Below, one piece after another: positions 1 to 48,077 of a stretch of DNA of 48,077 bases. The position numbers and the translations under genes were made by a program. The DNA comes from Thermodesulfovibrio sp. (GTDB lineage Bacteria > Nitrospirota > Thermodesulfovibrionia > UBA6902), in assembly GCA_026982355.1 (NCBI GenBank), contig JALSHG010000095.1, forward strand, positions 1 through 48,077. The letters are read 5' to 3'. The notes beneath the pieces were generated by a model. The model saw only the letters and a list, made by a program, of their open reading frames with translations. It searched no databases and was not told the origin of the DNA. Position 1 is the first letter of the stretch; each line of letters starts with the position of its first letter.

Positions 1-319
1 GCTCTGGAAAGATAAACATTGCTCAATCTCTCGGAGATATGGCTGCAAGGGCATACCTGAGTTTGCGTCTCCCCGGTCTCTGAAATACTGACAGCTTTGC
101 CGTCTCTCCAGGCTTTAATCCATACGCCCTTCGACTTTGACGTTTCCGTGAGGGTGTCAGGTCTTGAATCTTGCAATTTCGAGAAGAAACTGATAAAGTT
201 AACTTCAATGTTGCATAAACAGACATATTTGGGAATGAAAATTGTGCGAAAAGTTTTTTGTTTATTCCTTAAACTCTCGGGTTTTCCATATAAATTAAAT
301 TTGCCAAGACTTGCTGCAC
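1..319. other. Left-edge region without a supported gene
   Basis: I see no gene I can support here. Short open frames exist on both strands, but they run through a degenerate repeat end (196-222) and have no convincing start or recognisable domain. A minus-strand frame running off the left edge could be the 5' part of a gene outside the window, but nothing in it is recognisable. Confidence 0.4.
196..222 (+). repeat. Degenerate left end of the dispersed leader repeat
   Basis: The segment contains GTTAACTTCAATGTTGCATA, close to the left-end signature of the repeat family. No matching right end follows, and no plus-strand gene lies downstream, so this is a solo half or decayed copy and an exception to the family's usual position. 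Confidence 0.4.
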
Positions 320-1093
320 TTATCCGTTTCGTCGTCTTAATAATTTCCTGCGTGCTACAAGCACAACGCCTCCTACTCCAAACAACACCATCGACATCGG
401 CTCAGGCACGACGGCTGTGTGTATTTCCAAGTAAGGCGACAAGATACCTGCATTGTAATCAGCTCCAGCAACCGTGACTCCCTTTGCTTCGTTTACAATG
501 TGTGTAATGTGTGTTTTATATTCCCAAGGTGCCGGGCTAATCCAAAATACAGCCCAATCAACACCTTCATCCACATTTTTAATTATTTCATTTGTTACGT
601 CTATTTGTTTCCACCCAACGGATGAACCTGAATAAAAATTATAAAGTGTATCAATTTCAGGGGTTGGGCCCTCTATGTGCCAATAATCACTTTCTGCGTC
701 ACCCGTGTAACCACTACTTCTTAGATGTGACAAGATTGCAAGTTTCGTGTCATCGTTATACTCTTGAATTACTTTTACAACATTAATGTTTAAAATGACG
801 CTATCAATTATAGCATTTGAAGGGATTTCAGATATATCAATCTCTATAAGCGAGGCATTATAAATGAAACCTGTGCCAAATTGACCATTACCGTAGTAAG
901 TACGGTAAACACTCCAACCTCCAACATTAAAAGGATCTAGCCCATCAACTGTTGGAGTGCCGGTAGATGTGTCTACATATTGAGCGTCATTATGTGAGTA
1001 TGCCCTACTAATTATTAGAGTGGCTTTGGCCGCTCCAACCGTTCCAACCATCAACAACCCCGTTGCCAATCCTACCAATAATTTCTTCCTCAT
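320..1093 (-). CDS. PEP-CTERM sorting domain protein, possibly DNRLRE-like
   Basis: A secreted protein of about 257 residues. It has an N-terminal signal peptide (MRKK followed by a hydrophobic run ending near AKA) and a C-terminal sorting signal: VPEP, a short hydrophobic helix, then an Arg/Lys-rich tail. Proteins with this tail are exported by Sec and processed by an exosortase at the cell envelope (established family knowledge). No exosortase gene is in the window. The middle part is rich in Ser, Thr, Tyr and Asn, and its spacing of 'IDIS', 'DVTNEI' and a late 'PYLEIHT' recalls DNRLRE/CBM96-like beta-sandwich domains, which is a weak inference. I chose the ATG at 1093 because a G-rich Shine-Dalgarno precedes it and the signal peptide starts there. 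A longer frame to 1216 adds an unlikely 41 residues. Ligand and role are unknown. Confidence 0.8.
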   Translation of the reverse strand: MRKKLLVGLATGLLMVGTVGAAKATLIISRAYSHNDAQYVDTSTGTPTVDGLDPFNVGGWSVYRTYYGNGQFGTGFIYNASLIEIDISEIPSNAIIDSVILNINVVKVIQEYNDDTKLAILSHLRSSGYTGDAESDYWHIEGPTPEIDTLYNFYSGSSVGWKQIDVTNEIIKNVDEGVDWAVFWISPAPWEYKTHITHIVNEAKGVTVAGADYNAGILSPYLEIHTAVVPEPMSMVLFGVGGVVLVARRKLLRRRNG

Positions 1094-1160
1094 TTCCAGT
1101 CCCCCCTTCGATATCAGGAAGTTGTCCATTATTAAATTCGCCCGAAGGACGATTGGTTCA

Positions 1161-1218
1161 TCACTTTTTTGTGATACCGCAATCCTATCACAGGGGAGGT
1201 GACATATAGGTGACATAT
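1161..1218 (-). promoter_or_regulatory. Dyads and direct repeat upstream of the PEP-CTERM gene
   Basis: The leader upstream of the PEP-CTERM start holds three nested signals: TCAC-N6-GTGA at 1161-1174, a perfect GTGATA-N9-TATCAC dyad at 1171-1191, and a perfect tandem 11-bp repeat AGGTGACATAT at 1197-1218. The 11-bp period is about one helical turn. I infer regulator binding sites for this gene. I could not find a complete sigma-54 -24/-12 promoter here. Confidence 0.45.
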
Positions 1219-1249
1219 CGAACGAATGATAAAAAACAGCGGTGGTGTC

Positions 1250-3610
1250 TCAGCGCGTGGGTTTGACAATGGATCGATAGACGGCCTCGGTTCCGGCAGA
1301 GGGGGCAAGCCCGGTTTCTGTCTTCAGCGCTTCCCTGCATCTCTTGTAGAGATCGGCAGCCTTTGAGCGGTTGCCGAGATTGCTGTGACAGAGCATGAGC
1401 CGCTGGTAAAAATATTCCGATATCCCGTCCAGTTCAAGCCCCTTTTCATACCACCGGACAGCCTCCCGGAAATCCTCTGCTCTCTCACAGTGGCTGCCTA
1501 TTTCTTCAACAATATGGATCAGTTTTGACTTTAATCTCTCCCTTTTCCGGATAATCGGAAGTATATTGGTCTCACCTTCCAGGAAATCCCCTTTATAGAG
1601 GTCGAATATCTTTTCAGCAATCCCCGTTAGACCTTCAAAATTTCTTTCTCTTGATTTTTTCTCCGCCCCGGCAATAAGGTCCTCCAATACCCAGAGGTCT
1701 ATCCAGAAATATTTATCATTGAGGCTGATGCGGCCTTCGTGTATTACAAGGGATTCTTTATTGCCAAGGAGGGCTCGAAGACGCTTTAAGGTGGTCTTGA
1801 ATGACCAGTTTGCCCTGTCACCGTCTGTATCAGGCCAAAGGCTATCCATGATGCGGTCCTGATCGACATCCCTGCCGCCGGCGGAGATGTCGATTTTCAG
1901 TAAATCAAGAGACTTCTTCTGTGCCTTGCCCGATTCAGGAAGACGGACGCCGTCCCTGAAAACCCGGAATCCACCCAGGGTGTAGACCTTCAGCGGCCAG
2001 GGCCAGCGCTCTGTACAATTGAGCGGATTTTGTGGCAGCAGGCCGCGTTTTTTTACAAGATATGCGGCATATTCCGTCTCTATACCGGCCTCAAGCGCCT
2101 TTTCACATAAAAATGCCATAACCGAAGGGGTCCACCAGCTCAGGTTTATATAGCCTCTGTTATGCCCGATGGCAAAGGCCTTTTTCAGATACTCCTTTCC
2201 TTTTGAGTGCTTTCCCTGTTTATATGAATAGCAGGCATTAAGGCAATGACATGAATAGATGAGATAATCACTCCTTACCTTGGATGCTATATCTTCGGCC
2301 TTTTCCAGATACTCAACGGCCCTTTCCGTATCCCCTCTCTTGAAGAGTATACAGGAGCTGCCGATGAGATTCAGCGCAATCGGGAGTATTGCCCCGGCCC
2401 CTTGAGCAAGGGACAGCGCCTCCTCAGCGTATTTTGCAGCCAACGGCAGATTGTCTCTGTCGCTGTATAAACAGGCCTTCAGGTAATAATACCGGGCAAG
2501 ATCATTTAACCGGCACTTGTCGAGCGCTGCTTCGGCCATCACAAGTATCTCTTCTGTTTCGTCCGGACGCCCTGCAGAAAGCATTGCATATGCGGCCTGG
2601 GCCAACAATAAAAAATCGAACATATGAATGCCTGCCTTCTTACCTGTTTTGAGTCCTTCTCCGGCAGCCCTCCGTGCATTATCCGGCTCGGCTTTCAGCC
2701 GGTAATAAACAGACTCCATTATCTTCCATAAAATCAACGGCACCGGCCCGGGCAGCCCCTTTTTTATTTCCGGTTTCAGGTAGTTGACGAGGATTTCGGC
2801 AGAGGCGATATCCCCGGTCCAGAGGTAATAAAGGAGCAGGCGTGCGGATAATGTCATCTTCGGGTTGATGTCCGGGCACGTATAGACGAGGGCGCCTGCT
2901 TTCCGTGCAATAAAAGGCAAAAGGTCGGCGGCGGGTTTACGGTATAAGAACGAGATTAACAAGCTCCCGGTAACCTGCATTTCGATCTCTGCAGGAAGAG
3001 ATATCAGGCTGTCCCGGTCCAGACCCTTAATTTCTTCAAGCCAGAAGTCCAGGGCCTTGAAGTCTCTGCATTCAAAGATGTAAGAGTCCACGATGGCTGC
3101 CCAGGTTAACAGGCGTCCTGCAAGGTCCTTTTTCTTGTAAAAAGCCCGGTATCCCTCCTCAAGCGATTGCCTGGCAGCGTGAGGGCTGTAAAATATGCGG
3201 CATATACCCTTCCAGTAAGAAAGCCGGGGATTATTATAAAGAAACTCGGGAGGAAGCCGGTCCAACCATTCCTCAACGGTTCTGCCGCGGCCCTGGGCAA
3301 GGAATGCATCTGCATTGTTTAAAATTAGTTGTGAGAGATTCTTCCACATGCCGGATCTGACATAAAGCGCTGCAGCATCCTCGATCCTGCCTGCGCCGGG
3401 GGGAGCTTTTTTCCCGCCCTTTCTGTTGCGTTTCTTATTATCTGATCTATCCACAGAAAGACAGGGCTCAGAGGGGGGTGGTTGAAACTGTGCGGAATCG
3501 TTTGAATTTGAAATGTTTTTCGCCGCGGTTGCCTGTCCCCTCTCATTTTCTTTTTTATCTTTCGATTTTCCGGTATATCTTAGCACCTGCCGAGTGACCA
3601 AGTCCACCAA
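1250..3610 (-). CDS. SARP/BTAD-type transcriptional regulator with TPR-like repeats, no ATPase
   Basis: A protein of about 786 residues. Residues 1-75 are low complexity and basic. From about 78 to 530 there are helical repeats like the MalT/LuxR-ATPase TPR region, including a 'VEEWLDRLPPEF' segment. From about 540 an OmpR-type winged helix begins (LGGFRVF; 'DSLWPD'; 'LKRLRALLG'), followed by a bacterial transcriptional activator (BTAD) TPR domain to the end. The family regulates transcription in the cytoplasm. Relatives normally carry a STAND ATPase before the TPRs. Here that domain is absent, and no remnant lies upstream because the divergent gene begins within 100 bp. The start is a TTG at 3610 with GGGGAGACGGG upstream; GTG at 3607 is an alternative and there is no early ATG. 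The target is unknown; the neighbouring PEP-CTERM gene downstream on the same strand is one possibility. Confidence 0.75.
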   Translation of the reverse strand: MVDLVTRQVLRYTGKSKDKKENERGQATAAKNISNSNDSAQFQPPPSEPCLSVDRSDNKKRNRKGGKKAPPGAGRIEDAAALYVRSGMWKNLSQLILNNADAFLAQGRGRTVEEWLDRLPPEFLYNNPRLSYWKGICRIFYSPHAARQSLEEGYRAFYKKKDLAGRLLTWAAIVDSYIFECRDFKALDFWLEEIKGLDRDSLISLPAEIEMQVTGSLLISFLYRKPAADLLPFIARKAGALVYTCPDINPKMTLSARLLLYYLWTGDIASAEILVNYLKPEIKKGLPGPVPLILWKIMESVYYRLKAEPDNARRAAGEGLKTGKKAGIHMFDFLLLAQAAYAMLSAGRPDETEEILVMAEAALDKCRLNDLARYYYLKACLYSDRDNLPLAAKYAEEALSLAQGAGAILPIALNLIGSSCILFKRGDTERAVEYLEKAEDIASKVRSDYLIYSCHCLNACYSYKQGKHSKGKEYLKKAFAIGHNRGYINLSWWTPSVMAFLCEKALEAGIETEYAAYLVKKRGLLPQNPLNCTERWPWPLKVYTLGGFRVFRDGVRLPESGKAQKKSLDLLKIDISAGGRDVDQDRIMDSLWPDTDGDRANWSFKTTLKRLRALLGNKESLVIHEGRISLNDKYFWIDLWVLEDLIAGAEKKSRERNFEGLTGIAEKIFDLYKGDFLEGETNILPIIRKRERLKSKLIHIVEEIGSHCERAEDFREAVRWYEKGLELDGISEYFYQRLMLCHSNLGNRSKAADLYKRCREALKTETGLAPSAGTEAVYRSIVKPTR

Positions 3611-3640
3611 AATATTTTCCCGTCTCCCCTGTCCGGCCCC

Positions 3641-3677
3641 TTGCCCGCGGACGGTATTTTATGCCAGTGTAATAAGG
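3641..3677 (+). repeat. Leader repeat, right half
   Basis: The right half of the repeat family: a GCCCGCGGACGG arm, then TTTTATGCCAGTGTAATAAGG. It lies in sense orientation just before the epimerase gene at 3691. Confidence 0.65.
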
Positions 3678-3683
3678 TATAAT
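3678..3683 (+). promoter_or_regulatory. -10 box placed for a leaderless transcript
   Basis: A perfect TATAAT ends 7 nt before the ATG at 3691, so initiation at the usual distance would fall on the start codon. No good -35 is visible at 16-18 bp. AAGG at 3674-3677 is poorly spaced for that ATG (13 nt). Leaderless translation is an inference. Confidence 0.45.
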
Positions 3684-3690
3684 GTGTATC

Positions 3691-4575
3691 ATGAATATCC
3701 TCATCACAGGCGGCAGGGGATTTATAGGCAGGGCACTAAGCAGGGAACTCGGAGGCGCGGGGCACAACGTCGTTGTTACGACAAGACGCCGCGCCTTTTC
3801 AGCGAATGAACTCACGTGGAATCCGCCGGAACTGATCCCGCCGGATACGCTTTCCGGATTCGACGCCGTCGTCAATCTCGCAGGGGAACCCGTTGCGCCG
3901 GGACGCTGGACCGGAGAAAGGAAAAAACGCATCCTGTCAAGCCGCATCGATACCACCCGCGCGCTTGTGCAGTCCATGCAGCAGGCGGAAAAGAGACCGG
4001 GGGTCCTTGTCAGCGCATCCGCCGTGGGCTACTACGGCCCTCGCAATGATGAATACGTTAGTGAAGAGACACCGCCCGGATCGGGCTTTCTCGCGGATGT
4101 GTGCGTGAAATGGGAGGCCGAGGCACTCAGGGCGGAGGCGCTGAATGTGCGCGTGGTGACGGTCAGGATCGGTGCCGTCCTCGGTGCCGAGGGCGGCGCC
4201 CTGCCCCGCATGATCCTTCCCTTCAAACTCTTTCTGGGAGGCCCCATAGGCAGCGGCAGGCAGTGGTTTTCCTGGATACACATTGATGATGTGGCCGGGA
4301 TTATCCGGTTTGCGCTTGAAAACAACCCGGTTTCAGGCCCGGTCAACGCAACCGCGCCGACCCCCGTGACCAACAGGGACTTCAGCTCCGCCCTGGGCAG
4401 GGCACTCCACAGGCCGTCCTGCCTGCCTGTTCCGGGATTCATGGTCAGGCTGATCTTCGGAGAGATGGGGGAGATGCTGCTGACAGGTCAGCGCGTGCTG
4501 CCCGCCGGGGCGCTGAAAGCGGGATACCGATTCAAATATGCCGATCTCCACGATGCACTGAAGGCCATACTCTGA
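3691..4575 (+). CDS. TIGR01777 / SDR39U1 (YfcH) family epimerase
   Basis: An atypical short-chain dehydrogenase of about 294 residues, cytoplasmic, probably NAD(P)-dependent; its substrate is unknown even in well-studied relatives. The N-terminus has the Rossmann motif ITGGRGFIGRAL. 'VNLAGEPV', 'SSRIDTTRALVQ' and 'SASAVGYYG' are hallmarks of the YfcH/SDR39U1 family, as is the C-terminal DUF1731-like part ('PVPGFMVRLIFGEMGEMLL', 'VLPAGALKAGYRF'). I prefer the ATG at 3691 (MNILITGG) to the one at 3682, because the family starts there and a TATAAT box overlaps the upstream ATG. The gene is divergent from the SARP regulator and monocistronic as far as can be seen. Confidence 0.88.
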   Translation: MNILITGGRGFIGRALSRELGGAGHNVVVTTRRRAFSANELTWNPPELIPPDTLSGFDAVVNLAGEPVAPGRWTGERKKRILSSRIDTTRALVQSMQQAEKRPGVLVSASAVGYYGPRNDEYVSEETPPGSGFLADVCVKWEAEALRAEALNVRVVTVRIGAVLGAEGGALPRMILPFKLFLGGPIGSGRQWFSWIHIDDVAGIIRFALENNPVSGPVNATAPTPVTNRDFSSALGRALHRPSCLPVPGFMVRLIFGEMGEMLLTGQRVLPAGALKAGYRFKYADLHDALKAIL

Positions 4576-4713
4576 AATCCCCCCGCCGGTCCTCCGCAAG
4601 GTTTCCTTATAGCATCATTTATGTGTTATTATGAAAAAGGTTACAGGGTTTCCCCTGAATGCTGCTCAAGGCGCGTGGAAGAGGTTGCTGATATTCTCCG
4701 CAACCGGAAAGTT

Positions 4714-4797
4714 AACCTTAATGTGGCATAAACGGGCGGGGGACGCCGCCGCACTTCCCTGCACGCGGGCGGTGGTTTTATGCCGCTGTAAGAGTAA
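4714..4797 (+). repeat. Leader repeat, long form
   Basis: A full-length copy from AACCTTAATGTGGCATAA to TTATGCCGCTGTAAGAG with an internal GC-rich inverted repeat. It is sense-oriented and ends about 27 bp before the HtrA start. The 249-bp gap between the epimerase and htrA holds no other feature I can support. Confidence 0.8.
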
Positions 4798-4824
4798 CTG
4801 CCGGAGGTATTGCGTAAAAAATAA

Positions 4825-6294
4825 ATGAAAAAAACGATTTTCCTGTTTCTTATAATTGCCGCGCTGATTGCCGGTTATCTTATGGGTCAGCGTCCGGGTA
4901 TTTTCGGGGATAAGACCTCCGCACCTCCGTATACTTACAATATCCAGATGCCGCAATCGCCCTCGGGGGAAGGCACCGCATTTTCAGACGTCGTCAGGGT
5001 TATCAGTCCTCTCGTTGTAAATATATCAACATCAAAAACGGTCATGAAAAAGGATTCCTCATCCCCCCACTTCTTCGGCGCGCCCCTGAAGGATTTCCTT
5101 GAACCCTTCAACATGCCGAAAAAATGGAAGGAACAGAATCTCGGCTCGGGCGTGCTGGTGTCGCCTGACGGATACATAATAACAAACAACCACGTGGTGG
5201 AAAAGGCCGATGAAATAAAAGTGACACTTTACAACCAGCAGAATTACAAGGGCAAGATAATCGGCACGGACCCCAAGACCGACCTCGCGGTGATAAAGAT
5301 CCCCGCTGAAAATCTTCCAGCCATAAAATGGGGAGACTCCGACGCTCTTATGGTCGGTGAGTTCGTGCTTGCCTTCGGCAACCCTTACGGTCTGGGGCAT
5401 ACGGTTACAATGGGCATAGTAAGCGCCCTCGGCAGGGCGAATGTCGGCATTGCGGACTATGAAGACTTCATACAGACCGACGCCGCCATCAACCCCGGCA
5501 ACTCGGGGGGGCCCCTTGTAAATATCGCGGGCGAGCTGATCGGCATAAACACCGCGATCTTCTCGAGAACAGGGGGCTACCAGGGGATAGGGTTTGCAAT
5601 ACCGAGCAACATGGCCAGATCCGTTATGACCCAGCTTATCAGGAAGGGCAAGGTCACGAGGGGATGGCTCGGGGTGACGATCCAGAATCTCACCACCGAG
5701 CTGGCGGGCGAGTTCGGACTTGAAAAATCGGCCGGCGCCCTTGTCACCGACATATTCCGGGGAAGCCCCGCCGAAGAGGCACACCTGAAAAGGGGTGACA
5801 TAATCCTTGAGGTCGACGGCAGGGAGATCAGGAATGTCGGGGCCCTCAGGAATATAGTGGCCCAGAGCAAGGTGGGAAGCAGGATAAAACTGAAGGTCCT
5901 GAGGGACGGGAAATCTCTCCTGCTCAATGTAACGATTGCGGAATTCCCCCAGGATATAGCCAGCCTGGCACCTGATGAAGAGGACGTTTCACAGGGAGAG
6001 GAAGATATGCTTGCTGGCTTCAGGGTGATGGAGCTTACGCGCGAGATAGCCAAGCAGCTCGGTCTGTCCAAGAACGAGAAGGGAGTTGTAATAGTCAATG
6101 TCGAGCCCTACAGCGCCGCCGAGGATGCGGGGCTCAGAAAAGGCGATGTAATCCAGGAAATCAACAAAAAAAGGGTAAGAGGCCTGGATGACTTCAACAG
6201 GATAGTTCCGGGCATAAAAAAGGGGGATACTGCACTTCTTTTCATCAACAGGGGCGGTAACAAGCTGTATGTTACCCTGAAAATTTATTCTTAG
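4825..6294 (+). CDS. DegP/HtrA (Do) family periplasmic serine protease
   Basis: A protein of about 489 residues with an N-terminal signal or anchor helix (4-21), so the protease is periplasmic or membrane-tethered. It belongs to the S1C trypsin-like family of envelope quality-control proteases. The triad is visible: His123 in TNNHVV, Asp153 in KTDLAVIK and Ser227 in GNSGGP. Two PDZ domains follow (about 280-375 and 395-485, each with a 'GLRKGD'/'LKRGD' turn), as in DegP/DegQ. An acidic linker near 380-390 separates them. GGAGGT lies 16 nt upstream of the ATG, an unusually long spacing; no in-frame alternative start exists because stops intervene. The gene is preceded by a long leader repeat and followed by a decayed repeat and the PIN-TRAM gene. 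Length and architecture are standard; DegP, DegQ and DegS-like cannot be told apart here. Confidence 0.95.
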   Translation: MKKTIFLFLIIAALIAGYLMGQRPGIFGDKTSAPPYTYNIQMPQSPSGEGTAFSDVVRVISPLVVNISTSKTVMKKDSSSPHFFGAPLKDFLEPFNMPKKWKEQNLGSGVLVSPDGYIITNNHVVEKADEIKVTLYNQQNYKGKIIGTDPKTDLAVIKIPAENLPAIKWGDSDALMVGEFVLAFGNPYGLGHTVTMGIVSALGRANVGIADYEDFIQTDAAINPGNSGGPLVNIAGELIGINTAIFSRTGGYQGIGFAIPSNMARSVMTQLIRKGKVTRGWLGVTIQNLTTELAGEFGLEKSAGALVTDIFRGSPAEEAHLKRGDIILEVDGREIRNVGALRNIVAQSKVGSRIKLKVLRDGKSLLLNVTIAEFPQDIASLAPDEEDVSQGEEDMLAGFRVMELTREIAKQLGLSKNEKGVVIVNVEPYSAAEDAGLRKGDVIQEINKKRVRGLDDFNRIVPGIKKGDTALLFINRGGNKLYVTLKIYS

Positions 6295-6370
6295 CCTGAA
6301 GGTTGCATAAATGAGCACGGGCAGAGGGGCCCCGGCTTCACCTGCCGGCGATATTTCCTGCGGCCGGACG
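6295..6370 (+). repeat. Probable decayed leader repeat
   Basis: GAAGGTTGCATAA near the start resembles the left end, and a GGGCAG...CTGCC arm pair follows, but the right-end signature is lost. It lies in the sense direction before the PIN-TRAM gene. Confidence 0.3.
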
Positions 6371-6399
6371 GTTAAAATAAAACCAAAAAGGACGGTCAA

Positions 6400-7404
6400 A
6401 TGCTCTACAGAATCATTTTTTTCATGGTTTTCGTTGCAGGCGGCTATGCCGTGGGGTTAAGAGAGGGGGCTGCATATCCGGGCATTTTCTGGGGCGCCGG
6501 TGTCGGTGTAATCGCCCTTATCCTCGAGTACATCCTGACCATGGTGGGTTTCGGAACCGTGGTTGGAGGCCTGATAGGCCTTTCAGCCGGCCTGTTGTTC
6601 GCAAAGCTGGTCTATTTCCCTCTCAAAACCGTTTTTACGAATATGGAGGGGACATATATCGGGGTTATCTTCAATGCCCTGTTCGGCTACAGCGGCCTGC
6701 TCCTCGGCTTGAGGGCGGGCAAGGATTTTACCCTGACAAACATCGTGAAAATATTTAAAAGCAGGGTGGAGGAGGAATATACCAAGATTATCGACACCAG
6801 CGTGATAATAGACGGACGGATAGTGGACGTGTGCGAGGCCGGGTTTATTGAAGGGACGTTTATTATCCCGCAGTTCATCCTGCAGGAACTCCAGCACATA
6901 GCCGACTCTTCCGACCCGCTGAGGCGGGCGCGCGGCAGAAGGGGGCTTGATATCCTGCACAAGATACAGAAGATGTCCAATATCACGGTGAAGATCATAG
7001 ACGAGGACTTTCCGAAGATAAAGGAAGTGGACGCCAAACTGGTGGCGCTTGCAAGGCTGCTCGGGGCCAAGATAATCACCAATGACTTCAACCTCAACAA
7101 GGTGGCCGAGCTTCAGGGCGTAACCGTCCTGAATCTCAACGAACTTGCAAACGCACTGAAACCCGTGGTGCTGCCGGGTGAAAAGATGAATATCTTCATC
7201 GCCAAGGAAGGCAAGGAATCCAACCAGGGCGTGGGGTATCTCGATGACGGGACAATGGTGGTCGTTGATCATGCAAGAAGGGCCATAAACCGGCAGGTTG
7301 ACGTTATCGTGACAAGTGTCTTACAGACCACTGCGGGGAGAATGATATTTGCAAAGCTCAAGGAAGACGCGGAGAGAGAAGAGCTGAGGATGGCCAGGCA
7401 TTAA
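6400..7404 (+). CDS. PIN/TRAM domain membrane protein, YacL family
   Basis: A protein of about 334 residues. Four hydrophobic segments lie in the first 110 residues. A PIN domain follows from about 128: 'IDTSVIIDGRI' starts it with the first acidic residues, and 'AKIITNDFNLNKVA' carries a later conserved Asp. The C-terminal TRAM domain spans about 260-325 ('GVGYLDDGTMVVVDHA'). PIN domains are typically metal-dependent RNases and TRAM domains bind RNA, so a membrane-tethered ribonuclease is likely; the substrate is unknown. AAGGACGG sits about 8 nt before the ATG. Placement directly upstream of ispD-ispF matches the yacL-ispD-ispF order of Bacillus and many other bacteria, which supports the assignment. 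Confidence 0.92.
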   Translation: MLYRIIFFMVFVAGGYAVGLREGAAYPGIFWGAGVGVIALILEYILTMVGFGTVVGGLIGLSAGLLFAKLVYFPLKTVFTNMEGTYIGVIFNALFGYSGLLLGLRAGKDFTLTNIVKIFKSRVEEEYTKIIDTSVIIDGRIVDVCEAGFIEGTFIIPQFILQELQHIADSSDPLRRARGRRGLDILHKIQKMSNITVKIIDEDFPKIKEVDAKLVALARLLGAKIITNDFNLNKVAELQGVTVLNLNELANALKPVVLPGEKMNIFIAKEGKESNQGVGYLDDGTMVVVDHARRAINRQVDVIVTSVLQTTAGRMIFAKLKEDAEREELRMARH

Positions 7405-7433
7405 TCCTTTGCGGCAGCCCTCCGGTAATGTTT

Positions 7434-7525
7434 TCCTTAATGTTGCATAAGCCGGCAGGGGAGTCCGGCGTAAAACCTTCGGCCTCTCCTGCCCGCAGGC
7501 GGTGTTTTTATGCCGCTGTAAGGTT
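7434..7525 (+). repeat. Leader repeat, long form (best type copy)
   Basis: A near-consensus copy. The left end is CCTTAATGTTGCATAA; the inner arms are GGCAGGGGAG and CTCTCCTGCC; then a GCAGGCGG block and the right end TTATGCCGCTGTAAGGTT. The outer ends are imperfect inverted repeats of about 18 bp. It is sense-oriented and ends 28 bp before ispD. Confidence 0.9.
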
Positions 7526-7553
7526 TTTTTGCATTTTCAAGAAGCAGGATGAA

Positions 7554-8273
7554 ATGGAGAATGAAATAACCGTCATAGTCCCTGCTGCCGGGGCAGGGAG
7601 AAGATTCGGTTCACCAGAGGGAAAAATCTTTGCCGTAGTGCGCGGGCTTCCGCTCCTGGCGCACACTCTGAAGAGACTGCACAGGGAAGAAACCGTCACG
7701 GAGATCATCCCCGTGCTCAGGCAGGAGGATGCCGGCAGGGTGTTTGACATGGTCAGGGAACTCAACCTGTGCAAGATACGCCGGATCGCCCCCGGAGGCC
7801 GGGAAAGACAGGACTCCATATATAACGCACTGAGACTCATCGAAGACGGCGGAGCCGGCCGGACACGCGACATGTTCATCATGGTGCATGACGGCGCAAG
7901 GCCGGTTGTTCCCGAAAACACGCTGGATGACTTGCTGAGGGAGATGGAAACCGCGGACGGCGCCGCTCCAGGCATTGCCGCACGTGATACGCTGAAGGTG
8001 GTCTCCGAAGACGGCATTGTCGTATCCACACTGGAGCGCGGCCGTGTGCGGGCAATACAGACTCCGCAGCTTTTTCCCTTCGGCATCATCAAAAAGGCGT
8101 ATGATGCGGCTTACACGGAAGGCTTTTATGCAACGGACGACGCCGCCCTTGTTGAAAGGATGGGCGGCAGGGTCAAAATCATTGCCGGCAGCCTTCTGAA
8201 CATAAAGGTCACGACACCGGAGGATATCGACCTTCTGGAGCACATCCTCTCAAAGGAGGAGGGCCTGCCTTGA
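7554..8273 (+). CDS. ispD: 2-C-methyl-D-erythritol 4-phosphate cytidylyltransferase
   Basis: A cytoplasmic enzyme of about 239 residues in the MEP isoprenoid pathway; it transfers CMP from CTP to MEP. The nucleotide-binding signature VPAAGAGRRFG is at the N-terminus, with further family motifs 'GGRERQDSIYNAL', 'VHDGARP' and 'QTPQLF'. The ATG at 7554 is chosen because AGGATGAA precedes it and the family begins there; the longer frame to 7428 merely translates the leader repeat. The stop codon overlaps the ispF start, indicating translational coupling. Confidence 0.96.
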   Translation: MENEITVIVPAAGAGRRFGSPEGKIFAVVRGLPLLAHTLKRLHREETVTEIIPVLRQEDAGRVFDMVRELNLCKIRRIAPGGRERQDSIYNALRLIEDGGAGRTRDMFIMVHDGARPVVPENTLDDLLREMETADGAAPGIAARDTLKVVSEDGIVVSTLERGRVRAIQTPQLFPFGIIKKAYDAAYTEGFYATDDAALVERMGGRVKIIAGSLLNIKVTTPEDIDLLEHILSKEEGLP

Positions 8274-8746
8274 GAGTAGGCATAGGCTATGACTCGCACA
8301 GGCTGGTCAAGGGCGGAAAGCTCGTTATCGGAGGCGTGCACATCCCCTTTGAACAGGGGCTGTGCGGTCATTCCGATGCGGATGTGCTCTGCCATGCAAT
8401 AATCGATGCGGTACTGGGAGCCCTCGGCGCAGGCGACATAGGCATGCACTTCCCGGATACGGACGGCAGATGGAAGGACGCCTCAAGTATCGACATGCTC
8501 TCGGAGATTACAGGGATGGTGAGGCGGGAGGGTCTTGAGATAGCGTGGATCGATTCGATCGTTATAACCGAAAAACCGAAGCTCCAGCCGTTCATCGGGG
8601 CAATGAAGGAAAACATCTCCGGCGCCGGCATCCCTTACAAGGCGGTCAATATAAAGGCCAAGACCAACGAGGGCATGGGCTTTACAGGAAAGGGCGAGGG
8701 CATGGCGGCACAGGCGGTCTGCCTGTTAACAAAAAAAATCCCTTAA
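8270..8746 (+). CDS. ispF: 2-C-methyl-D-erythritol 2,4-cyclodiphosphate synthase
   Basis: An enzyme of about 158 residues that follows IspD (after IspE, not in this window) in the MEP pathway and releases CMP to form the cyclic diphosphate. Visible motifs are 'GIGYDSHRL' with the metal-binding Asp/His pair, 'GHSDADVLCHAI', 'GDIGMHFPDTD' and 'NIKAKTNEGMGFTG'. The start is TTG at 8270, inside the ispD stop (TTGA overlap), with AAAGGAGGAGG about 10 nt upstream. Full family length. The MEP route implies isoprenoids are made without mevalonate. Confidence 0.96.
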   Translation: MRVGIGYDSHRLVKGGKLVIGGVHIPFEQGLCGHSDADVLCHAIIDAVLGALGAGDIGMHFPDTDGRWKDASSIDMLSEITGMVRREGLEIAWIDSIVITEKPKLQPFIGAMKENISGAGIPYKAVNIKAKTNEGMGFTGKGEGMAAQAVCLLTKKIP

Positions 8747-8754
8747 GCTATAAT
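8726..8754 (+). promoter_or_regulatory. Sigma-70-type promoter for the tlpA-like gene
   Basis: TTAACA (8726-8731), a 17-bp spacer, then a perfect TATAAT (8749-8754). It overlaps the end of ispF and would start transcription near 8761, about 55 nt before the thioredoxin-like gene. This separates that gene from the isoprenoid operon. Confidence 0.6.
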
Positions 8755-8815
8755 ATTACCAGCCGGTCTGCGGAAAATGCAGGCGCGGCAGGCAATGGAG
8801 CCACAGGAGCCGTGA

Positions 8816-9331
8816 ATGAAATATAAAGGAATTATTCTCGCAATACTTCTGACAGTCGCAGTCGCCGCACTGCTTGTCCTGCCGGAGAAAAAGACATACG
8901 GGGGGGCCGCCTCTGTCGGCATGCCCGCGCCGGAATTCGAGTACAGGGACACGGAAGGCAGACTCTGGAGGCTTTCCGACCTCAGGGGCAAGGTGGTGTT
9001 TCTGAATTTCTGGGCCACGTGGTGTCCCGCCTGCAAATCCGAGATGCCTTCCAAAGAGGCCCTGCACGAGAAGATGAAGGGCAGGCCGTTCCAGATGCTC
9101 GGCATACTCTTCAGGGACGACCCCGGCAGCCTGGCGGCGTATTTAAAAACCCGGCGTGTGAGCTTTCCCACATTGATCGGCCCGTGGAAGGAGACGGCGA
9201 AACTCTACGGCATAATCGGAATTCCCCAGACCTTCATCATTGACAAGGAGGGCATCCTAAGGGAGAGAATCGTCGGCCCGAGGGAGTGGGACGGTCCCGA
9301 GGCCCTTGCAATGATTGAAAAATGGCTGTAA
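8816..9331 (+). CDS. TlpA/ResA-like thiol:disulfide oxidoreductase
   Basis: A protein of about 171 residues. An N-terminal hydrophobic segment (4-22) anchors it to the membrane or exports it; a thioredoxin fold follows with the redox motif WATWCPAC near residue 64-71. 'GMPAPEFEYRDTEGRLWRL' and 'GIPQTFIIDKEG' with the cis-Pro are typical of the AhpC/TSA-Redoxin group that reduces cytochrome c maturation or other envelope disulfides. AGGAG lies upstream of the ATG and a good promoter overlaps the end of ispF. The next gene begins 4 nt after the stop, so the two are probably co-transcribed. The substrate cannot be read from sequence. Confidence 0.9.
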   Translation: MKYKGIILAILLTVAVAALLVLPEKKTYGGAASVGMPAPEFEYRDTEGRLWRLSDLRGKVVFLNFWATWCPACKSEMPSKEALHEKMKGRPFQMLGILFRDDPGSLAAYLKTRRVSFPTLIGPWKETAKLYGIIGIPQTFIIDKEGILRERIVGPREWDGPEALAMIEKWL

Positions 9332-9335
9332 CCGC

Positions 9336-9992
9336 ATGTACGACAAACTAAAGGCGATAGCGGTTTCCGGGGGTGCCACCGCATTCGGGACGGGAATGGT
9401 CGAAGACCTCAGGGTTCATTTCGATGCCCTGCCGCCGGACCAGACGGAAGGCATGTCTTACGGTATTGTGATCGGCGCAAGGGTTTCCGCCGCGGTTCTG
9501 AAGGGCTGTATCACGGGCCCCACCCGCCATTACCTGCACCACTACAGGATGCTGAACTGGCTGCTCGACCAGACCGCGGCAAAGATCGCGATCGCGATCC
9601 AGAACGAAGGATACAATGCCCTGCCGGTTCCCGCAAGCCAGATAATCGACTGGCAGGCGCAGACAGCGCACCTGTCGCACAAGATGACAGCCCTCCGTGC
9701 TGGCATCGGCTGGATAGGCAGGAACAACCTCCTTGTCCACCCGGAATACGGATCGAAAATCAGGCTCGCAACCATCCTGACCGACATGCCCATGGAAACG
9801 GACAGCCCGGTTGAGAACGACTGCGGGGAATGCAGGAAATGCATTGATATCTGTCCCGCATCCGCAATCCGGGAGTCGCACAGGGAGTGGAACAAGGCCG
9901 CCTGTCTCGAAAAGCTGAAATACTTTGCAAAGGCGCATAATGTGGGACAGTACATATGCGGCCTGTGCGTCAAGGTATGCAGTCCGCGGTAA
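9336..9992 (+). CDS. Short QueG-like 4Fe-4S double-cluster protein
   Basis: A cytoplasmic iron-sulfur protein of about 218 residues. The segment 'LRAGIGWIGRNNLLVHPEYG' is a hallmark of epoxyqueuosine reductase (QueG) relatives. Two [4Fe-4S] motifs follow: CGECRKCIDICP and, at the C-terminus, CGLCVKVCS. QueG proper is about 300-380 residues with an N-terminal cobalamin domain and C-terminal HEAT repeats; this protein lacks the latter and has a shorter N-terminus. It may therefore be a QueG-related reductase of other function rather than the tRNA enzyme. The ATG at 9336 follows the tlpA stop by 4 nt with little Shine-Dalgarno, suggesting coupling. A TTG at 9315 in the same frame is less likely. 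Confidence 0.8.
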   Translation: MYDKLKAIAVSGGATAFGTGMVEDLRVHFDALPPDQTEGMSYGIVIGARVSAAVLKGCITGPTRHYLHHYRMLNWLLDQTAAKIAIAIQNEGYNALPVPASQIIDWQAQTAHLSHKMTALRAGIGWIGRNNLLVHPEYGSKIRLATILTDMPMETDSPVENDCGECRKCIDICPASAIRESHREWNKAACLEKLKYFAKAHNVGQYICGLCVKVCSPR

Positions 9993-10140
9993 AATCTTTT
10001 CCTTGAGCATCCTCGTTTGTATTTTACTCCATCTTCCGCAGTTCAAAAAATAAAAGTTACATCTGCACGGTTGCCGTCGAAGACATCGAAGGATAGTGGC
10101 AATCCGCATGATAAAAACATTATCCCCCACCTTGAAGCGA

Positions 10141-10782
10141 CTACGCCGGAAGGTGGAGCCTCTGATTCAGATGCTCAAGGTGCAGTGTTAAAAATTCAAA
10201 ATCATCGATATCATCCACGTCATACCAGAAGGGAAGCATGGACAGCCTGATGCCGGTCCGCTTTATGCCCTTCAGTATCATGCTCACGTCCCTGCCCGTA
10301 TCCAGACTGATGTTGCGGAAGACGGTGTTTATTTTTTCCTTCCTTGCGCCGATCAGATACAGACCCTGGTCAAAGCACGGCCCTATGACGAAATCATTCC
10401 CCTGGAGATTCAGAAACGCCTTCCTGATGAAATCCACCGGCATGGAAGGGCTGTCGCTTCCTATCAGGACGATATGGGTGTAGCCTTTTGCGGCGCAGTG
10501 TTTAAATGCATTGAATATCCTCTCCCCGAGGGTGTCCCCGCGCTGATTGAATGTGCTCATGCCGTAGGTCTTTGCAATGTCCTTCAGAAAGGCATGGTTT
10601 TTTGAAGGGGCGCAACCCAGGAACCTGTCGATCCCCCTGAGCCGCGCGCACCGTGAGATGACTTCCGTTACGAAAGCCTTGTACACCTCAACGGTCTTTC
10701 CGGCCCCCATGTCCGCCTGCAGCCTTGTCTTGACCGTGCCTGGCACAGGGGCCTTTACAAAGGTGATAAGGGCTTTTTTCAT
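10141..10782 (-). CDS. TIGR04282 / DUF2064 glycosyltransferase-like protein
   Basis: A protein of about 213 residues. 'FVKAPVPGTVKTRL' at the N-terminus, 'QRGDTLGERI', 'IGSDSPSMP' and 'GPCFDQGLYLIG' are the conserved motifs of the GT-A-like family annotated as arsenosugar biosynthesis or 'family 2A' nucleotidyl/glycosyltransferase. Donor and acceptor are unknown; the arsenosugar name comes from one pathway and should not be assumed here. The ATG at 10782 follows TGTAAGGATAAC, in which the Shine-Dalgarno is the right end of a leader repeat. It is convergent with the QueG-like gene; the 148-bp gap between them shows a CCACCTT/AAGGTGG stem but no clear U-tract. Confidence 0.85.
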   Translation of the reverse strand: MKKALITFVKAPVPGTVKTRLQADMGAGKTVEVYKAFVTEVISRCARLRGIDRFLGCAPSKNHAFLKDIAKTYGMSTFNQRGDTLGERIFNAFKHCAAKGYTHIVLIGSDSPSMPVDFIRKAFLNLQGNDFVIGPCFDQGLYLIGARKEKINTVFRNISLDTGRDVSMILKGIKRTGIRLSMLPFWYDVDDIDDFEFLTLHLEHLNQRLHLPA

Positions 10783-10787
10783 GTTAT

Positions 10788-10833
10788 CCTTACAGCTGCA
10801 TAACATCGCCTGCCGGCTTATGCAACATTAAGC
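10788..10833 (-). repeat. Leader repeat, short form
   Basis: A 46-bp copy lacking the inner GGGGAGTCC hairpin: in minus sense, CTTAATGTTGCATAAG, a short CCGGCAGGCG core, then GCAGCTGTAAGG. It abuts the start of the DUF2064 gene and supplies its ribosome-binding AAGG. Confidence 0.85.
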
Positions 10834-10905
10834 TTGTTTCTCATGAGATCGTCCGCGGCAAGACCGCGGGGATATTTTAATGAATATCCACAGCAATTGT
10901 AAAAC

Positions 10906-10970
10906 AACCCTTACAGTTGCATAGAATACCGGCGGACTCCCCTGCACGTTTATGCAACATTAAGGCAACC
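10906..10970 (-). repeat. Leader repeat, intermediate form
   Basis: A second copy in tandem with the one at 10788-10833 and in the same orientation. It begins just after the stop of the PAS/GAF gene. Ends are TGCCTTAATGTTGCATAAAC and GCAACTGTAAGGGTTG in minus sense. Confidence 0.85.
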
Positions 10971-10974
10971 TTCA

Positions 10975-13092
10975 CTACTCTCTCTCCAGCACGGCGCCGT
11001 CCATGTATCTCATTATGTCGTCATAGTCCTTCTTTGACTTTTCATACATGATTGCATTTTCTATGGCTGTGCCGCACTGTTCGGCGAGCGCGGCTGCAAA
11101 GCCGATCTCCTGCTCCGAGAACCTCCTCGGCTCCCCTGTAAGCAGCCTCAGTACCCCGAGGACCTTGCCCCTTGCAACAACAGGGAGGGTGAGCATGCTC
11201 TTGATCCCCTCTTCCGCGGCCTCTTTCTTGTACTTGATCTTGTCGTCCGTTGCAACATCGTATATGGCCACGGGCTTTTCATTGAGCGCCTCGATTACGT
11301 TTTCCTCTGTGTCCACAGGCCCCCTGTTCAGGTACTTTTCACTCAGGCCGTATGCCGCGGCGAGTATGAGCTTCTTCCCTGTATGGTCCAGGAGGCGTAT
11401 GGTGGCCGCCTTCAGGCCCATCACCTCGGGGATCTTCCTCACGATCATGTCAAGCACCTCGTTGGCGCGCAGTGTGGAGCTGACGGCCTTCGTGACCTCC
11501 TGAAAGACGGAGAGGTATTCCTTCTCCTTGGATATCTCCTTTTCAAAGTGCTTTGCATTTACAATGGCTATCGCCGTCTGTTCGGCTATCGCCGACATGA
11601 ACCGCAGGTCTTCTTCGCTGTATTTCCTCGGCCTCGTCGTGTACAGCCTGAGCACCCCCATCACCTCGTTCTGAAAGCGCATGGGAATGGAGAGAATGGT
11701 GCGGATGCCCTCCTCCACAGCCTCTTTGTAATACCTCGAGTCCCTGTGCTCTGTTATGTCGTACTCCGAGACGGGCTTGCCGGCGAGGGCGTCGTCAATG
11801 CTTGCATCACAGGCGACAGGCCCCTTGTTGGCGTATTTTTCGCTCAGCCCGTAGTATGCAACCAGTTCCAGTTGCCGTGTCTCCCTGTTCAGAAGGCGCA
11901 GCGAACCTCCCTTCAGGTCCATCACCTCGGGGATTTTCCTGACTATCATGTTCAGGACTTCCTTTACATTCAGTGTGGAGCTGACCGCCTTCGTGATCTC
12001 TTCAAAGACCCTGAGATACTCTTTTTCCCTTGAAACCGCGCTTTCAAACCGCCTGGCGTTTACGATGGCTATTGCAGCCTGCTCGGCCAGGGCCGACATG
12101 AACTTGAGGTCATCGTCGGTGTATTTCACAGGCTCGCTGGTGTACATCCTCAGGACCCCGATCACTTCATCCTTGAAACGCAGGGGAATGGACAGTATGC
12201 TCCTGATGCCCTCTTCTATGGCCTCTTTGTAGTACCTTGAGTCCCTGTGCTCCGTGATGTCGTATACAGAGACGGGCTTGCCGGCGAGGGCGTCGTCGAT
12301 GCTTGCATCATAGGCGACAGGCCCCTTGTTGGCGTATTTTTCACTAAGGCCGTAACACGCGGCGAGCTCCATCTGTTTCGTCTCACTGTTGAGGAGCCTG
12401 AGAAGGCTTGCCTTGACATTCATGACTTTTACAACGTTTGTCACTATAAGGTGCAGGACTTCGTCCGTGGAGATGCTGGAGCTTATGGCCTTGCAAATAT
12501 TCTGGTAGCTCTCGAGGTAGACCTTTTTCTCGAATATCTTCTCCGCGCACGAGGGGCACATGCCGTGCGTAAAGATACCGAAGCCCTCATTCGTGAGATA
12601 TGTCTCAAGCTGTTCCCAGTAATTTTCATCGCTCCTTATCTTCTTGCACCACCCGCAGATGGGGATCAGCCTTTCCCTTTTTTCGGCCTTTATCCTGTTT
12701 GCGGCTGTTTCTATGCAATCCGAGATATCCCTGAGAGTCACGACGGCCCCCGTTATCTCGCCGCCGTTGAAGACCGGCGAGGCATTCTCTTCAACGGGTA
12801 TCTTTCCGCGGCCCGTTGCATCAAGGAAGAACTGTTTGCTTACGGCCCTGTTTTCACGCATGCAAAGTTCGGCCGGGTACTCGAAGTGCCGGAGCCTGTT
12901 CCCGCGCGCATCTTCATATCCGATATTCACCTTGTCAAGCGGCATGCCGGTCACTTCACCGGGGGCGAGACCCGTCAGGGAACCGGCCGCCCTGTTCCAG
13001 AACAGGATTTTCCGGTTCCGGTCGACAAGGTACACCCCGTCCGTCATGTTGTCGAGTACCTGGCGGTAAATTTTCCGGTTCCAGCTCAGCAT
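10975..13092 (-). CDS. PAS + triple GAF sensor protein without output domain
   Basis: A soluble protein of about 705 residues. A PAS domain (about 8-125) is followed by a Cys-rich linker ('ICGWCKKIR' ... 'CPSCAEKIF', about 144-185), often seen after PAS domains in signalling proteins and possibly metal-binding. Three tandem GAF domains follow (about 195-350, 360-520, 530-690) that resemble each other closely: 'YGLSEKYANKGPVA' and 'DITEHRDSRYYKEA' recur. No kinase, GGDEF, EAL or HTH is present, and the C-terminus is a short helix. It probably senses a small ligand or redox state and acts through a partner. The downstream genes on this strand are DUF2064 and nothing regulatory; the diguanylate cyclase at 13250 is immediately upstream, with a GAF domain of its own. 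The start ATG follows a leader repeat (TGTAAGG 13 nt upstream). Confidence 0.85.
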   Translation of the reverse strand: MLSWNRKIYRQVLDNMTDGVYLVDRNRKILFWNRAAGSLTGLAPGEVTGMPLDKVNIGYEDARGNRLRHFEYPAELCMRENRAVSKQFFLDATGRGKIPVEENASPVFNGGEITGAVVTLRDISDCIETAANRIKAEKRERLIPICGWCKKIRSDENYWEQLETYLTNEGFGIFTHGMCPSCAEKIFEKKVYLESYQNICKAISSSISTDEVLHLIVTNVVKVMNVKASLLRLLNSETKQMELAACYGLSEKYANKGPVAYDASIDDALAGKPVSVYDITEHRDSRYYKEAIEEGIRSILSIPLRFKDEVIGVLRMYTSEPVKYTDDDLKFMSALAEQAAIAIVNARRFESAVSREKEYLRVFEEITKAVSSTLNVKEVLNMIVRKIPEVMDLKGGSLRLLNRETRQLELVAYYGLSEKYANKGPVACDASIDDALAGKPVSEYDITEHRDSRYYKEAVEEGIRTILSIPMRFQNEVMGVLRLYTTRPRKYSEEDLRFMSAIAEQTAIAIVNAKHFEKEISKEKEYLSVFQEVTKAVSSTLRANEVLDMIVRKIPEVMGLKAATIRLLDHTGKKLILAAAYGLSEKYLNRGPVDTEENVIEALNEKPVAIYDVATDDKIKYKKEAAEEGIKSMLTLPVVARGKVLGVLRLLTGEPRRFSEQEIGFAAALAEQCGTAIENAIMYEKSKKDYDDIMRYMDGAVLERE

Positions 13093-13105
13093 GATGGCTA
13101 TAGTT

Positions 13106-13200
13106 TACCTTACAGCGGCATGAAAATACCGCCTGCGGGGCAGGGGGAGCCGGAGGTTTTACGGCGGACTCCCCTGCCCGGCCTATGCAACATTATGGTT
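13106..13200 (-). repeat. Leader repeat, long form
   Basis: A complete 95-bp copy with strong inner arms (GGGCAGGGGAGTCCG against CGGCTCCCCCTGCCC in minus sense). It ends 14 bp before the PAS/GAF gene start, in sense orientation. Confidence 0.9.
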
Positions 13201-13249
13201 TGCTTATTCCGGATGCCGGAATTAAAACACCCGGTATGCAGAGGGAAGG

Positions 13250-14635
13250 TCATTTTGCAGCATACACTATGTTTTTTGTTAAAAACTTGCCGTGGTACAT
13301 GGCGTCGTCCGCAATCTTCAGGAGGTCATCCTTGTTGTCTGCATTGTCGGGATAGGATGCCACCCCGAAGCTCGCCGTCAGCCTGATGGGGTAACCTTCG
13401 TCTCTAAGGAAGACGTTCTTCTCTATGGCCTTCCTGAGCCGTTCAGCCACCAGGAAACTTGCATCCAGCGAGGTCTGGGGCAGGATTATTACAAACTCGT
13501 CCCCGCCGTAACGCGTGATTATGTCGATCTTCCTCAAGCTGTTCTGAAGCAGCCTGGCTATCTCGACAAGCACCCTGCTGCCGATAAGATGGCCGTACTT
13601 GTCGTTTACCTTCTTGAAATTGTCAAGGTCCATGAACACCAGCGAGAACATGGAGCGGTACCGCCTCGCCCTTTCGATCTCAACGTCGATGGCATGGTTG
13701 AGATAATGAATATTATAGAGATTCGTAAGATCATCATTTTTGGTTTTCCGGTAAAGGAAGGTCCGCTCTATGGCGATATTGATAAAATTCGCCGCATTCA
13801 GAAGCAGCTTCATATGGTCTTCAGTGAACGGGTTGCCGCCTCTGCCGTTGATCAGCCTCAATACGCCGACAACGTCCCGGTCCTTCATCCTCAGCGGCGC
13901 GCAGATCAGGGACTCCACCTCGATGCCCGGAAAGCTGTCCGTCTCTCTGTCAAAGCGCCTGTCCTTCAGCACATCGCGCACGATTACGGGAACGCCTTTA
14001 TCCAGCACCCATCCGGCAATGCCGGTTTCTTTTTTGATTTTAAGTTTCCGGATTTTTTTTGAAGAACGCAGAGGTATTATGTCAAAAAGCGGGTCGCTGT
14101 CAAGCAGCAGCGACCATGCGCCGGCGCCGGTCATAAGGCGTACCTTTTCCATTATGTAATTCAGGCATTTCTTCAGCCCCTGTGATGCAACCAGTTCGGT
14201 TGAGACATCATGGTAAAATTTCAGTTCTTTTTCCCCGTCTCTCAGTTGGGCCTGAAGGCGCCTGTTTTCGTCATCCACGCTCCTGATTTTCAGAAGCTTG
14301 TCGGTCCAGTATTTGAATGTCCTTAATGAAAAAGGCGCGGGAAGGGGTATTGCAAGCATGTCTCTGACGGGCGGACTGTTGTATTTCGGGGTATCCCCGC
14401 CGGTTAAAATAATTTTCGGGGCGGCGGCCGCCAGCCGCCTGAATTCCCCTGAAGCAGCGGCCTCGGAGGCAAAGCGGCTTCCGAGCACTATCAGGTCTAC
14501 AGCATTGTTTCTCAGGCAGGAAACGGCTCCGTCGATATTCCGTCTTGTTATCAGGAAGTAATCTTTGCCGGAGAGTGACTTTTCAAACTCAAGGACCGGG
14601 GAATCATTCCCGTCTATCAGCAGTATCTTACGCAT
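13250..14635 (-). CDS. GAF-GGDEF diguanylate cyclase with receiver-like N-terminus
   Basis: A protein of about 461 residues. The N-terminal 110 residues resemble a degenerate receiver (ILLIDGND start, 'DLIVLGSRF' where a phospho-acceptor would lie, with Gly rather than Asp following the strand), so phosphorylation is doubtful. A coiled linker leads to a GAF domain (about 145-290) and a GGDEF domain (about 305-455) with '[10 protein letters not shown]' and an intact RYGGDEF active site. It should make c-di-GMP from GTP. The start ATG overlaps the secA stop by 8 nt, so it is probably translated from the secA transcript. An I-site RxxD upstream of GGDEF is not obvious; the preceding residues are '[11 protein letters not shown]'. 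Confidence 0.9.
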
Positions 14636-17306
14636 TAATTCCGCAGCACTTTTTGTATTTCTTTCCGCTTCCGCATATGCAGGGGGCGTTTCTGCCTATC
14701 TTCTTGTCTTTTACGACAGTCTGCGGCCTGGCGCTTTCTCCCCGGTTTCCGCGGCCGTATATCATCCTTGCAGGCTTCGGCGCAAATTGCCTTTCCACCG
14801 TATCCTCTCTGGCAATCTGGATCTTCATCAGTCTCGCGACCACTTCAGAGGCAACCCTGTCGCTCAGCTCGGCGAATATCTCGAAGGCCTCCCTTTTGTA
14901 CTCCACAAGCGGGTCCCGCTGGCCGTACCCCCTGAGGCCCACTCCTTCTTTCAGGTGGTCCATGCTCAGCAGGTGGTCTTTCCACTGTGTGTCCACCACC
15001 TGAAGGAGAACCATCTTTTCAAGGTACCGGAAGGTGTCGGGCCCGATCTCCTGCTCCTTGGTTTCGTACGCCTGCTTTATCTCGTCAAGGAGCCTGGCGC
15101 GAAGGTCCTCGAAGTCCATCACCTCCAGCTCAGGGTAGATGGCGAACTGGCCGTAAATCGCATCCCTGAGGGTTTTCAGGTCCCATTCCTCGGGATGCCG
15201 GTTTTCGGGACAGTGCTTGGAGAGCATATCATCGAGGACATTCTCCGCCATTTCCAGAATCCTGTCCCTGACATTTTCGGATGTGAGTATCTCCCGCCTG
15301 AAGGAATATATCTCGCTTCTCTGCTTGTTATTGACGTCGTCGTATTCAAGCAGGTGCTTTCTTATGTCGAAGTTATGCGCCTCCACTTTTTTCTGGGAGG
15401 TCTCTATCGCCCTGCTCACCCACTTGTGCTCTATGGGCTGGGAGTCTTCCATGCCGAGCTTGCCCATCAGGCCCGAAACCCTGTCCGAGCCGAATATCCT
15501 CATGAGGTCGTCTTCAAGCGAGAGATAGAATCTTGAGGAACCGGGGTCGCCCTGCCTTCCCGAGCGCCCTCTTAACTGGTTGTCTATCCTCCTTGACTCG
15601 TGCCTCTCGGTGCCGAGTATATGCAGGCCTCCGGCTGCCACGACTTTCTCCCTGTCCTTCTCGCATATCTCCCTGGCCTTCTGCAGGGCCCTTTCGTATT
15701 CTTCCTGCGTATAATCCTTTTTATCCCTGAGCATATCCCTTGCGATGCCCTCGGGATTGCCCCCGAGCACTATGTCCGTGCCCCTGCCGGCCATGTTTGT
15801 CGCGATGGTCACGGCTCCGCTTCTTCCGGCCTGGGCGATTATCTCCGCCTCCTTTTCGTGATACTTGGCGTTGAGCACGGAGTGGGGAATTTTCTTCTTT
15901 TTCAGCATGGCGCTGAGAATCTCCGATTTTTCAATCGATATGGTGCCCACGAGCACAGGCTGTCCCCTTTTGTAGCAGTCTTCAATTTCATCGATGACGG
16001 CATGGAACTTGGCCTTGACCGTCTTGTAAATAATATCCGGGTGGTCCTTCCTGATCATGGGCCGGTTCGTCGGGATTACCAGCACATCAAGGTTGTATAT
16101 TTTCCCGAATTCCTCGGCTTCCGTGTCGGCGGTCCCGGTCATGCCGGCGAGTTTCCTGTACATCCTGAAGTAATTCTGGAAAGTGATGGTGGCGAGAGTC
16201 TGATTTTCGCTCTCTATCTTCACACCCTCTTTGGCCTCTATCGCCTGGTGCAGGCCGTCGGACCAGCGCCTGCCGGGCATAAGGCGGCCGGTGAACTCAT
16301 CGACGATTATCACCTCATTGTCCTTGACGATATAGTCCACGTCCCTTTTAAACAGTGCATGCGCCCTCAGCCCCTGATGGACATGGTGAACCAGCTCGAC
16401 GTTTGCGGGGTCATAGAGGTTGCCCACCCCGAGCAGTTTCTCCACCTTTGCATTTCCTTCCTCGGTCAGTATGGCGCTCTTCGCCTTTTCATCTATCGTG
16501 TAATCCTCTCCCATTTTAAGTTTCGGAATTATCTTGTCTATCCTGTAGTATTTGTCCGTGGACTCCTCGGAGGGGCCTGATATTATCAGCGGGGTTCTCG
16601 CCTCGTCAATCAGGATGCTGTCCACTTCGTCGACAATCGCAAAGTTGAGCTCCCTCTGGACATAATCGTTTATGTGGTACTTCATGTTGTCCCGCAGGTA
16701 GTCAAAGCCGAACTCGTTGTTGGTCCCGTAAGTGATGTCCGCGGCATAGGCGTCTTTCCTGTCCACGGGCTTCAGGTGTTTCAGCCTGCTGTCCTCGGCG
16801 TGGTATGAAGGGTCATAGACAAAGGAAGCGTCGTGCTGGATGATGCCCACGGAGAGTCCGAGAAAATCATATATTGGGCCCATCCACACCGCATCCCTCT
16901 TTGCAAGGTAATCATTGACGGTGATGATGTGCACGCCCCTGCCATCGAGGGCGTTGAGATAAACCGCGAGCGTGGCCACAAGGGTCTTGCCCTCACCGGT
17001 TTTCATTTCGGCTATTTTCCCGTTGTGAAGGGCGATGCCGCCGATAAGCTGCACATCAAAGTGGCGCATCCCGAGCGTTCTCCGCGAGGTCTCCCTCACG
17101 ACGGCAAACGCCTCGGGAAGAATATCGTCCATGCTCTCACCGGCCTGAAGCCTTCTGCGGAACCCGTCCGTCTTCGCCCTGAGCGCGGCATCGTCAAGGG
17201 ATGAGACATGGTCTTCAAGGGCGTTGACCTCCTCAACGACGGACCAGAGCCTCCTGATTTCCCTGTCGTTTTTCGTTCCCACTATTTTCGTCAGAAAACC
17301 GAACAT
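14628..17306 (-). CDS. secA: Preprotein translocase ATPase SecA
   Basis: A protein of about 892 residues, the ATP-driven motor of the SecYEG export channel at the inner membrane. Walker A is in '[11 protein letters not shown]'; the DEAD-like box is '[15 protein letters not shown]'; '[10 protein letters not shown]' and '[10 protein letters not shown]' are further helicase motifs; '[11 protein letters not shown]' is motif VI. The C-terminus carries a zinc-binding SEC-C tail, [14 protein letters not shown]. Length is standard. The ATG at 17306 has no Shine-Dalgarno and sits 8 nt after a TATAAT box (17315-17320, minus strand), which suggests a leaderless or near-leaderless transcript. The diguanylate cyclase gene overlaps its end by 8 nt. 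Confidence 0.98.
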
Positions 17307-17314
17307 GACAAATT

Positions 17315-17320
17315 ATTATA
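17315..17320 (-). promoter_or_regulatory. -10 box immediately upstream of secA
   Basis: Minus-strand TATAAT ends 8 nt before the secA ATG, with no Shine-Dalgarno between. The -35 region would fall in the adjacent leader repeat and is weak. This is the second gene here, after the one at 3691, with this arrangement. Confidence 0.45.
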
Positions 17321-17336
17321 ACAAAAATACCGGCAT

Positions 17337-17390
17337 TAACCATACAGCGGCATAAAAACATCGCCCGCGGGGCGGGAGGGTGTAAGGAAA
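17337..17390 (-). repeat. Leader repeat, right half
   Basis: In minus sense it reads CGCGGGCGATGTTTTTATGC then CGCTGTATGGTTA. The distal (left) end is missing and the histidine kinase stop lies there. It is sense-oriented upstream of secA. Confidence 0.7.
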
Positions 17391-17392
17391 AC

Positions 17393-19114
17393 TCAGGCAG
17401 GCTCTTCATACAGGGGCAGTCTCACCGTGAAAGTGCTTCCTTCACCGGCCTTGCTCTCAACCTCGATCTTCCCGTTATGCTCCATTATGAGGCTGTGGCT
17501 TACCGACAGCCCCAGCCCCGTGCCTTCACCAACGGATTTGGTTGTAAAGAAAGGCTCAAAGATGTTCTTGAGGTCTTTCTCGGGTATGCCGTGTCCTGTA
17601 TCGCTGATCTTCACGAGCACGTTCCCGCCGCCGGCATCCGGCCTGACGCTTACGGTCAGGGTTCCCTCCCCTTCCTTCATTGACTGTATGGCGTTTACGA
17701 TAATGTTGACAAAGACCTGTTCGAGTTTGTTGCGGTCCCCCTTGACATGAAAGGCCCTGTCGGGTATATCCTGAACCAGCTTTATATTGTTGATCCTCAA
17801 TTGATTGGCCGTGAGATTTATTGATTTCTTCACTATCCTGACAATGTCCTGCCTTTCCATGACGCTGGACCGCTTGGCCCCGGCGAAATCAAGCAGGTCC
17901 TGCACGATGCGCTGGGCGCGTTCGCTCTGCGAGAGTATGTCAGTGATATACTCCCTCATGTCTTCCCCGGTGAGGTCTTTCAGGCCGGCCAGCATGGTCT
18001 CGGCGGTGAGTGATATGTTGTTCAGGGGGTTGTTCAGTTCATGGGCGACCCCTGAGACGAGAAAGCCTATCGAGGCGCGCTTTTCAGACTCCACGAGCTG
18101 GGCCTGCTTCTGTCTCAGGAGTTCCACGCTCTGCGCCAGTGATTCCTGCGCCAGCTGCAGGTGATCGAGCATTGTGTTGAAGGATACGGCAAGGTAGTAA
18201 GTCTCATCGTGTTCCCTGAGCGGCGCCCTCAGGCTCAAATCCCCCTCCGAAATCCTCTTTGCAATCTCGGCGAGCCTTTTAATGGGCGCCGCTATGTGAT
18301 TGGCGGTCTTGTATACGAACAGCGGACCCAATGTGCAGAGCAGGCCCAGGGCCACAAGCAGAAGGCGCTGTGTAAGCGTGAGGAAGGCGCTGATCCTCTG
18401 CCTCTCCCGCCTGGCGATTCTCCCGGTGATTCTTTCAAGTTTGTCTCCCGTGGCCTGCAGGTCGTTCACCATCGCATCGCTCTTTCTGTATGTTGCAAAG
18501 AGGCTCCGCAGGGCCCTGATATACGCGATACACTCGTTGCAGAAGTGGCCTGTTTTTTCCAGTTCGGCAAGTTTGCTCTTTAATTTAACAAAGGACTCCC
18601 TGTCACGGAACAGCATGTAGTTCTTTTCCAGGAGCCTCAGGTGGAGGACGAGGTTTATTGAAAGCTCCCCCGTATATTGCCGGTCTGCCGCGAATCTCTC
18701 CAGTTTCCTGCCCTCTTCCCTTACCGTTCCGGTGACTTCGGTTTCCTGCTGATAGTTCCTGTACAGGCTGTCTATGAGGGATGAATATTTCCGAACGGAT
18801 CCTTTCAGCAGTGAAAACTCTTCCCTGCCGATCTCTTCAGCGGTCTCAGGGGATATGCCCCCGATCGAGCTGGTCAGTATCGAGACCGCATCATGTATCT
18901 CCCTGAGATTCTCCTCGTCTTTGTAGCGGAGGAAGTTTTTTTCATTGCGCCGGACCTCCAGAACGTGCTCCTTCAGGTCGTCGGCGATCTGGACAAACTG
19001 CTGCCTGTCCTTGACATCGTTTATGTACTCGTATGTAAGCCCCACCCCCAGGATCGCTATGAGGGACGGCACGGAAATGCCGATGATCATCTTATGCCAG
19101 ATTTTTGATTGCAT
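17393..19114 (-). CDS. Sensor histidine kinase, HBM-like sensor (kinase A)
   Basis: A membrane kinase of about 573 residues. TM1 is about 9-29 and TM2 about 245-268, bracketing an all-helical periplasmic region with two copies of an R-x-x-EKN motif: EVRRNEKNFLRY (53-64) and HLRLLEKNYMLF (158-169). A HAMP domain follows (about 270-325), then a HisKA domain with phospho-acceptor His358 in GVAHELNNPLNN, and a HATPase with 'NIIVNAIQSM', 'DTGHGIP' and 'GTGLGLS'. It is a close paralog of the kinase at 25055. No cognate receiver adjoins it; the lone receiver at 24622 is a candidate partner. The ATG at 19114 has GAGG 7 nt upstream; the longer frame merely translates the leader repeat. Confidence 0.93.
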   Translation of the reverse strand: MQSKIWHKMIIGISVPSLIAILGVGLTYEYINDVKDRQQFVQIADDLKEHVLEVRRNEKNFLRYKDEENLREIHDAVSILTSSIGGISPETAEEIGREEFSLLKGSVRKYSSLIDSLYRNYQQETEVTGTVREEGRKLERFAADRQYTGELSINLVLHLRLLEKNYMLFRDRESFVKLKSKLAELEKTGHFCNECIAYIRALRSLFATYRKSDAMVNDLQATGDKLERITGRIARRERQRISAFLTLTQRLLLVALGLLCTLGPLFVYKTANHIAAPIKRLAEIAKRISEGDLSLRAPLREHDETYYLAVSFNTMLDHLQLAQESLAQSVELLRQKQAQLVESEKRASIGFLVSGVAHELNNPLNNISLTAETMLAGLKDLTGEDMREYITDILSQSERAQRIVQDLLDFAGAKRSSVMERQDIVRIVKKSINLTANQLRINNIKLVQDIPDRAFHVKGDRNKLEQVFVNIIVNAIQSMKEGEGTLTVSVRPDAGGGNVLVKISDTGHGIPEKDLKNIFEPFFTTKSVGEGTGLGLSVSHSLIMEHNGKIEVESKAGEGSTFTVRLPLYEEPA

Positions 19115-19157
19115 TCGTAATCCTCGCCCTGCCGTCACCCGTACGGTTGCACACGCC

Positions 19158-19209
19158 TTAACCCTGCAGCGGCATAAAAATACCGCCCGCTTATGCAACA
19201 TCAAGGGTT
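19158..19209 (-). repeat. Leader repeat, short form
   Basis: A 52-bp copy with extended ends (TTAACCCT / AGGGTTAA on the two sides). It overlaps the last bases of the PEP-synthase-like gene and lies in sense orientation upstream of kinase A. Confidence 0.85.
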
Positions 19210-21808
19210 AATCATGCACAAAGGAATAATTGCCCTCCAGGAAGGCCCTGACATACCAGTCCTTGGCCTCGATACTGTTGATCGCCATGTCAAGCTGTCT
19301 GGAGCAGCCGAGCAGGCGGCCGAGCATATCGAGCTTGTTTTCGGTCTCCGCCCGTGAAGCGCCCTTTATGCCGGCCAGGACCATATCGCCTTTTATTTCA
19401 ACCCTGAAGTCCATGGACTCCAGGACATCCTTTAGGAACAAGGCCCGGCGGGCCCTCCCCTCGGCACCGGCCCCCCCTCCCTGAAAACGGAGGTTTATGT
19501 AATTGTTTATGTAACTCTCCCCGCAGAATGCATCCACGACAGAGAAATGATACGCCAGTTTCACGCTCAGGTTTATGTACTGGTCGGTTATAATCACGTA
19601 TACCTTGCCGCCTTTTTCCGTAACCCCGGTCCTGACGAAAGACCTTGCCATCACAGAAGCGAGTCCCGCCATGTCGATATCAACCGGGCCAGACCACCTC
19701 ACACCTTCATGTGTCATCCCCCGCCACAATGCCCTGAACGGGATGGATCGGATATGTTCCGGGGAGAGCCTTCGCAGGAACTTGGCCTCATCCACAACCC
19801 CTCCGTCAAGGTCGATGACATAGAAGTGCATGGGAATCCTGTCGGTGACCATCTCCTGGGTATAACCCTCGCCTTCCGACAGCTCCCCGATGCGGAACAT
19901 CTCCTTCACGGAAACCTCGTGGACAAACCGGATAATGTCATGGATGGTCCGGAAGTCCCCCGGGTCTGTCTCGCCTTCCACGATGTTGATGAGGTGAAGA
20001 GGGGTTATGTTTTTCATGACATTTCTTATGACCCGCTCATCACGGCCGTACTGCCCGGCGGGCACGGCCTCCCATCCGGGCAGGGGGATTCCCTCCATGC
20101 GGCCCCTGTAGATGCGGCCGGCGTTTGCATCCACGGTTACAAGCGTCCCTTTGCTGAGCACCCTGATTATGTTTCCGGCATTGATAATCATGGGGATGTT
20201 GAATTCCCTTGCGACCGTGGCAAGATGGCTTGTCCTGCTGCCTGTCTCGATTACAATTGCCGAAGCGGCAGGCATGATCCTTACAAATTCATTGGATGTG
20301 TTCCTGGCAACGAGGACGGCTCCATCGGGAAAGCCGGAAATCTGGTCGAACTTTTCAATGATGTATGCGGGGCCCGATGCGATCCCGCGGCTGGCCGTCT
20401 CTCCCCTGGATAAAACCGTCAGCGTCTCATCGTATGTATCCGGCGCCTCCGCCGTGATGACCCTTTTGATATGGAGGGGCCGGGCCTGAAGTATCATAAT
20501 CCGCCCCTTCTCATCGATCGCCCATTCTATATCCTGCGGTGCCCCGAAATGCCTTTCGATCAGACGGCTGAAATCATAAAGCGTGCGGATTTCGTCATCC
20601 GAGAGACAGGGGGCCTCACGGCTTTCCTCCGGCACGGGGACTTCCGTTACCCCTCCCGGGGGATTCAATACGAGCATGACGTCTTTACGGGAGATTGTCT
20701 TGCTGAGGATTCTGCCGTTCTCCCTCCGGTTCAGTATATACATGTCCGGGGAAACAGTGCCGCTGACCGCATATTGACCCTGCCCCCACACGGCGCTTAT
20801 CATGGTCTCGTCTCTCTCGGGATAGCTGGGATTCATGGTATACAGGACTCCCGATGTTCTTGAGTCGATCATCTCCAGGACAAGCACGCACATGGGAGTG
20901 TCCCTGTCCTTTATCTTTTTTGCCAGGCGGTAAAAGATGGCTCTCATGCTGTATTTGCTTGCCACAACCTCTTTGTATGCATGTATGAGGGATTCCCTTG
21001 TTACGTTCAGTTTGCTGGTGAACTGTCCCGCAAAGGAGACCTTGCCGTCCTCGCCGACCGCGCTTGACCTTACGGAAAAGCCCGGTTGCCTCCCCAGCCT
21101 GTCCGCCTCCCTGCAAACCGCTTCCTCGATCTCCTGCGGCACGCGCGAGTCCATGATCAGACCCTGCAATTCGTCCGAAACCCTCTCGATACCGGCGGTG
21201 TCGTTCATATCCAGGGGGGCAAGGAGGGTATCGATCCTGTCCTCAAGGTGGTTTAAGGATATGAGGTGCCTGTACGCCTTGGCCGTTATTGAAAAGCCGC
21301 GCGGCACGGGCAGCTTCAGTATGTTCCGTATTTCCCCAAGATTGCCTGCCTTGCTCCCTGTATCCTTGAAATGCTCCGACGTTATTTTCGCGAGCGGGAC
21401 CACGAAATCCACGAGTCTCTTCTCCTCTTCCTCACGGAGCAGCGACTCTGTATTCAGCCTGATGCGTTCGAGCACGTCGTAGAGATACATGTACCGGTTG
21501 TCCGCCATATCGTTCAGGCTCTGGATGAATCCGAACGCCGTGTCGAAGATGCGGGAGATATACGAGCGGAAGACCTGGAGTGTTATGGTTTTTGTTTCAA
21601 TCCCCTCCTCTATTTCCGACAGGGTGTCGAGCAGCTCGTTGTTTTTCAGGAGGAGATTCTTGTAACTGTAGTACCTGCTCCTGAGTTTGAGATAGTTGTC
21701 GCCGGGGATGAGCAGGGCGATCTCCGCCGATTCATCCTTCCTGTGAAAAAAGTTCCCGGCCCTTTTCAGGATGCCCCCGGCCTTTTTGATAATGGAATCA
21801 AGTCTCAC
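19208..21808 (-). CDS. PEP-synthase-like phosphotransfer protein 1 (no PEP barrel)
   Basis: A protein of about 866 residues. Residues 1-140 are helical and unassigned. About 145-450 is a PPDK/PEP-synthase ATP-grasp domain: 'GSKAGNLGEI', 'FSVRSSAVGEDGKVSFAGQF', 'DIEWAIDEKGRI' and 'LQARPL'. About 465-575 is the swivelling phosphohistidine domain with His528 in SRTSHLATVARE. In PEP synthase this His carries phosphate from ATP to a C-terminal PEP/pyruvate TIM barrel. That barrel is absent; instead a C-terminal region of about 270 residues is shared only with the neighbouring paralog ('ITPLHLINI', 'IPFRALWRGM', 'YINLSVKLAYHF'). Classical PEP synthesis is therefore unlikely. I infer phosphotransfer to an unknown acceptor. 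It lies between two histidine kinases; the paralog is 19 bp upstream, implying one operon. Confidence 0.85.
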   Translation of the reverse strand: MRLDSIIKKAGGILKRAGNFFHRKDESAEIALLIPGDNYLKLRSRYYSYKNLLLKNNELLDTLSEIEEGIETKTITLQVFRSYISRIFDTAFGFIQSLNDMADNRYMYLYDVLERIRLNTESLLREEEEKRLVDFVVPLAKITSEHFKDTGSKAGNLGEIRNILKLPVPRGFSITAKAYRHLISLNHLEDRIDTLLAPLDMNDTAGIERVSDELQGLIMDSRVPQEIEEAVCREADRLGRQPGFSVRSSAVGEDGKVSFAGQFTSKLNVTRESLIHAYKEVVASKYSMRAIFYRLAKKIKDRDTPMCVLVLEMIDSRTSGVLYTMNPSYPERDETMISAVWGQGQYAVSGTVSPDMYILNRRENGRILSKTISRKDVMLVLNPPGGVTEVPVPEESREAPCLSDDEIRTLYDFSRLIERHFGAPQDIEWAIDEKGRIMILQARPLHIKRVITAEAPDTYDETLTVLSRGETASRGIASGPAYIIEKFDQISGFPDGAVLVARNTSNEFVRIMPAASAIVIETGSRTSHLATVAREFNIPMIINAGNIIRVLSKGTLVTVDANAGRIYRGRMEGIPLPGWEAVPAGQYGRDERVIRNVMKNITPLHLINIVEGETDPGDFRTIHDIIRFVHEVSVKEMFRIGELSEGEGYTQEMVTDRIPMHFYVIDLDGGVVDEAKFLRRLSPEHIRSIPFRALWRGMTHEGVRWSGPVDIDMAGLASVMARSFVRTGVTEKGGKVYVIITDQYINLSVKLAYHFSVVDAFCGESYINNYINLRFQGGGAGAEGRARRALFLKDVLESMDFRVEIKGDMVLAGIKGASRAETENKLDMLGRLLGCSRQLDMAINSIEAKDWYVRAFLEGNYSFVHD

Positions 21809-21827
21809 GTCCGTCTCTCGTCACCCG

Positions 21828-24491
21828 TCATCCTATCCTGTAATTGCCATCAAGGAAATTCCTGACGTAACGGTGCACGACACTGTCGTCATTCAGCAGC
21901 GCGTCAAGCTGGCGCGTATATGCGATCAGCCTGCCGAGATGATCCAGCAGTTCCTCCATCTCCGGCCGCGTGATGTTGTCGGTGCGGGCTATTATGAGGT
22001 CGCCTTTCAGATTGGTTCTCATGTTGAACTCCTTCAGGATCGACCCTATCAGTTCGGCGCGCCTCGACCTTTTGGTGATATCTGTGGCCCCGCCGACAAA
22101 CCTGAAATACACATGGTTGTCCCTTATGTTGTCACTGCAGTAACAGTCTATCATGTTGAAATGGTAGCCGAACCTCAGGCTGAGATTGACATATTCGCGG
22201 GAGACGACCGCCACGTTTTCGCCGAGGTAGCTCATGGCGGATACATCCGGCATTTTCAGCATGCTCGACATGAAATCGTTTATCTTCATCGACACCGCCT
22301 CCGAGTGCCAGACCCCGGGATGCATCATCCCGCCTACAATCGCCCTGAACGGTATGGAGGTTATCTCCTCAAGAGATGCCTTGTTTCCCTCCCCTTTCAG
22401 GTTCAGCCCGCCCCCTATGTCTATCATGAATATGCCGGTCGGTATGGGGACGTCGAGTTTGACCGCTATATTGTTGCGCAGGACCTCTTTGTAACGGTCG
22501 ATATCCACAAGCTCGGCAATGGCCTTCTCGTGAATGAAGCGGAGGATGTCGTGGAAGGTCCTGCAGTTTTCCGGGGTGAAATTCTCCAGGAGCGGATCTA
22601 TCAGGTTCAACGGCGTTATATATCTCAGCATCTTCTGCAGGAGCCTGAACTCTTCAAGCTCCATCAGGGGAATCTCGTCCGTAATCTTGTAATTCAGAAG
22701 TTCCTTGACTATGCCATCATAGATCCTGTTGTCCTCTGCGTCCACGGTGATCTCCCGGCCGTGCTTAAGGATGCTCGTGCCTATGCCCGTATTGACTATC
22801 GTAGGCACCTGGAACTCCCTGGCAATGTTCGACATATGGCTTGTGGGAGTCCCGGTGTCGGTTATAATGGCCGATGCCTTCGGCATTACTTTGATAAAAT
22901 GCGAGGAATCGTGTTTGGCTACAAGCACCGAACCGGGAGGAAAGTTCTTGAGGTCCTCCAGCCGCCGGAGAAGGAAGACCCTGCCCGCGCCTATGCCCCT
23001 TCTTGCTATCTTGCCGCGGTTTTCCATCAGAACCGGATATTTCCGCAGGCTGGATATGATGTTCCGGGCGGCGCCCGCCGGGGAGGAGATTCTCAACGGC
23101 CTTGACTGAAGTATGAAAATCTCCCCTTTTTTGTCTATGGACCATTCAATATCCTGAGGTTTCTTCATGTAATGCTCAATGAGTACGGCCTGCCGGGCGA
23201 GTTCCCTTATCTGCTCATCGCTGAGACACGGTCTGTTCCTCTCGCTTTCGGGAACACCGACTTCCCGGACGCCTCCCTCTTCAACGGCTACAGTCTTCAA
23301 TTCCTTCCCGCCCGTCTTCTTTTCGAGAATCTCGTACGGCTCTTCTTTCCGGACGGTGAAATGGTCCGCATCGACCGAGCCGTCGACGACCGTCTTGCCC
23401 AGCCCCCAGTTGGCGCTGATGATGACCACCTCGTTATTCAGGTTGTTCGGATCAGAGGAAAACATTACACCGCTGGCCGCGGCGTCCACCATTTTTACGC
23501 ACCCCACGCTCATGGCCATCATCGGTTTGTCCCTCGGCATTATCAGGTCCCTGTACGCCACGGCGCCGGGGGAATAGAGGCTTGCCAGCACCTCCTTGTA
23601 CGCCTTCCCGATATTTTTTATACCGGCCGGCACATTCAGCGCGGTCTCAAACTGGCCTGCAAAGGAAAATTCAAGGTCTTCCTTTTCCGCGCTGCTTCTG
23701 ACGGCTATACGGCAGGACTCCGTGTCCCCGCCACTTAATATCTCCAGCGCCTTTTCAATGGACGATTCAAGATGGGGCGGCAGCTTTCCCTTCCAGAACA
23801 GATCCCGCACCTCTGCAAAGAAGGATTCATCAAGGTAGTCCTCTTCGCTCAGGATTTCCCTGGCGGTGTCGTGTTCGCCGCCCTCGGCAAATGTGATGGC
23901 GGACATGATATCCTCCTTGTGCGAGCGCTTTGCGGCCTTTCTGTACTTCTGTTTCAGGGCGCTGATCTTTTCCTCGATCCGGTTGTACTCGACAAAGTCC
24001 CTGAATGCGCTTGCGGTGATGGCAAACCCCTCGGGCACGTTGAGCTTGAGATAGTTTGCGAGCTCCGCAAGCCCGGCGTTTTTGCCGCCGACCTCATCCG
24101 ACATCTCCCACGAGATATCCCTGTAGAAGAGCACGGGCTCTGCCTGCTCAAGGGGGGGCTTCCCCTCCAGTATCCTGTTGATCCTGTCGTTGATCTTCTC
24201 GAAAATACGGTGGAGGTACAGGTACTTGTTCTGCGAGAGGGAATTGAGATTATAAATGGACTGGAATACGGAATCGGCAAGCTCGGCATATGACTTCTTT
24301 ATATAATTGATGTCGAAGATGTAGTTGCCGCCGAGTTTGTCGCCCATATCGGCCATTATCTCGAGGGCGCGGTTGTTGCTCTCAAGCACCTGGCGGAAAC
24401 GGCTGAAGACAACCTTGAACGGGAGTTTTGCATCCGCTCCGGCAGCCTTCCTCGTAAAGAGGTTCCTGAATTTTTCCAGCAATGTTTTCAT
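21828..24491 (-). CDS. PEP-synthase-like phosphotransfer protein 2 (no PEP barrel)
   Basis: A protein of about 887 residues with the architecture of its downstream neighbour: a helical N-terminus, an ATP-grasp domain ('VGGKNAGLAEL', 'AVRSSAEKEDLEFSFAGQF', 'DIEWSIDKKGEI', 'LQSRPL'), a phosphohistidine domain with His552 in GTPTSHMSNIARE, and the shared C-terminal domain ('ITPLNLIDP', 'IPFRAIVGGMMHPGV', 'YVNLSLRFGYHFNMID'). No TIM barrel is present. An insert at residues 195-214, IMSAITFAEGGEHDTAREIL, is the same short motif found in the small stress-operon proteins at 34867, 35176 and 43982. GGAAGGA directly precedes the ATG. A long leader repeat lies upstream, next to a lone receiver gene. 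Conserved catalytic residues argue that both paralogs are active phosphotransferases. Confidence 0.85.
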   Translation of the reverse strand: MKTLLEKFRNLFTRKAAGADAKLPFKVVFSRFRQVLESNNRALEIMADMGDKLGGNYIFDINYIKKSYAELADSVFQSIYNLNSLSQNKYLYLHRIFEKINDRINRILEGKPPLEQAEPVLFYRDISWEMSDEVGGKNAGLAELANYLKLNVPEGFAITASAFRDFVEYNRIEEKISALKQKYRKAAKRSHKEDIMSAITFAEGGEHDTAREILSEEDYLDESFFAEVRDLFWKGKLPPHLESSIEKALEILSGGDTESCRIAVRSSAEKEDLEFSFAGQFETALNVPAGIKNIGKAYKEVLASLYSPGAVAYRDLIMPRDKPMMAMSVGCVKMVDAAASGVMFSSDPNNLNNEVVIISANWGLGKTVVDGSVDADHFTVRKEEPYEILEKKTGGKELKTVAVEEGGVREVGVPESERNRPCLSDEQIRELARQAVLIEHYMKKPQDIEWSIDKKGEIFILQSRPLRISSPAGAARNIISSLRKYPVLMENRGKIARRGIGAGRVFLLRRLEDLKNFPPGSVLVAKHDSSHFIKVMPKASAIITDTGTPTSHMSNIAREFQVPTIVNTGIGTSILKHGREITVDAEDNRIYDGIVKELLNYKITDEIPLMELEEFRLLQKMLRYITPLNLIDPLLENFTPENCRTFHDILRFIHEKAIAELVDIDRYKEVLRNNIAVKLDVPIPTGIFMIDIGGGLNLKGEGNKASLEEITSIPFRAIVGGMMHPGVWHSEAVSMKINDFMSSMLKMPDVSAMSYLGENVAVVSREYVNLSLRFGYHFNMIDCYCSDNIRDNHVYFRFVGGATDITKRSRRAELIGSILKEFNMRTNLKGDLIIARTDNITRPEMEELLDHLGRLIAYTRQLDALLNDDSVVHRYVRNFLDGNYRIG

Positions 24492-24521
24492 TCCTTCCGT
24501 CTTTCCGTTATGCTGTTGTCT

Positions 24522-24615
24522 TTACCTTACAGTGGAATAAAAATACCGCCTGCGGGCAGGGGAGTCCGCAGTAAAACCTCCGGACTCCCCTGCCTGTTTA
24601 TGCAATATCAAGGGT
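24522..24615 (-). repeat. Leader repeat, long form
   Basis: A full copy with the strongest inner hairpin: perfect 14-bp arms GGCAGGGGAGTCCG / CGGACTCCCCTGCC. It is sense-oriented upstream of the second PEP-synthase-like gene and begins just after the receiver gene's stop. Confidence 0.9.
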
Positions 24616-24621
24616 CTGTGT

Positions 24622-24996
24622 TTATTTCTGTTTGCTTAATGCACGCTGTATGGACGCCTTCAGCTCCTTTATTTTAACAGGCTTCGGGAAAAAGTCATGC
24701 ACGTCCGACCTCAGTGCCTCTATGGCTGCGTCCAGGTTGGCAAAGGCCGTGATCATTATCACCACTATTTCCGGATACAGTTTCTTAACCGTCCTGAGCA
24801 CCTCCATGCCGTCAATGCCTTTCATCTTGTAGTCCGTCACAATCACATCGAACTTCTCCTCCTTCAGTCTCTCCAGAGCCGGGGCCGCGTTTAAAAAGGT
24901 CTCCACCACATAACCGTCCTGCTCCAGGGTCATCTTTGCCATATCGCCCACGATCTTTTCATCGTCGATAACCATAATCTTATACTGCTTGTTCAT
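24622..24996 (-). CDS. Single-domain response regulator (CheY-like receiver)
   Basis: A protein of about 124 residues consisting of one receiver domain: the acidic pair in VIDDEK (11-12), phospho-acceptor Asp55 in VTDYKM, and the switch Lys in FPKPVK near 105. No output domain is present, so it should work through protein contacts, for example with the neighbouring PEP-synthase-like or MshEN-DUF202 proteins. AAAGGAG lies 8 nt before the ATG at 24996; the longer frame to 25071 only reads the leader repeat. The kinase at 25055 lies immediately upstream on the same strand and is the likely partner. Confidence 0.92.
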   Translation of the reverse strand: MNKQYKIMVIDDEKIVGDMAKMTLEQDGYVVETFLNAAPALERLKEEKFDVIVTDYKMKGIDGMEVLRTVKKLYPEIVVIMITAFANLDAAIEALRSDVHDFFPKPVKIKELKASIQRALSKQK

Positions 24997-25020
24997 GTTT
25001 TCTCTCCTTTTTAAAATATA

Positions 25021-25074
25021 AACATTACAGTTGCATAAAGTATCGCCTGCCGGCTTATGCAGCATCACCACGGT
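25021..25074 (-). repeat. Leader repeat, short form, providing a stop codon
   Basis: A 54-bp copy whose distal end overlaps the 3' end of the upstream kinase gene: the TAA stop at 25055-25057 is the repeat's own GCATAA-type sequence. The proximal end (TGTAATGTT) is upstream of the receiver gene. Confidence 0.85.
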
Positions 25075-26755
25075 AAACAGGCAGCTCCACGGTGAATGTG
25101 CTGCCCTCTCCCACCTTGCTTTGCACCTTTATGTTTCCCTTGTGAGTCTTAATGATTCCGTAGCTCACCGACATCCCGAGCCCTGTGCCCTCCACCCCCT
25201 TTGTGCTGAAGAACGGATCAAAGATATGGGGCAGAAACTCGGGGGGTATCCCTTTGCCGGTATCCCTGATGGCAATCTCCACAAACTCCCCGTCGCTGCT
25301 CAGGCCCGTTTCTATATACAACCTGCCTCCCCCCGGCATTGCCTGTATGGCATTGGTTATCAGGTTCACAAGCACCTGCTGGATCTGGTGCTCGTCGATA
25401 AAGACCCTGCCGATGCCGGAGCCAAGGGTTACGGATGTCTCTATGTTGGAGATGTCAAGCATATTCTGCACGAGTTTCAGGCTTTTTTCCACAACCGTGT
25501 TTATATCCGCCTCCCTGAAACTCTTTTCCTTGGGTTTGGAGAAATCGAGGAGGTCCCTCACTATGTCCCTGATCCGTTCAGCCTCTTTCTCCACGTTGTT
25601 CATGAAAGCGAGCCGGTCCTCCCTGCTCAGCTTGTCGTAAAGCTCTGTATAGGTCTGGGCGATCATGGAAATATTGTTCAGGGGATTCGTCAGTTCGTGC
25701 GCCACACCCGAAGTCAGGATGCCGATGGAAGCCAGTTTTTTGCTCTGGTAGAGTTCTTTCTCTTTTTCAATAAGCTGGTTTTCCCTTTCTCTCAGGTGGT
25801 CAAGCATGGTGTTGAAGGAAAGCGCCAGGGAATAGGTCTCGTCGCGCTCCTTGAGCGGGGCTCTCACGTTCAAATCGCCTGCAGCGATCCTTTTTGTGAT
25901 TTCGGACAGCCTGTTGATCGGTGTGACTATGTACTTGGCGGTCCTGTATACAAAAAACGGTCCCAGCAGGCAGAGCAGGGCAACGGCCGCAAGCAGGAAT
26001 CGGTTCGTCACTGTAATGAAAGACTTGATTTTCTGTCTTTCCCGGCGCGCTATCTTTAACGCGATTTTCTCGAGCCTGTTGCCAGTGACCTGGAGTTTTT
26101 TTTCTACTGAAGCGCTCTTGCTGTAGGCGCTGATAAGATCGCCTATGGCCTTTTTATATGAAATACATTCAGTACAGCCGGGCGCTGTATCCCCCAGTTC
26201 CGACAGGGCGGTGTGCAGCTCGAGGAAAGACCTTTTGTCACGGAAGAACATGTAGTTTTTCTCCAGCCGCCTGAGATTCAGAACAAAGCTTGTCGTAAGC
26301 CCCCCCGCACGCCTTCCCTTTGCCACGGAATCCTCCAGTTTCCTGCCCTCTTCCCTGACTCTCTCCGTAACCTTGGTTTCCTCCCGGTAGCTCTCATAAA
26401 GTTCATCTATATAATCCGTGTACGTCTGAACGGACTCATTCAGTACGGAGAAATCTTCCTGCCCGATATCCTCGATGATTTCCTGCGAGATACTGCTGAT
26501 TGTATTCTTCAGGATAAAGATTGCGTTGTACACATTGTCGCGGTGCTCGGCATTCCTGTAAAGAAAGAAGTTTTTCTCATTACGCCTGATCTCAAGCACG
26601 TCTTCCTTGATGTCGTCCGCAATCTCCACAAATTCCTGCCGGTCCTTGACATCGTTCAGGTATTCATAGGTGAATATGCTGCCCACGAGAACAATAAGCG
26701 AGGGGATGGCGATACCGATGATCATCTTGTGCCAGATTTTCAGTTGCAATTGCAT
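25055..26755 (-). CDS. Sensor histidine kinase, HBM-like sensor (kinase B)
   Basis: A membrane kinase of about 566 residues, paralogous to the kinase at 17393 along its whole length. TM1 is about 11-31 and TM2 about 250-270. The periplasmic helical sensor again carries two motifs, EIRRNEKNFFLY (55-66) and NLRRLEKNYMFF (160-171), and a short Cys pair 'APGCTECISY' near 192-200. A HAMP domain follows, then a HisKA domain with His353 in GVAHELTNPLNN and an intact HATPase ('LITNAIQAMPGG', 'DTGKGIP', 'GTGLGMSVSYG'). The Shine-Dalgarno AAGGTAAGGA before the ATG comes from the right end of a leader repeat, and its stop codon lies in another copy. Operon order is kinase B, lone receiver, PEP-synthase-like 2, PEP-synthase-like 1, kinase A. 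Confidence 0.93.
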   Translation of the reverse strand: MQLQLKIWHKMIIGIAIPSLIVLVGSIFTYEYLNDVKDRQEFVEIADDIKEDVLEIRRNEKNFFLYRNAEHRDNVYNAIFILKNTISSISQEIIEDIGQEDFSVLNESVQTYTDYIDELYESYREETKVTERVREEGRKLEDSVAKGRRAGGLTTSFVLNLRRLEKNYMFFRDKRSFLELHTALSELGDTAPGCTECISYKKAIGDLISAYSKSASVEKKLQVTGNRLEKIALKIARRERQKIKSFITVTNRFLLAAVALLCLLGPFFVYRTAKYIVTPINRLSEITKRIAAGDLNVRAPLKERDETYSLALSFNTMLDHLRERENQLIEKEKELYQSKKLASIGILTSGVAHELTNPLNNISMIAQTYTELYDKLSREDRLAFMNNVEKEAERIRDIVRDLLDFSKPKEKSFREADINTVVEKSLKLVQNMLDISNIETSVTLGSGIGRVFIDEHQIQQVLVNLITNAIQAMPGGGRLYIETGLSSDGEFVEIAIRDTGKGIPPEFLPHIFDPFFSTKGVEGTGLGMSVSYGIIKTHKGNIKVQSKVGEGSTFTVELPVYRGDAA

Positions 26756-26765
26756 TTATCTGTCC

Positions 26766-26822
26766 TTACCTTACAGAGGCGTAGAATATCGCCGGCGGCG
26801 GGAGAGCCCGGCGGAAAAGCGG
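26766..26822 (-). repeat. Leader repeat, right half
   Basis: In minus sense it ends GGCGATATTCTACGCCTCTG then TAAGGTAAGGA, giving the ribosome-binding site of kinase B. The left end is missing, replaced by an unrelated pyrimidine/purine-rich stretch next to the upstream gene's stop. Confidence 0.75.
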
Positions 26823-26857
26823 TTCCTTCAGGGATAAGCCCCCTCCCCCTGACCCCC

Positions 26858-28066
26858 TCACGGAGGCACGGGATACCTTGGTATCCCGGACTGCTCCTTT
26901 CTCGTCGGCAGATACCACAGTATGCCATCCACGATCATCAATACCCCCGCTATAACAAGTATGGAGTCGAACGCCGTCAGAAGACTGAGACCGAAATACT
27001 TCATGAGACCCAGGCCGAGGGTTGAAAACGAAACTCCCGAACGTATGCAGGAAAGCCCCGTCCTTGCCCTGGCGTAGATTGTGCGGTAACATGCGGCCAC
27101 CGTCCGCTGCCCTGCCAGCACATTCCTCTCGTACACGAGATGCGTACGTTCCTTGCTGGCCGGGGACGGATAGAGAATGGTGCAGTAATCAGCCAGGAAA
27201 TCGCCAAGGCGGGCAAGCATCGTCCGTCCGGAAGAAGGAGGCCCGCCGGCGCCCTCAATGAAATGATAATCCTCAAGAAAGCTGAGGGTCGCCGATGTCA
27301 CCTCGACAAGGGTGTAGTGTCCCGGCGGCGTCATGCGCGACTTTCTTATCTTCAGATATCCGTACACGCCCCAGACGGCCAGTAAAAGGCCCGCGCCGGT
27401 CATTGCCCAGTAAAAATAAAAGATGGAACTGAATTTATGGTTGCGCATGAGGTAGTTGGATATGGCGATAAAGCCGAGCCCCCACCTGAGGAATGCAAGG
27501 GATGTCCTCGCCTTCGCCATGTCGGTCCTGTAACACGCAAGCCGCGTCCTCCAGTGCGCCATGGTGTTGCGCCAGTATGCAAGCCCCGTCCTTATGGTGC
27601 CTATGAGTTGGCCGGGTTTTGCATGCAGGAAGTCCTGGATGAACCATCTTATGTCCTCCCGGAGCGCCACCCGCAACTCGTATCTTTCAGCCCCGATAAA
27701 TTCCCTTGCCTCTCTCAGGACCTCCGGCGCTTGAGGGTTGTTGGCGGCTATGATAACCGTATCTCCATCCCTGATAACCGGAAACCACAGGCTCAGTGAA
27801 AGCCTCCCGCCGTCAAGCCCGTCCAGCAGTTCCGGAGGGACGGGCAGCCTTTCATCATATTCCACGGAGGGACGGTTGTAGTATTCCGAGAGCGCCTCCA
27901 GCAGGGCGCGCCTGGGGACATTGTGTTCGTTTATGAGTATGTTTTCAAGATCAACGCCGCGGGCGGCGGCGGCCTCCTGCGCCCTGTGAAGCTCTTCTTC
28001 CGCCAGGAATCCTTGGGTGCACAGCATGCGGAACCGGTCCGCCGTTGCGATATTATTCGCCTTCAT
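26858..28066 (-). CDS. GspE/MshE-N domain fused to two DUF202-like membrane modules
   Basis: A protein of about 402 residues. Residues 1-150 resemble the N-terminal domain of GspE/PilB/MshE ATPases ('GFLAEEELHRAQEAAAARG', 'LLEALSEYYNRPSVEYDER'), but no ATPase follows. Two membrane modules come next (about 155-245 and 310-395), each beginning with a string of R-T repeats and ending in two hydrophobic helices, for example 'ERNVLAGQRTVAACYRT' and 'ARARTGLSCIRSGV'. This is the DUF202 pattern. The start is ATG at 28066 with GAGAAAGG upstream; the longer frame begins with a TTG too close to it. The gene overlaps the end of its upstream paralog by 14 bp. Function is unknown; I infer an inner-membrane signalling or scaffold protein. 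Confidence 0.75.
   Translation of the reverse strand: MKANNIATADRFRMLCTQGFLAEEELHRAQEAAAARGVDLENILINEHNVPRRALLEALSEYYNRPSVEYDERLPVPPELLDGLDGGRLSLSLWFPVIRDGDTVIIAANNPQAPEVLREAREFIGAERYELRVALREDIRWFIQDFLHAKPGQLIGTIRTGLAYWRNTMAHWRTRLACYRTDMAKARTSLAFLRWGLGFIAISNYLMRNHKFSSIFYFYWAMTGAGLLLAVWGVYGYLKIRKSRMTPPGHYTLVEVTSATLSFLEDYHFIEGAGGPPSSGRTMLARLGDFLADYCTILYPSPASKERTHLVYERNVLAGQRTVAACYRTIYARARTGLSCIRSGVSFSTLGLGLMKYFGLSLLTAFDSILVIAGVLMIVDGILWYLPTRKEQSGIPRYPVPP
26869..26888. repeat. Perfect 20-bp palindrome at the 3' end of the DUF202-like gene
   Basis: CGGGATACCTTGGTATCCCG has 9-bp perfect arms around TT. It lies inside the last codons of the upstream gene and could form a stable RNA hairpin, but no U-tract follows, so a simple terminator is not supported. 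Confidence 0.5.
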
Positions 28067-29684
28067 GACTGAAAACAACCTTTCTCCAGAGGCAGGCGGG
28101 CTTCCCGTAATCGGGGATGCTTACCTCCATCTCGCCGAAGCAGTATGGGAACTGCCTCCTGATCCTCTCGGCGGGAATATGCCAGTAAAGACCGTCTGCA
28201 ATCAGCAAAAAACCGCCTATTATAAGGATAACGTTGAATATCGTCCAGGCGGGATTGCCGAAACCGAAATACACCAGCAGGGCCATACCCACACCGGAGA
28301 TCCTCATCCCTGTTCTTACAAACGCCATCCCCGTCCTGGAACGCGCCATAACCGTGCGGAGCCTCGCCATCACGCCTCTCCTGTCGGCAAGGAGCGTCCT
28401 CTCAAGGGCCAGGCCCGTCGTACCCCAGACTCCGGGGGCATAAGAGGGCTTTACAGGCAGGCCGGAATACATTTCCCCGGCGCCGGGGTGTTTGTGCACA
28501 GGGGGAAAGACAATGTCCCAGATATTCGGCTTTCTTTCAACCTCTTCAACCGACTCGAGACTCTCCCTCCCTGCACGGCGGCCCGGCAGATACCAGTAAA
28601 AACCCTCTGCAACCATTGCAATGCCTATGATGATAAGCGACGCGTCAAATGTAGTCCACGGTCCGGCACCGAACTGTCTCAATAATCCGATACCGACCCC
28701 GATAAACGCAATCCCTGTCCGCGTAAAGGCCAGCCCTGTGCGTGCCATCGCCATCATTGTCCTGTAGCAGGCAAGGACCGTCCTTTCCTCGGCAAAGTCC
28801 GTCCTGTCGCTTGCAAGAAATCTCCTCCTCATCACGGGAGAGAGCCTGCTCCACCCGGCGCGGAGCCTGTCCGCGTCTTTTACTGGCTTGCTACGCACGA
28901 CAACGGGATTGTCTTCCGGGCCGGAAAACTCAAGCACGGTGGTCCCCCACGCAGGTTCCGTGGGGGTGCATTGCAGCGATATGGTCCCTTCCCTGCGGAC
29001 CGGCAGATACCATATGAACCCATCTATTACCATTGCCATTCCGGCTGCCAGAAGCATCGCTTCGAACACGGTCAGGTATCCCATGTCAAAGAGCCGGAAC
29101 AGAAAGAGGGCTATGGCAATACAGGAAATTCCGGTGCGGATAAAGGCAAGACCCGTCCTCCCCCTTGCAAAAGATGTCCTGAGGCCGGCGAACATCGAGC
29201 GCCTGCCGGCAAGGAATGTCCTCACCTTTGCCAGGGGAGTCCTGCCGGCTGAAGGCGGAAAACCTGGATTCAAGTCAAAATTGTTTTCGATAATCCTGAT
29301 AATATCGGAGGGCAGGGCAACGGAGAATTCGATCCGCCTGACCCTGAGGGTTTTCTTTATATCTTCAACGACGGCGGGCTCATCAGGCCTGTAGGCAACC
29401 ACCGCGGCCTTGTCCTTGTCTACGGACAGAGGAAACCAGAGGTCACGTTTGTGCTTTTCGATATCGAGGCGTTTTGTGAGGAAGTAGGAGGCCATAAGCC
29501 TCTCGTCATACTCCACAAACGGACAGCCGTAGTGTTCGCTCAGGCAGGACAACAGCTCATGTCTGGGGACCCCTTTCCTTATCAGCAGTTCCTCAATATA
29601 CTCACCGGATGCTTCCGACTCCCTTACAGCCTCATTTAACGCTTCTTCCGTTAAAACCCCCTTTTTAACCAGTCTGTCAAACAT
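28053..29684 (-). CDS. GspE/MshE-N domain fused to three DUF202-like membrane modules
   Basis: A protein of about 543 residues. Residues 1-140 form a GspE/MshE N-terminal-like domain ('KGVLTEEALNEAVRESEASG', 'LLSCLSEHYGCPFVEYDER'). Three tandem DUF202-like modules follow (about 147-232, 288-373, 421-506), each with an Arg-Thr ladder such as ARGRTGLAFIRTG, AMARTGLAFTRTG or ARSRTGMAFVRTG, then two transmembrane helices ending in a WYLP or WHIP motif. Linkers of 50-60 residues separate them. No ATPase or secretion genes lie nearby. It overlaps its shorter paralog, and a leader repeat sits directly before its ATG. In MshE the N-domain can bind c-di-GMP, but the usual R-L-G positions are not conserved here, so ligand binding is uncertain. 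Confidence 0.75.
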   Translation of the reverse strand: MFDRLVKKGVLTEEALNEAVRESEASGEYIEELLIRKGVPRHELLSCLSEHYGCPFVEYDERLMASYFLTKRLDIEKHKRDLWFPLSVDKDKAAVVAYRPDEPAVVEDIKKTLRVRRIEFSVALPSDIIRIIENNFDLNPGFPPSAGRTPLAKVRTFLAGRRSMFAGLRTSFARGRTGLAFIRTGISCIAIALFLFRLFDMGYLTVFEAMLLAAGMAMVIDGFIWYLPVRREGTISLQCTPTEPAWGTTVLEFSGPEDNPVVVRSKPVKDADRLRAGWSRLSPVMRRRFLASDRTDFAEERTVLACYRTMMAMARTGLAFTRTGIAFIGVGIGLLRQFGAGPWTTFDASLIIIGIAMVAEGFYWYLPGRRAGRESLESVEEVERKPNIWDIVFPPVHKHPGAGEMYSGLPVKPSYAPGVWGTTGLALERTLLADRRGVMARLRTVMARSRTGMAFVRTGMRISGVGMALLVYFGFGNPAWTIFNVILIIGGFLLIADGLYWHIPAERIRRQFPYCFGEMEVSIPDYGKPACLWRKVVFSHEGE

Positions 29685-29687
29685 TTC

Positions 29688-29737
29688 ACATTACAGCGGC
29701 GGTTAAAACATTGCCGGTTTATGCAATATTTAAGGTT
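29688..29737 (-). repeat. Leader repeat, short form
   Basis: A 50-bp copy: in minus sense TTAACCTTAAATATTGCATA, an AACCGGCAATG core, then GCCGCTGTAATGT ending 3 bp before the MshEN-DUF202 start codon. Sense orientation. Confidence 0.8.
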
Positions 29738-29800
29738 AAGACAGACAGGAGCCTGCCTTCAATTAAGGCGGAAAAGGAAGGTGGAAATGTTTTGGCACCC

Positions 29801-30190
29801 TTATTTCTTTGAACCGTGCAACTCTTCTTCTGCCCTTAAAATAACCTGCTTGAGTTCGTCAACCTTGAACGGCTTTGCAATAAAGTCGAAGACACCCTTT
29901 TTGAACGCCTCGGTAGCTGTTTCCATCTTTGCAAATCCGGTAATGATAATAACCTTGATATCCGGGTTTTTCTCTCTCGCGGTCTCCAGTATCTTCATGC
30001 CGTCCACGCCTTCCATCTTGAGGTCCGTGACAATGATGTCATAAGCCCGTCTCTCAAGTTCCTGAAGTGCCGGGAGGCCGCTGGTGAAAACCTCCACATC
30101 GTAACCTGCCTTTTCAAAAATCTGCCTGAGACGTTTCCCGACAATCGGCTCGTCGTCTATGATCATCAAGCGGCATCTACTGTCTTCCAT
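29801..30190 (-). CDS. Single-domain response regulator (CheY-like receiver)
   Basis: A receiver-only protein of about 129 residues: acidic pair in IIDDEP (12-13), phospho-acceptor Asp56 in VTDLKM, and Lys in AKPFKVDEL near 107. It is similar to the receiver at 24622. A GAGGTGATGA ribosome-binding region precedes the ATG. It lies downstream of the TIGR02186/TauE operon with a 128-bp gap and upstream of the MshEN-DUF202 pair, so it may belong to either group. No kinase adjoins it. Confidence 0.9.
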   Translation of the reverse strand: MEDSRCRLMIIDDEPIVGKRLRQIFEKAGYDVEVFTSGLPALQELERRAYDIIVTDLKMEGVDGMKILETAREKNPDIKVIIITGFAKMETATEAFKKGVFDFIAKPFKVDELKQVILRAEEELHGSKK

Positions 30191-30202
30191 TCATCACCTC
30201 GC

Positions 30203-30306
30203 TCACCTTAACCGCTGCATCATGGCATGACTCTTACGGCCTCGCTGAAGATATCGGCAACCGGACAGGCATGACCGGCCCGGCCGCTGATGCAACGTCA
30301 GGTCCG
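30203..30306 (-). repeat. Diverged leader repeat
   Basis: Both ends are recognisable (CACCTTAACCGCTGCAT on one side, GATGCAACGTCAGGT on the other), but the centre differs from other copies. It is sense-oriented upstream of the receiver gene. Confidence 0.4.
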
Positions 30307-30318
30307 TCGGTCTTACTT

Positions 30319-31107
30319 CTAATGTCCTCCCTTGCTCTCTCCCCTGAATATCAAACTCACCACAAACCCGGCCACGATGGCTATGATGATGGAAACTATA
30401 CCGTAAACCGCCGCATTATTGAAAGCCATGTTCGAGAGAAACCTGAGCGCGCCCGTCTTCTGCACTATCAGCGGCTGTTCCGTCCGGTACCGGACGGCGT
30501 TGTCCTTTACGGCGTATATACTTATCGTATATTCCTGCGGCGGAGCCTGATACGGCCAGTCCAGAACCAGTGTGTAGGTTTTCTTTCCGCCTTCTGTCGC
30601 GGCCTCTATCTTTCCCGGAAACACACCGTAGACCTTGTTTTTCTCCTTGAACTTTATGAATTCCTCCACCCATTTCTTCTTTTCAGCATCATCAGACACC
30701 GGGGAGACTTCCACGAGCCTTTTAAAGGCGTCGTATCCGATGGTGTATCTGTCCTGCTCTCTCTCTTCCAGTATCGAGTTTATATCCTGTGTGGAGTATA
30801 TGAAGTACACATCGGGCACCGGGTGGAATTCCAGCTCTCCTATGTTCATCCATAGTATGCCGGCGGCCTTCCCCTTTTTGCGCAACGAGGTTTTGATGGG
30901 GGGGGAACTGATTTTTATAATTATCTCCTTGTCGGCCTCGGTCTGCCCGTTTATCGTAACCTTGCTGCCGTGATAAAAAGAGTCTACTTTAATCGTGTCG
31001 GGCGAGACGGTGGCGGTGACCGATAATACATCAGATGCAAACGACAGCAGCATCAACCCTGTAACATTTAATATGAAGAAAATCTTGAATCTGTTCGGAA
31101 TCCTCAT
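30319..31107 (-). CDS. TIGR02186 family transmembrane protein
   Basis: An envelope protein of about 262 residues. An N-terminal signal peptide (about 1-29) is followed by a beta-rich extracytoplasmic region starting 'VSPDTIKVDSFYHGSKVTI' and a single C-terminal transmembrane helix near 232-254. This is the pattern of the TIGR02186/Alph_Pro_TM family, which is known to sit next to TauE/SafE permeases. Here it is 2 bp downstream of one, so it is almost certainly an accessory subunit or partner. Biochemical function is unknown. It is the last gene of the operon that starts at the sigma-54 promoter near 35708. Confidence 0.88.
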   Translation of the reverse strand: MRIPNRFKIFFILNVTGLMLLSFASDVLSVTATVSPDTIKVDSFYHGSKVTINGQTEADKEIIIKISSPPIKTSLRKKGKAAGILWMNIGELEFHPVPDVYFIYSTQDINSILEEREQDRYTIGYDAFKRLVEVSPVSDDAEKKKWVEEFIKFKEKNKVYGVFPGKIEAATEGGKKTYTLVLDWPYQAPPQEYTISIYAVKDNAVRYRTEQPLIVQKTGALRFLSNMAFNNAAVYGIVSIIIAIVAGFVVSLIFRGESKGGH

Positions 31108-31109
31108 GA

Positions 31110-32045
31110 TTAGTGTCCTCCTTTAATACCGAGAAGCAAAGACGGCTCCAGTAACAGGCCCAGCAGCATCTTGACCGTTACAACAAGAACGATGATGGCA
31201 AGAAGTATCTTCAGTTGATCGCCGTGCAGTTTCTTGCCGAGCTTGGTTCCTATCTGCGCCCCGAATGTGGAGCCGAGCAGAAGCAGGACGGCGAGTATGA
31301 AATCAACCGTGTGGTTTATGTATGCCTGTAGAAAGGAAACCTCTATACACGTAAAGAGTATCTGGAAGAGGCTTGTCCCGACAACCACGTGCATGGGCAT
31401 TCTCAGAAGATATATCATGACCGGGACCATGAGAAATCCACCGCCAACGCCCATTATTGCAGCAAGTATTCCGACAAATGCCCCCAGAAGCACGACCAGT
31501 ATTGCGGAGTGCGTCACCCCTGATTTTGTGAAATGGGTCTGAAGGGGAAGGCTCCTGATAAGCTTTACAAAACCGGATTCCTTCTTTGCCTGTGGCTGAG
31601 CTTCGGATATATGCTCTGCCTGCTTCGTCTTTTTGAGGGCGTTCAGGCTTTCAAAAAACATGTAGGTTCCCACGATACCGAGCATCAGGACATAGGTTAT
31701 CTTTATGACAACATCGGCATTGCCCATCATCCTGAGCATCTTGATGAGCTGAACGCCTGCCAGCCCGCCGGTGAAGCCGCCGATCAGCAGGCATGCCCCC
31801 ATCTTGAAATCGACATTGCCGAGCCTCCAGTGCGCGAATGTGCCGGAAGTGGAGGCGCCCACTATCTGGAGCGAATCAGTCGCCGCCGCAACGGTCGGCG
31901 GGATACCGAACATGATGAGAAGCGGGGTCATCAGGAATCCCCCGCCGACACCGAACAACCCCGAAAGCAGTCCCACGAGCAGCCCCAGCCCCGCAATCAG
32001 CAGCACGCTGACACTGGTTAGGGCGATAGGCAGATAAAAGTACAT
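31110..32045 (-). CDS. TauE/SafE family anion exporter (copy 1)
   Basis: An inner-membrane protein of about 311 residues with roughly eight hydrophobic segments in two homologous halves. Each half has the family's glycine signature: LFGVGGGFLMTP in the first and IMGVGGGFLMVP in the second. Characterised members export sulfite, sulfoacetate or other small sulfur anions, or take up related compounds; the substrate here is unknown. GGAGGGAG lies before the ATG. TIGR02186 follows 2 bp downstream, and a four-helix membrane protein gene lies upstream. This copy has a charged cytoplasmic loop near 140-165 between the halves. Confidence 0.92.
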   Translation of the reverse strand: MYFYLPIALTSVSVLLIAGLGLLVGLLSGLFGVGGGFLMTPLLIMFGIPPTVAAATDSLQIVGASTSGTFAHWRLGNVDFKMGACLLIGGFTGGLAGVQLIKMLRMMGNADVVIKITYVLMLGIVGTYMFFESLNALKKTKQAEHISEAQPQAKKESGFVKLIRSLPLQTHFTKSGVTHSAILVVLLGAFVGILAAIMGVGGGFLMVPVMIYLLRMPMHVVVGTSLFQILFTCIEVSFLQAYINHTVDFILAVLLLLGSTFGAQIGTKLGKKLHGDQLKILLAIIVLVVTVKMLLGLLLEPSLLLGIKGGH

Positions 32046-32085
32046 TTTGCTCCCTCCTTTATTAGTTCTTATATTATCAGCAATA

Positions 32086-32580
32086 TCAGTCCGTCAAGTT
32101 TTCCTTGATGATTGAAATCCATTTTTTGTACCGCGGCAGATATATCATGCAATAGATGACCGACAATCCGAAAAGCATGTAAAAATCCGTCACGTCGCCG
32201 GACAAGAGAAAGAGGATAAGACCGTAAAGACCCGGCAGCACGGAAAGCAGCATTGAAGCAACATCGGCGTTGAACAGACGTCTGAGAATCGTTTCCATGT
32301 CTGCAACCCCCGGTGCAATATAAATCCTCATCACAACGTATCTTATAAGCAATATATTGAACATCGCGGACAGGTAGAGAAACGTCTGCAGCCGCGGGAA
32401 CCATCCGTAGCTTGCAAAACCATGGAAAGGGGCATAAGCGCTTCTTACCCACTCAACCGCCGCGGCACAGATGAAAAGGGCCGCAACGGTCGCCGCCGCT
32501 GCCAGCGCAGCCCTGTTGAATCTCTCCTTCAGCAGGGAGAGGTCCTTGCTTCTGCCGTTTTCCGATACATACAGTTCCAT
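32086..32580 (-). CDS. Hypothetical four-helix membrane protein
   Basis: A protein of about 164 residues that I do not recognise. Four hydrophobic segments are visible at about 24-44, 65-86, 108-128 and 131-150, with a cytoplasmic basic N-terminus and C-terminus. No catalytic motif is seen. It lies within the TauE/Usp operon (50 bp after the Usp gene, 40 bp before TauE), which suggests an accessory membrane subunit. Confidence 0.75.
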   Translation of the reverse strand: MELYVSENGRSKDLSLLKERFNRAALAAAATVAALFICAAAVEWVRSAYAPFHGFASYGWFPRLQTFLYLSAMFNILLIRYVVMRIYIAPGVADMETILRRLFNADVASMLLSVLPGLYGLILFLLSGDVTDFYMLFGLSVIYCMIYLPRYKKWISIIKENLTD

Positions 32581-32630
32581 TTCACTTGCACTTTCTCCCC
32601 TCTTCCGGGGAAAACAAGAGTGTGTCCCGG

Positions 32631-33062
32631 TTATTTAACCACAAGCACAGGACAGTGCGCCCTGCTGATGACCCTCTCTGTAACGCTTCCGATGAACACC
32701 TTGCCGATGCCCGTGCGGCCGTGGCTTCCCATGACTATGATATCAGCGCCGGAACTGCGCGCGGCTTCACATATCACCTCAAAGGGTATCCCCTCTTCAA
32801 TGGTGGTCTGAACCTTGACATCCTCACCGGCCGCCAGTTCCCTGACCTCCGATAGTATCTTTTTCCCTTCCTCCCTGAGCCCCCTTATAAGGCTCTCGGG
32901 CTTGAAGGTTTCTATGTCCATCACATCAATCGGCGGGATGACATGAACGGCAACAAGTGTGCCGTTGTTCTGCTTTGCCAGTTCAACGGCGTGCCTGAGA
33001 GCGTTTCTGCTTACCTCCGAACCGTCAACAGCCAGGATAATCGTCTTGTACATGTCCATCAA
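32631..33062 (-). CDS. Universal stress protein (UspA family, ATP-binding type)
   Basis: A cytoplasmic single-domain Usp of about 143 residues. 'ILAVDGSEVSRNALRHAVEL' is the N-terminal strand-helix, and GSHGRTGIGKVFIGSV is the G-2x-G-9x-G-S nucleotide-binding motif of the ATP-binding (MJ0577-type) class. It ends CPVLVVK as usual. It follows a TauE/SafE gene by 15 bp. Usp proteins often regulate adjacent transporters; in this operon they are interleaved with permeases, so a regulatory role on the permease is an inference. Confidence 0.93.
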   Translation of the reverse strand: MMDMYKTIILAVDGSEVSRNALRHAVELAKQNNGTLVAVHVIPPIDVMDIETFKPESLIRGLREEGKKILSEVRELAAGEDVKVQTTIEEGIPFEVICEAARSSGADIIVMGSHGRTGIGKVFIGSVTERVISRAHCPVLVVK

Positions 33063-33077
33063 TCAACCTCCTTGGTA

Positions 33078-34169
33078 TTATTCGCCGTGGGAAAAGCCCA
33101 GTTCGGCAGACTTTTTCTCCCTGGACTTCGCACTGAACGTCCAGTACAGAATCAGAAACGTGGCCACTATGCCGCTGCCGAAAAGGAATACCTTGCTGCC
33201 CAGTTCAAACATGGCTGCGGCGCCCACCCCGAGATTTATTATGTCCAGTTCCTGCAGGTATTCCGGTATTGCCAGGGCGCGGGAAATAACACACAGAAGT
33301 ATGAGAATGGCCGTCACCATCCTGATATAGAGCTCCTTCACCAGGTGGGTGCCTATGGCCCCGAAATATATGCCTATCAGGGAGCCCCCGTAGAGGAGCA
33401 TGGTCAGCCTCAGGTCGACATAGCCCTGGAGACCGTAATTGAAGGCGCCCCAGGCGCCCATGAACATGGCAAGAAAGAGCTCCGTGCCCGCTGCCACCAC
33501 GGTGGGGACGCCGAATATGTAGATCATGGCCGGCACGCCTATGAAACCGCCCACACCGATTGTCCCGGCCATGTAGCCGACAAAGAACCCTATGGACAGA
33601 AGCACGACGAGGGAGACTTCCACATTCGCCACCTTGAAGCGGACAAGTGGCCTGAACTGGAACTTCCTCGACAGGTTGAGCAGCTTGTCCGAGGGGCCTG
33701 CGTCAGGGTCTTTCTTGGATCTCAGGGCATCCTTCAGCAGTGAATAACCAATGATGCTGAGCGTAAGAACAAAAAAGACACTCACGTAAAGGCTGGACCC
33801 GGCCTTGCCGAGCTTCTCGAAGAACATACCGTTTACAACAACCGCGGCCCTTATCCCCACGGCAGCGGTTGCAAGCAGGAATATCCCGAGCTTCTTATCC
33901 ACGTGGCCGAGTTCGCCGTGCTTTTTTGAGCCCATCATCGCCTTTCCGAACTTATGGGTGATATTGGCGCCCACCGCCATCACCCCGGGCACGCCAAGGT
34001 TCATCATGCCCGGGGTCATTAAAAAGGCCCCCCCTGAGCCGATAAACCCCGAGAGGGTGCCCCCCATGAAACCGAGCAGTATCACCCCGAGCATCGACCA
34101 CGGGTTGGCATCGAAAATCTGTGTTACAACATTGATTTTATCTATAGCTTCCGCAGCAACCTCTTGCAT
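33078..34169 (-). CDS. TauE/SafE family anion exporter (copy 2)
   Basis: A membrane protein of about 363 residues. A short amphipathic N-terminus (1-22) precedes the first half with GFIGSGGAFLMTPGMM; the second half has GTIGVGGFIGVPAMIY. The GSGGAF variant is shared with the permease at 44559, and the two are paralogs distinct from the copies at 31110 and 39231. A C-terminal extra helix and basic tail close the protein. The Usp-TM gene lies 21 bp upstream and a Usp gene 15 bp downstream. Substrate is unknown; sulfite or a related anion by family. Confidence 0.92.
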   Translation of the reverse strand: MQEVAAEAIDKINVVTQIFDANPWSMLGVILLGFMGGTLSGFIGSGGAFLMTPGMMNLGVPGVMAVGANITHKFGKAMMGSKKHGELGHVDKKLGIFLLATAAVGIRAAVVVNGMFFEKLGKAGSSLYVSVFFVLTLSIIGYSLLKDALRSKKDPDAGPSDKLLNLSRKFQFRPLVRFKVANVEVSLVVLLSIGFFVGYMAGTIGVGGFIGVPAMIYIFGVPTVVAAGTELFLAMFMGAWGAFNYGLQGYVDLRLTMLLYGGSLIGIYFGAIGTHLVKELYIRMVTAILILLCVISRALAIPEYLQELDIINLGVGAAAMFELGSKVFLFGSGIVATFLILYWTFSAKSREKKSAELGFSHGE

Positions 34170-34190
34170 TATATTTTCATCCTCCTTGTT

Positions 34191-34820
34191 TTATTTTTCC
34201 AGCTTAAACAGTTTGGGCAGAACCTGTGTTGTATTGCCCCATATCCACGCATGTATCACCACGGCCGCCATGATGGCAAGCGCGCCGAGGACAGTGCCCG
34301 TCATGAATATCTTCCCGTTAAGCACCTTCAGCATGGGGAAAAAGACGCCGTACATTATTGCCGAGCCTATGGCATACATTATGAACTTGCCCCAGTTTAT
34401 GCCTCCGGCTGTTTTTTTCTGTGCATGCTCGCCTGCCGCTATGGCCTCGGCAGTGGTTACGGGGCATGTCAGTCTTTCCTTCAGGGCTTTTATGCTTGCC
34501 CCTCCTTTGACCATCTCCTCGGAGAACTCCGCATCGCCGATCAGCACCAGGCTTGCAGGCATCAGATCGTCGATCTTTTTAGTAAAGGCTTTGGGATCCC
34601 GGCCTGTTACATGTGCGGTGAAGGGTATCCCATCGGACTCAAAGGCCTCTTTAACGGACCTCAGTGCGGCCTCGGCATTTTCAAGGGTTTCCCTGCCGCC
34701 GTCGCCGGCCAGGAATATGCCGGCTATCTCGGTGTCCGTGCCTTTTGAAGCCTTCAGGACATACTTGATGGCCGGGGAATTGATATCCCATTTGCTGTCT
34801 ATCAGTATTATCTTCTTCAA
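34191..34820 (-). CDS. Usp-like domain fused to two C-terminal membrane helices
   Basis: A protein of about 209 residues. The first 135 residues look like a divergent Usp fold ('ILIDSKWDINSPAIKYVLKA', 'ASLVLIGDAEFS', 'LTCPVTTAE') without the ATP-binding glycine motif. Two hydrophobic helices follow (about 148-167 and 172-195). This puts a Usp-like sensor on the membrane next to a TauE permease. I infer coupling of stress or nucleotide sensing to transport. AGGAGGAAAAG precedes the ATG, a strong ribosome-binding site. The small FAEAGE protein gene is 46 bp upstream. Confidence 0.75.
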   Translation of the reverse strand: MKKIILIDSKWDINSPAIKYVLKASKGTDTEIAGIFLAGDGGRETLENAEAALRSVKEAFESDGIPFTAHVTGRDPKAFTKKIDDLMPASLVLIGDAEFSEEMVKGGASIKALKERLTCPVTTAEAIAAGEHAQKKTAGGINWGKFIMYAIGSAIMYGVFFPMLKVLNGKIFMTGTVLGALAIMAAVVIHAWIWGNTTQVLPKLFKLEK

Positions 34821-34866
34821 GCTTTTCCTCCTTTTTTAATCAGCTCTGTGCTCCTGCCCGGGCAAA

Positions 34867-35163
34867 TCAATTCATTGCAGGAGTGAGCACGTCTTTTTTG
34901 AAATTCTCCTTGATTTCCTCGAGTCTCTTCTCCGCCTCTTTCAGAATCTCCACCGCCTTGTCGTGTTCACCCGCCTCTGCAAATGTGATCGCCAGAGATG
35001 TGAGATCGTCGATAGTTGTATCCACCTCGCGTTTAAGGGATTTGAGCTGCTCGGCAAGGGAGGTTTCCTCCAGCATGATTCCCCTTGCGGTCTCAAATTC
35101 CCCCGTCTCTGCAAAAGCAACTGCAGCCATTGCATCTTCAAACTTTTTTGTAATTCCTTTCAT
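34867..35163 (-). CDS. Small helical protein with two FAEAGE motifs
   Basis: A protein of 98 residues, wholly helical and charged. It contains two copies of a short motif: DAMAAVAFAETGEFETARGI near 11-30 and SLAITFAEAGEHDKAVEIL near 55-73. The pattern resembles one TPR hairpin (A, G and A spacing), but there are only two isolated units. The same motif is in the Usp protein 12 bp upstream, in the protein at 43982 and in the PEP-synthase-like protein at 21828. GGAGG precedes the ATG. Function is unknown; a protein-protein adaptor for Usp and permease partners is an inference. Confidence 0.75.
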   Translation of the reverse strand: MKGITKKFEDAMAAVAFAETGEFETARGIMLEETSLAEQLKSLKREVDTTIDDLTSLAITFAEAGEHDKAVEILKEAEKRLEEIKENFKKDVLTPAMN

Positions 35164-35175
35164 GGTTTTCCTCCT

Positions 35176-35664
35176 TCACGATTTGGCATCCGCCGGTTTT
35201 GACATGGTCACGATGGGCCTCGAAATATTCTTCAGAAGTTTTCTCGCGCTGACACCGCCCTTGTTGCTGAGGGTCGGGCTTAAGAGCACCATGTCAATGG
35301 CCGGTTCGCTTTCCACTAATTTTTCTATATTGGAGATTATATCCCCTGCAACCGCCTTGCACCTGATCTTCAGCGGCGCGCCGTTCCCGCAGTATTTTCC
35401 GCTCAGGGCGTCAATCCGTTTCTCTGTGTCTTCCTGTATCCTCCGGAGCCGTTCCTCTGAAATCTCTCTTGCAGTCCCCGGCTCGCCGGCCTCTGCAAAG
35501 GCAGCGGCCGCCATACTGTCCTGAAATGTTTCAATGAACGATTCATCGTAAACCATCAGCATGAAAATGTTCGTCTTCAGTATCCTCGAAAGTTCAACCA
35601 CATACGAAAAGCCTTCTTCATAATCTTCATCGCCCTTTGTCACAAACAGGAGTTTTTCCTTCAT
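35176..35664 (-). CDS. Usp-like protein with an inserted FAEAGE motif
   Basis: A protein of about 162 residues. 'LLFVTKGDEDYEEGFSYVVE' and 'TNIFMLMVYD' form a Usp-like N-terminal half; 'AIDMVLLSPTLSN' and 'SRPIVTMSKP' the C-terminal half. The canonical glycine nucleotide motif is missing. Between them DSMAAAAFAEAGEPGTAREI carries the motif shared with three other proteins here. I place the start at 35664 because the longer frame (35712) begins inside the sigma-54 promoter at 35708-35723, so that ATG would not be transcribed. No strong Shine-Dalgarno is visible. It is the first gene of the eight-gene operon running down to 30319. Confidence 0.78.
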   Translation of the reverse strand: MKEKLLFVTKGDEDYEEGFSYVVELSRILKTNIFMLMVYDESFIETFQDSMAAAAFAEAGEPGTAREISEERLRRIQEDTEKRIDALSGKYCGNGAPLKIRCKAVAGDIISNIEKLVESEPAIDMVLLSPTLSNKGGVSARKLLKNISRPIVTMSKPADAKS

Positions 35665-35707
35665 TGTCTTATAAAGTGAGAATTTTTTGATTGATACTAA
35701 GGAGTTA

Positions 35708-35723
35708 TGCAAGGAACGTGCCA
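35708..35723 (-). promoter_or_regulatory. Sigma-54 (-24/-12) promoter of the TauE/Usp operon
   Basis: Minus-strand TGGCACGTTCCTTGCA matches the consensus TGGCACG-N4-TTGCW with GG and GC at the required spacing. Transcription should begin near 35697, giving a leader of about 33 nt before the ATG at 35664. A perfect dyad lies 53-69 bp upstream of the -24 element at 35776-35792, and the sigma-54 activator gene at 35814 is adjacent. Confidence 0.85.
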
Positions 35724-35775
35724 GAAGTAACGCCTTAAAACTTAAGGAAATTTCAAATCCGGTTCCCGGGATTGA

Positions 35776-35792
35776 TGTTTCAAAATGAAACA
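35776..35792. promoter_or_regulatory. Activator-binding dyad (UAS) of the TauE/Usp operon
   Basis: TGTTTCA-AAA-TGAAACA is a perfect 7-3-7 inverted repeat upstream of the -24/-12 promoter. A second, GTTTCA-ATC-TGAAAC, lies at 35962-35976. Candidate binding sites for the neighbouring NtrC-family regulator (35814-37166); inference from position and symmetry. Confidence 0.65.
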
Positions 35793-35813
35793 GAGGTGAA
35801 CAGGGCGGGTGAT

Positions 35814-37166
35814 TTACTTGTTCAGAAGTCTCCAGAGGCTGGTCCTTGATATCCCCAGCGCCTCTGATGCCTTGGACTTATTGCTGCCGAAAAACTCCAG
35901 GACCTTCTCTGCGTAATCCTTGCTTATCTCGTCAATCGTCCGGATTCTGTTGGGATTGATGGTTTCAATCTGAAACAGTGTTATGCTCTGAGGAAGGTTC
36001 TCGGCCCTGATATGAGATGTTTTCTCCAGGATCACGGCCCTCTCGATAATGTTTTCCAGTTCCCTGACATTGCCGGGGAAATTGTAGGTCATGAGCATAT
36101 CCATTGCTTCCTTGCTGAATCCCGTGATTTTCTTGTTGGCCTTCCTGGAGTGTTTTTCCAGGAAGTACCTGCTGAGGGGTATAATGTCTTCCCGCCTTTC
36201 CCTGAGGGCCGGGATGTAGATATCCATCACATTGAGCCTGTAGTACAGGTCCTCCCTGAATTTGCCGTTGGCTACAAGGGCGCTTATGTTCTGATTAGTG
36301 GCGGCAATGAAGCGGACATCGACCTTGACGTGCCTCGTCCCGCCGACCCTGAAGAATTCCCTGTCTTCCACCACCTTCAGCAGTTTTGCCTGCAGGGCGG
36401 GCGACATCTCGGCGATCTCGTCAAGAAACAGCGTGCCGTTGTTGGCGATCTCGATCAGTCCCTGCTTGGCTGAGAGGGCGCCGGTAAATGCCCCCTTCTC
36501 ATGACCGAAAAGCTCGCTCGCCAGGAGCTCTTCCGTGAAGATTGCACAGTTCACCGCCAGAAACGGCCTGTCCTTCCGCAGGCTGGTATAATGGATAAGC
36601 TTTGCCACAAGCCCTTTGCCGACACCGCTCTCGCCGGAGATCAGCACATTGCAGTCGGACCTTGATATGCTGTCTATAATATCGATCACCCTCCTGATGA
36701 TCTTGCTTCTTGCTATGAAGGTAAGACCGCCGATCGTCAGGCCTTTTTCAAAGGGCGGGGAGGGAGGGTTCAGGGAGAGCCTGAGGGCCGTGTTCTCCCG
36801 GCTCAGTCTCTTGTTCGCCTGGATCTTCCTTACCTTCAGGATCAGCTCGTCAAGATTGAAGGGCTTGGTGATATAGTCGGCGGCGCCTGTCTTCATTGCA
36901 TCAACCGCGGACTCTATGCTGCCGAAACCCGTGATTATTATCACCTCGGTGTCCGGATATTTCTCCTTTACCTCGGCAAGAAGGCTCAGCCCGTCCATGC
37001 CGGGCATTTTTATGTCGGCTATGAGCAGGTCGAACTCTTCCTTTTTGATCTTCTTCAGGGCGTCGGTACCGCTTGTCACGCCCGTGACCGCATAGCCCTC
37101 GCTCTTCAGGGCGTAGATAAGGTGCTTTAAAGTTATTTCCTCGTCTTCAGCGATTAAAATCTTCAT
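35814..37166 (-). CDS. Sigma-54-dependent NtrC-family response regulator 1
   Basis: A protein of about 450 residues. Receiver at 1-120 with phospho-acceptor Asp51 (IADIKM) and Lys near 101; AAA+ domain at about 140-375 with Walker A GESGVGKG (178-185), the sigma-54 contact loop GAFTGA (225-230) and Walker B near LFLDEIAEM; a C-terminal Fis-type HTH ending NKSKASEALGISRTSLWRLL. The cognate kinase gene (37418-39004) lies upstream on the same strand. It should activate the sigma-54 promoter at 35708 immediately downstream. Its recognition helix resembles that of the second regulator at 40672, consistent with shared dyad sequences. Confidence 0.95.
   Translation of the reverse strand: MKILIAEDEEITLKHLIYALKSEGYAVTGVTSGTDALKKIKKEEFDLLIADIKMPGMDGLSLLAEVKEKYPDTEVIIITGFGSIESAVDAMKTGAADYITKPFNLDELILKVRKIQANKRLSRENTALRLSLNPPSPPFEKGLTIGGLTFIARSKIIRRVIDIIDSISRSDCNVLISGESGVGKGLVAKLIHYTSLRKDRPFLAVNCAIFTEELLASELFGHEKGAFTGALSAKQGLIEIANNGTLFLDEIAEMSPALQAKLLKVVEDREFFRVGGTRHVKVDVRFIAATNQNISALVANGKFREDLYYRLNVMDIYIPALRERREDIIPLSRYFLEKHSRKANKKITGFSKEAMDMLMTYNFPGNVRELENIIERAVILEKTSHIRAENLPQSITLFQIETINPNRIRTIDEISKDYAEKVLEFFGSNKSKASEALGISRTSLWRLLNK
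35962..35976. promoter_or_regulatory. Second GTTTCA dyad, inside the regulator gene
   Basis: GTTTCA-ATC-TGAAAC, a perfect 6-3-6 inverted repeat inside the 3' coding part of the regulator, 186 bp from the UAS at 35776. It could be an upstream enhancer site for the same operon; coding constraint is an alternative explanation. Confidence 0.4.
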
Positions 37167-37205
37167 GAGACATTACCCTGCACTCCCGCACTTGAACTCT
37201 GAACT

Positions 37206-37248
37206 TTATTTACCGGCGGAACCGTCTGCCTGTTCATGCAACATCAGT
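37206..37248 (-). repeat. Partial leader repeat, distal end
   Basis: In minus sense GTTGCATGAACAGGCAGACG then CCGGTAAA: the left end plus a short core, abutting the complete copy at 37249. Same orientation, directly upstream of response regulator 1. Confidence 0.55.
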
Positions 37249-37468
37249 GTTAACCTTACAGTTGCATAAAACCACCGCCCGCGGGCAGGAGAGTCCGGCG
37301 GAAAAGCTTTATCCGCGATACCTTCAGGACATATTCCGCACGGCATATTAACGTCTTTTGGAATTTCACCTTCCGTTAAGTCCTCCAACAAAGACATATT
37401 TCCGATATCCCATCGCTTTATAAAGGTTTTACGCCGGACTCTCCTGTCGGCTTATGCAACATTAAGGT
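37249..37468 (-). repeat. Leader repeat with a 131-nt expanded loop
   Basis: Both ends are standard, but the perfect 15-bp inner arms (37286-37300 and 37432-37446) enclose 131 nt instead of the usual 10-15 nt. The loop carries unique sequence with a small open frame on the minus strand (about 33 unique residues from 37397, then continuing through the repeat). The copy overlaps the 3' end of the upstream kinase gene, whose last 14 codons are repeat sequence. The 251-bp gap between the two-component genes holds only this and the partial copy. Confidence 0.8.
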
Positions 37469-39004
37469 TATTATGAAGGTCGTGCCCCGGCCGGGCACGC
37501 TCTCCACCTCGATTTTCCCGTTGTGTTTCTCTATTATACTGTAAACGATCGCCAGCCCCAAACCCGTCCCTTTTTCCTTTGTGGTATAGAAGGGATCGAA
37601 AATCCTCGGGATGTCCTCGGGCAGGATGCCCCTGCCCGTGTCGGAAATCCTGATCCGCACTGCAGAGTCCCGCCGTTTCACCTCGACATCCAGCTCGCCG
37701 TTGCCCTCCATGGCATCCACGGCATTGCTGAAAAGGTTGATAAAGACCTGGCTGATCATGTTCCTGTCCGCATGCACTTCAATATCCTCAAATGCCTTGA
37801 TCCTGTATCTGACATTGCCCGTCTCCCCGGACGCCGCCATGCGGTTCAGCACCTCGCCTATCACACCGGCTATATTGACCATTGTGAGTTCAGGCGCCTT
37901 TTCTCTGGAAAATTCAAGGAGATCGCGGACTATCCTCTTCATTCTGAGCGTCTGCGAAAAGATATCCCCCACCGTCTCCCCGATGATCGGGGGATAACTT
38001 CCCTGTGTCACTTTCCTGGACAGTATCTGGGCGGCGAGATAGATGTTGTTAAGCGGATTGTTCAGTTCATGGGCGACGCCGGAGGCAAGTGTTCCTATGG
38101 AGGCGAGTTTTCTGCTCTGAAGCAACTCCTCATTCTTTTTCCTGAGTTCCTCTTCCCTTGCGACTAGGTCGCTTTCCATTCTGTTGAAGGTCTTCATCAA
38201 TACCCCCACCTCATCCTCTTTTGCAGGGACGGGAAGGGACAGGAAGTTTCCCTTGCCTGTTTTTTCTATTGCACCGGTTAAGATCTTCAGGCGTTTCACG
38301 ATGCTGTGGCTGATGGCGAATGAAGCGCCGAGCCCCACAATAAGAAACAGAGGGAACAGGAACAGTGCGGATGTCTCCAGAAAACTGATATACCTTTCCA
38401 CCTTATCCCGCGCCGATTTATCAAGGGCCTTGGAAAGGGTCAGAATCTCTTCCCCGTCTTTCCTGAGAAGATCGATGGCCGTGCTCAGTTCCCGCAGACT
38501 CCTGACAGCCGGATTGCCGCCGTCCAGCAGGAAGACCTTTTTCAGAATCTCGGCGTTTACGAGCGGAGCCTCCAGAAAACTCGATTCAATAAGATGAAAA
38601 AAGTCGGAATGCACCGGGAATAGTGGTTTGAGCCTGTCGAATTCTTTCTGGAAATTGCCGGCGATCAACGCAATCCGGTTGAATCCCTGCTCATATTCCA
38701 TTATCTTGTTCTCGAGACTCAGGAGTTTATCCGTCCTGTAGGAAATTCTCCCCTCTTTAAGCAGAGTCTTTAATTCCCTTAAATACGTGTGGACATATCC
38801 GATTTCCCTGACGTCGCTGTAAAGGAAATAGTTTTTTTCATGTCTCCTGAGCTGGAGTGTTTTGCTCCTCAGTGTGTCGGACAGCTCGAGATAGCGGATT
38901 TCTTTCCTTATCTCTATGAAATTGATATATGCATATATGACAAGGACCGCTATGATTGTCGAGCTGATGAGAAAACCGAGTATTATCTTCTTCTTCAGAG
39001 ACAT
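37418..39004 (-). CDS. Sensor histidine kinase 1, partner of regulator 1
   Basis: A membrane kinase of about 528 residues. TM1 is about 7-26 and TM2 about 211-232; the helical periplasmic sensor carries LQLRRHEKNYFLY (50-62), the motif shared with the other three kinases here, but only once. HAMP (about 235-285), then HisKA with His312 in GVAHELNNPLNN and HATPase with 'NLFSNAVDAMEG', 'DTGRGILP' and 'GTGLGLAIVYS'. The C-terminal 14 residues (515-528) are translated from a leader repeat, so the ancestral stop was probably lost when the repeat arrived. It pairs with the sigma-54 regulator downstream. No strong Shine-Dalgarno is visible before the ATG. Confidence 0.93.
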   Translation of the reverse strand: MSLKKKIILGFLISSTIIAVLVIYAYINFIEIRKEIRYLELSDTLRSKTLQLRRHEKNYFLYSDVREIGYVHTYLRELKTLLKEGRISYRTDKLLSLENKIMEYEQGFNRIALIAGNFQKEFDRLKPLFPVHSDFFHLIESSFLEAPLVNAEILKKVFLLDGGNPAVRSLRELSTAIDLLRKDGEEILTLSKALDKSARDKVERYISFLETSALFLFPLFLIVGLGASFAISHSIVKRLKILTGAIEKTGKGNFLSLPVPAKEDEVGVLMKTFNRMESDLVAREEELRKKNEELLQSRKLASIGTLASGVAHELNNPLNNIYLAAQILSRKVTQGSYPPIIGETVGDIFSQTLRMKRIVRDLLEFSREKAPELTMVNIAGVIGEVLNRMAASGETGNVRYRIKAFEDIEVHADRNMISQVFINLFSNAVDAMEGNGELDVEVKRRDSAVRIRISDTGRGILPEDIPRIFDPFYTTKEKGTGLGLAIVYSIIEKHNGKIEVESVPGRGTTFIITLMLHKPTGESGVKPL

Positions 39005-39144
39005 GCTTTATAGTATCACCAACCCTGTAAAAATAAAATAATCCTCCCTTTCGCCATTCTGCATTTTTGTTTCAGGAAACCTTATATGGCTATAAATTCT
39101 ATTTTATTGATTTATATCTCAATATTCTTTAATATATATTATAC

Positions 39145-39182
39145 TGTTGCAAAATGGTACATCAATGCTTCATTTTGAAGCA
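39145..39182. promoter_or_regulatory. Tandem dyads between kinase 1 and TauE copy 3
   Basis: Two dyads 21 bp apart centre to centre (two helical turns): imperfect TGTTGCA-AAA-TGGTACA at 39145-39161 and perfect TGCTTCA-TTT-TGAAGCA at 39166-39182. They match the form of the UAS at 35776 and lie in the AT-rich divergent gap (39005-39230). I found no -24/-12 promoter with correct spacing for the permease gene; TGGTAC...TGC at 39155 is one base short. Confidence 0.55.
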
Positions 39183-39230
39183 GTTATATCTTCCATGCTT
39201 AAAATTCATTAAAAAGGGGAAGGATAAACA

Positions 39231-40199
39231 ATGCTACAATGGACACTCAGACTTTCCACTCTTTTAGTAATAACAGCAGGCTGTTTGATTTTCGGAAGCG
39301 CCGATGTATTTGCAGCGGAACCACCGGTCGCAACAGAGCCGGAGCCGGGCCCGCAATATGCGTGGTGGTTCTGGCCTCTTGTCCTGCTGATTCTTTCTTT
39401 TGCGCTCGGCGTGTTTGCAGTCCTTGCAGGAGTGGGCGGCGGTGTGCTCTATGTGCCTATTGTGAGCGGCTTTCTGCCGTTTCATCTCGACTTCGTCAGG
39501 GGAGCCGGCCTGATAGTGGCCCTTGCCGGGGCGCTGGCCGCAGGCCCGGGACTGCTGAGGAGGGGAATGGCGGATCTCCGTCTGGCCATTCCCATGGCGC
39601 TGATCGCCTCAACCTGCGCGATTCTCGGCGCCATGATAGGCCTTGCGCTACCTACCAATATCGTCCAGACACTGCTCGGGCTGACCATCCTCGGAATCGT
39701 CGTGATAATGCTCAAGGCGAAAAAGTCCGAATTCCCGAAAGTTCCCAGGCCGGATGCCCTGTCCCAGTCCCTCCGGATAATGGGGGTGTATTACGAGCCC
39801 ACCATAGACAGGGAAGTCAAATGGCAGATACACAGAACGCCCCTGGGCCTTTCACTGTTTGTCATGATCGGGATAATGGCCGGCATGTTCGGTCTCGGGG
39901 CCGGATGGGCGAATGTGCCGGTATTGAATCTCGTGCTCGGGGCGCCGATAAAAATATCAGTGGCGACCAGCAAATTCCTTCTTTCAATAACAGACACTTC
40001 CGCGGCATGGATATATCTTAACAACGGCGCGGTGCTTCCGTTGATGGTTGTCCCCTCGGTAATCGGCATAATGCTCGGCTCTCTTGTAGGCGTTAAGATT
40101 CTTGCAAAGACAAAACCCGCAATAATCAGGATTCTCGTCATCATTGTGCTGGCGATCGCCGGGCTGAAGGCACTGTTAAAAGGCCTCGGCATAGGATAG
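39231..40199 (+). CDS. TauE/SafE family anion exporter (copy 3)
   Basis: A protein of about 322 residues. It begins with a cleavable-looking signal peptide (LLVITAGCLIFGSADVFAAE) and a short acidic, proline-rich periplasmic segment, then membrane segments in two halves with AGVGGGVLYVPIVSG and GLGAGWANVPVLNLV. The second-half motif differs from the other copies, so this is a separate subfamily. GGGGAAGGA lies before the ATG. The next gene (40265), a small membrane protein, probably forms an operon with it. Tandem dyads upstream suggest control by one of the flanking sigma-54 regulators. Confidence 0.9.
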   Translation: MLQWTLRLSTLLVITAGCLIFGSADVFAAEPPVATEPEPGPQYAWWFWPLVLLILSFALGVFAVLAGVGGGVLYVPIVSGFLPFHLDFVRGAGLIVALAGALAAGPGLLRRGMADLRLAIPMALIASTCAILGAMIGLALPTNIVQTLLGLTILGIVVIMLKAKKSEFPKVPRPDALSQSLRIMGVYYEPTIDREVKWQIHRTPLGLSLFVMIGIMAGMFGLGAGWANVPVLNLVLGAPIKISVATSKFLLSITDTSAAWIYLNNGAVLPLMVVPSVIGIMLGSLVGVKILAKTKPAIIRILVIIVLAIAGLKALLKGLGIG

Positions 40200-40202
40200 A
40201 TA

Positions 40203-40245
40203 TTGAAATCGCATAAACGCGGCAGGCATGCCGGCGATATTTTTT
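40203..40245 (+). repeat. Decayed leader repeat
   Basis: TTGAAATCGCATAAACGCGG then CAGGCATGCCGGCGATATT resembles a short copy missing its right end. Sense orientation before the small membrane protein gene. Confidence 0.35.
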
Positions 40246-40264
40246 AAAGTATCAGGAGGAGAAA

Positions 40265-40675
40265 ATGGCTGTTAAGGCAACCGAGGAACAGGTTCTCTAT
40301 GCAAATATACTCAACAAAAGCATGCTGATAGGCCTGGCGGGACTTGTTATTACTTTCATAGTTTATGCATCCGGGATTCTGGCGCCCAAGATCCCCCTTG
40401 GCGAGGTGCAGAACTACTGGGTAATGCCGGTGGGAGAGTATCTGGAAAAAAGCGGTATAGAGGCGGGGTGGGCATGGCTTGGCAACCTGAGATACGGTGA
40501 CATGCTCAATTTTGTCCCTATAGCCTTTCTTTCCGCGATAACCATTATCTGTTATCTGGCGATCATTCCCGGGTTGATGCGCAAAAAAGACACGGCATAT
40601 GTGATACTCGCATTCATAGAGGTTGTCATTCTCTGTGTTGCGGCATCGGGGATACTGGGCACAGGGGGCCATTAA
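40265..40675 (+). CDS. Small membrane protein paired with TauE/SafE (possibly DUF1634-like)
   Basis: A protein of about 136 residues with three hydrophobic helices (about 19-40, 80-103, 110-130) and a periplasmic loop containing 'PLGEVQNYWVMPVGEYLEK'. DUF1634 membrane proteins commonly neighbour TauE/SafE permeases; the size and context fit, but I cannot confirm that family from motif alone. AGGAGG lies 5-6 nt before the ATG. The stop codon overlaps the convergent stop of regulator 2 by 4 bp, leaving no room for an intergenic terminator. Confidence 0.75.
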   Translation: MAVKATEEQVLYANILNKSMLIGLAGLVITFIVYASGILAPKIPLGEVQNYWVMPVGEYLEKSGIEAGWAWLGNLRYGDMLNFVPIAFLSAITIICYLAIIPGLMRKKDTAYVILAFIEVVILCVAASGILGTGGH

Positions 40676-42039
40676 TCCCGCGGTGCCACATCCTCTTCCA
40701 GGCCGTATTTCTTCAGCTTCCTCCAGAGGGACACCCTGTCGATGCCGAGTATCTGCGCAGCGGCGCTCTTGTTGCCCCCGACTTCCTTCAGCACCCAGTG
40801 TATATAGGCCATCTCCTGTTCCTCAAGGGACGGGATCGCCCCCTCTTTCTTTCTGAATGTCCTTATGCCCAGTTCCTTGAGTTCCTCGGGCAGGTGGGAG
40901 ACCTCTATCCTGTTTCCGCCGGCAAGTGCAACACCCCTCTCCATGATATTTTCCAGTTCACGTACATTCCCCGGAAAATCATAATTCATCAGGATGTTCA
41001 TTACATCCGGCGCAATTTCCGTAACATTCTTCTGCATTATGGCGGAATATTTCTTCAGCGCGTAATAGCTCAGCAGAGGAATGTCGTCCCTGCGCTCTGA
41101 AAGCGGCGGGATATGCATGGAAACAACATTGAGCCTGAAAAACAGATCCTCCCTGAACCGGCCGCTTTTAATCGCCTCTTTAATCTCCCTGTTTGTTGCG
41201 GCGATAAAACGCACATCGACACTGATTGTCTCTGTCGCACCCACCCGCATGACCTCTTTCTCCTGTATCACCCTCAGGAGCTTCACCTGCATGGCGGGTG
41301 ACATCTCTGTTATCTCGTCAAGAAACAGTGTTCCCCCGGAAGCCATCTCCATCAGGCCCTTTTTCATTGCCGTTGCGCCGGTGAACGCCCCCTTTTCGTG
41401 TCCGAAGAGTTCATTGGACAGCAGTTCTTCTGTGAACGCGCCGCAGTTGACGGCGAGAAAGGGGCCGCCGGCCCTCTTGCTGAAGGCATGGATATATCTT
41501 GCAAACAGTTCCTTGCCAGTGCCGCTTTCACCGCTGAGAACCACGCTGCAGTCGGTCGGTGCAATCTGTTTCGCGGTCTCCAGAAGCCTGCGCATCTTTG
41601 CATCCTGGGAGATTATGTTGACCTTCCCCTTGAGCCCCTCGATATACTCCCTGAGCTGCCTGTTCTCCTTTTTCAATTTGATCTTCTCCAGCGCCTCCCG
41701 GACGACTTTCCGCACCTCATCCAGTTTAAACGGCTTTGCAATATAGTAATACGCCCCCTGTTTCATCGCCTGTATGCCCGAGTCAATTGTGGCATACGCC
41801 GTAATCATGATCACCTCCGTGTCGGGATGGAGTTCTCGGCACCGCCTGAGCACCTGCATGCCGTCCACCTTTTCCATGCGCAGGTCCGTAAGCACCACGT
41901 CAAATTCCTGCTCTTCAAGGAGCCTCAGGGCGGCGGAGCCGCTCTGAGTGGCAATGACTTCATACCCCTCCTTTTTCATAATATGCCTTAAATTTTTCAG
42001 CGCTATTTTCTCATCATCCACAATCAGCAATTTCGCCAT
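40672..42039 (-). CDS. Sigma-54-dependent NtrC-family response regulator 2
   Basis: A protein of about 455 residues. Receiver with phospho-acceptor Asp52 (LTDLRM) and Lys in AKPFKLDE; AAA+ domain with Walker A GESGTGKE, sigma-54 loop GAFTGA and 'LFLDEITEM'; C-terminal Fis-type HTH NKSAAAQILGIDRVSLWRKL. Its recognition helix (DRVSLWRKL) is close to that of regulator 1 (SRTSLWRLL), which predicts related DNA sites. The ATG at 42039 has GGGAGA 7 nt upstream; a TTG at 42045 is too close to it. The kinase gene (42155) is immediately upstream. Likely targets are the divergent operon from 43982. Confidence 0.95.
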   Translation of the reverse strand: MAKLLIVDDEKIALKNLRHIMKKEGYEVIATQSGSAALRLLEEQEFDVVLTDLRMEKVDGMQVLRRCRELHPDTEVIMITAYATIDSGIQAMKQGAYYYIAKPFKLDEVRKVVREALEKIKLKKENRQLREYIEGLKGKVNIISQDAKMRRLLETAKQIAPTDCSVVLSGESGTGKELFARYIHAFSKRAGGPFLAVNCGAFTEELLSNELFGHEKGAFTGATAMKKGLMEMASGGTLFLDEITEMSPAMQVKLLRVIQEKEVMRVGATETISVDVRFIAATNREIKEAIKSGRFREDLFFRLNVVSMHIPPLSERRDDIPLLSYYALKKYSAIMQKNVTEIAPDVMNILMNYDFPGNVRELENIMERGVALAGGNRIEVSHLPEELKELGIRTFRKKEGAIPSLEEQEMAYIHWVLKEVGGNKSAAAQILGIDRVSLWRKLKKYGLEEDVAPRD

Positions 42040-42084
42040 TTTCAATCTCCCTGATACGCCTTGTTGTCATATGGGCATTAAAAA

Positions 42085-42163
42085 AACCTTGCAAAGGCAT
42101 GAAAATACCGCGCGGGGGGGCCGGCCCGGGGTATCCCGCCTCCGTGTTCAGCTATTAAGGCTG
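42085..42163 (-). repeat. Leader repeat, partly decayed
   Basis: The right end is clear in minus sense (CGCGCGGTATTTTCATGCC then TTTGCAAGGTTT); the distal end (AGCCTTAATAGCTGAAC) is diverged and overlaps the kinase 2 stop. Sense orientation before regulator 2. Confidence 0.65.
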
Positions 42164-43639
42164 GGGCAACCGGATCAGAAATGCGGTCCCCCGTCCCGGC
42201 CTGCTCTCTGCCTTTATAGAGCCGCCATGTTCCTCGACAATCGCATGTGTTATAAACAATCCAAGGCCCGAGCCTTTGCCGACCTCTTTTGTCGTGAAAA
42301 ACGGATCGAATATCTTCGGGAGGATGTCGGGATCGATCCCCGTGCCCGTGTCCCGGATATTTATATACACTGTGCCACCTGCCGCTGCATCTTCCGCAGC
42401 GGCCTGCCGGCTGTCCAGGGCAACGGATTCCCCGATATCCATGGCATCTTCCCCTGTTATACTCCTTGCGCTGATGCTGACCCGGCCTTCATTCGCTACG
42501 GCATCCATCGCATTCTTTATGAGGTTTAAGAAAGCCTGCTGCATGCGCTGCTTATCCGCATAAATCATGAGTTCTTCCGGCACATCAACGCTTATTTCCA
42601 CGTGTGCCGGGACCTCGCCACGGACGAAACGTATGGTCTCCAAAATCAGCATCCTGAGAGAGAGCCTCTCTTTTTTCAGTTCCCTCGGCCTTGAAAACTC
42701 CAGGATTGAACGGACTATATCCCGCGCCCTGCCGGTTTGTTCCCCGATCTGGGCCAGCAGCTCTTTTTTGTATTCCATGTCAGCCTCCTCGATCTCCTCT
42801 TCCAGTATCTGCGATGACGTGGAGATGTTGGACAGGGGGTTGTTCAGCTCATGCGCCATACCTGACAAAAGAGTGCCGAGGGAAGCGAGTTTTTCCGACT
42901 GAACGAGATGCCTCTGCCTCCACTCCAGTTCCCTCAGCATTCTGTTAAACGCCCTGCTGAGGGATACTATCTCCCTGTCCTGTGAATCAACAGAGACCCT
43001 CTCCATGCAACCGCCTGAAATTTTCTCCATGGCCCCCTCCAGCAGTTTCAGTGGCCTTGTAATGGTACGCAGCAGTATATAGCCGAACACAACACCGGTT
43101 ATGATAAGGGAGACCGTTGCCGTAATCAGGATGCGGTGCAGGGAAGACAGCAGCGTCCGGATATTATCATGTTCTATTTTCGATATGTCCTCGGCGATTG
43201 TAACAATCTCCTTGCCCTTTGCCCTTATTTTGCCCTCCAGCAGGACAGCCCTGCCGGATTCCGCCTGCTTTTCCCTGGAAAAGGCCCTTATAAGCCCCTC
43301 GTATTCATTCAGGGCCTCTTCTATGCCGGCAACGGAAACCACTGACACAAACTCCTTGAATCCCTCCCTGTTTTCCGCCACAAGCTCCTTTGCCCTGGCG
43401 ACGAATCGCAGGTTCTCACGGTAATCGTCCTCTTTCCTGTAGAGAAAGTAATTTTTCTCAAACCGCCTGATCTCAAGTGTGGTGTCGAAAAACCCGGATA
43501 TGATATTGCTGAATATCACCTTTTCCTCGACCACCCTGAGGTTGATGTATGTCAGGACAGCGCCGGCAATTATCACAGTAAAAGACAGCACATACCCGAG
43601 AATCATCTTTTGACGAATGCTGGACGGAAACCTGGCCAT
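42155..43639 (-). CDS. Sensor histidine kinase 2, partner of regulator 2
   Basis: A membrane kinase of about 494 residues. TM1 is about 13-32 and TM2 about 168-190; the shorter helical sensor has EIRRFEKNYFLYR (56-68) once. HAMP, then HisKA with His263 in GMAHELNNPLSN and HATPase with 'NLIKNAMDAVANEG', 'DTGTGIDP' and 'GSGLGLFITHA'. An unusual insert of about 25 residues, with Ala-rich 'DSRQAAAEDAAAGG', separates the N box from the G1 box. The ATG at 43639 has AAGGATTGAAG upstream, the AAGG coming from the leader repeat; the TTG at 43645 is an unlikely alternative. Confidence 0.93.
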   Translation of the reverse strand: MARFPSSIRQKMILGYVLSFTVIIAGAVLTYINLRVVEEKVIFSNIISGFFDTTLEIRRFEKNYFLYRKEDDYRENLRFVARAKELVAENREGFKEFVSVVSVAGIEEALNEYEGLIRAFSREKQAESGRAVLLEGKIRAKGKEIVTIAEDISKIEHDNIRTLLSSLHRILITATVSLIITGVVFGYILLRTITRPLKLLEGAMEKISGGCMERVSVDSQDREIVSLSRAFNRMLRELEWRQRHLVQSEKLASLGTLLSGMAHELNNPLSNISTSSQILEEEIEEADMEYKKELLAQIGEQTGRARDIVRSILEFSRPRELKKERLSLRMLILETIRFVRGEVPAHVEISVDVPEELMIYADKQRMQQAFLNLIKNAMDAVANEGRVSISARSITGEDAMDIGESVALDSRQAAAEDAAAGGTVYINIRDTGTGIDPDILPKIFDPFFTTKEVGKGSGLGLFITHAIVEEHGGSIKAESRPGRGTAFLIRLPQP

Positions 43640-43648
43640 CTTCAATCC

Positions 43649-43709
43649 TTACCTTGCAGCGGCATGAAAACATTGCCGGCCGACCATCGCGCCTTATGCA
43701 ACGTTAAGG
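43649..43709 (-). repeat. Leader repeat, short form
   Basis: In minus sense GCCTTAACGTTGCATAAGG, a CGGCCGGCAATG core, then TTTCATGCCGCTGCAAGG. It provides the ribosome-binding AAGG of kinase 2. Adjacent ends at 43722-43736 may be a collapsed further copy. Confidence 0.8.
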
Positions 43710-43721
43710 CACACACGAACA

Positions 43722-43825
43722 GTTGCATAATGCAACAGCAGGCGGTCTATGTGCAACAATCCATCCTTTCTCTTTATTATAAGCCTATTCATTCAAAAAT
43801 AAACAGTCCAGTTGCATATTGAAAC
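43722..43825. promoter_or_regulatory. Candidate activator dyads upstream of the second TauE/Usp operon
   Basis: GTTGCA-TAA-TGCAAC (perfect, 43722-43736) and GTTGCA-TAT-TGAAAC (43811-43825). They share form with the GTTTCA dyads near regulator 1; the second is a hybrid of both half-site types. The first could instead be two leader-repeat ends joined after loss of the centre. Confidence 0.45.
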
Positions 43826-43902
43826 ATGATATATTGGCTGTTCGGCAGGGGTGCCCTGGAAATTTTCAGCAATTCCGGCAGGTTGGGCGATTATTTCATA
43901 TC

Positions 43903-43918
43903 TGGCATAAATATTGAT
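43903..43918 (+). promoter_or_regulatory. Weak sigma-54 promoter candidate
   Basis: TGGCATAAATATTGAT has the -24 GG at the right distance and TTG at -12, but the -12 C is A, which usually weakens such promoters. It is 64 bp before the first gene and 80 bp after the dyad at 43811. The rest of 43826-43981 holds nothing else I can support. Confidence 0.35.
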
Positions 43919-43981
43919 ATTAACAGGGTGGAGGCTGTCTAACGGACAATAACAAAACAACAGGAGAGGAGGTGCATCACA

Positions 43982-44152
43982 ATGAAGAGGCTTATGAAAA
44001 AACTGGAGGACATCTATGCGGCAGTGGCCTTTGCAGAAGCAGGGGAGGCTGAAACATCAAGGAAGATACTCAGGGAAGAGAAACCCCTGAAGAAAGACCG
44101 CATACCGGCACGGCCTCCCAGGCAGTTACGGCCGGCCGGTGCCGGCAGGTAG
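43982..44152 (+). CDS. 56-residue FAEAGE-motif protein
   Basis: A very small charged protein. Residues 8-30 carry LEDIYAAVAFAEAGEAETSR, the same motif as the 98-residue protein at 34867; the tail from about 36 is basic and proline-rich (RIPARPPRQLRPAGAGR). GGAGAGGAGG lies 7-8 nt before the ATG, and a second ribosome-binding site overlaps its end (GTAGGAGG) for the next gene, so translation is well supported. It heads the operon of small protein, small membrane protein, TauE and tandem Usp. It is likely equivalent to the protein at 34867 in the first operon, reduced to one motif. Confidence 0.78.
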   Translation: MKRLMKKLEDIYAAVAFAEAGEAETSRKILREEKPLKKDRIPARPPRQLRPAGAGR

Positions 44153-44163
44153 GAGGTTGAATA

Positions 44164-44400
44164 ATGGCGGAGAGGCGGAAGAAGAGGCCGTATGCAGGCA
44201 CGGGCGTCTTCGGAATAATATCCTTATCGTCTTATACGGCGCTGTTTTCAAACCAGGAGATAGTCACGGGCATGACCACGGAAGGGGGAGCTTATGCCGT
44301 CATCCCGCTTCTGGCTGCATTTTATTTTTCTTTTATTCACGGCGCATTCGCCAGTAATGTGCTGAGCTTGCTCGGTATAGAGGCAAAAAAGAAAAAATAG
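44164..44400 (+). CDS. Small two-helix membrane protein
   Basis: A protein of 78 residues, not recognised. A basic N-terminus (MAERRKKRPYAGTG) is followed by two hydrophobic segments (about 14-30 and 44-70) and a lysine-rich end. GTAGGAGG before the ATG is strong. It lies between the FAEAGE mini-protein and TauE copy 4; a role as an accessory subunit is inference from position only. Confidence 0.72.
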   Translation: MAERRKKRPYAGTGVFGIISLSSYTALFSNQEIVTGMTTEGGAYAVIPLLAAFYFSFIHGAFASNVLSLLGIEAKKKK

Positions 44401-44558
44401 TCATTTCATACCGTGCAGTCTGCCGGCAAACCAGGTCGGGAGTTCGGGGTGGTGAATGGAATTCCATGTCGTTCCCGCACCCTGACAACTGCGCCATCTG
44501 GAGAGCGGCATCCCGATGCAATTGGAAGGTGCACAATTCAAACAAGGAGAATGTATCA

Positions 44559-45896
44559 ATGAAAAGGTATGTTGTTGTAATGTTTGCCCTGCTTCTCTCC
44601 CTGTCTTTTGTCCCCGGAGTGTTTGCAGGGGGCGCGCCAAAGGGTGATTTTAAAAAAGGCACCATTATCAGTGTAAATAAGGAAGCGGGGACGATTGTCT
44701 TTATACCTGACGGCTCTGAGGAGCGCATGACCCTCCGACTGGGCGCCGCTGCGGGCAGCGGGAAGATAGATACCCACAAGAAGGTGATCCTTTCACTTGA
44801 AGGGAAAAGGGGGGCGGAGGTGATTGCGAATATTAAAAGGATGTTCCTGGACCTCGGGCTCAGGGACATTGCCTTTATCCTGTTCGTCGGCTTTGTGGGC
44901 GGCCTTGTAAGCGGATTCATCGGCTCGGGCGGGGCCTTTGTGCTGACACCGGGCATGATGAGCCTGGGGGTTCCGGCAGCCGTAGCGGTTGCCAGCAACA
45001 TGTGTCACAAGTTCCCCAAAGCCATGGTCGGAGCTTACAAGCGGTTCAGATACGGACAGGTAGACCTTAAGCTCGGCCTTATCATGGGTATATCCGCTAC
45101 CGCGGGCGTTCAACTGGGGATAAGGGTGCAGGAGTTCATCTTCAACAGGTGGGGCGACGCGGGATCGAATCTGTATGTGAGCCTGGCATTCGTGTTCATC
45201 CTCGTCACCGTCGGTGGATACGTGTTTTACGATGCATGGAAGATATCCAAAAGAGGGGGCGAAGCCGCCCCGCCGAAGCTAGCTCTCAGGCTCCAGAATA
45301 TCAATCTCCCGCCGATGATCCGCTTTAAAACCGCCGGCCTGAGAATCTCGATATGGTTTACTGTCCCGGTGGGATTCTGCACGGGTCTGATGGCGGCGAC
45401 CATCGCAGTGGGAGGTTTTGTCGGGGTGCCGGGCATGATGTATGTAATCGGAGCATCAAGCCTCGTTGCCAGCGCCTCGGAACTTGTCGTTGCCTTTATA
45501 ATGGGGTTCGGGGGCTCAATAAAGTGGGCGTTGAGCGGCATGATCGACATAAGGCTGACTCTCCTGATCCTTGCTGCATCCCTTTTCGGCGTACAGCTCG
45601 GGGCGCTTGGGACAACCTATGTCAGGGAGCATATGATAAAGGTGGTCATGGGCTCCATCATGCTGATAGTGGCCGTCAGCAGGGGGCTGGCTGTTCCCAA
45701 GTACATGACCGACCTCGGGATACTCCCGCTTAGGGAAGGGACCACAGCCTTTCTGATGAAGGCAAGCTTTACGGTGATGGCCGTCTCCCTTATACTCGGA
45801 GCCGTCATAATCCTGAGCACCATGATAAAGGGCATGCGGGAATCAAGGAAGAAGGAACCGGCAATGGTGACAAGCCACGGCCACAGCAGATCATAA
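44559..45896 (+). CDS. TauE/SafE exporter with a secreted N-terminal domain (copy 4)
   Basis: A protein of about 445 residues. A signal peptide (MKRYVVVMFALLLSLSFVPG) leads to a soluble region of about 70 residues rich in beta strands ('GTIISVNKEAGTIVFIPDG', 'KVILSLEGKRG'), then the TauE/SafE core with GFIGSGGAFVLTPGMM and TIAVGGFVGVPGMMY. The soluble domain is absent from the other three permeases and would face the periplasm. The core is paralogous to the copy at 33078. AAGGAG lies 9-10 nt before the ATG at 44559; the longer frame from 44466 adds residues unlike a signal peptide. A tandem Usp gene follows 33 bp later. Confidence 0.9.
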   Translation: MKRYVVVMFALLLSLSFVPGVFAGGAPKGDFKKGTIISVNKEAGTIVFIPDGSEERMTLRLGAAAGSGKIDTHKKVILSLEGKRGAEVIANIKRMFLDLGLRDIAFILFVGFVGGLVSGFIGSGGAFVLTPGMMSLGVPAAVAVASNMCHKFPKAMVGAYKRFRYGQVDLKLGLIMGISATAGVQLGIRVQEFIFNRWGDAGSNLYVSLAFVFILVTVGGYVFYDAWKISKRGGEAAPPKLALRLQNINLPPMIRFKTAGLRISIWFTVPVGFCTGLMAATIAVGGFVGVPGMMYVIGASSLVASASELVVAFIMGFGGSIKWALSGMIDIRLTLLILAASLFGVQLGALGTTYVREHMIKVVMGSIMLIVAVSRGLAVPKYMTDLGILPLREGTTAFLMKASFTVMAVSLILGAVIILSTMIKGMRESRKKEPAMVTSHGHSRS

Positions 45897-45929
45897 CCGC
45901 CGGATAAAAAAATACGGGAGGCCCTGCAC

Positions 45930-46796
45930 ATGGGAAAATACAACAAGCTGCTCGTGGCGGTCGACGGGTCCGGGTCAGGCAGAAACGCCCTCAGGCAGGC
46001 ATTCAAATTAGCGCGTGATGAAAAGAAATGGATAACGGTTGTTGCGATTAATCCCCGTTACGAAGGAGACCTGTCGCTCGTGGGCGTGAGCAACATAAAA
46101 GATGTGATGAAAGGCCCGGGAGAGAAGATACTGGCAGAAGCGCGCAGGATGGCGGGGGAAGAAAGCGCAGCCATAAAGACGCGGCTGGAAGAAGGCGGGG
46201 GGTTCGAGAAAATCATAGAGGTGGCTGAAGAGGAGAAATGCGACCTGATTATAATGGGAAGACGCGGGATGAGCCGGCTTGAAAGGGCGCTTATGGGGGG
46301 AGTGACCGCCAGGGTCATCGGCCACTTCAGTGGCAGGGTGCTGGTGGTGCCGAGGGACGTATCCCTTGGGTGGGACAATATCCTCGTGGCTGCGGACGGC
46401 TCCATATACAGCGATGCCGCTGTCGCTGAAGCGATAAACTATGCGCAATCGTATGGAGGCGCGTTAAGCATACTCACTGTGGTGAACGTGACGGATGAGT
46501 TTCAGGCACAGGCCCCGGGGCTCGTTGAAAAACTGATTGAGAGGGCTAAGAGCAACCTCGAGGATATCAGGGACAGGGCACGCCGCGCCGGTGTCGCCGC
46601 CGGGATATTCGTACGGGAAGGCGAACCGTACAAGGTCATCACCGCTCTTGCACGGCAAATGAATGCGGATATCATTATAATGGGCAGCCACGGACGGACA
46701 GGGCTTACCAGGATATTTATGGGAAGCGTCACCTCGCGGGTGATCGGTCATGCGCCATGTCCTGTAATGGTGGTGAAAAAACGGCAGAGATTATGA
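45930..46796 (+). CDS. Tandem-domain universal stress protein
   Basis: A protein of about 288 residues with two Usp domains (about 1-143 and 149-288). Both begin with a typical strand ('LLVAVDGSGSGRNALRQAF', 'ILVAADGSIYSDAAVAEAI'). The second has a full ATP-binding motif, GSHGRTGLTRIFMGSV; the first has GRRGMSRLERALMGGV, with Gly in place of the final Ser/Thr, so ATP binding there is less sure. It is the last gene of the operon and is followed by a rho-independent terminator. It probably regulates or responds with the adjacent TauE permease. Confidence 0.92.
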   Translation: MGKYNKLLVAVDGSGSGRNALRQAFKLARDEKKWITVVAINPRYEGDLSLVGVSNIKDVMKGPGEKILAEARRMAGEESAAIKTRLEEGGGFEKIIEVAEEEKCDLIIMGRRGMSRLERALMGGVTARVIGHFSGRVLVVPRDVSLGWDNILVAADGSIYSDAAVAEAINYAQSYGGALSILTVVNVTDEFQAQAPGLVEKLIERAKSNLEDIRDRARRAGVAAGIFVREGEPYKVITALARQMNADIIIMGSHGRTGLTRIFMGSVTSRVIGHAPCPVMVVKKRQRL

Positions 46797-46800
46797 GAGG

Positions 46801-46833
46801 GGGGCGCACTCCGCCGTGCTCCCCTTTATTTTT
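46801..46833 (+). terminator. Rho-independent terminator after the tandem Usp gene
   Basis: GGGGCGCAC and GTGCTCCCC pair around a CCGCC loop with one mismatch, then TTTATTTTT. It begins 5 bp after the stop codon, ending the TauE/Usp operon. Confidence 0.75.
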
Positions 46834-46910
46834 CAATCGCATGGGGCAGGACAGCCCTGCCGCACACTCCCCTGATCGCAGGCGGTATTTTCATGCCGCT
46901 GCAAGGATAA
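46832..46910 (+). repeat. Leader repeat, separated from its gene by the IS remnant
   Basis: The right end is clear (GCAGGCGGTATTTTCATGCC then GCTGCAAGGATAA); the left end is decayed (CAATCGCATGGGGC). The next plus-strand gene is the cupin-like gene at 47986, with the IS remnant in between. Confidence 0.7.
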
Positions 46911-47213
46911 TCAGGCTGTTTAAGCCCGCCTTTTCCTGGGTCTTTGTTAAATGTTTGTAACTACTCAGGTCTAATTTAACCCTAATCCTAAAACAAGCGA
47001 GGTTTTATAACGAGCTGTTTAGCACGTCATCATAGCCATTTTCAGCCATTATTTTTAAGCTGTTCATCTATTCCGACACCGATTTTCCGGCTGTTTATAT
47101 CGATTGTGCTGATGAAAACCTGAAACAACATTTTGCAGGGTTGAATTCGGCTGAAATCACGGATTTCAGACGCACCTCTGCTGCTTTAATTTTCAGTTTG
47201 TCCCGTAAACTGT

Positions 47214-47585
47214 TTATGTAATCGCTGACCGCCGGATTCTCTCCCATGCTCTGAAGAAATCTTTCAGCCATGCATTATACCCAAGTAACCGGTATACTAT
47301 CTTTCGTCCTGTCCTGATTATCCGGCATGGCAATAATATCAGTGTATTCAGAAACCGCCGGAATTCCATCTTTATTACTTCTGCTCCCCGTATCTTATCG
47401 GGCATCAATTGTCCAAACCACGACTTCAGATTGCACGCCAATGCCGCCATTACCATGTACGCCCAGTTGCTATCTAAATCCCGCACTGGCATTCTCATTG
47501 CGTTGACTCCGTTTTTCAATTGCTCTATTACATTCTCCTGATCACATCTTTCATTTGCCAGTCTTACCACACCTGACGCCGTCAA
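47214..47585 (-). pseudogene. IS1380 family transposase, C-terminal fragment
   Basis: About 120 residues of the C-terminal end of an IS1380 DDE transposase: 'RCDQENVIEQLKNGVNAM', 'RMPVRDLDSNWAYMVMA', 'MEFRRFLNTLILLPC' and 'RIIRTGRKIVYRLLGYNAW'. The N-terminal two thirds, with the catalytic residues, are missing, so it is inactive. The break lies near 47580, where IS66 sequence begins. Confidence 0.85.
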
Positions 47586-47595
47586 ACCCTACAAA

Positions 47596-47928
47596 AACCT
47601 CCAGGGAAAAAAACAAAAAGAAAACGGGGACGGCCCCAAAAAACCAAAGCACGAAACCTGCTTGAACGTCTCGATAAATACGACGCCTTTGTGCTTGCTT
47701 TCCTGCATGATCTGCGTATACCTTTTACAAATAATCAGGCAGAGCAGGATATGCGCATGATCAAAATACGTCAAAAAATCTCCGGCTGCTTTCGCACTCT
47801 AGAAAGGAGCTGTCTGTTTTGCCCGTATCCGCAGCTACATCTCCACTGCCCGCAAGCACGGCATTGATATCCTCTCCTCTGTCAATGATGCCCTCTGCGG
47901 TCAGCCCTTTATCCCTCAGTGTGATTAG
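47596..47928 (+). pseudogene. IS66 family transposase, C-terminal fragment with frameshift
   Basis: The reading frame gives KRGRPQKTKARNLLERL, then LRIPFTNNQAEQDMRMIKIR and QKISGCFRT. After about 47805 the conserved continuation (FARIRSYISTARKHGID, then DALCGQPFIPQCD and a TAG at 47926) is in another frame. It is therefore frameshifted as well as truncated at its 5' side by the IS1380 fragment. Confidence 0.85.
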
Positions 47929-47985
47929 TTGTATTATAGACCTGAGTAGTTACTAAAATAAAAGAAATAACATGGAGAGTCATAA

Positions 47986-48077
47986 ATGCAAAACAAAGTC
48001 TTGTTTCCAGATATAATTACCAATCTTCCACAGGCAGACATTCCCATTGAGGGGCTAACTTCACACCTTCTTCAAGC
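47986..48077 (+). CDS. Cupin-domain-like protein, 5' part only
   Basis: The first 30 codons are present before the window ends. The start is ATG at 47986 with GGAGAG 7 nt upstream. FPDIITNLPQADIPIEGLTS resembles the N-terminus of small single-domain cupin proteins, but the metal-binding histidines would lie beyond the edge. The IS remnant ends 32 bp upstream and has probably replaced or cut its original promoter region. Confidence 0.5.
   Translation, partial: MQNKVLFPDIITNLPQADIPIEGLTSHLLQ

Follow-up and report, generated by a model that had tools for sequence, protein, structure and literature searches.

The 48,077-nt stretch of Thermodesulfovibrio sp. DNA analyzed here (the window) holds about twenty copies, clear or decayed, of a short repeat, and raises the question of why these copies face the same way relative to the next gene. 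The sequence-only reading of the window offered two answers: a transcribed 5'-leader RNA or a mobile repeat selected by orientation. Our results favor the latter. The family is a non-autonomous miniature transposon (MITE) that has been active recently, is mobile and has ends of the IS1380 type, and its antisense copies are probably removed by selection because they impair the co-directional gene downstream.

The repeat is bounded by an L end, CCTTAATGTTGCATAA, and an R end, TTATGCC(G/A)CTGTAAGG, and its termini, CCTTAATGTTGCATAA and TTATGCCRCTGTAAGG, form an imperfect 16-bp terminal inverted repeat (TIR), as is characteristic of MITEs; the two ends are dissimilar enough for an orientation to be assigned to each copy. 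Pairing of L and R ends over greater distances revealed an intact form of 212-214 nt, the interior of which is strongly conserved in an alignment of 34 copies. The copies of ~89 nt, which the sequence-only reading had described as long, and those of 41-80 nt are real repeats, but represent internally deleted versions of this element; every size class has many copies. At a threshold of at most 2 mismatches, the 2.62-Mb genome contains 440 R-end matches, against 4 for a reversed control pattern, so that the copies noticed in the window are present and belong to a family far beyond chance expectation that is short, high-copy and transposase-free, as MITEs are. Although an open reading frame crosses the 89-nt form, 1-nt indels among the full-length copies would shift any frame, and a coding function was rejected on these grounds.

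Table 1. Copies of the MITE and the transposase fragment in the window
Positions	Strand	Feature	Context
203-218	+	Solo L end, 2 mismatches	
3630-3674	+	Decayed, R end only	Before 3691-4575 (+)
4716-4793	+	Internally deleted, 78 nt	Upstream of HtrA-like protease gene 4825-6294 (+)
6295-6372	+	Weak, L end recognizable	Directly after stop codon at 6294
7435-7523	+	Deletion form, 89 nt, both ends perfect	Upstream of ispD-like gene 7554-8273 (+)
10788-10833	-	Short	5 nt ahead of start of 10141-10782 (-)
10909-10965	-	Short	Just past stop of GAF-domain gene 10975-13092 (-)
13108-13198	-	Deletion form, 91 nt	Upstream of 10975-13092 (-)
17340-17400	-	R end intact, L end decayed	Upstream of secA-like gene 14628-17306 (-)
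19162-19206	-	Short, 45 nt	Between 19208-21808 (-) and 17393-19090 (-)
24525-24613	-	Deletion form, 89 nt	Upstream of 21828-24491 (-)
25023-25070	-	Short	Overlaps 3' end of 25055-26755 (-); upstream of 24622-24996 (-)
26769-26850	-	Decayed, R end recognizable	
29691-29735	-	Short, diverged	Upstream of 28053-29684 (-)
30203-30303	-	Weak, doubtful	Upstream of 29801-30166 (-)
37206-37249	-	Decayed, partial	Directly downstream of the full-length copy
37254-37467	-	Full-length, 214 nt	Between histidine kinase 37418-39004 (-) and response regulator 35814-37166 (-)
40203-40255	+	Weak	Just past gene 39285-40199 (+), stop at 40199
42087-42160	-	Decayed	Upstream of 40672-42039 (-)
43652-43709	-	Short	Divergent gap, R end 45 nt from start of kinase 42155-43606 (-)
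46832-46906	+	Diverged	After gene 45930-46796 (+); convergent gap, no start codon ahead
47226-47564	-	3' fragment of IS1380-family (DDE_Tnp_1_4) transposase gene	Lineage differs from the IS with MITE ends

The best copy in the window, which had been placed at 7434-7525, is real but ends at 7435 and 7523, where it is flanked on both sides by a 4-bp target duplication, TTTT (7431-7434 and 7524-7527). The copy reported to start at 37249 likewise exists, with a full-length extent of 37254-37467, the only such copy in the window; the 3' end of the histidine kinase gene extends into its L end, and the MITE provides the final codons (37418-37467). In the genome sample, 12 copies provide the stop codon of the upstream gene as CCT-TAA (offset -6). 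The claim that all sixteen clear copies face a start codon holds for most of them, the exception being the copy at 46832-46906, which precedes the minus-strand transposase fragment. Two further observations concern genes of the window. Gene 10975-13092 encodes a PAS protein followed by three GAF domains from near-tandem 501-bp DNA repeats that are 64-76% identical, which suggests a recent domain triplication. The protein encoded by 28053-29684 combines an N-terminal MshEN domain with three DUF202 membrane segments, and the neighboring gene 26858-28066 encodes similar DUF202-like repeats.

The flanks of the copies record their transposition. Of the 50 copies whose ends are perfect, 23 are accompanied by an exact 4-bp duplication (shuffling predicts 7.1), as are 34 of 85 copies with one end mismatch, but only 3 of 42 in the most diverged group; that is, a TTAA-like target duplication of fixed length, as expected of a MITE, decays with the age of the copy. 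Matches of 3 or 5 bp between the flanks show no comparable excess. The most common duplications are TTAA (30) and TAAA (16), and the immediate target, WRARTTAAYWYW-like, is roughly palindromic. Moreover, several orthologous gaps are cleanly empty in a sister species (G001) that is ~87% identical to the window's genome over 141 kb aligned, again in keeping with a MITE: for example, the sister reads ...TAAAGAAACCTTC... where the occupied site reads ...AAAGAAA, a 78-nt element and GAAACCTTC..., and at L018:18567 the sister carries a single GAAA. The decaying duplications and empty sites demonstrate that the repeat is mobile. Some copies are chimeric, in that both ends are of the R type or both of the L type (L003:19540-19571, L012:1365-1421 and L004:15461-15509), and are perhaps products of recombination or abortive transposition. 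In the sister species, several copies in orthologous gaps (stretches L099, L096 and L105) contain a nested repeat, GTTCAGAGTTCAAAGTTCGGAGTTAAGGGTGCAGGGTGCAG..., which as far as seen is specific to that species; the gaps behave as layered repeat traps.

A search of the same genome for IS1380-type transposases identified an intact insertion sequence (IS), on stretch L074, that shares the ends of the MITE: an exact R-type end lies upstream of its transposase gene (Pfam DDE_Tnp_1_4, PF13701, E = 3.8e-43), an L-type end with 2 mismatches lies downstream, and the element is flanked by TTAA on both sides. Given these shared ends, together with the target duplication and the family of the transposase, an IS1380-family IS is the likely parent type of the MITE, which presumably moves in trans, by means of such a transposase, into TTAA-like sites. 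No match to the MITE interior is seen in the sequence adjoining the ends of this single intact IS; hence, the claim is limited to IS1380-type ends and does not extend to descent from this IS copy by deletion. A different parent copy is possible. The transposase fragment near the contig end in the window is close in sequence to the transposase of another genome (G002, L156) and shares 24-31% identity with that of the IS with MITE ends, pointing to two IS1380 lineages in the genus.

Across the 61 genomes searched, only a single genus of the host lineage shows dense amplification of the MITE. At a threshold of at most 1 mismatch, the R end is abundant in the window's genome and two congeners only (355, 281 and 138 matches), whereas each of the 58 genomes outside the genus yields 0-3 matches, the control level. 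The carriers named in GenBank are the MAGs 'Deferribacteres bacterium M_MaxBin.054' and 'Nitrospirae bacterium S140_38'.

This narrow distribution bears on the possibility that the repeat is a cis-regulatory or processed leader RNA (a riboswitch, attenuator or RNase site) selected for its RNA function, which would be in line with the sense orientation, the R ends close to start codons and the foldable sequence. Apart from being confined to one genus, the family has properties that such an RNA would not be expected to show, namely, target duplications and empty sites, and presence in convergent gaps in random orientation. A comparison with Rfam yields no match, either for the window at the gathering score or for a full-length copy at E <= 1. 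The genes near the copies are functionally unrelated, encoding epimerase, protease, PIN-domain, GAF and histidine-kinase proteins, and the element is not conserved at orthologous genes, being absent from several orthologous gaps within the genus. The consensus fold of ten window copies is weak (RNAalifold, -1.96 kcal/mol), and the stem mismatches lack the strand-specific surplus of G-U relative to A-C that would be expected of selection on a sense-RNA fold: the G-U to A-C ratio is 150:136 for the 89-nt form and 182:244 for the long form, a balance predicted by neutral decay of palindromic DNA. A leader-RNA family is not supported, and we regard selection for RNA function as highly improbable.

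To quantify the orientation rule, we counted two-ended copies on stretches totaling 1.716 Mb (65% of the genome), in which genes were predicted with a purpose-written hexamer-based gene finder. In tandem gaps, that is, between co-directional genes, 188 copies are in the sense orientation, with the L end after the upstream stop and the R end toward the next start, and 9 are antisense (p = 1e-44). The bias is absolute for copies lying no more than 60 nt ahead of a start codon (110:0) and for those with both neighbors within 60 nt (82:0), is seen on both gene strands (112:3 and 76:6), and is replicated in a second species (22:2). It spans the size classes, with sense to antisense ratios of 53:1 for long copies, 70:4 for those of 81-115 nt and 40:3 for those of 60 nt or less; since forms as short as 41-60 nt are no exception, the determinant of orientation probably resides within ~25 nt of either terminus. 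Where the gap was at most 10 nt before insertion, and the copy thus almost certainly lies inside an operon, the ratio is 13:0. The rule proposed from the window alone is therefore borne out by the genome and a relative, and orientations are far from equal genome-wide; the sense orientation is dominant but not exclusive, given that antisense copies do exist, the two-ended ones in tandem gaps all being separated from the next start codon by 90 nt or more. As a control, we used an unrelated ~125-nt palindromic repeat of this genome, which is randomly oriented (11:8), so neither the gene finder nor the gap structure is the source of the MITE bias. This second repeat (CTTGCAAAAGTATGAAAATG...GACTTTTGCAAGAG) occurs at least 37 times in 1.09 Mb, with several copies nested inside the MITE, at sites that include L004:807-1122, L018:17468-17669 and L090:7878-8065, along with many others.

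The bias could be produced at the time of insertion, if the transposase fixed the orientation through the transcription bubble, supercoiling or contact with RNA polymerase, with no selection involved, or afterwards, by loss of antisense copies. The ratio of 30:2 already seen in tandem gaps among the copies with perfect ends counts against selection, as it equally fits biased insertion, and directed insertion also agrees with a bias seen in leaders, in the gaps of operons and at 3' positions. Among copies in divergent gaps, 31 of the 35 located within 80 nt of a start codon have the R end nearer to it, but only 6 of 15 further away, and the lack of bias far upstream of divergent promoters is compatible with such targeting too. 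A further comparison involves copies that abut a stop codon. When the next gene is co-directional, the abutting end is L in 107 cases and R in 5; in convergent gaps, it is L in 13 and R in 15 (Fisher p = 6e-9). The adjacent transcribed gene is equivalent in the two settings, and only the dependence of the downstream gene differs, which argues for selection over orientation-directed insertion, as does the roughly palindromic local target. Furthermore, none of the 289 two-ended copies lies inside a gene although 63% of the TTAA, TAAA and TTTA sites are coding, indicating that selection has already acted on the copies that survive, the youngest included; together with the random orientation in convergent gaps, this answers the objection from the perfect-end copies. 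We therefore consider insertion fixed in one orientation by transcription quite unlikely.

Sense copies could also be kept because of a benefit, if insertion were polar in either orientation and an outward promoter at the R end restored expression of the downstream gene. Such a promoter would account for the bias in leaders and operons and for its absence in convergent gaps, the R ends lie within a few tens of nucleotides of start codons, and the Correia elements provide a precedent for MITE-borne promoters (PMC10969869). However, no convincing -35/-10 pair is apparent: the sole recurrent -10-like hexamer, TAAGGT, occurs at the junction of the R end and the target duplication in 105 of 171 cases, inspection of the R-end consensus reveals no good -35 upstream of it, and neither an outward promoter at the R end nor native upstream -10 boxes give a clear signal above shuffled flanks. 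This explanation accordingly appears unlikely, albeit less so than directed insertion. Mobilization by a Y1 tyrosine transposase, as in REP/RAYT-type palindromes, would fit short intergenic palindromes that number in the hundreds but is barely conceivable for a family with a 4-bp target duplication, a DDE (IS1380) element with matching ends and consensus ends that lack a GTAG/CGTC-type tag.

Under the preferred scenario of selection against antisense copies, the element would insert in either orientation, and copies with the R end pointing against a co-directional downstream gene would subsequently be lost, because in a leader or operon gap they would impair the expression of that gene. Sense copies would be tolerated, even in gaps that were once 10 nt or shorter, and orientation would be free where no co-directional gene follows, as in convergent gaps and far upstream of divergent promoters. 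The premise of the sequence-only reading that random insertion would give mixed orientations seems right as far as insertion is concerned but overlooks later selection; its suggestion of a mobile repeat selected by orientation, in turn, agrees with the decaying target duplications, the empty sites, the IS1380 ends and a bias found only before co-directional genes. The harm might consist in blocked transcription or destabilized mRNA. A point against the selection scenario is that tandem-gap copies remain biased even when the next start is over 200 nt away (15:1), which would require action at a distance. Intrinsic termination by antisense copies was considered and rejected: no antisense-specific terminator was found, and a hairpin followed by a U-tract is, if anything, more common on the sense strand. 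A C-rich antisense window (25 C to 12 G), examined as a potential Rho site, is present in the long form only and absent from the 89-nt form, and thus cannot explain a bias common to all forms.

Among known elements, the Chunjie MITE of Geobacter uraniireducens is comparable in size (178-235 bp, with TIRs and direct repeats, in about 38 copies plus 57 partial ones) and, according to a review, also combines full and partial copies that are intergenic, with insertion within an operon (PMC10969869); the present family differs in its several hundred copies and its host, and the review gives no orientation rule. The likeness to the IS1380 family, the prokaryotic group that serves as the outgroup to piggyBac (PMC10813416), comprises the TIR starting with CC, the TTAA-like 4-bp duplication and the same 16-bp ends as the IS with the DDE_Tnp_1_4 transposase, whereas the MITE has no transposase gene and an interior not derived from that particular IS copy. 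ERIC sequences are small palindromic mobile repeats as well, are co-transcribed in operons and exert an orientation-specific effect on transcripts, with a putative RNase E site in one orientation (PMC3049150, PMC2229807). They are thus a precedent for effects of this kind (PMC3049150), but have TA at the termini and another parent element, unlike our family with its different ends and 4-bp duplication, and no near-total orientation lock is described for them in the literature found (PMC3049150, PMC2229807). The Correia/NEMIS elements of Neisseria resemble the family in often lying immediately upstream of genes and in having long and internally deleted size classes, but have TA termini and an unrelated sequence, can carry promoters and undergo RNase III cleavage. 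BOX, RUP and SPRITE of Streptococcus pneumoniae are high-copy, intergenic, MITE-like repeats that overlap stop codons (PMC3049150); those repeats are over-represented in convergent gaps, and their leading-strand share of 61-63% merely mirrors the coding bias (PMC3049150), in contrast to the highest density in tandem gaps and the ~95% sense orientation observed here. The apparent lack of precedent for a near-total orientation lock, in a limited search of open-licence literature, is a lead rather than proof.

Bacterial MITEs themselves are common; what is unusual here is a family of several hundred copies with an orientation locked at about 95% to the following gene, yet random in convergent gaps, next to an unbiased control repeat. 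The family documents a high-copy MITE with IS1380-type ends, from a group akin to piggyBac, and makes selection on small operon insertions countable, with the pair of ~25-nt ends as a testable directional element. A bolder interpretation, which we put forward only tentatively and consider improbable, is that the MITE acts as a one-way transcript device, with passage from L to R unaffected or helped and passage from R to L silencing what follows, or else that its insertion is steered by the direction of transcription. If either were true, the genome would offer several hundred natural replicate inserts for studies of polarity or of transcription-coupled transposition.
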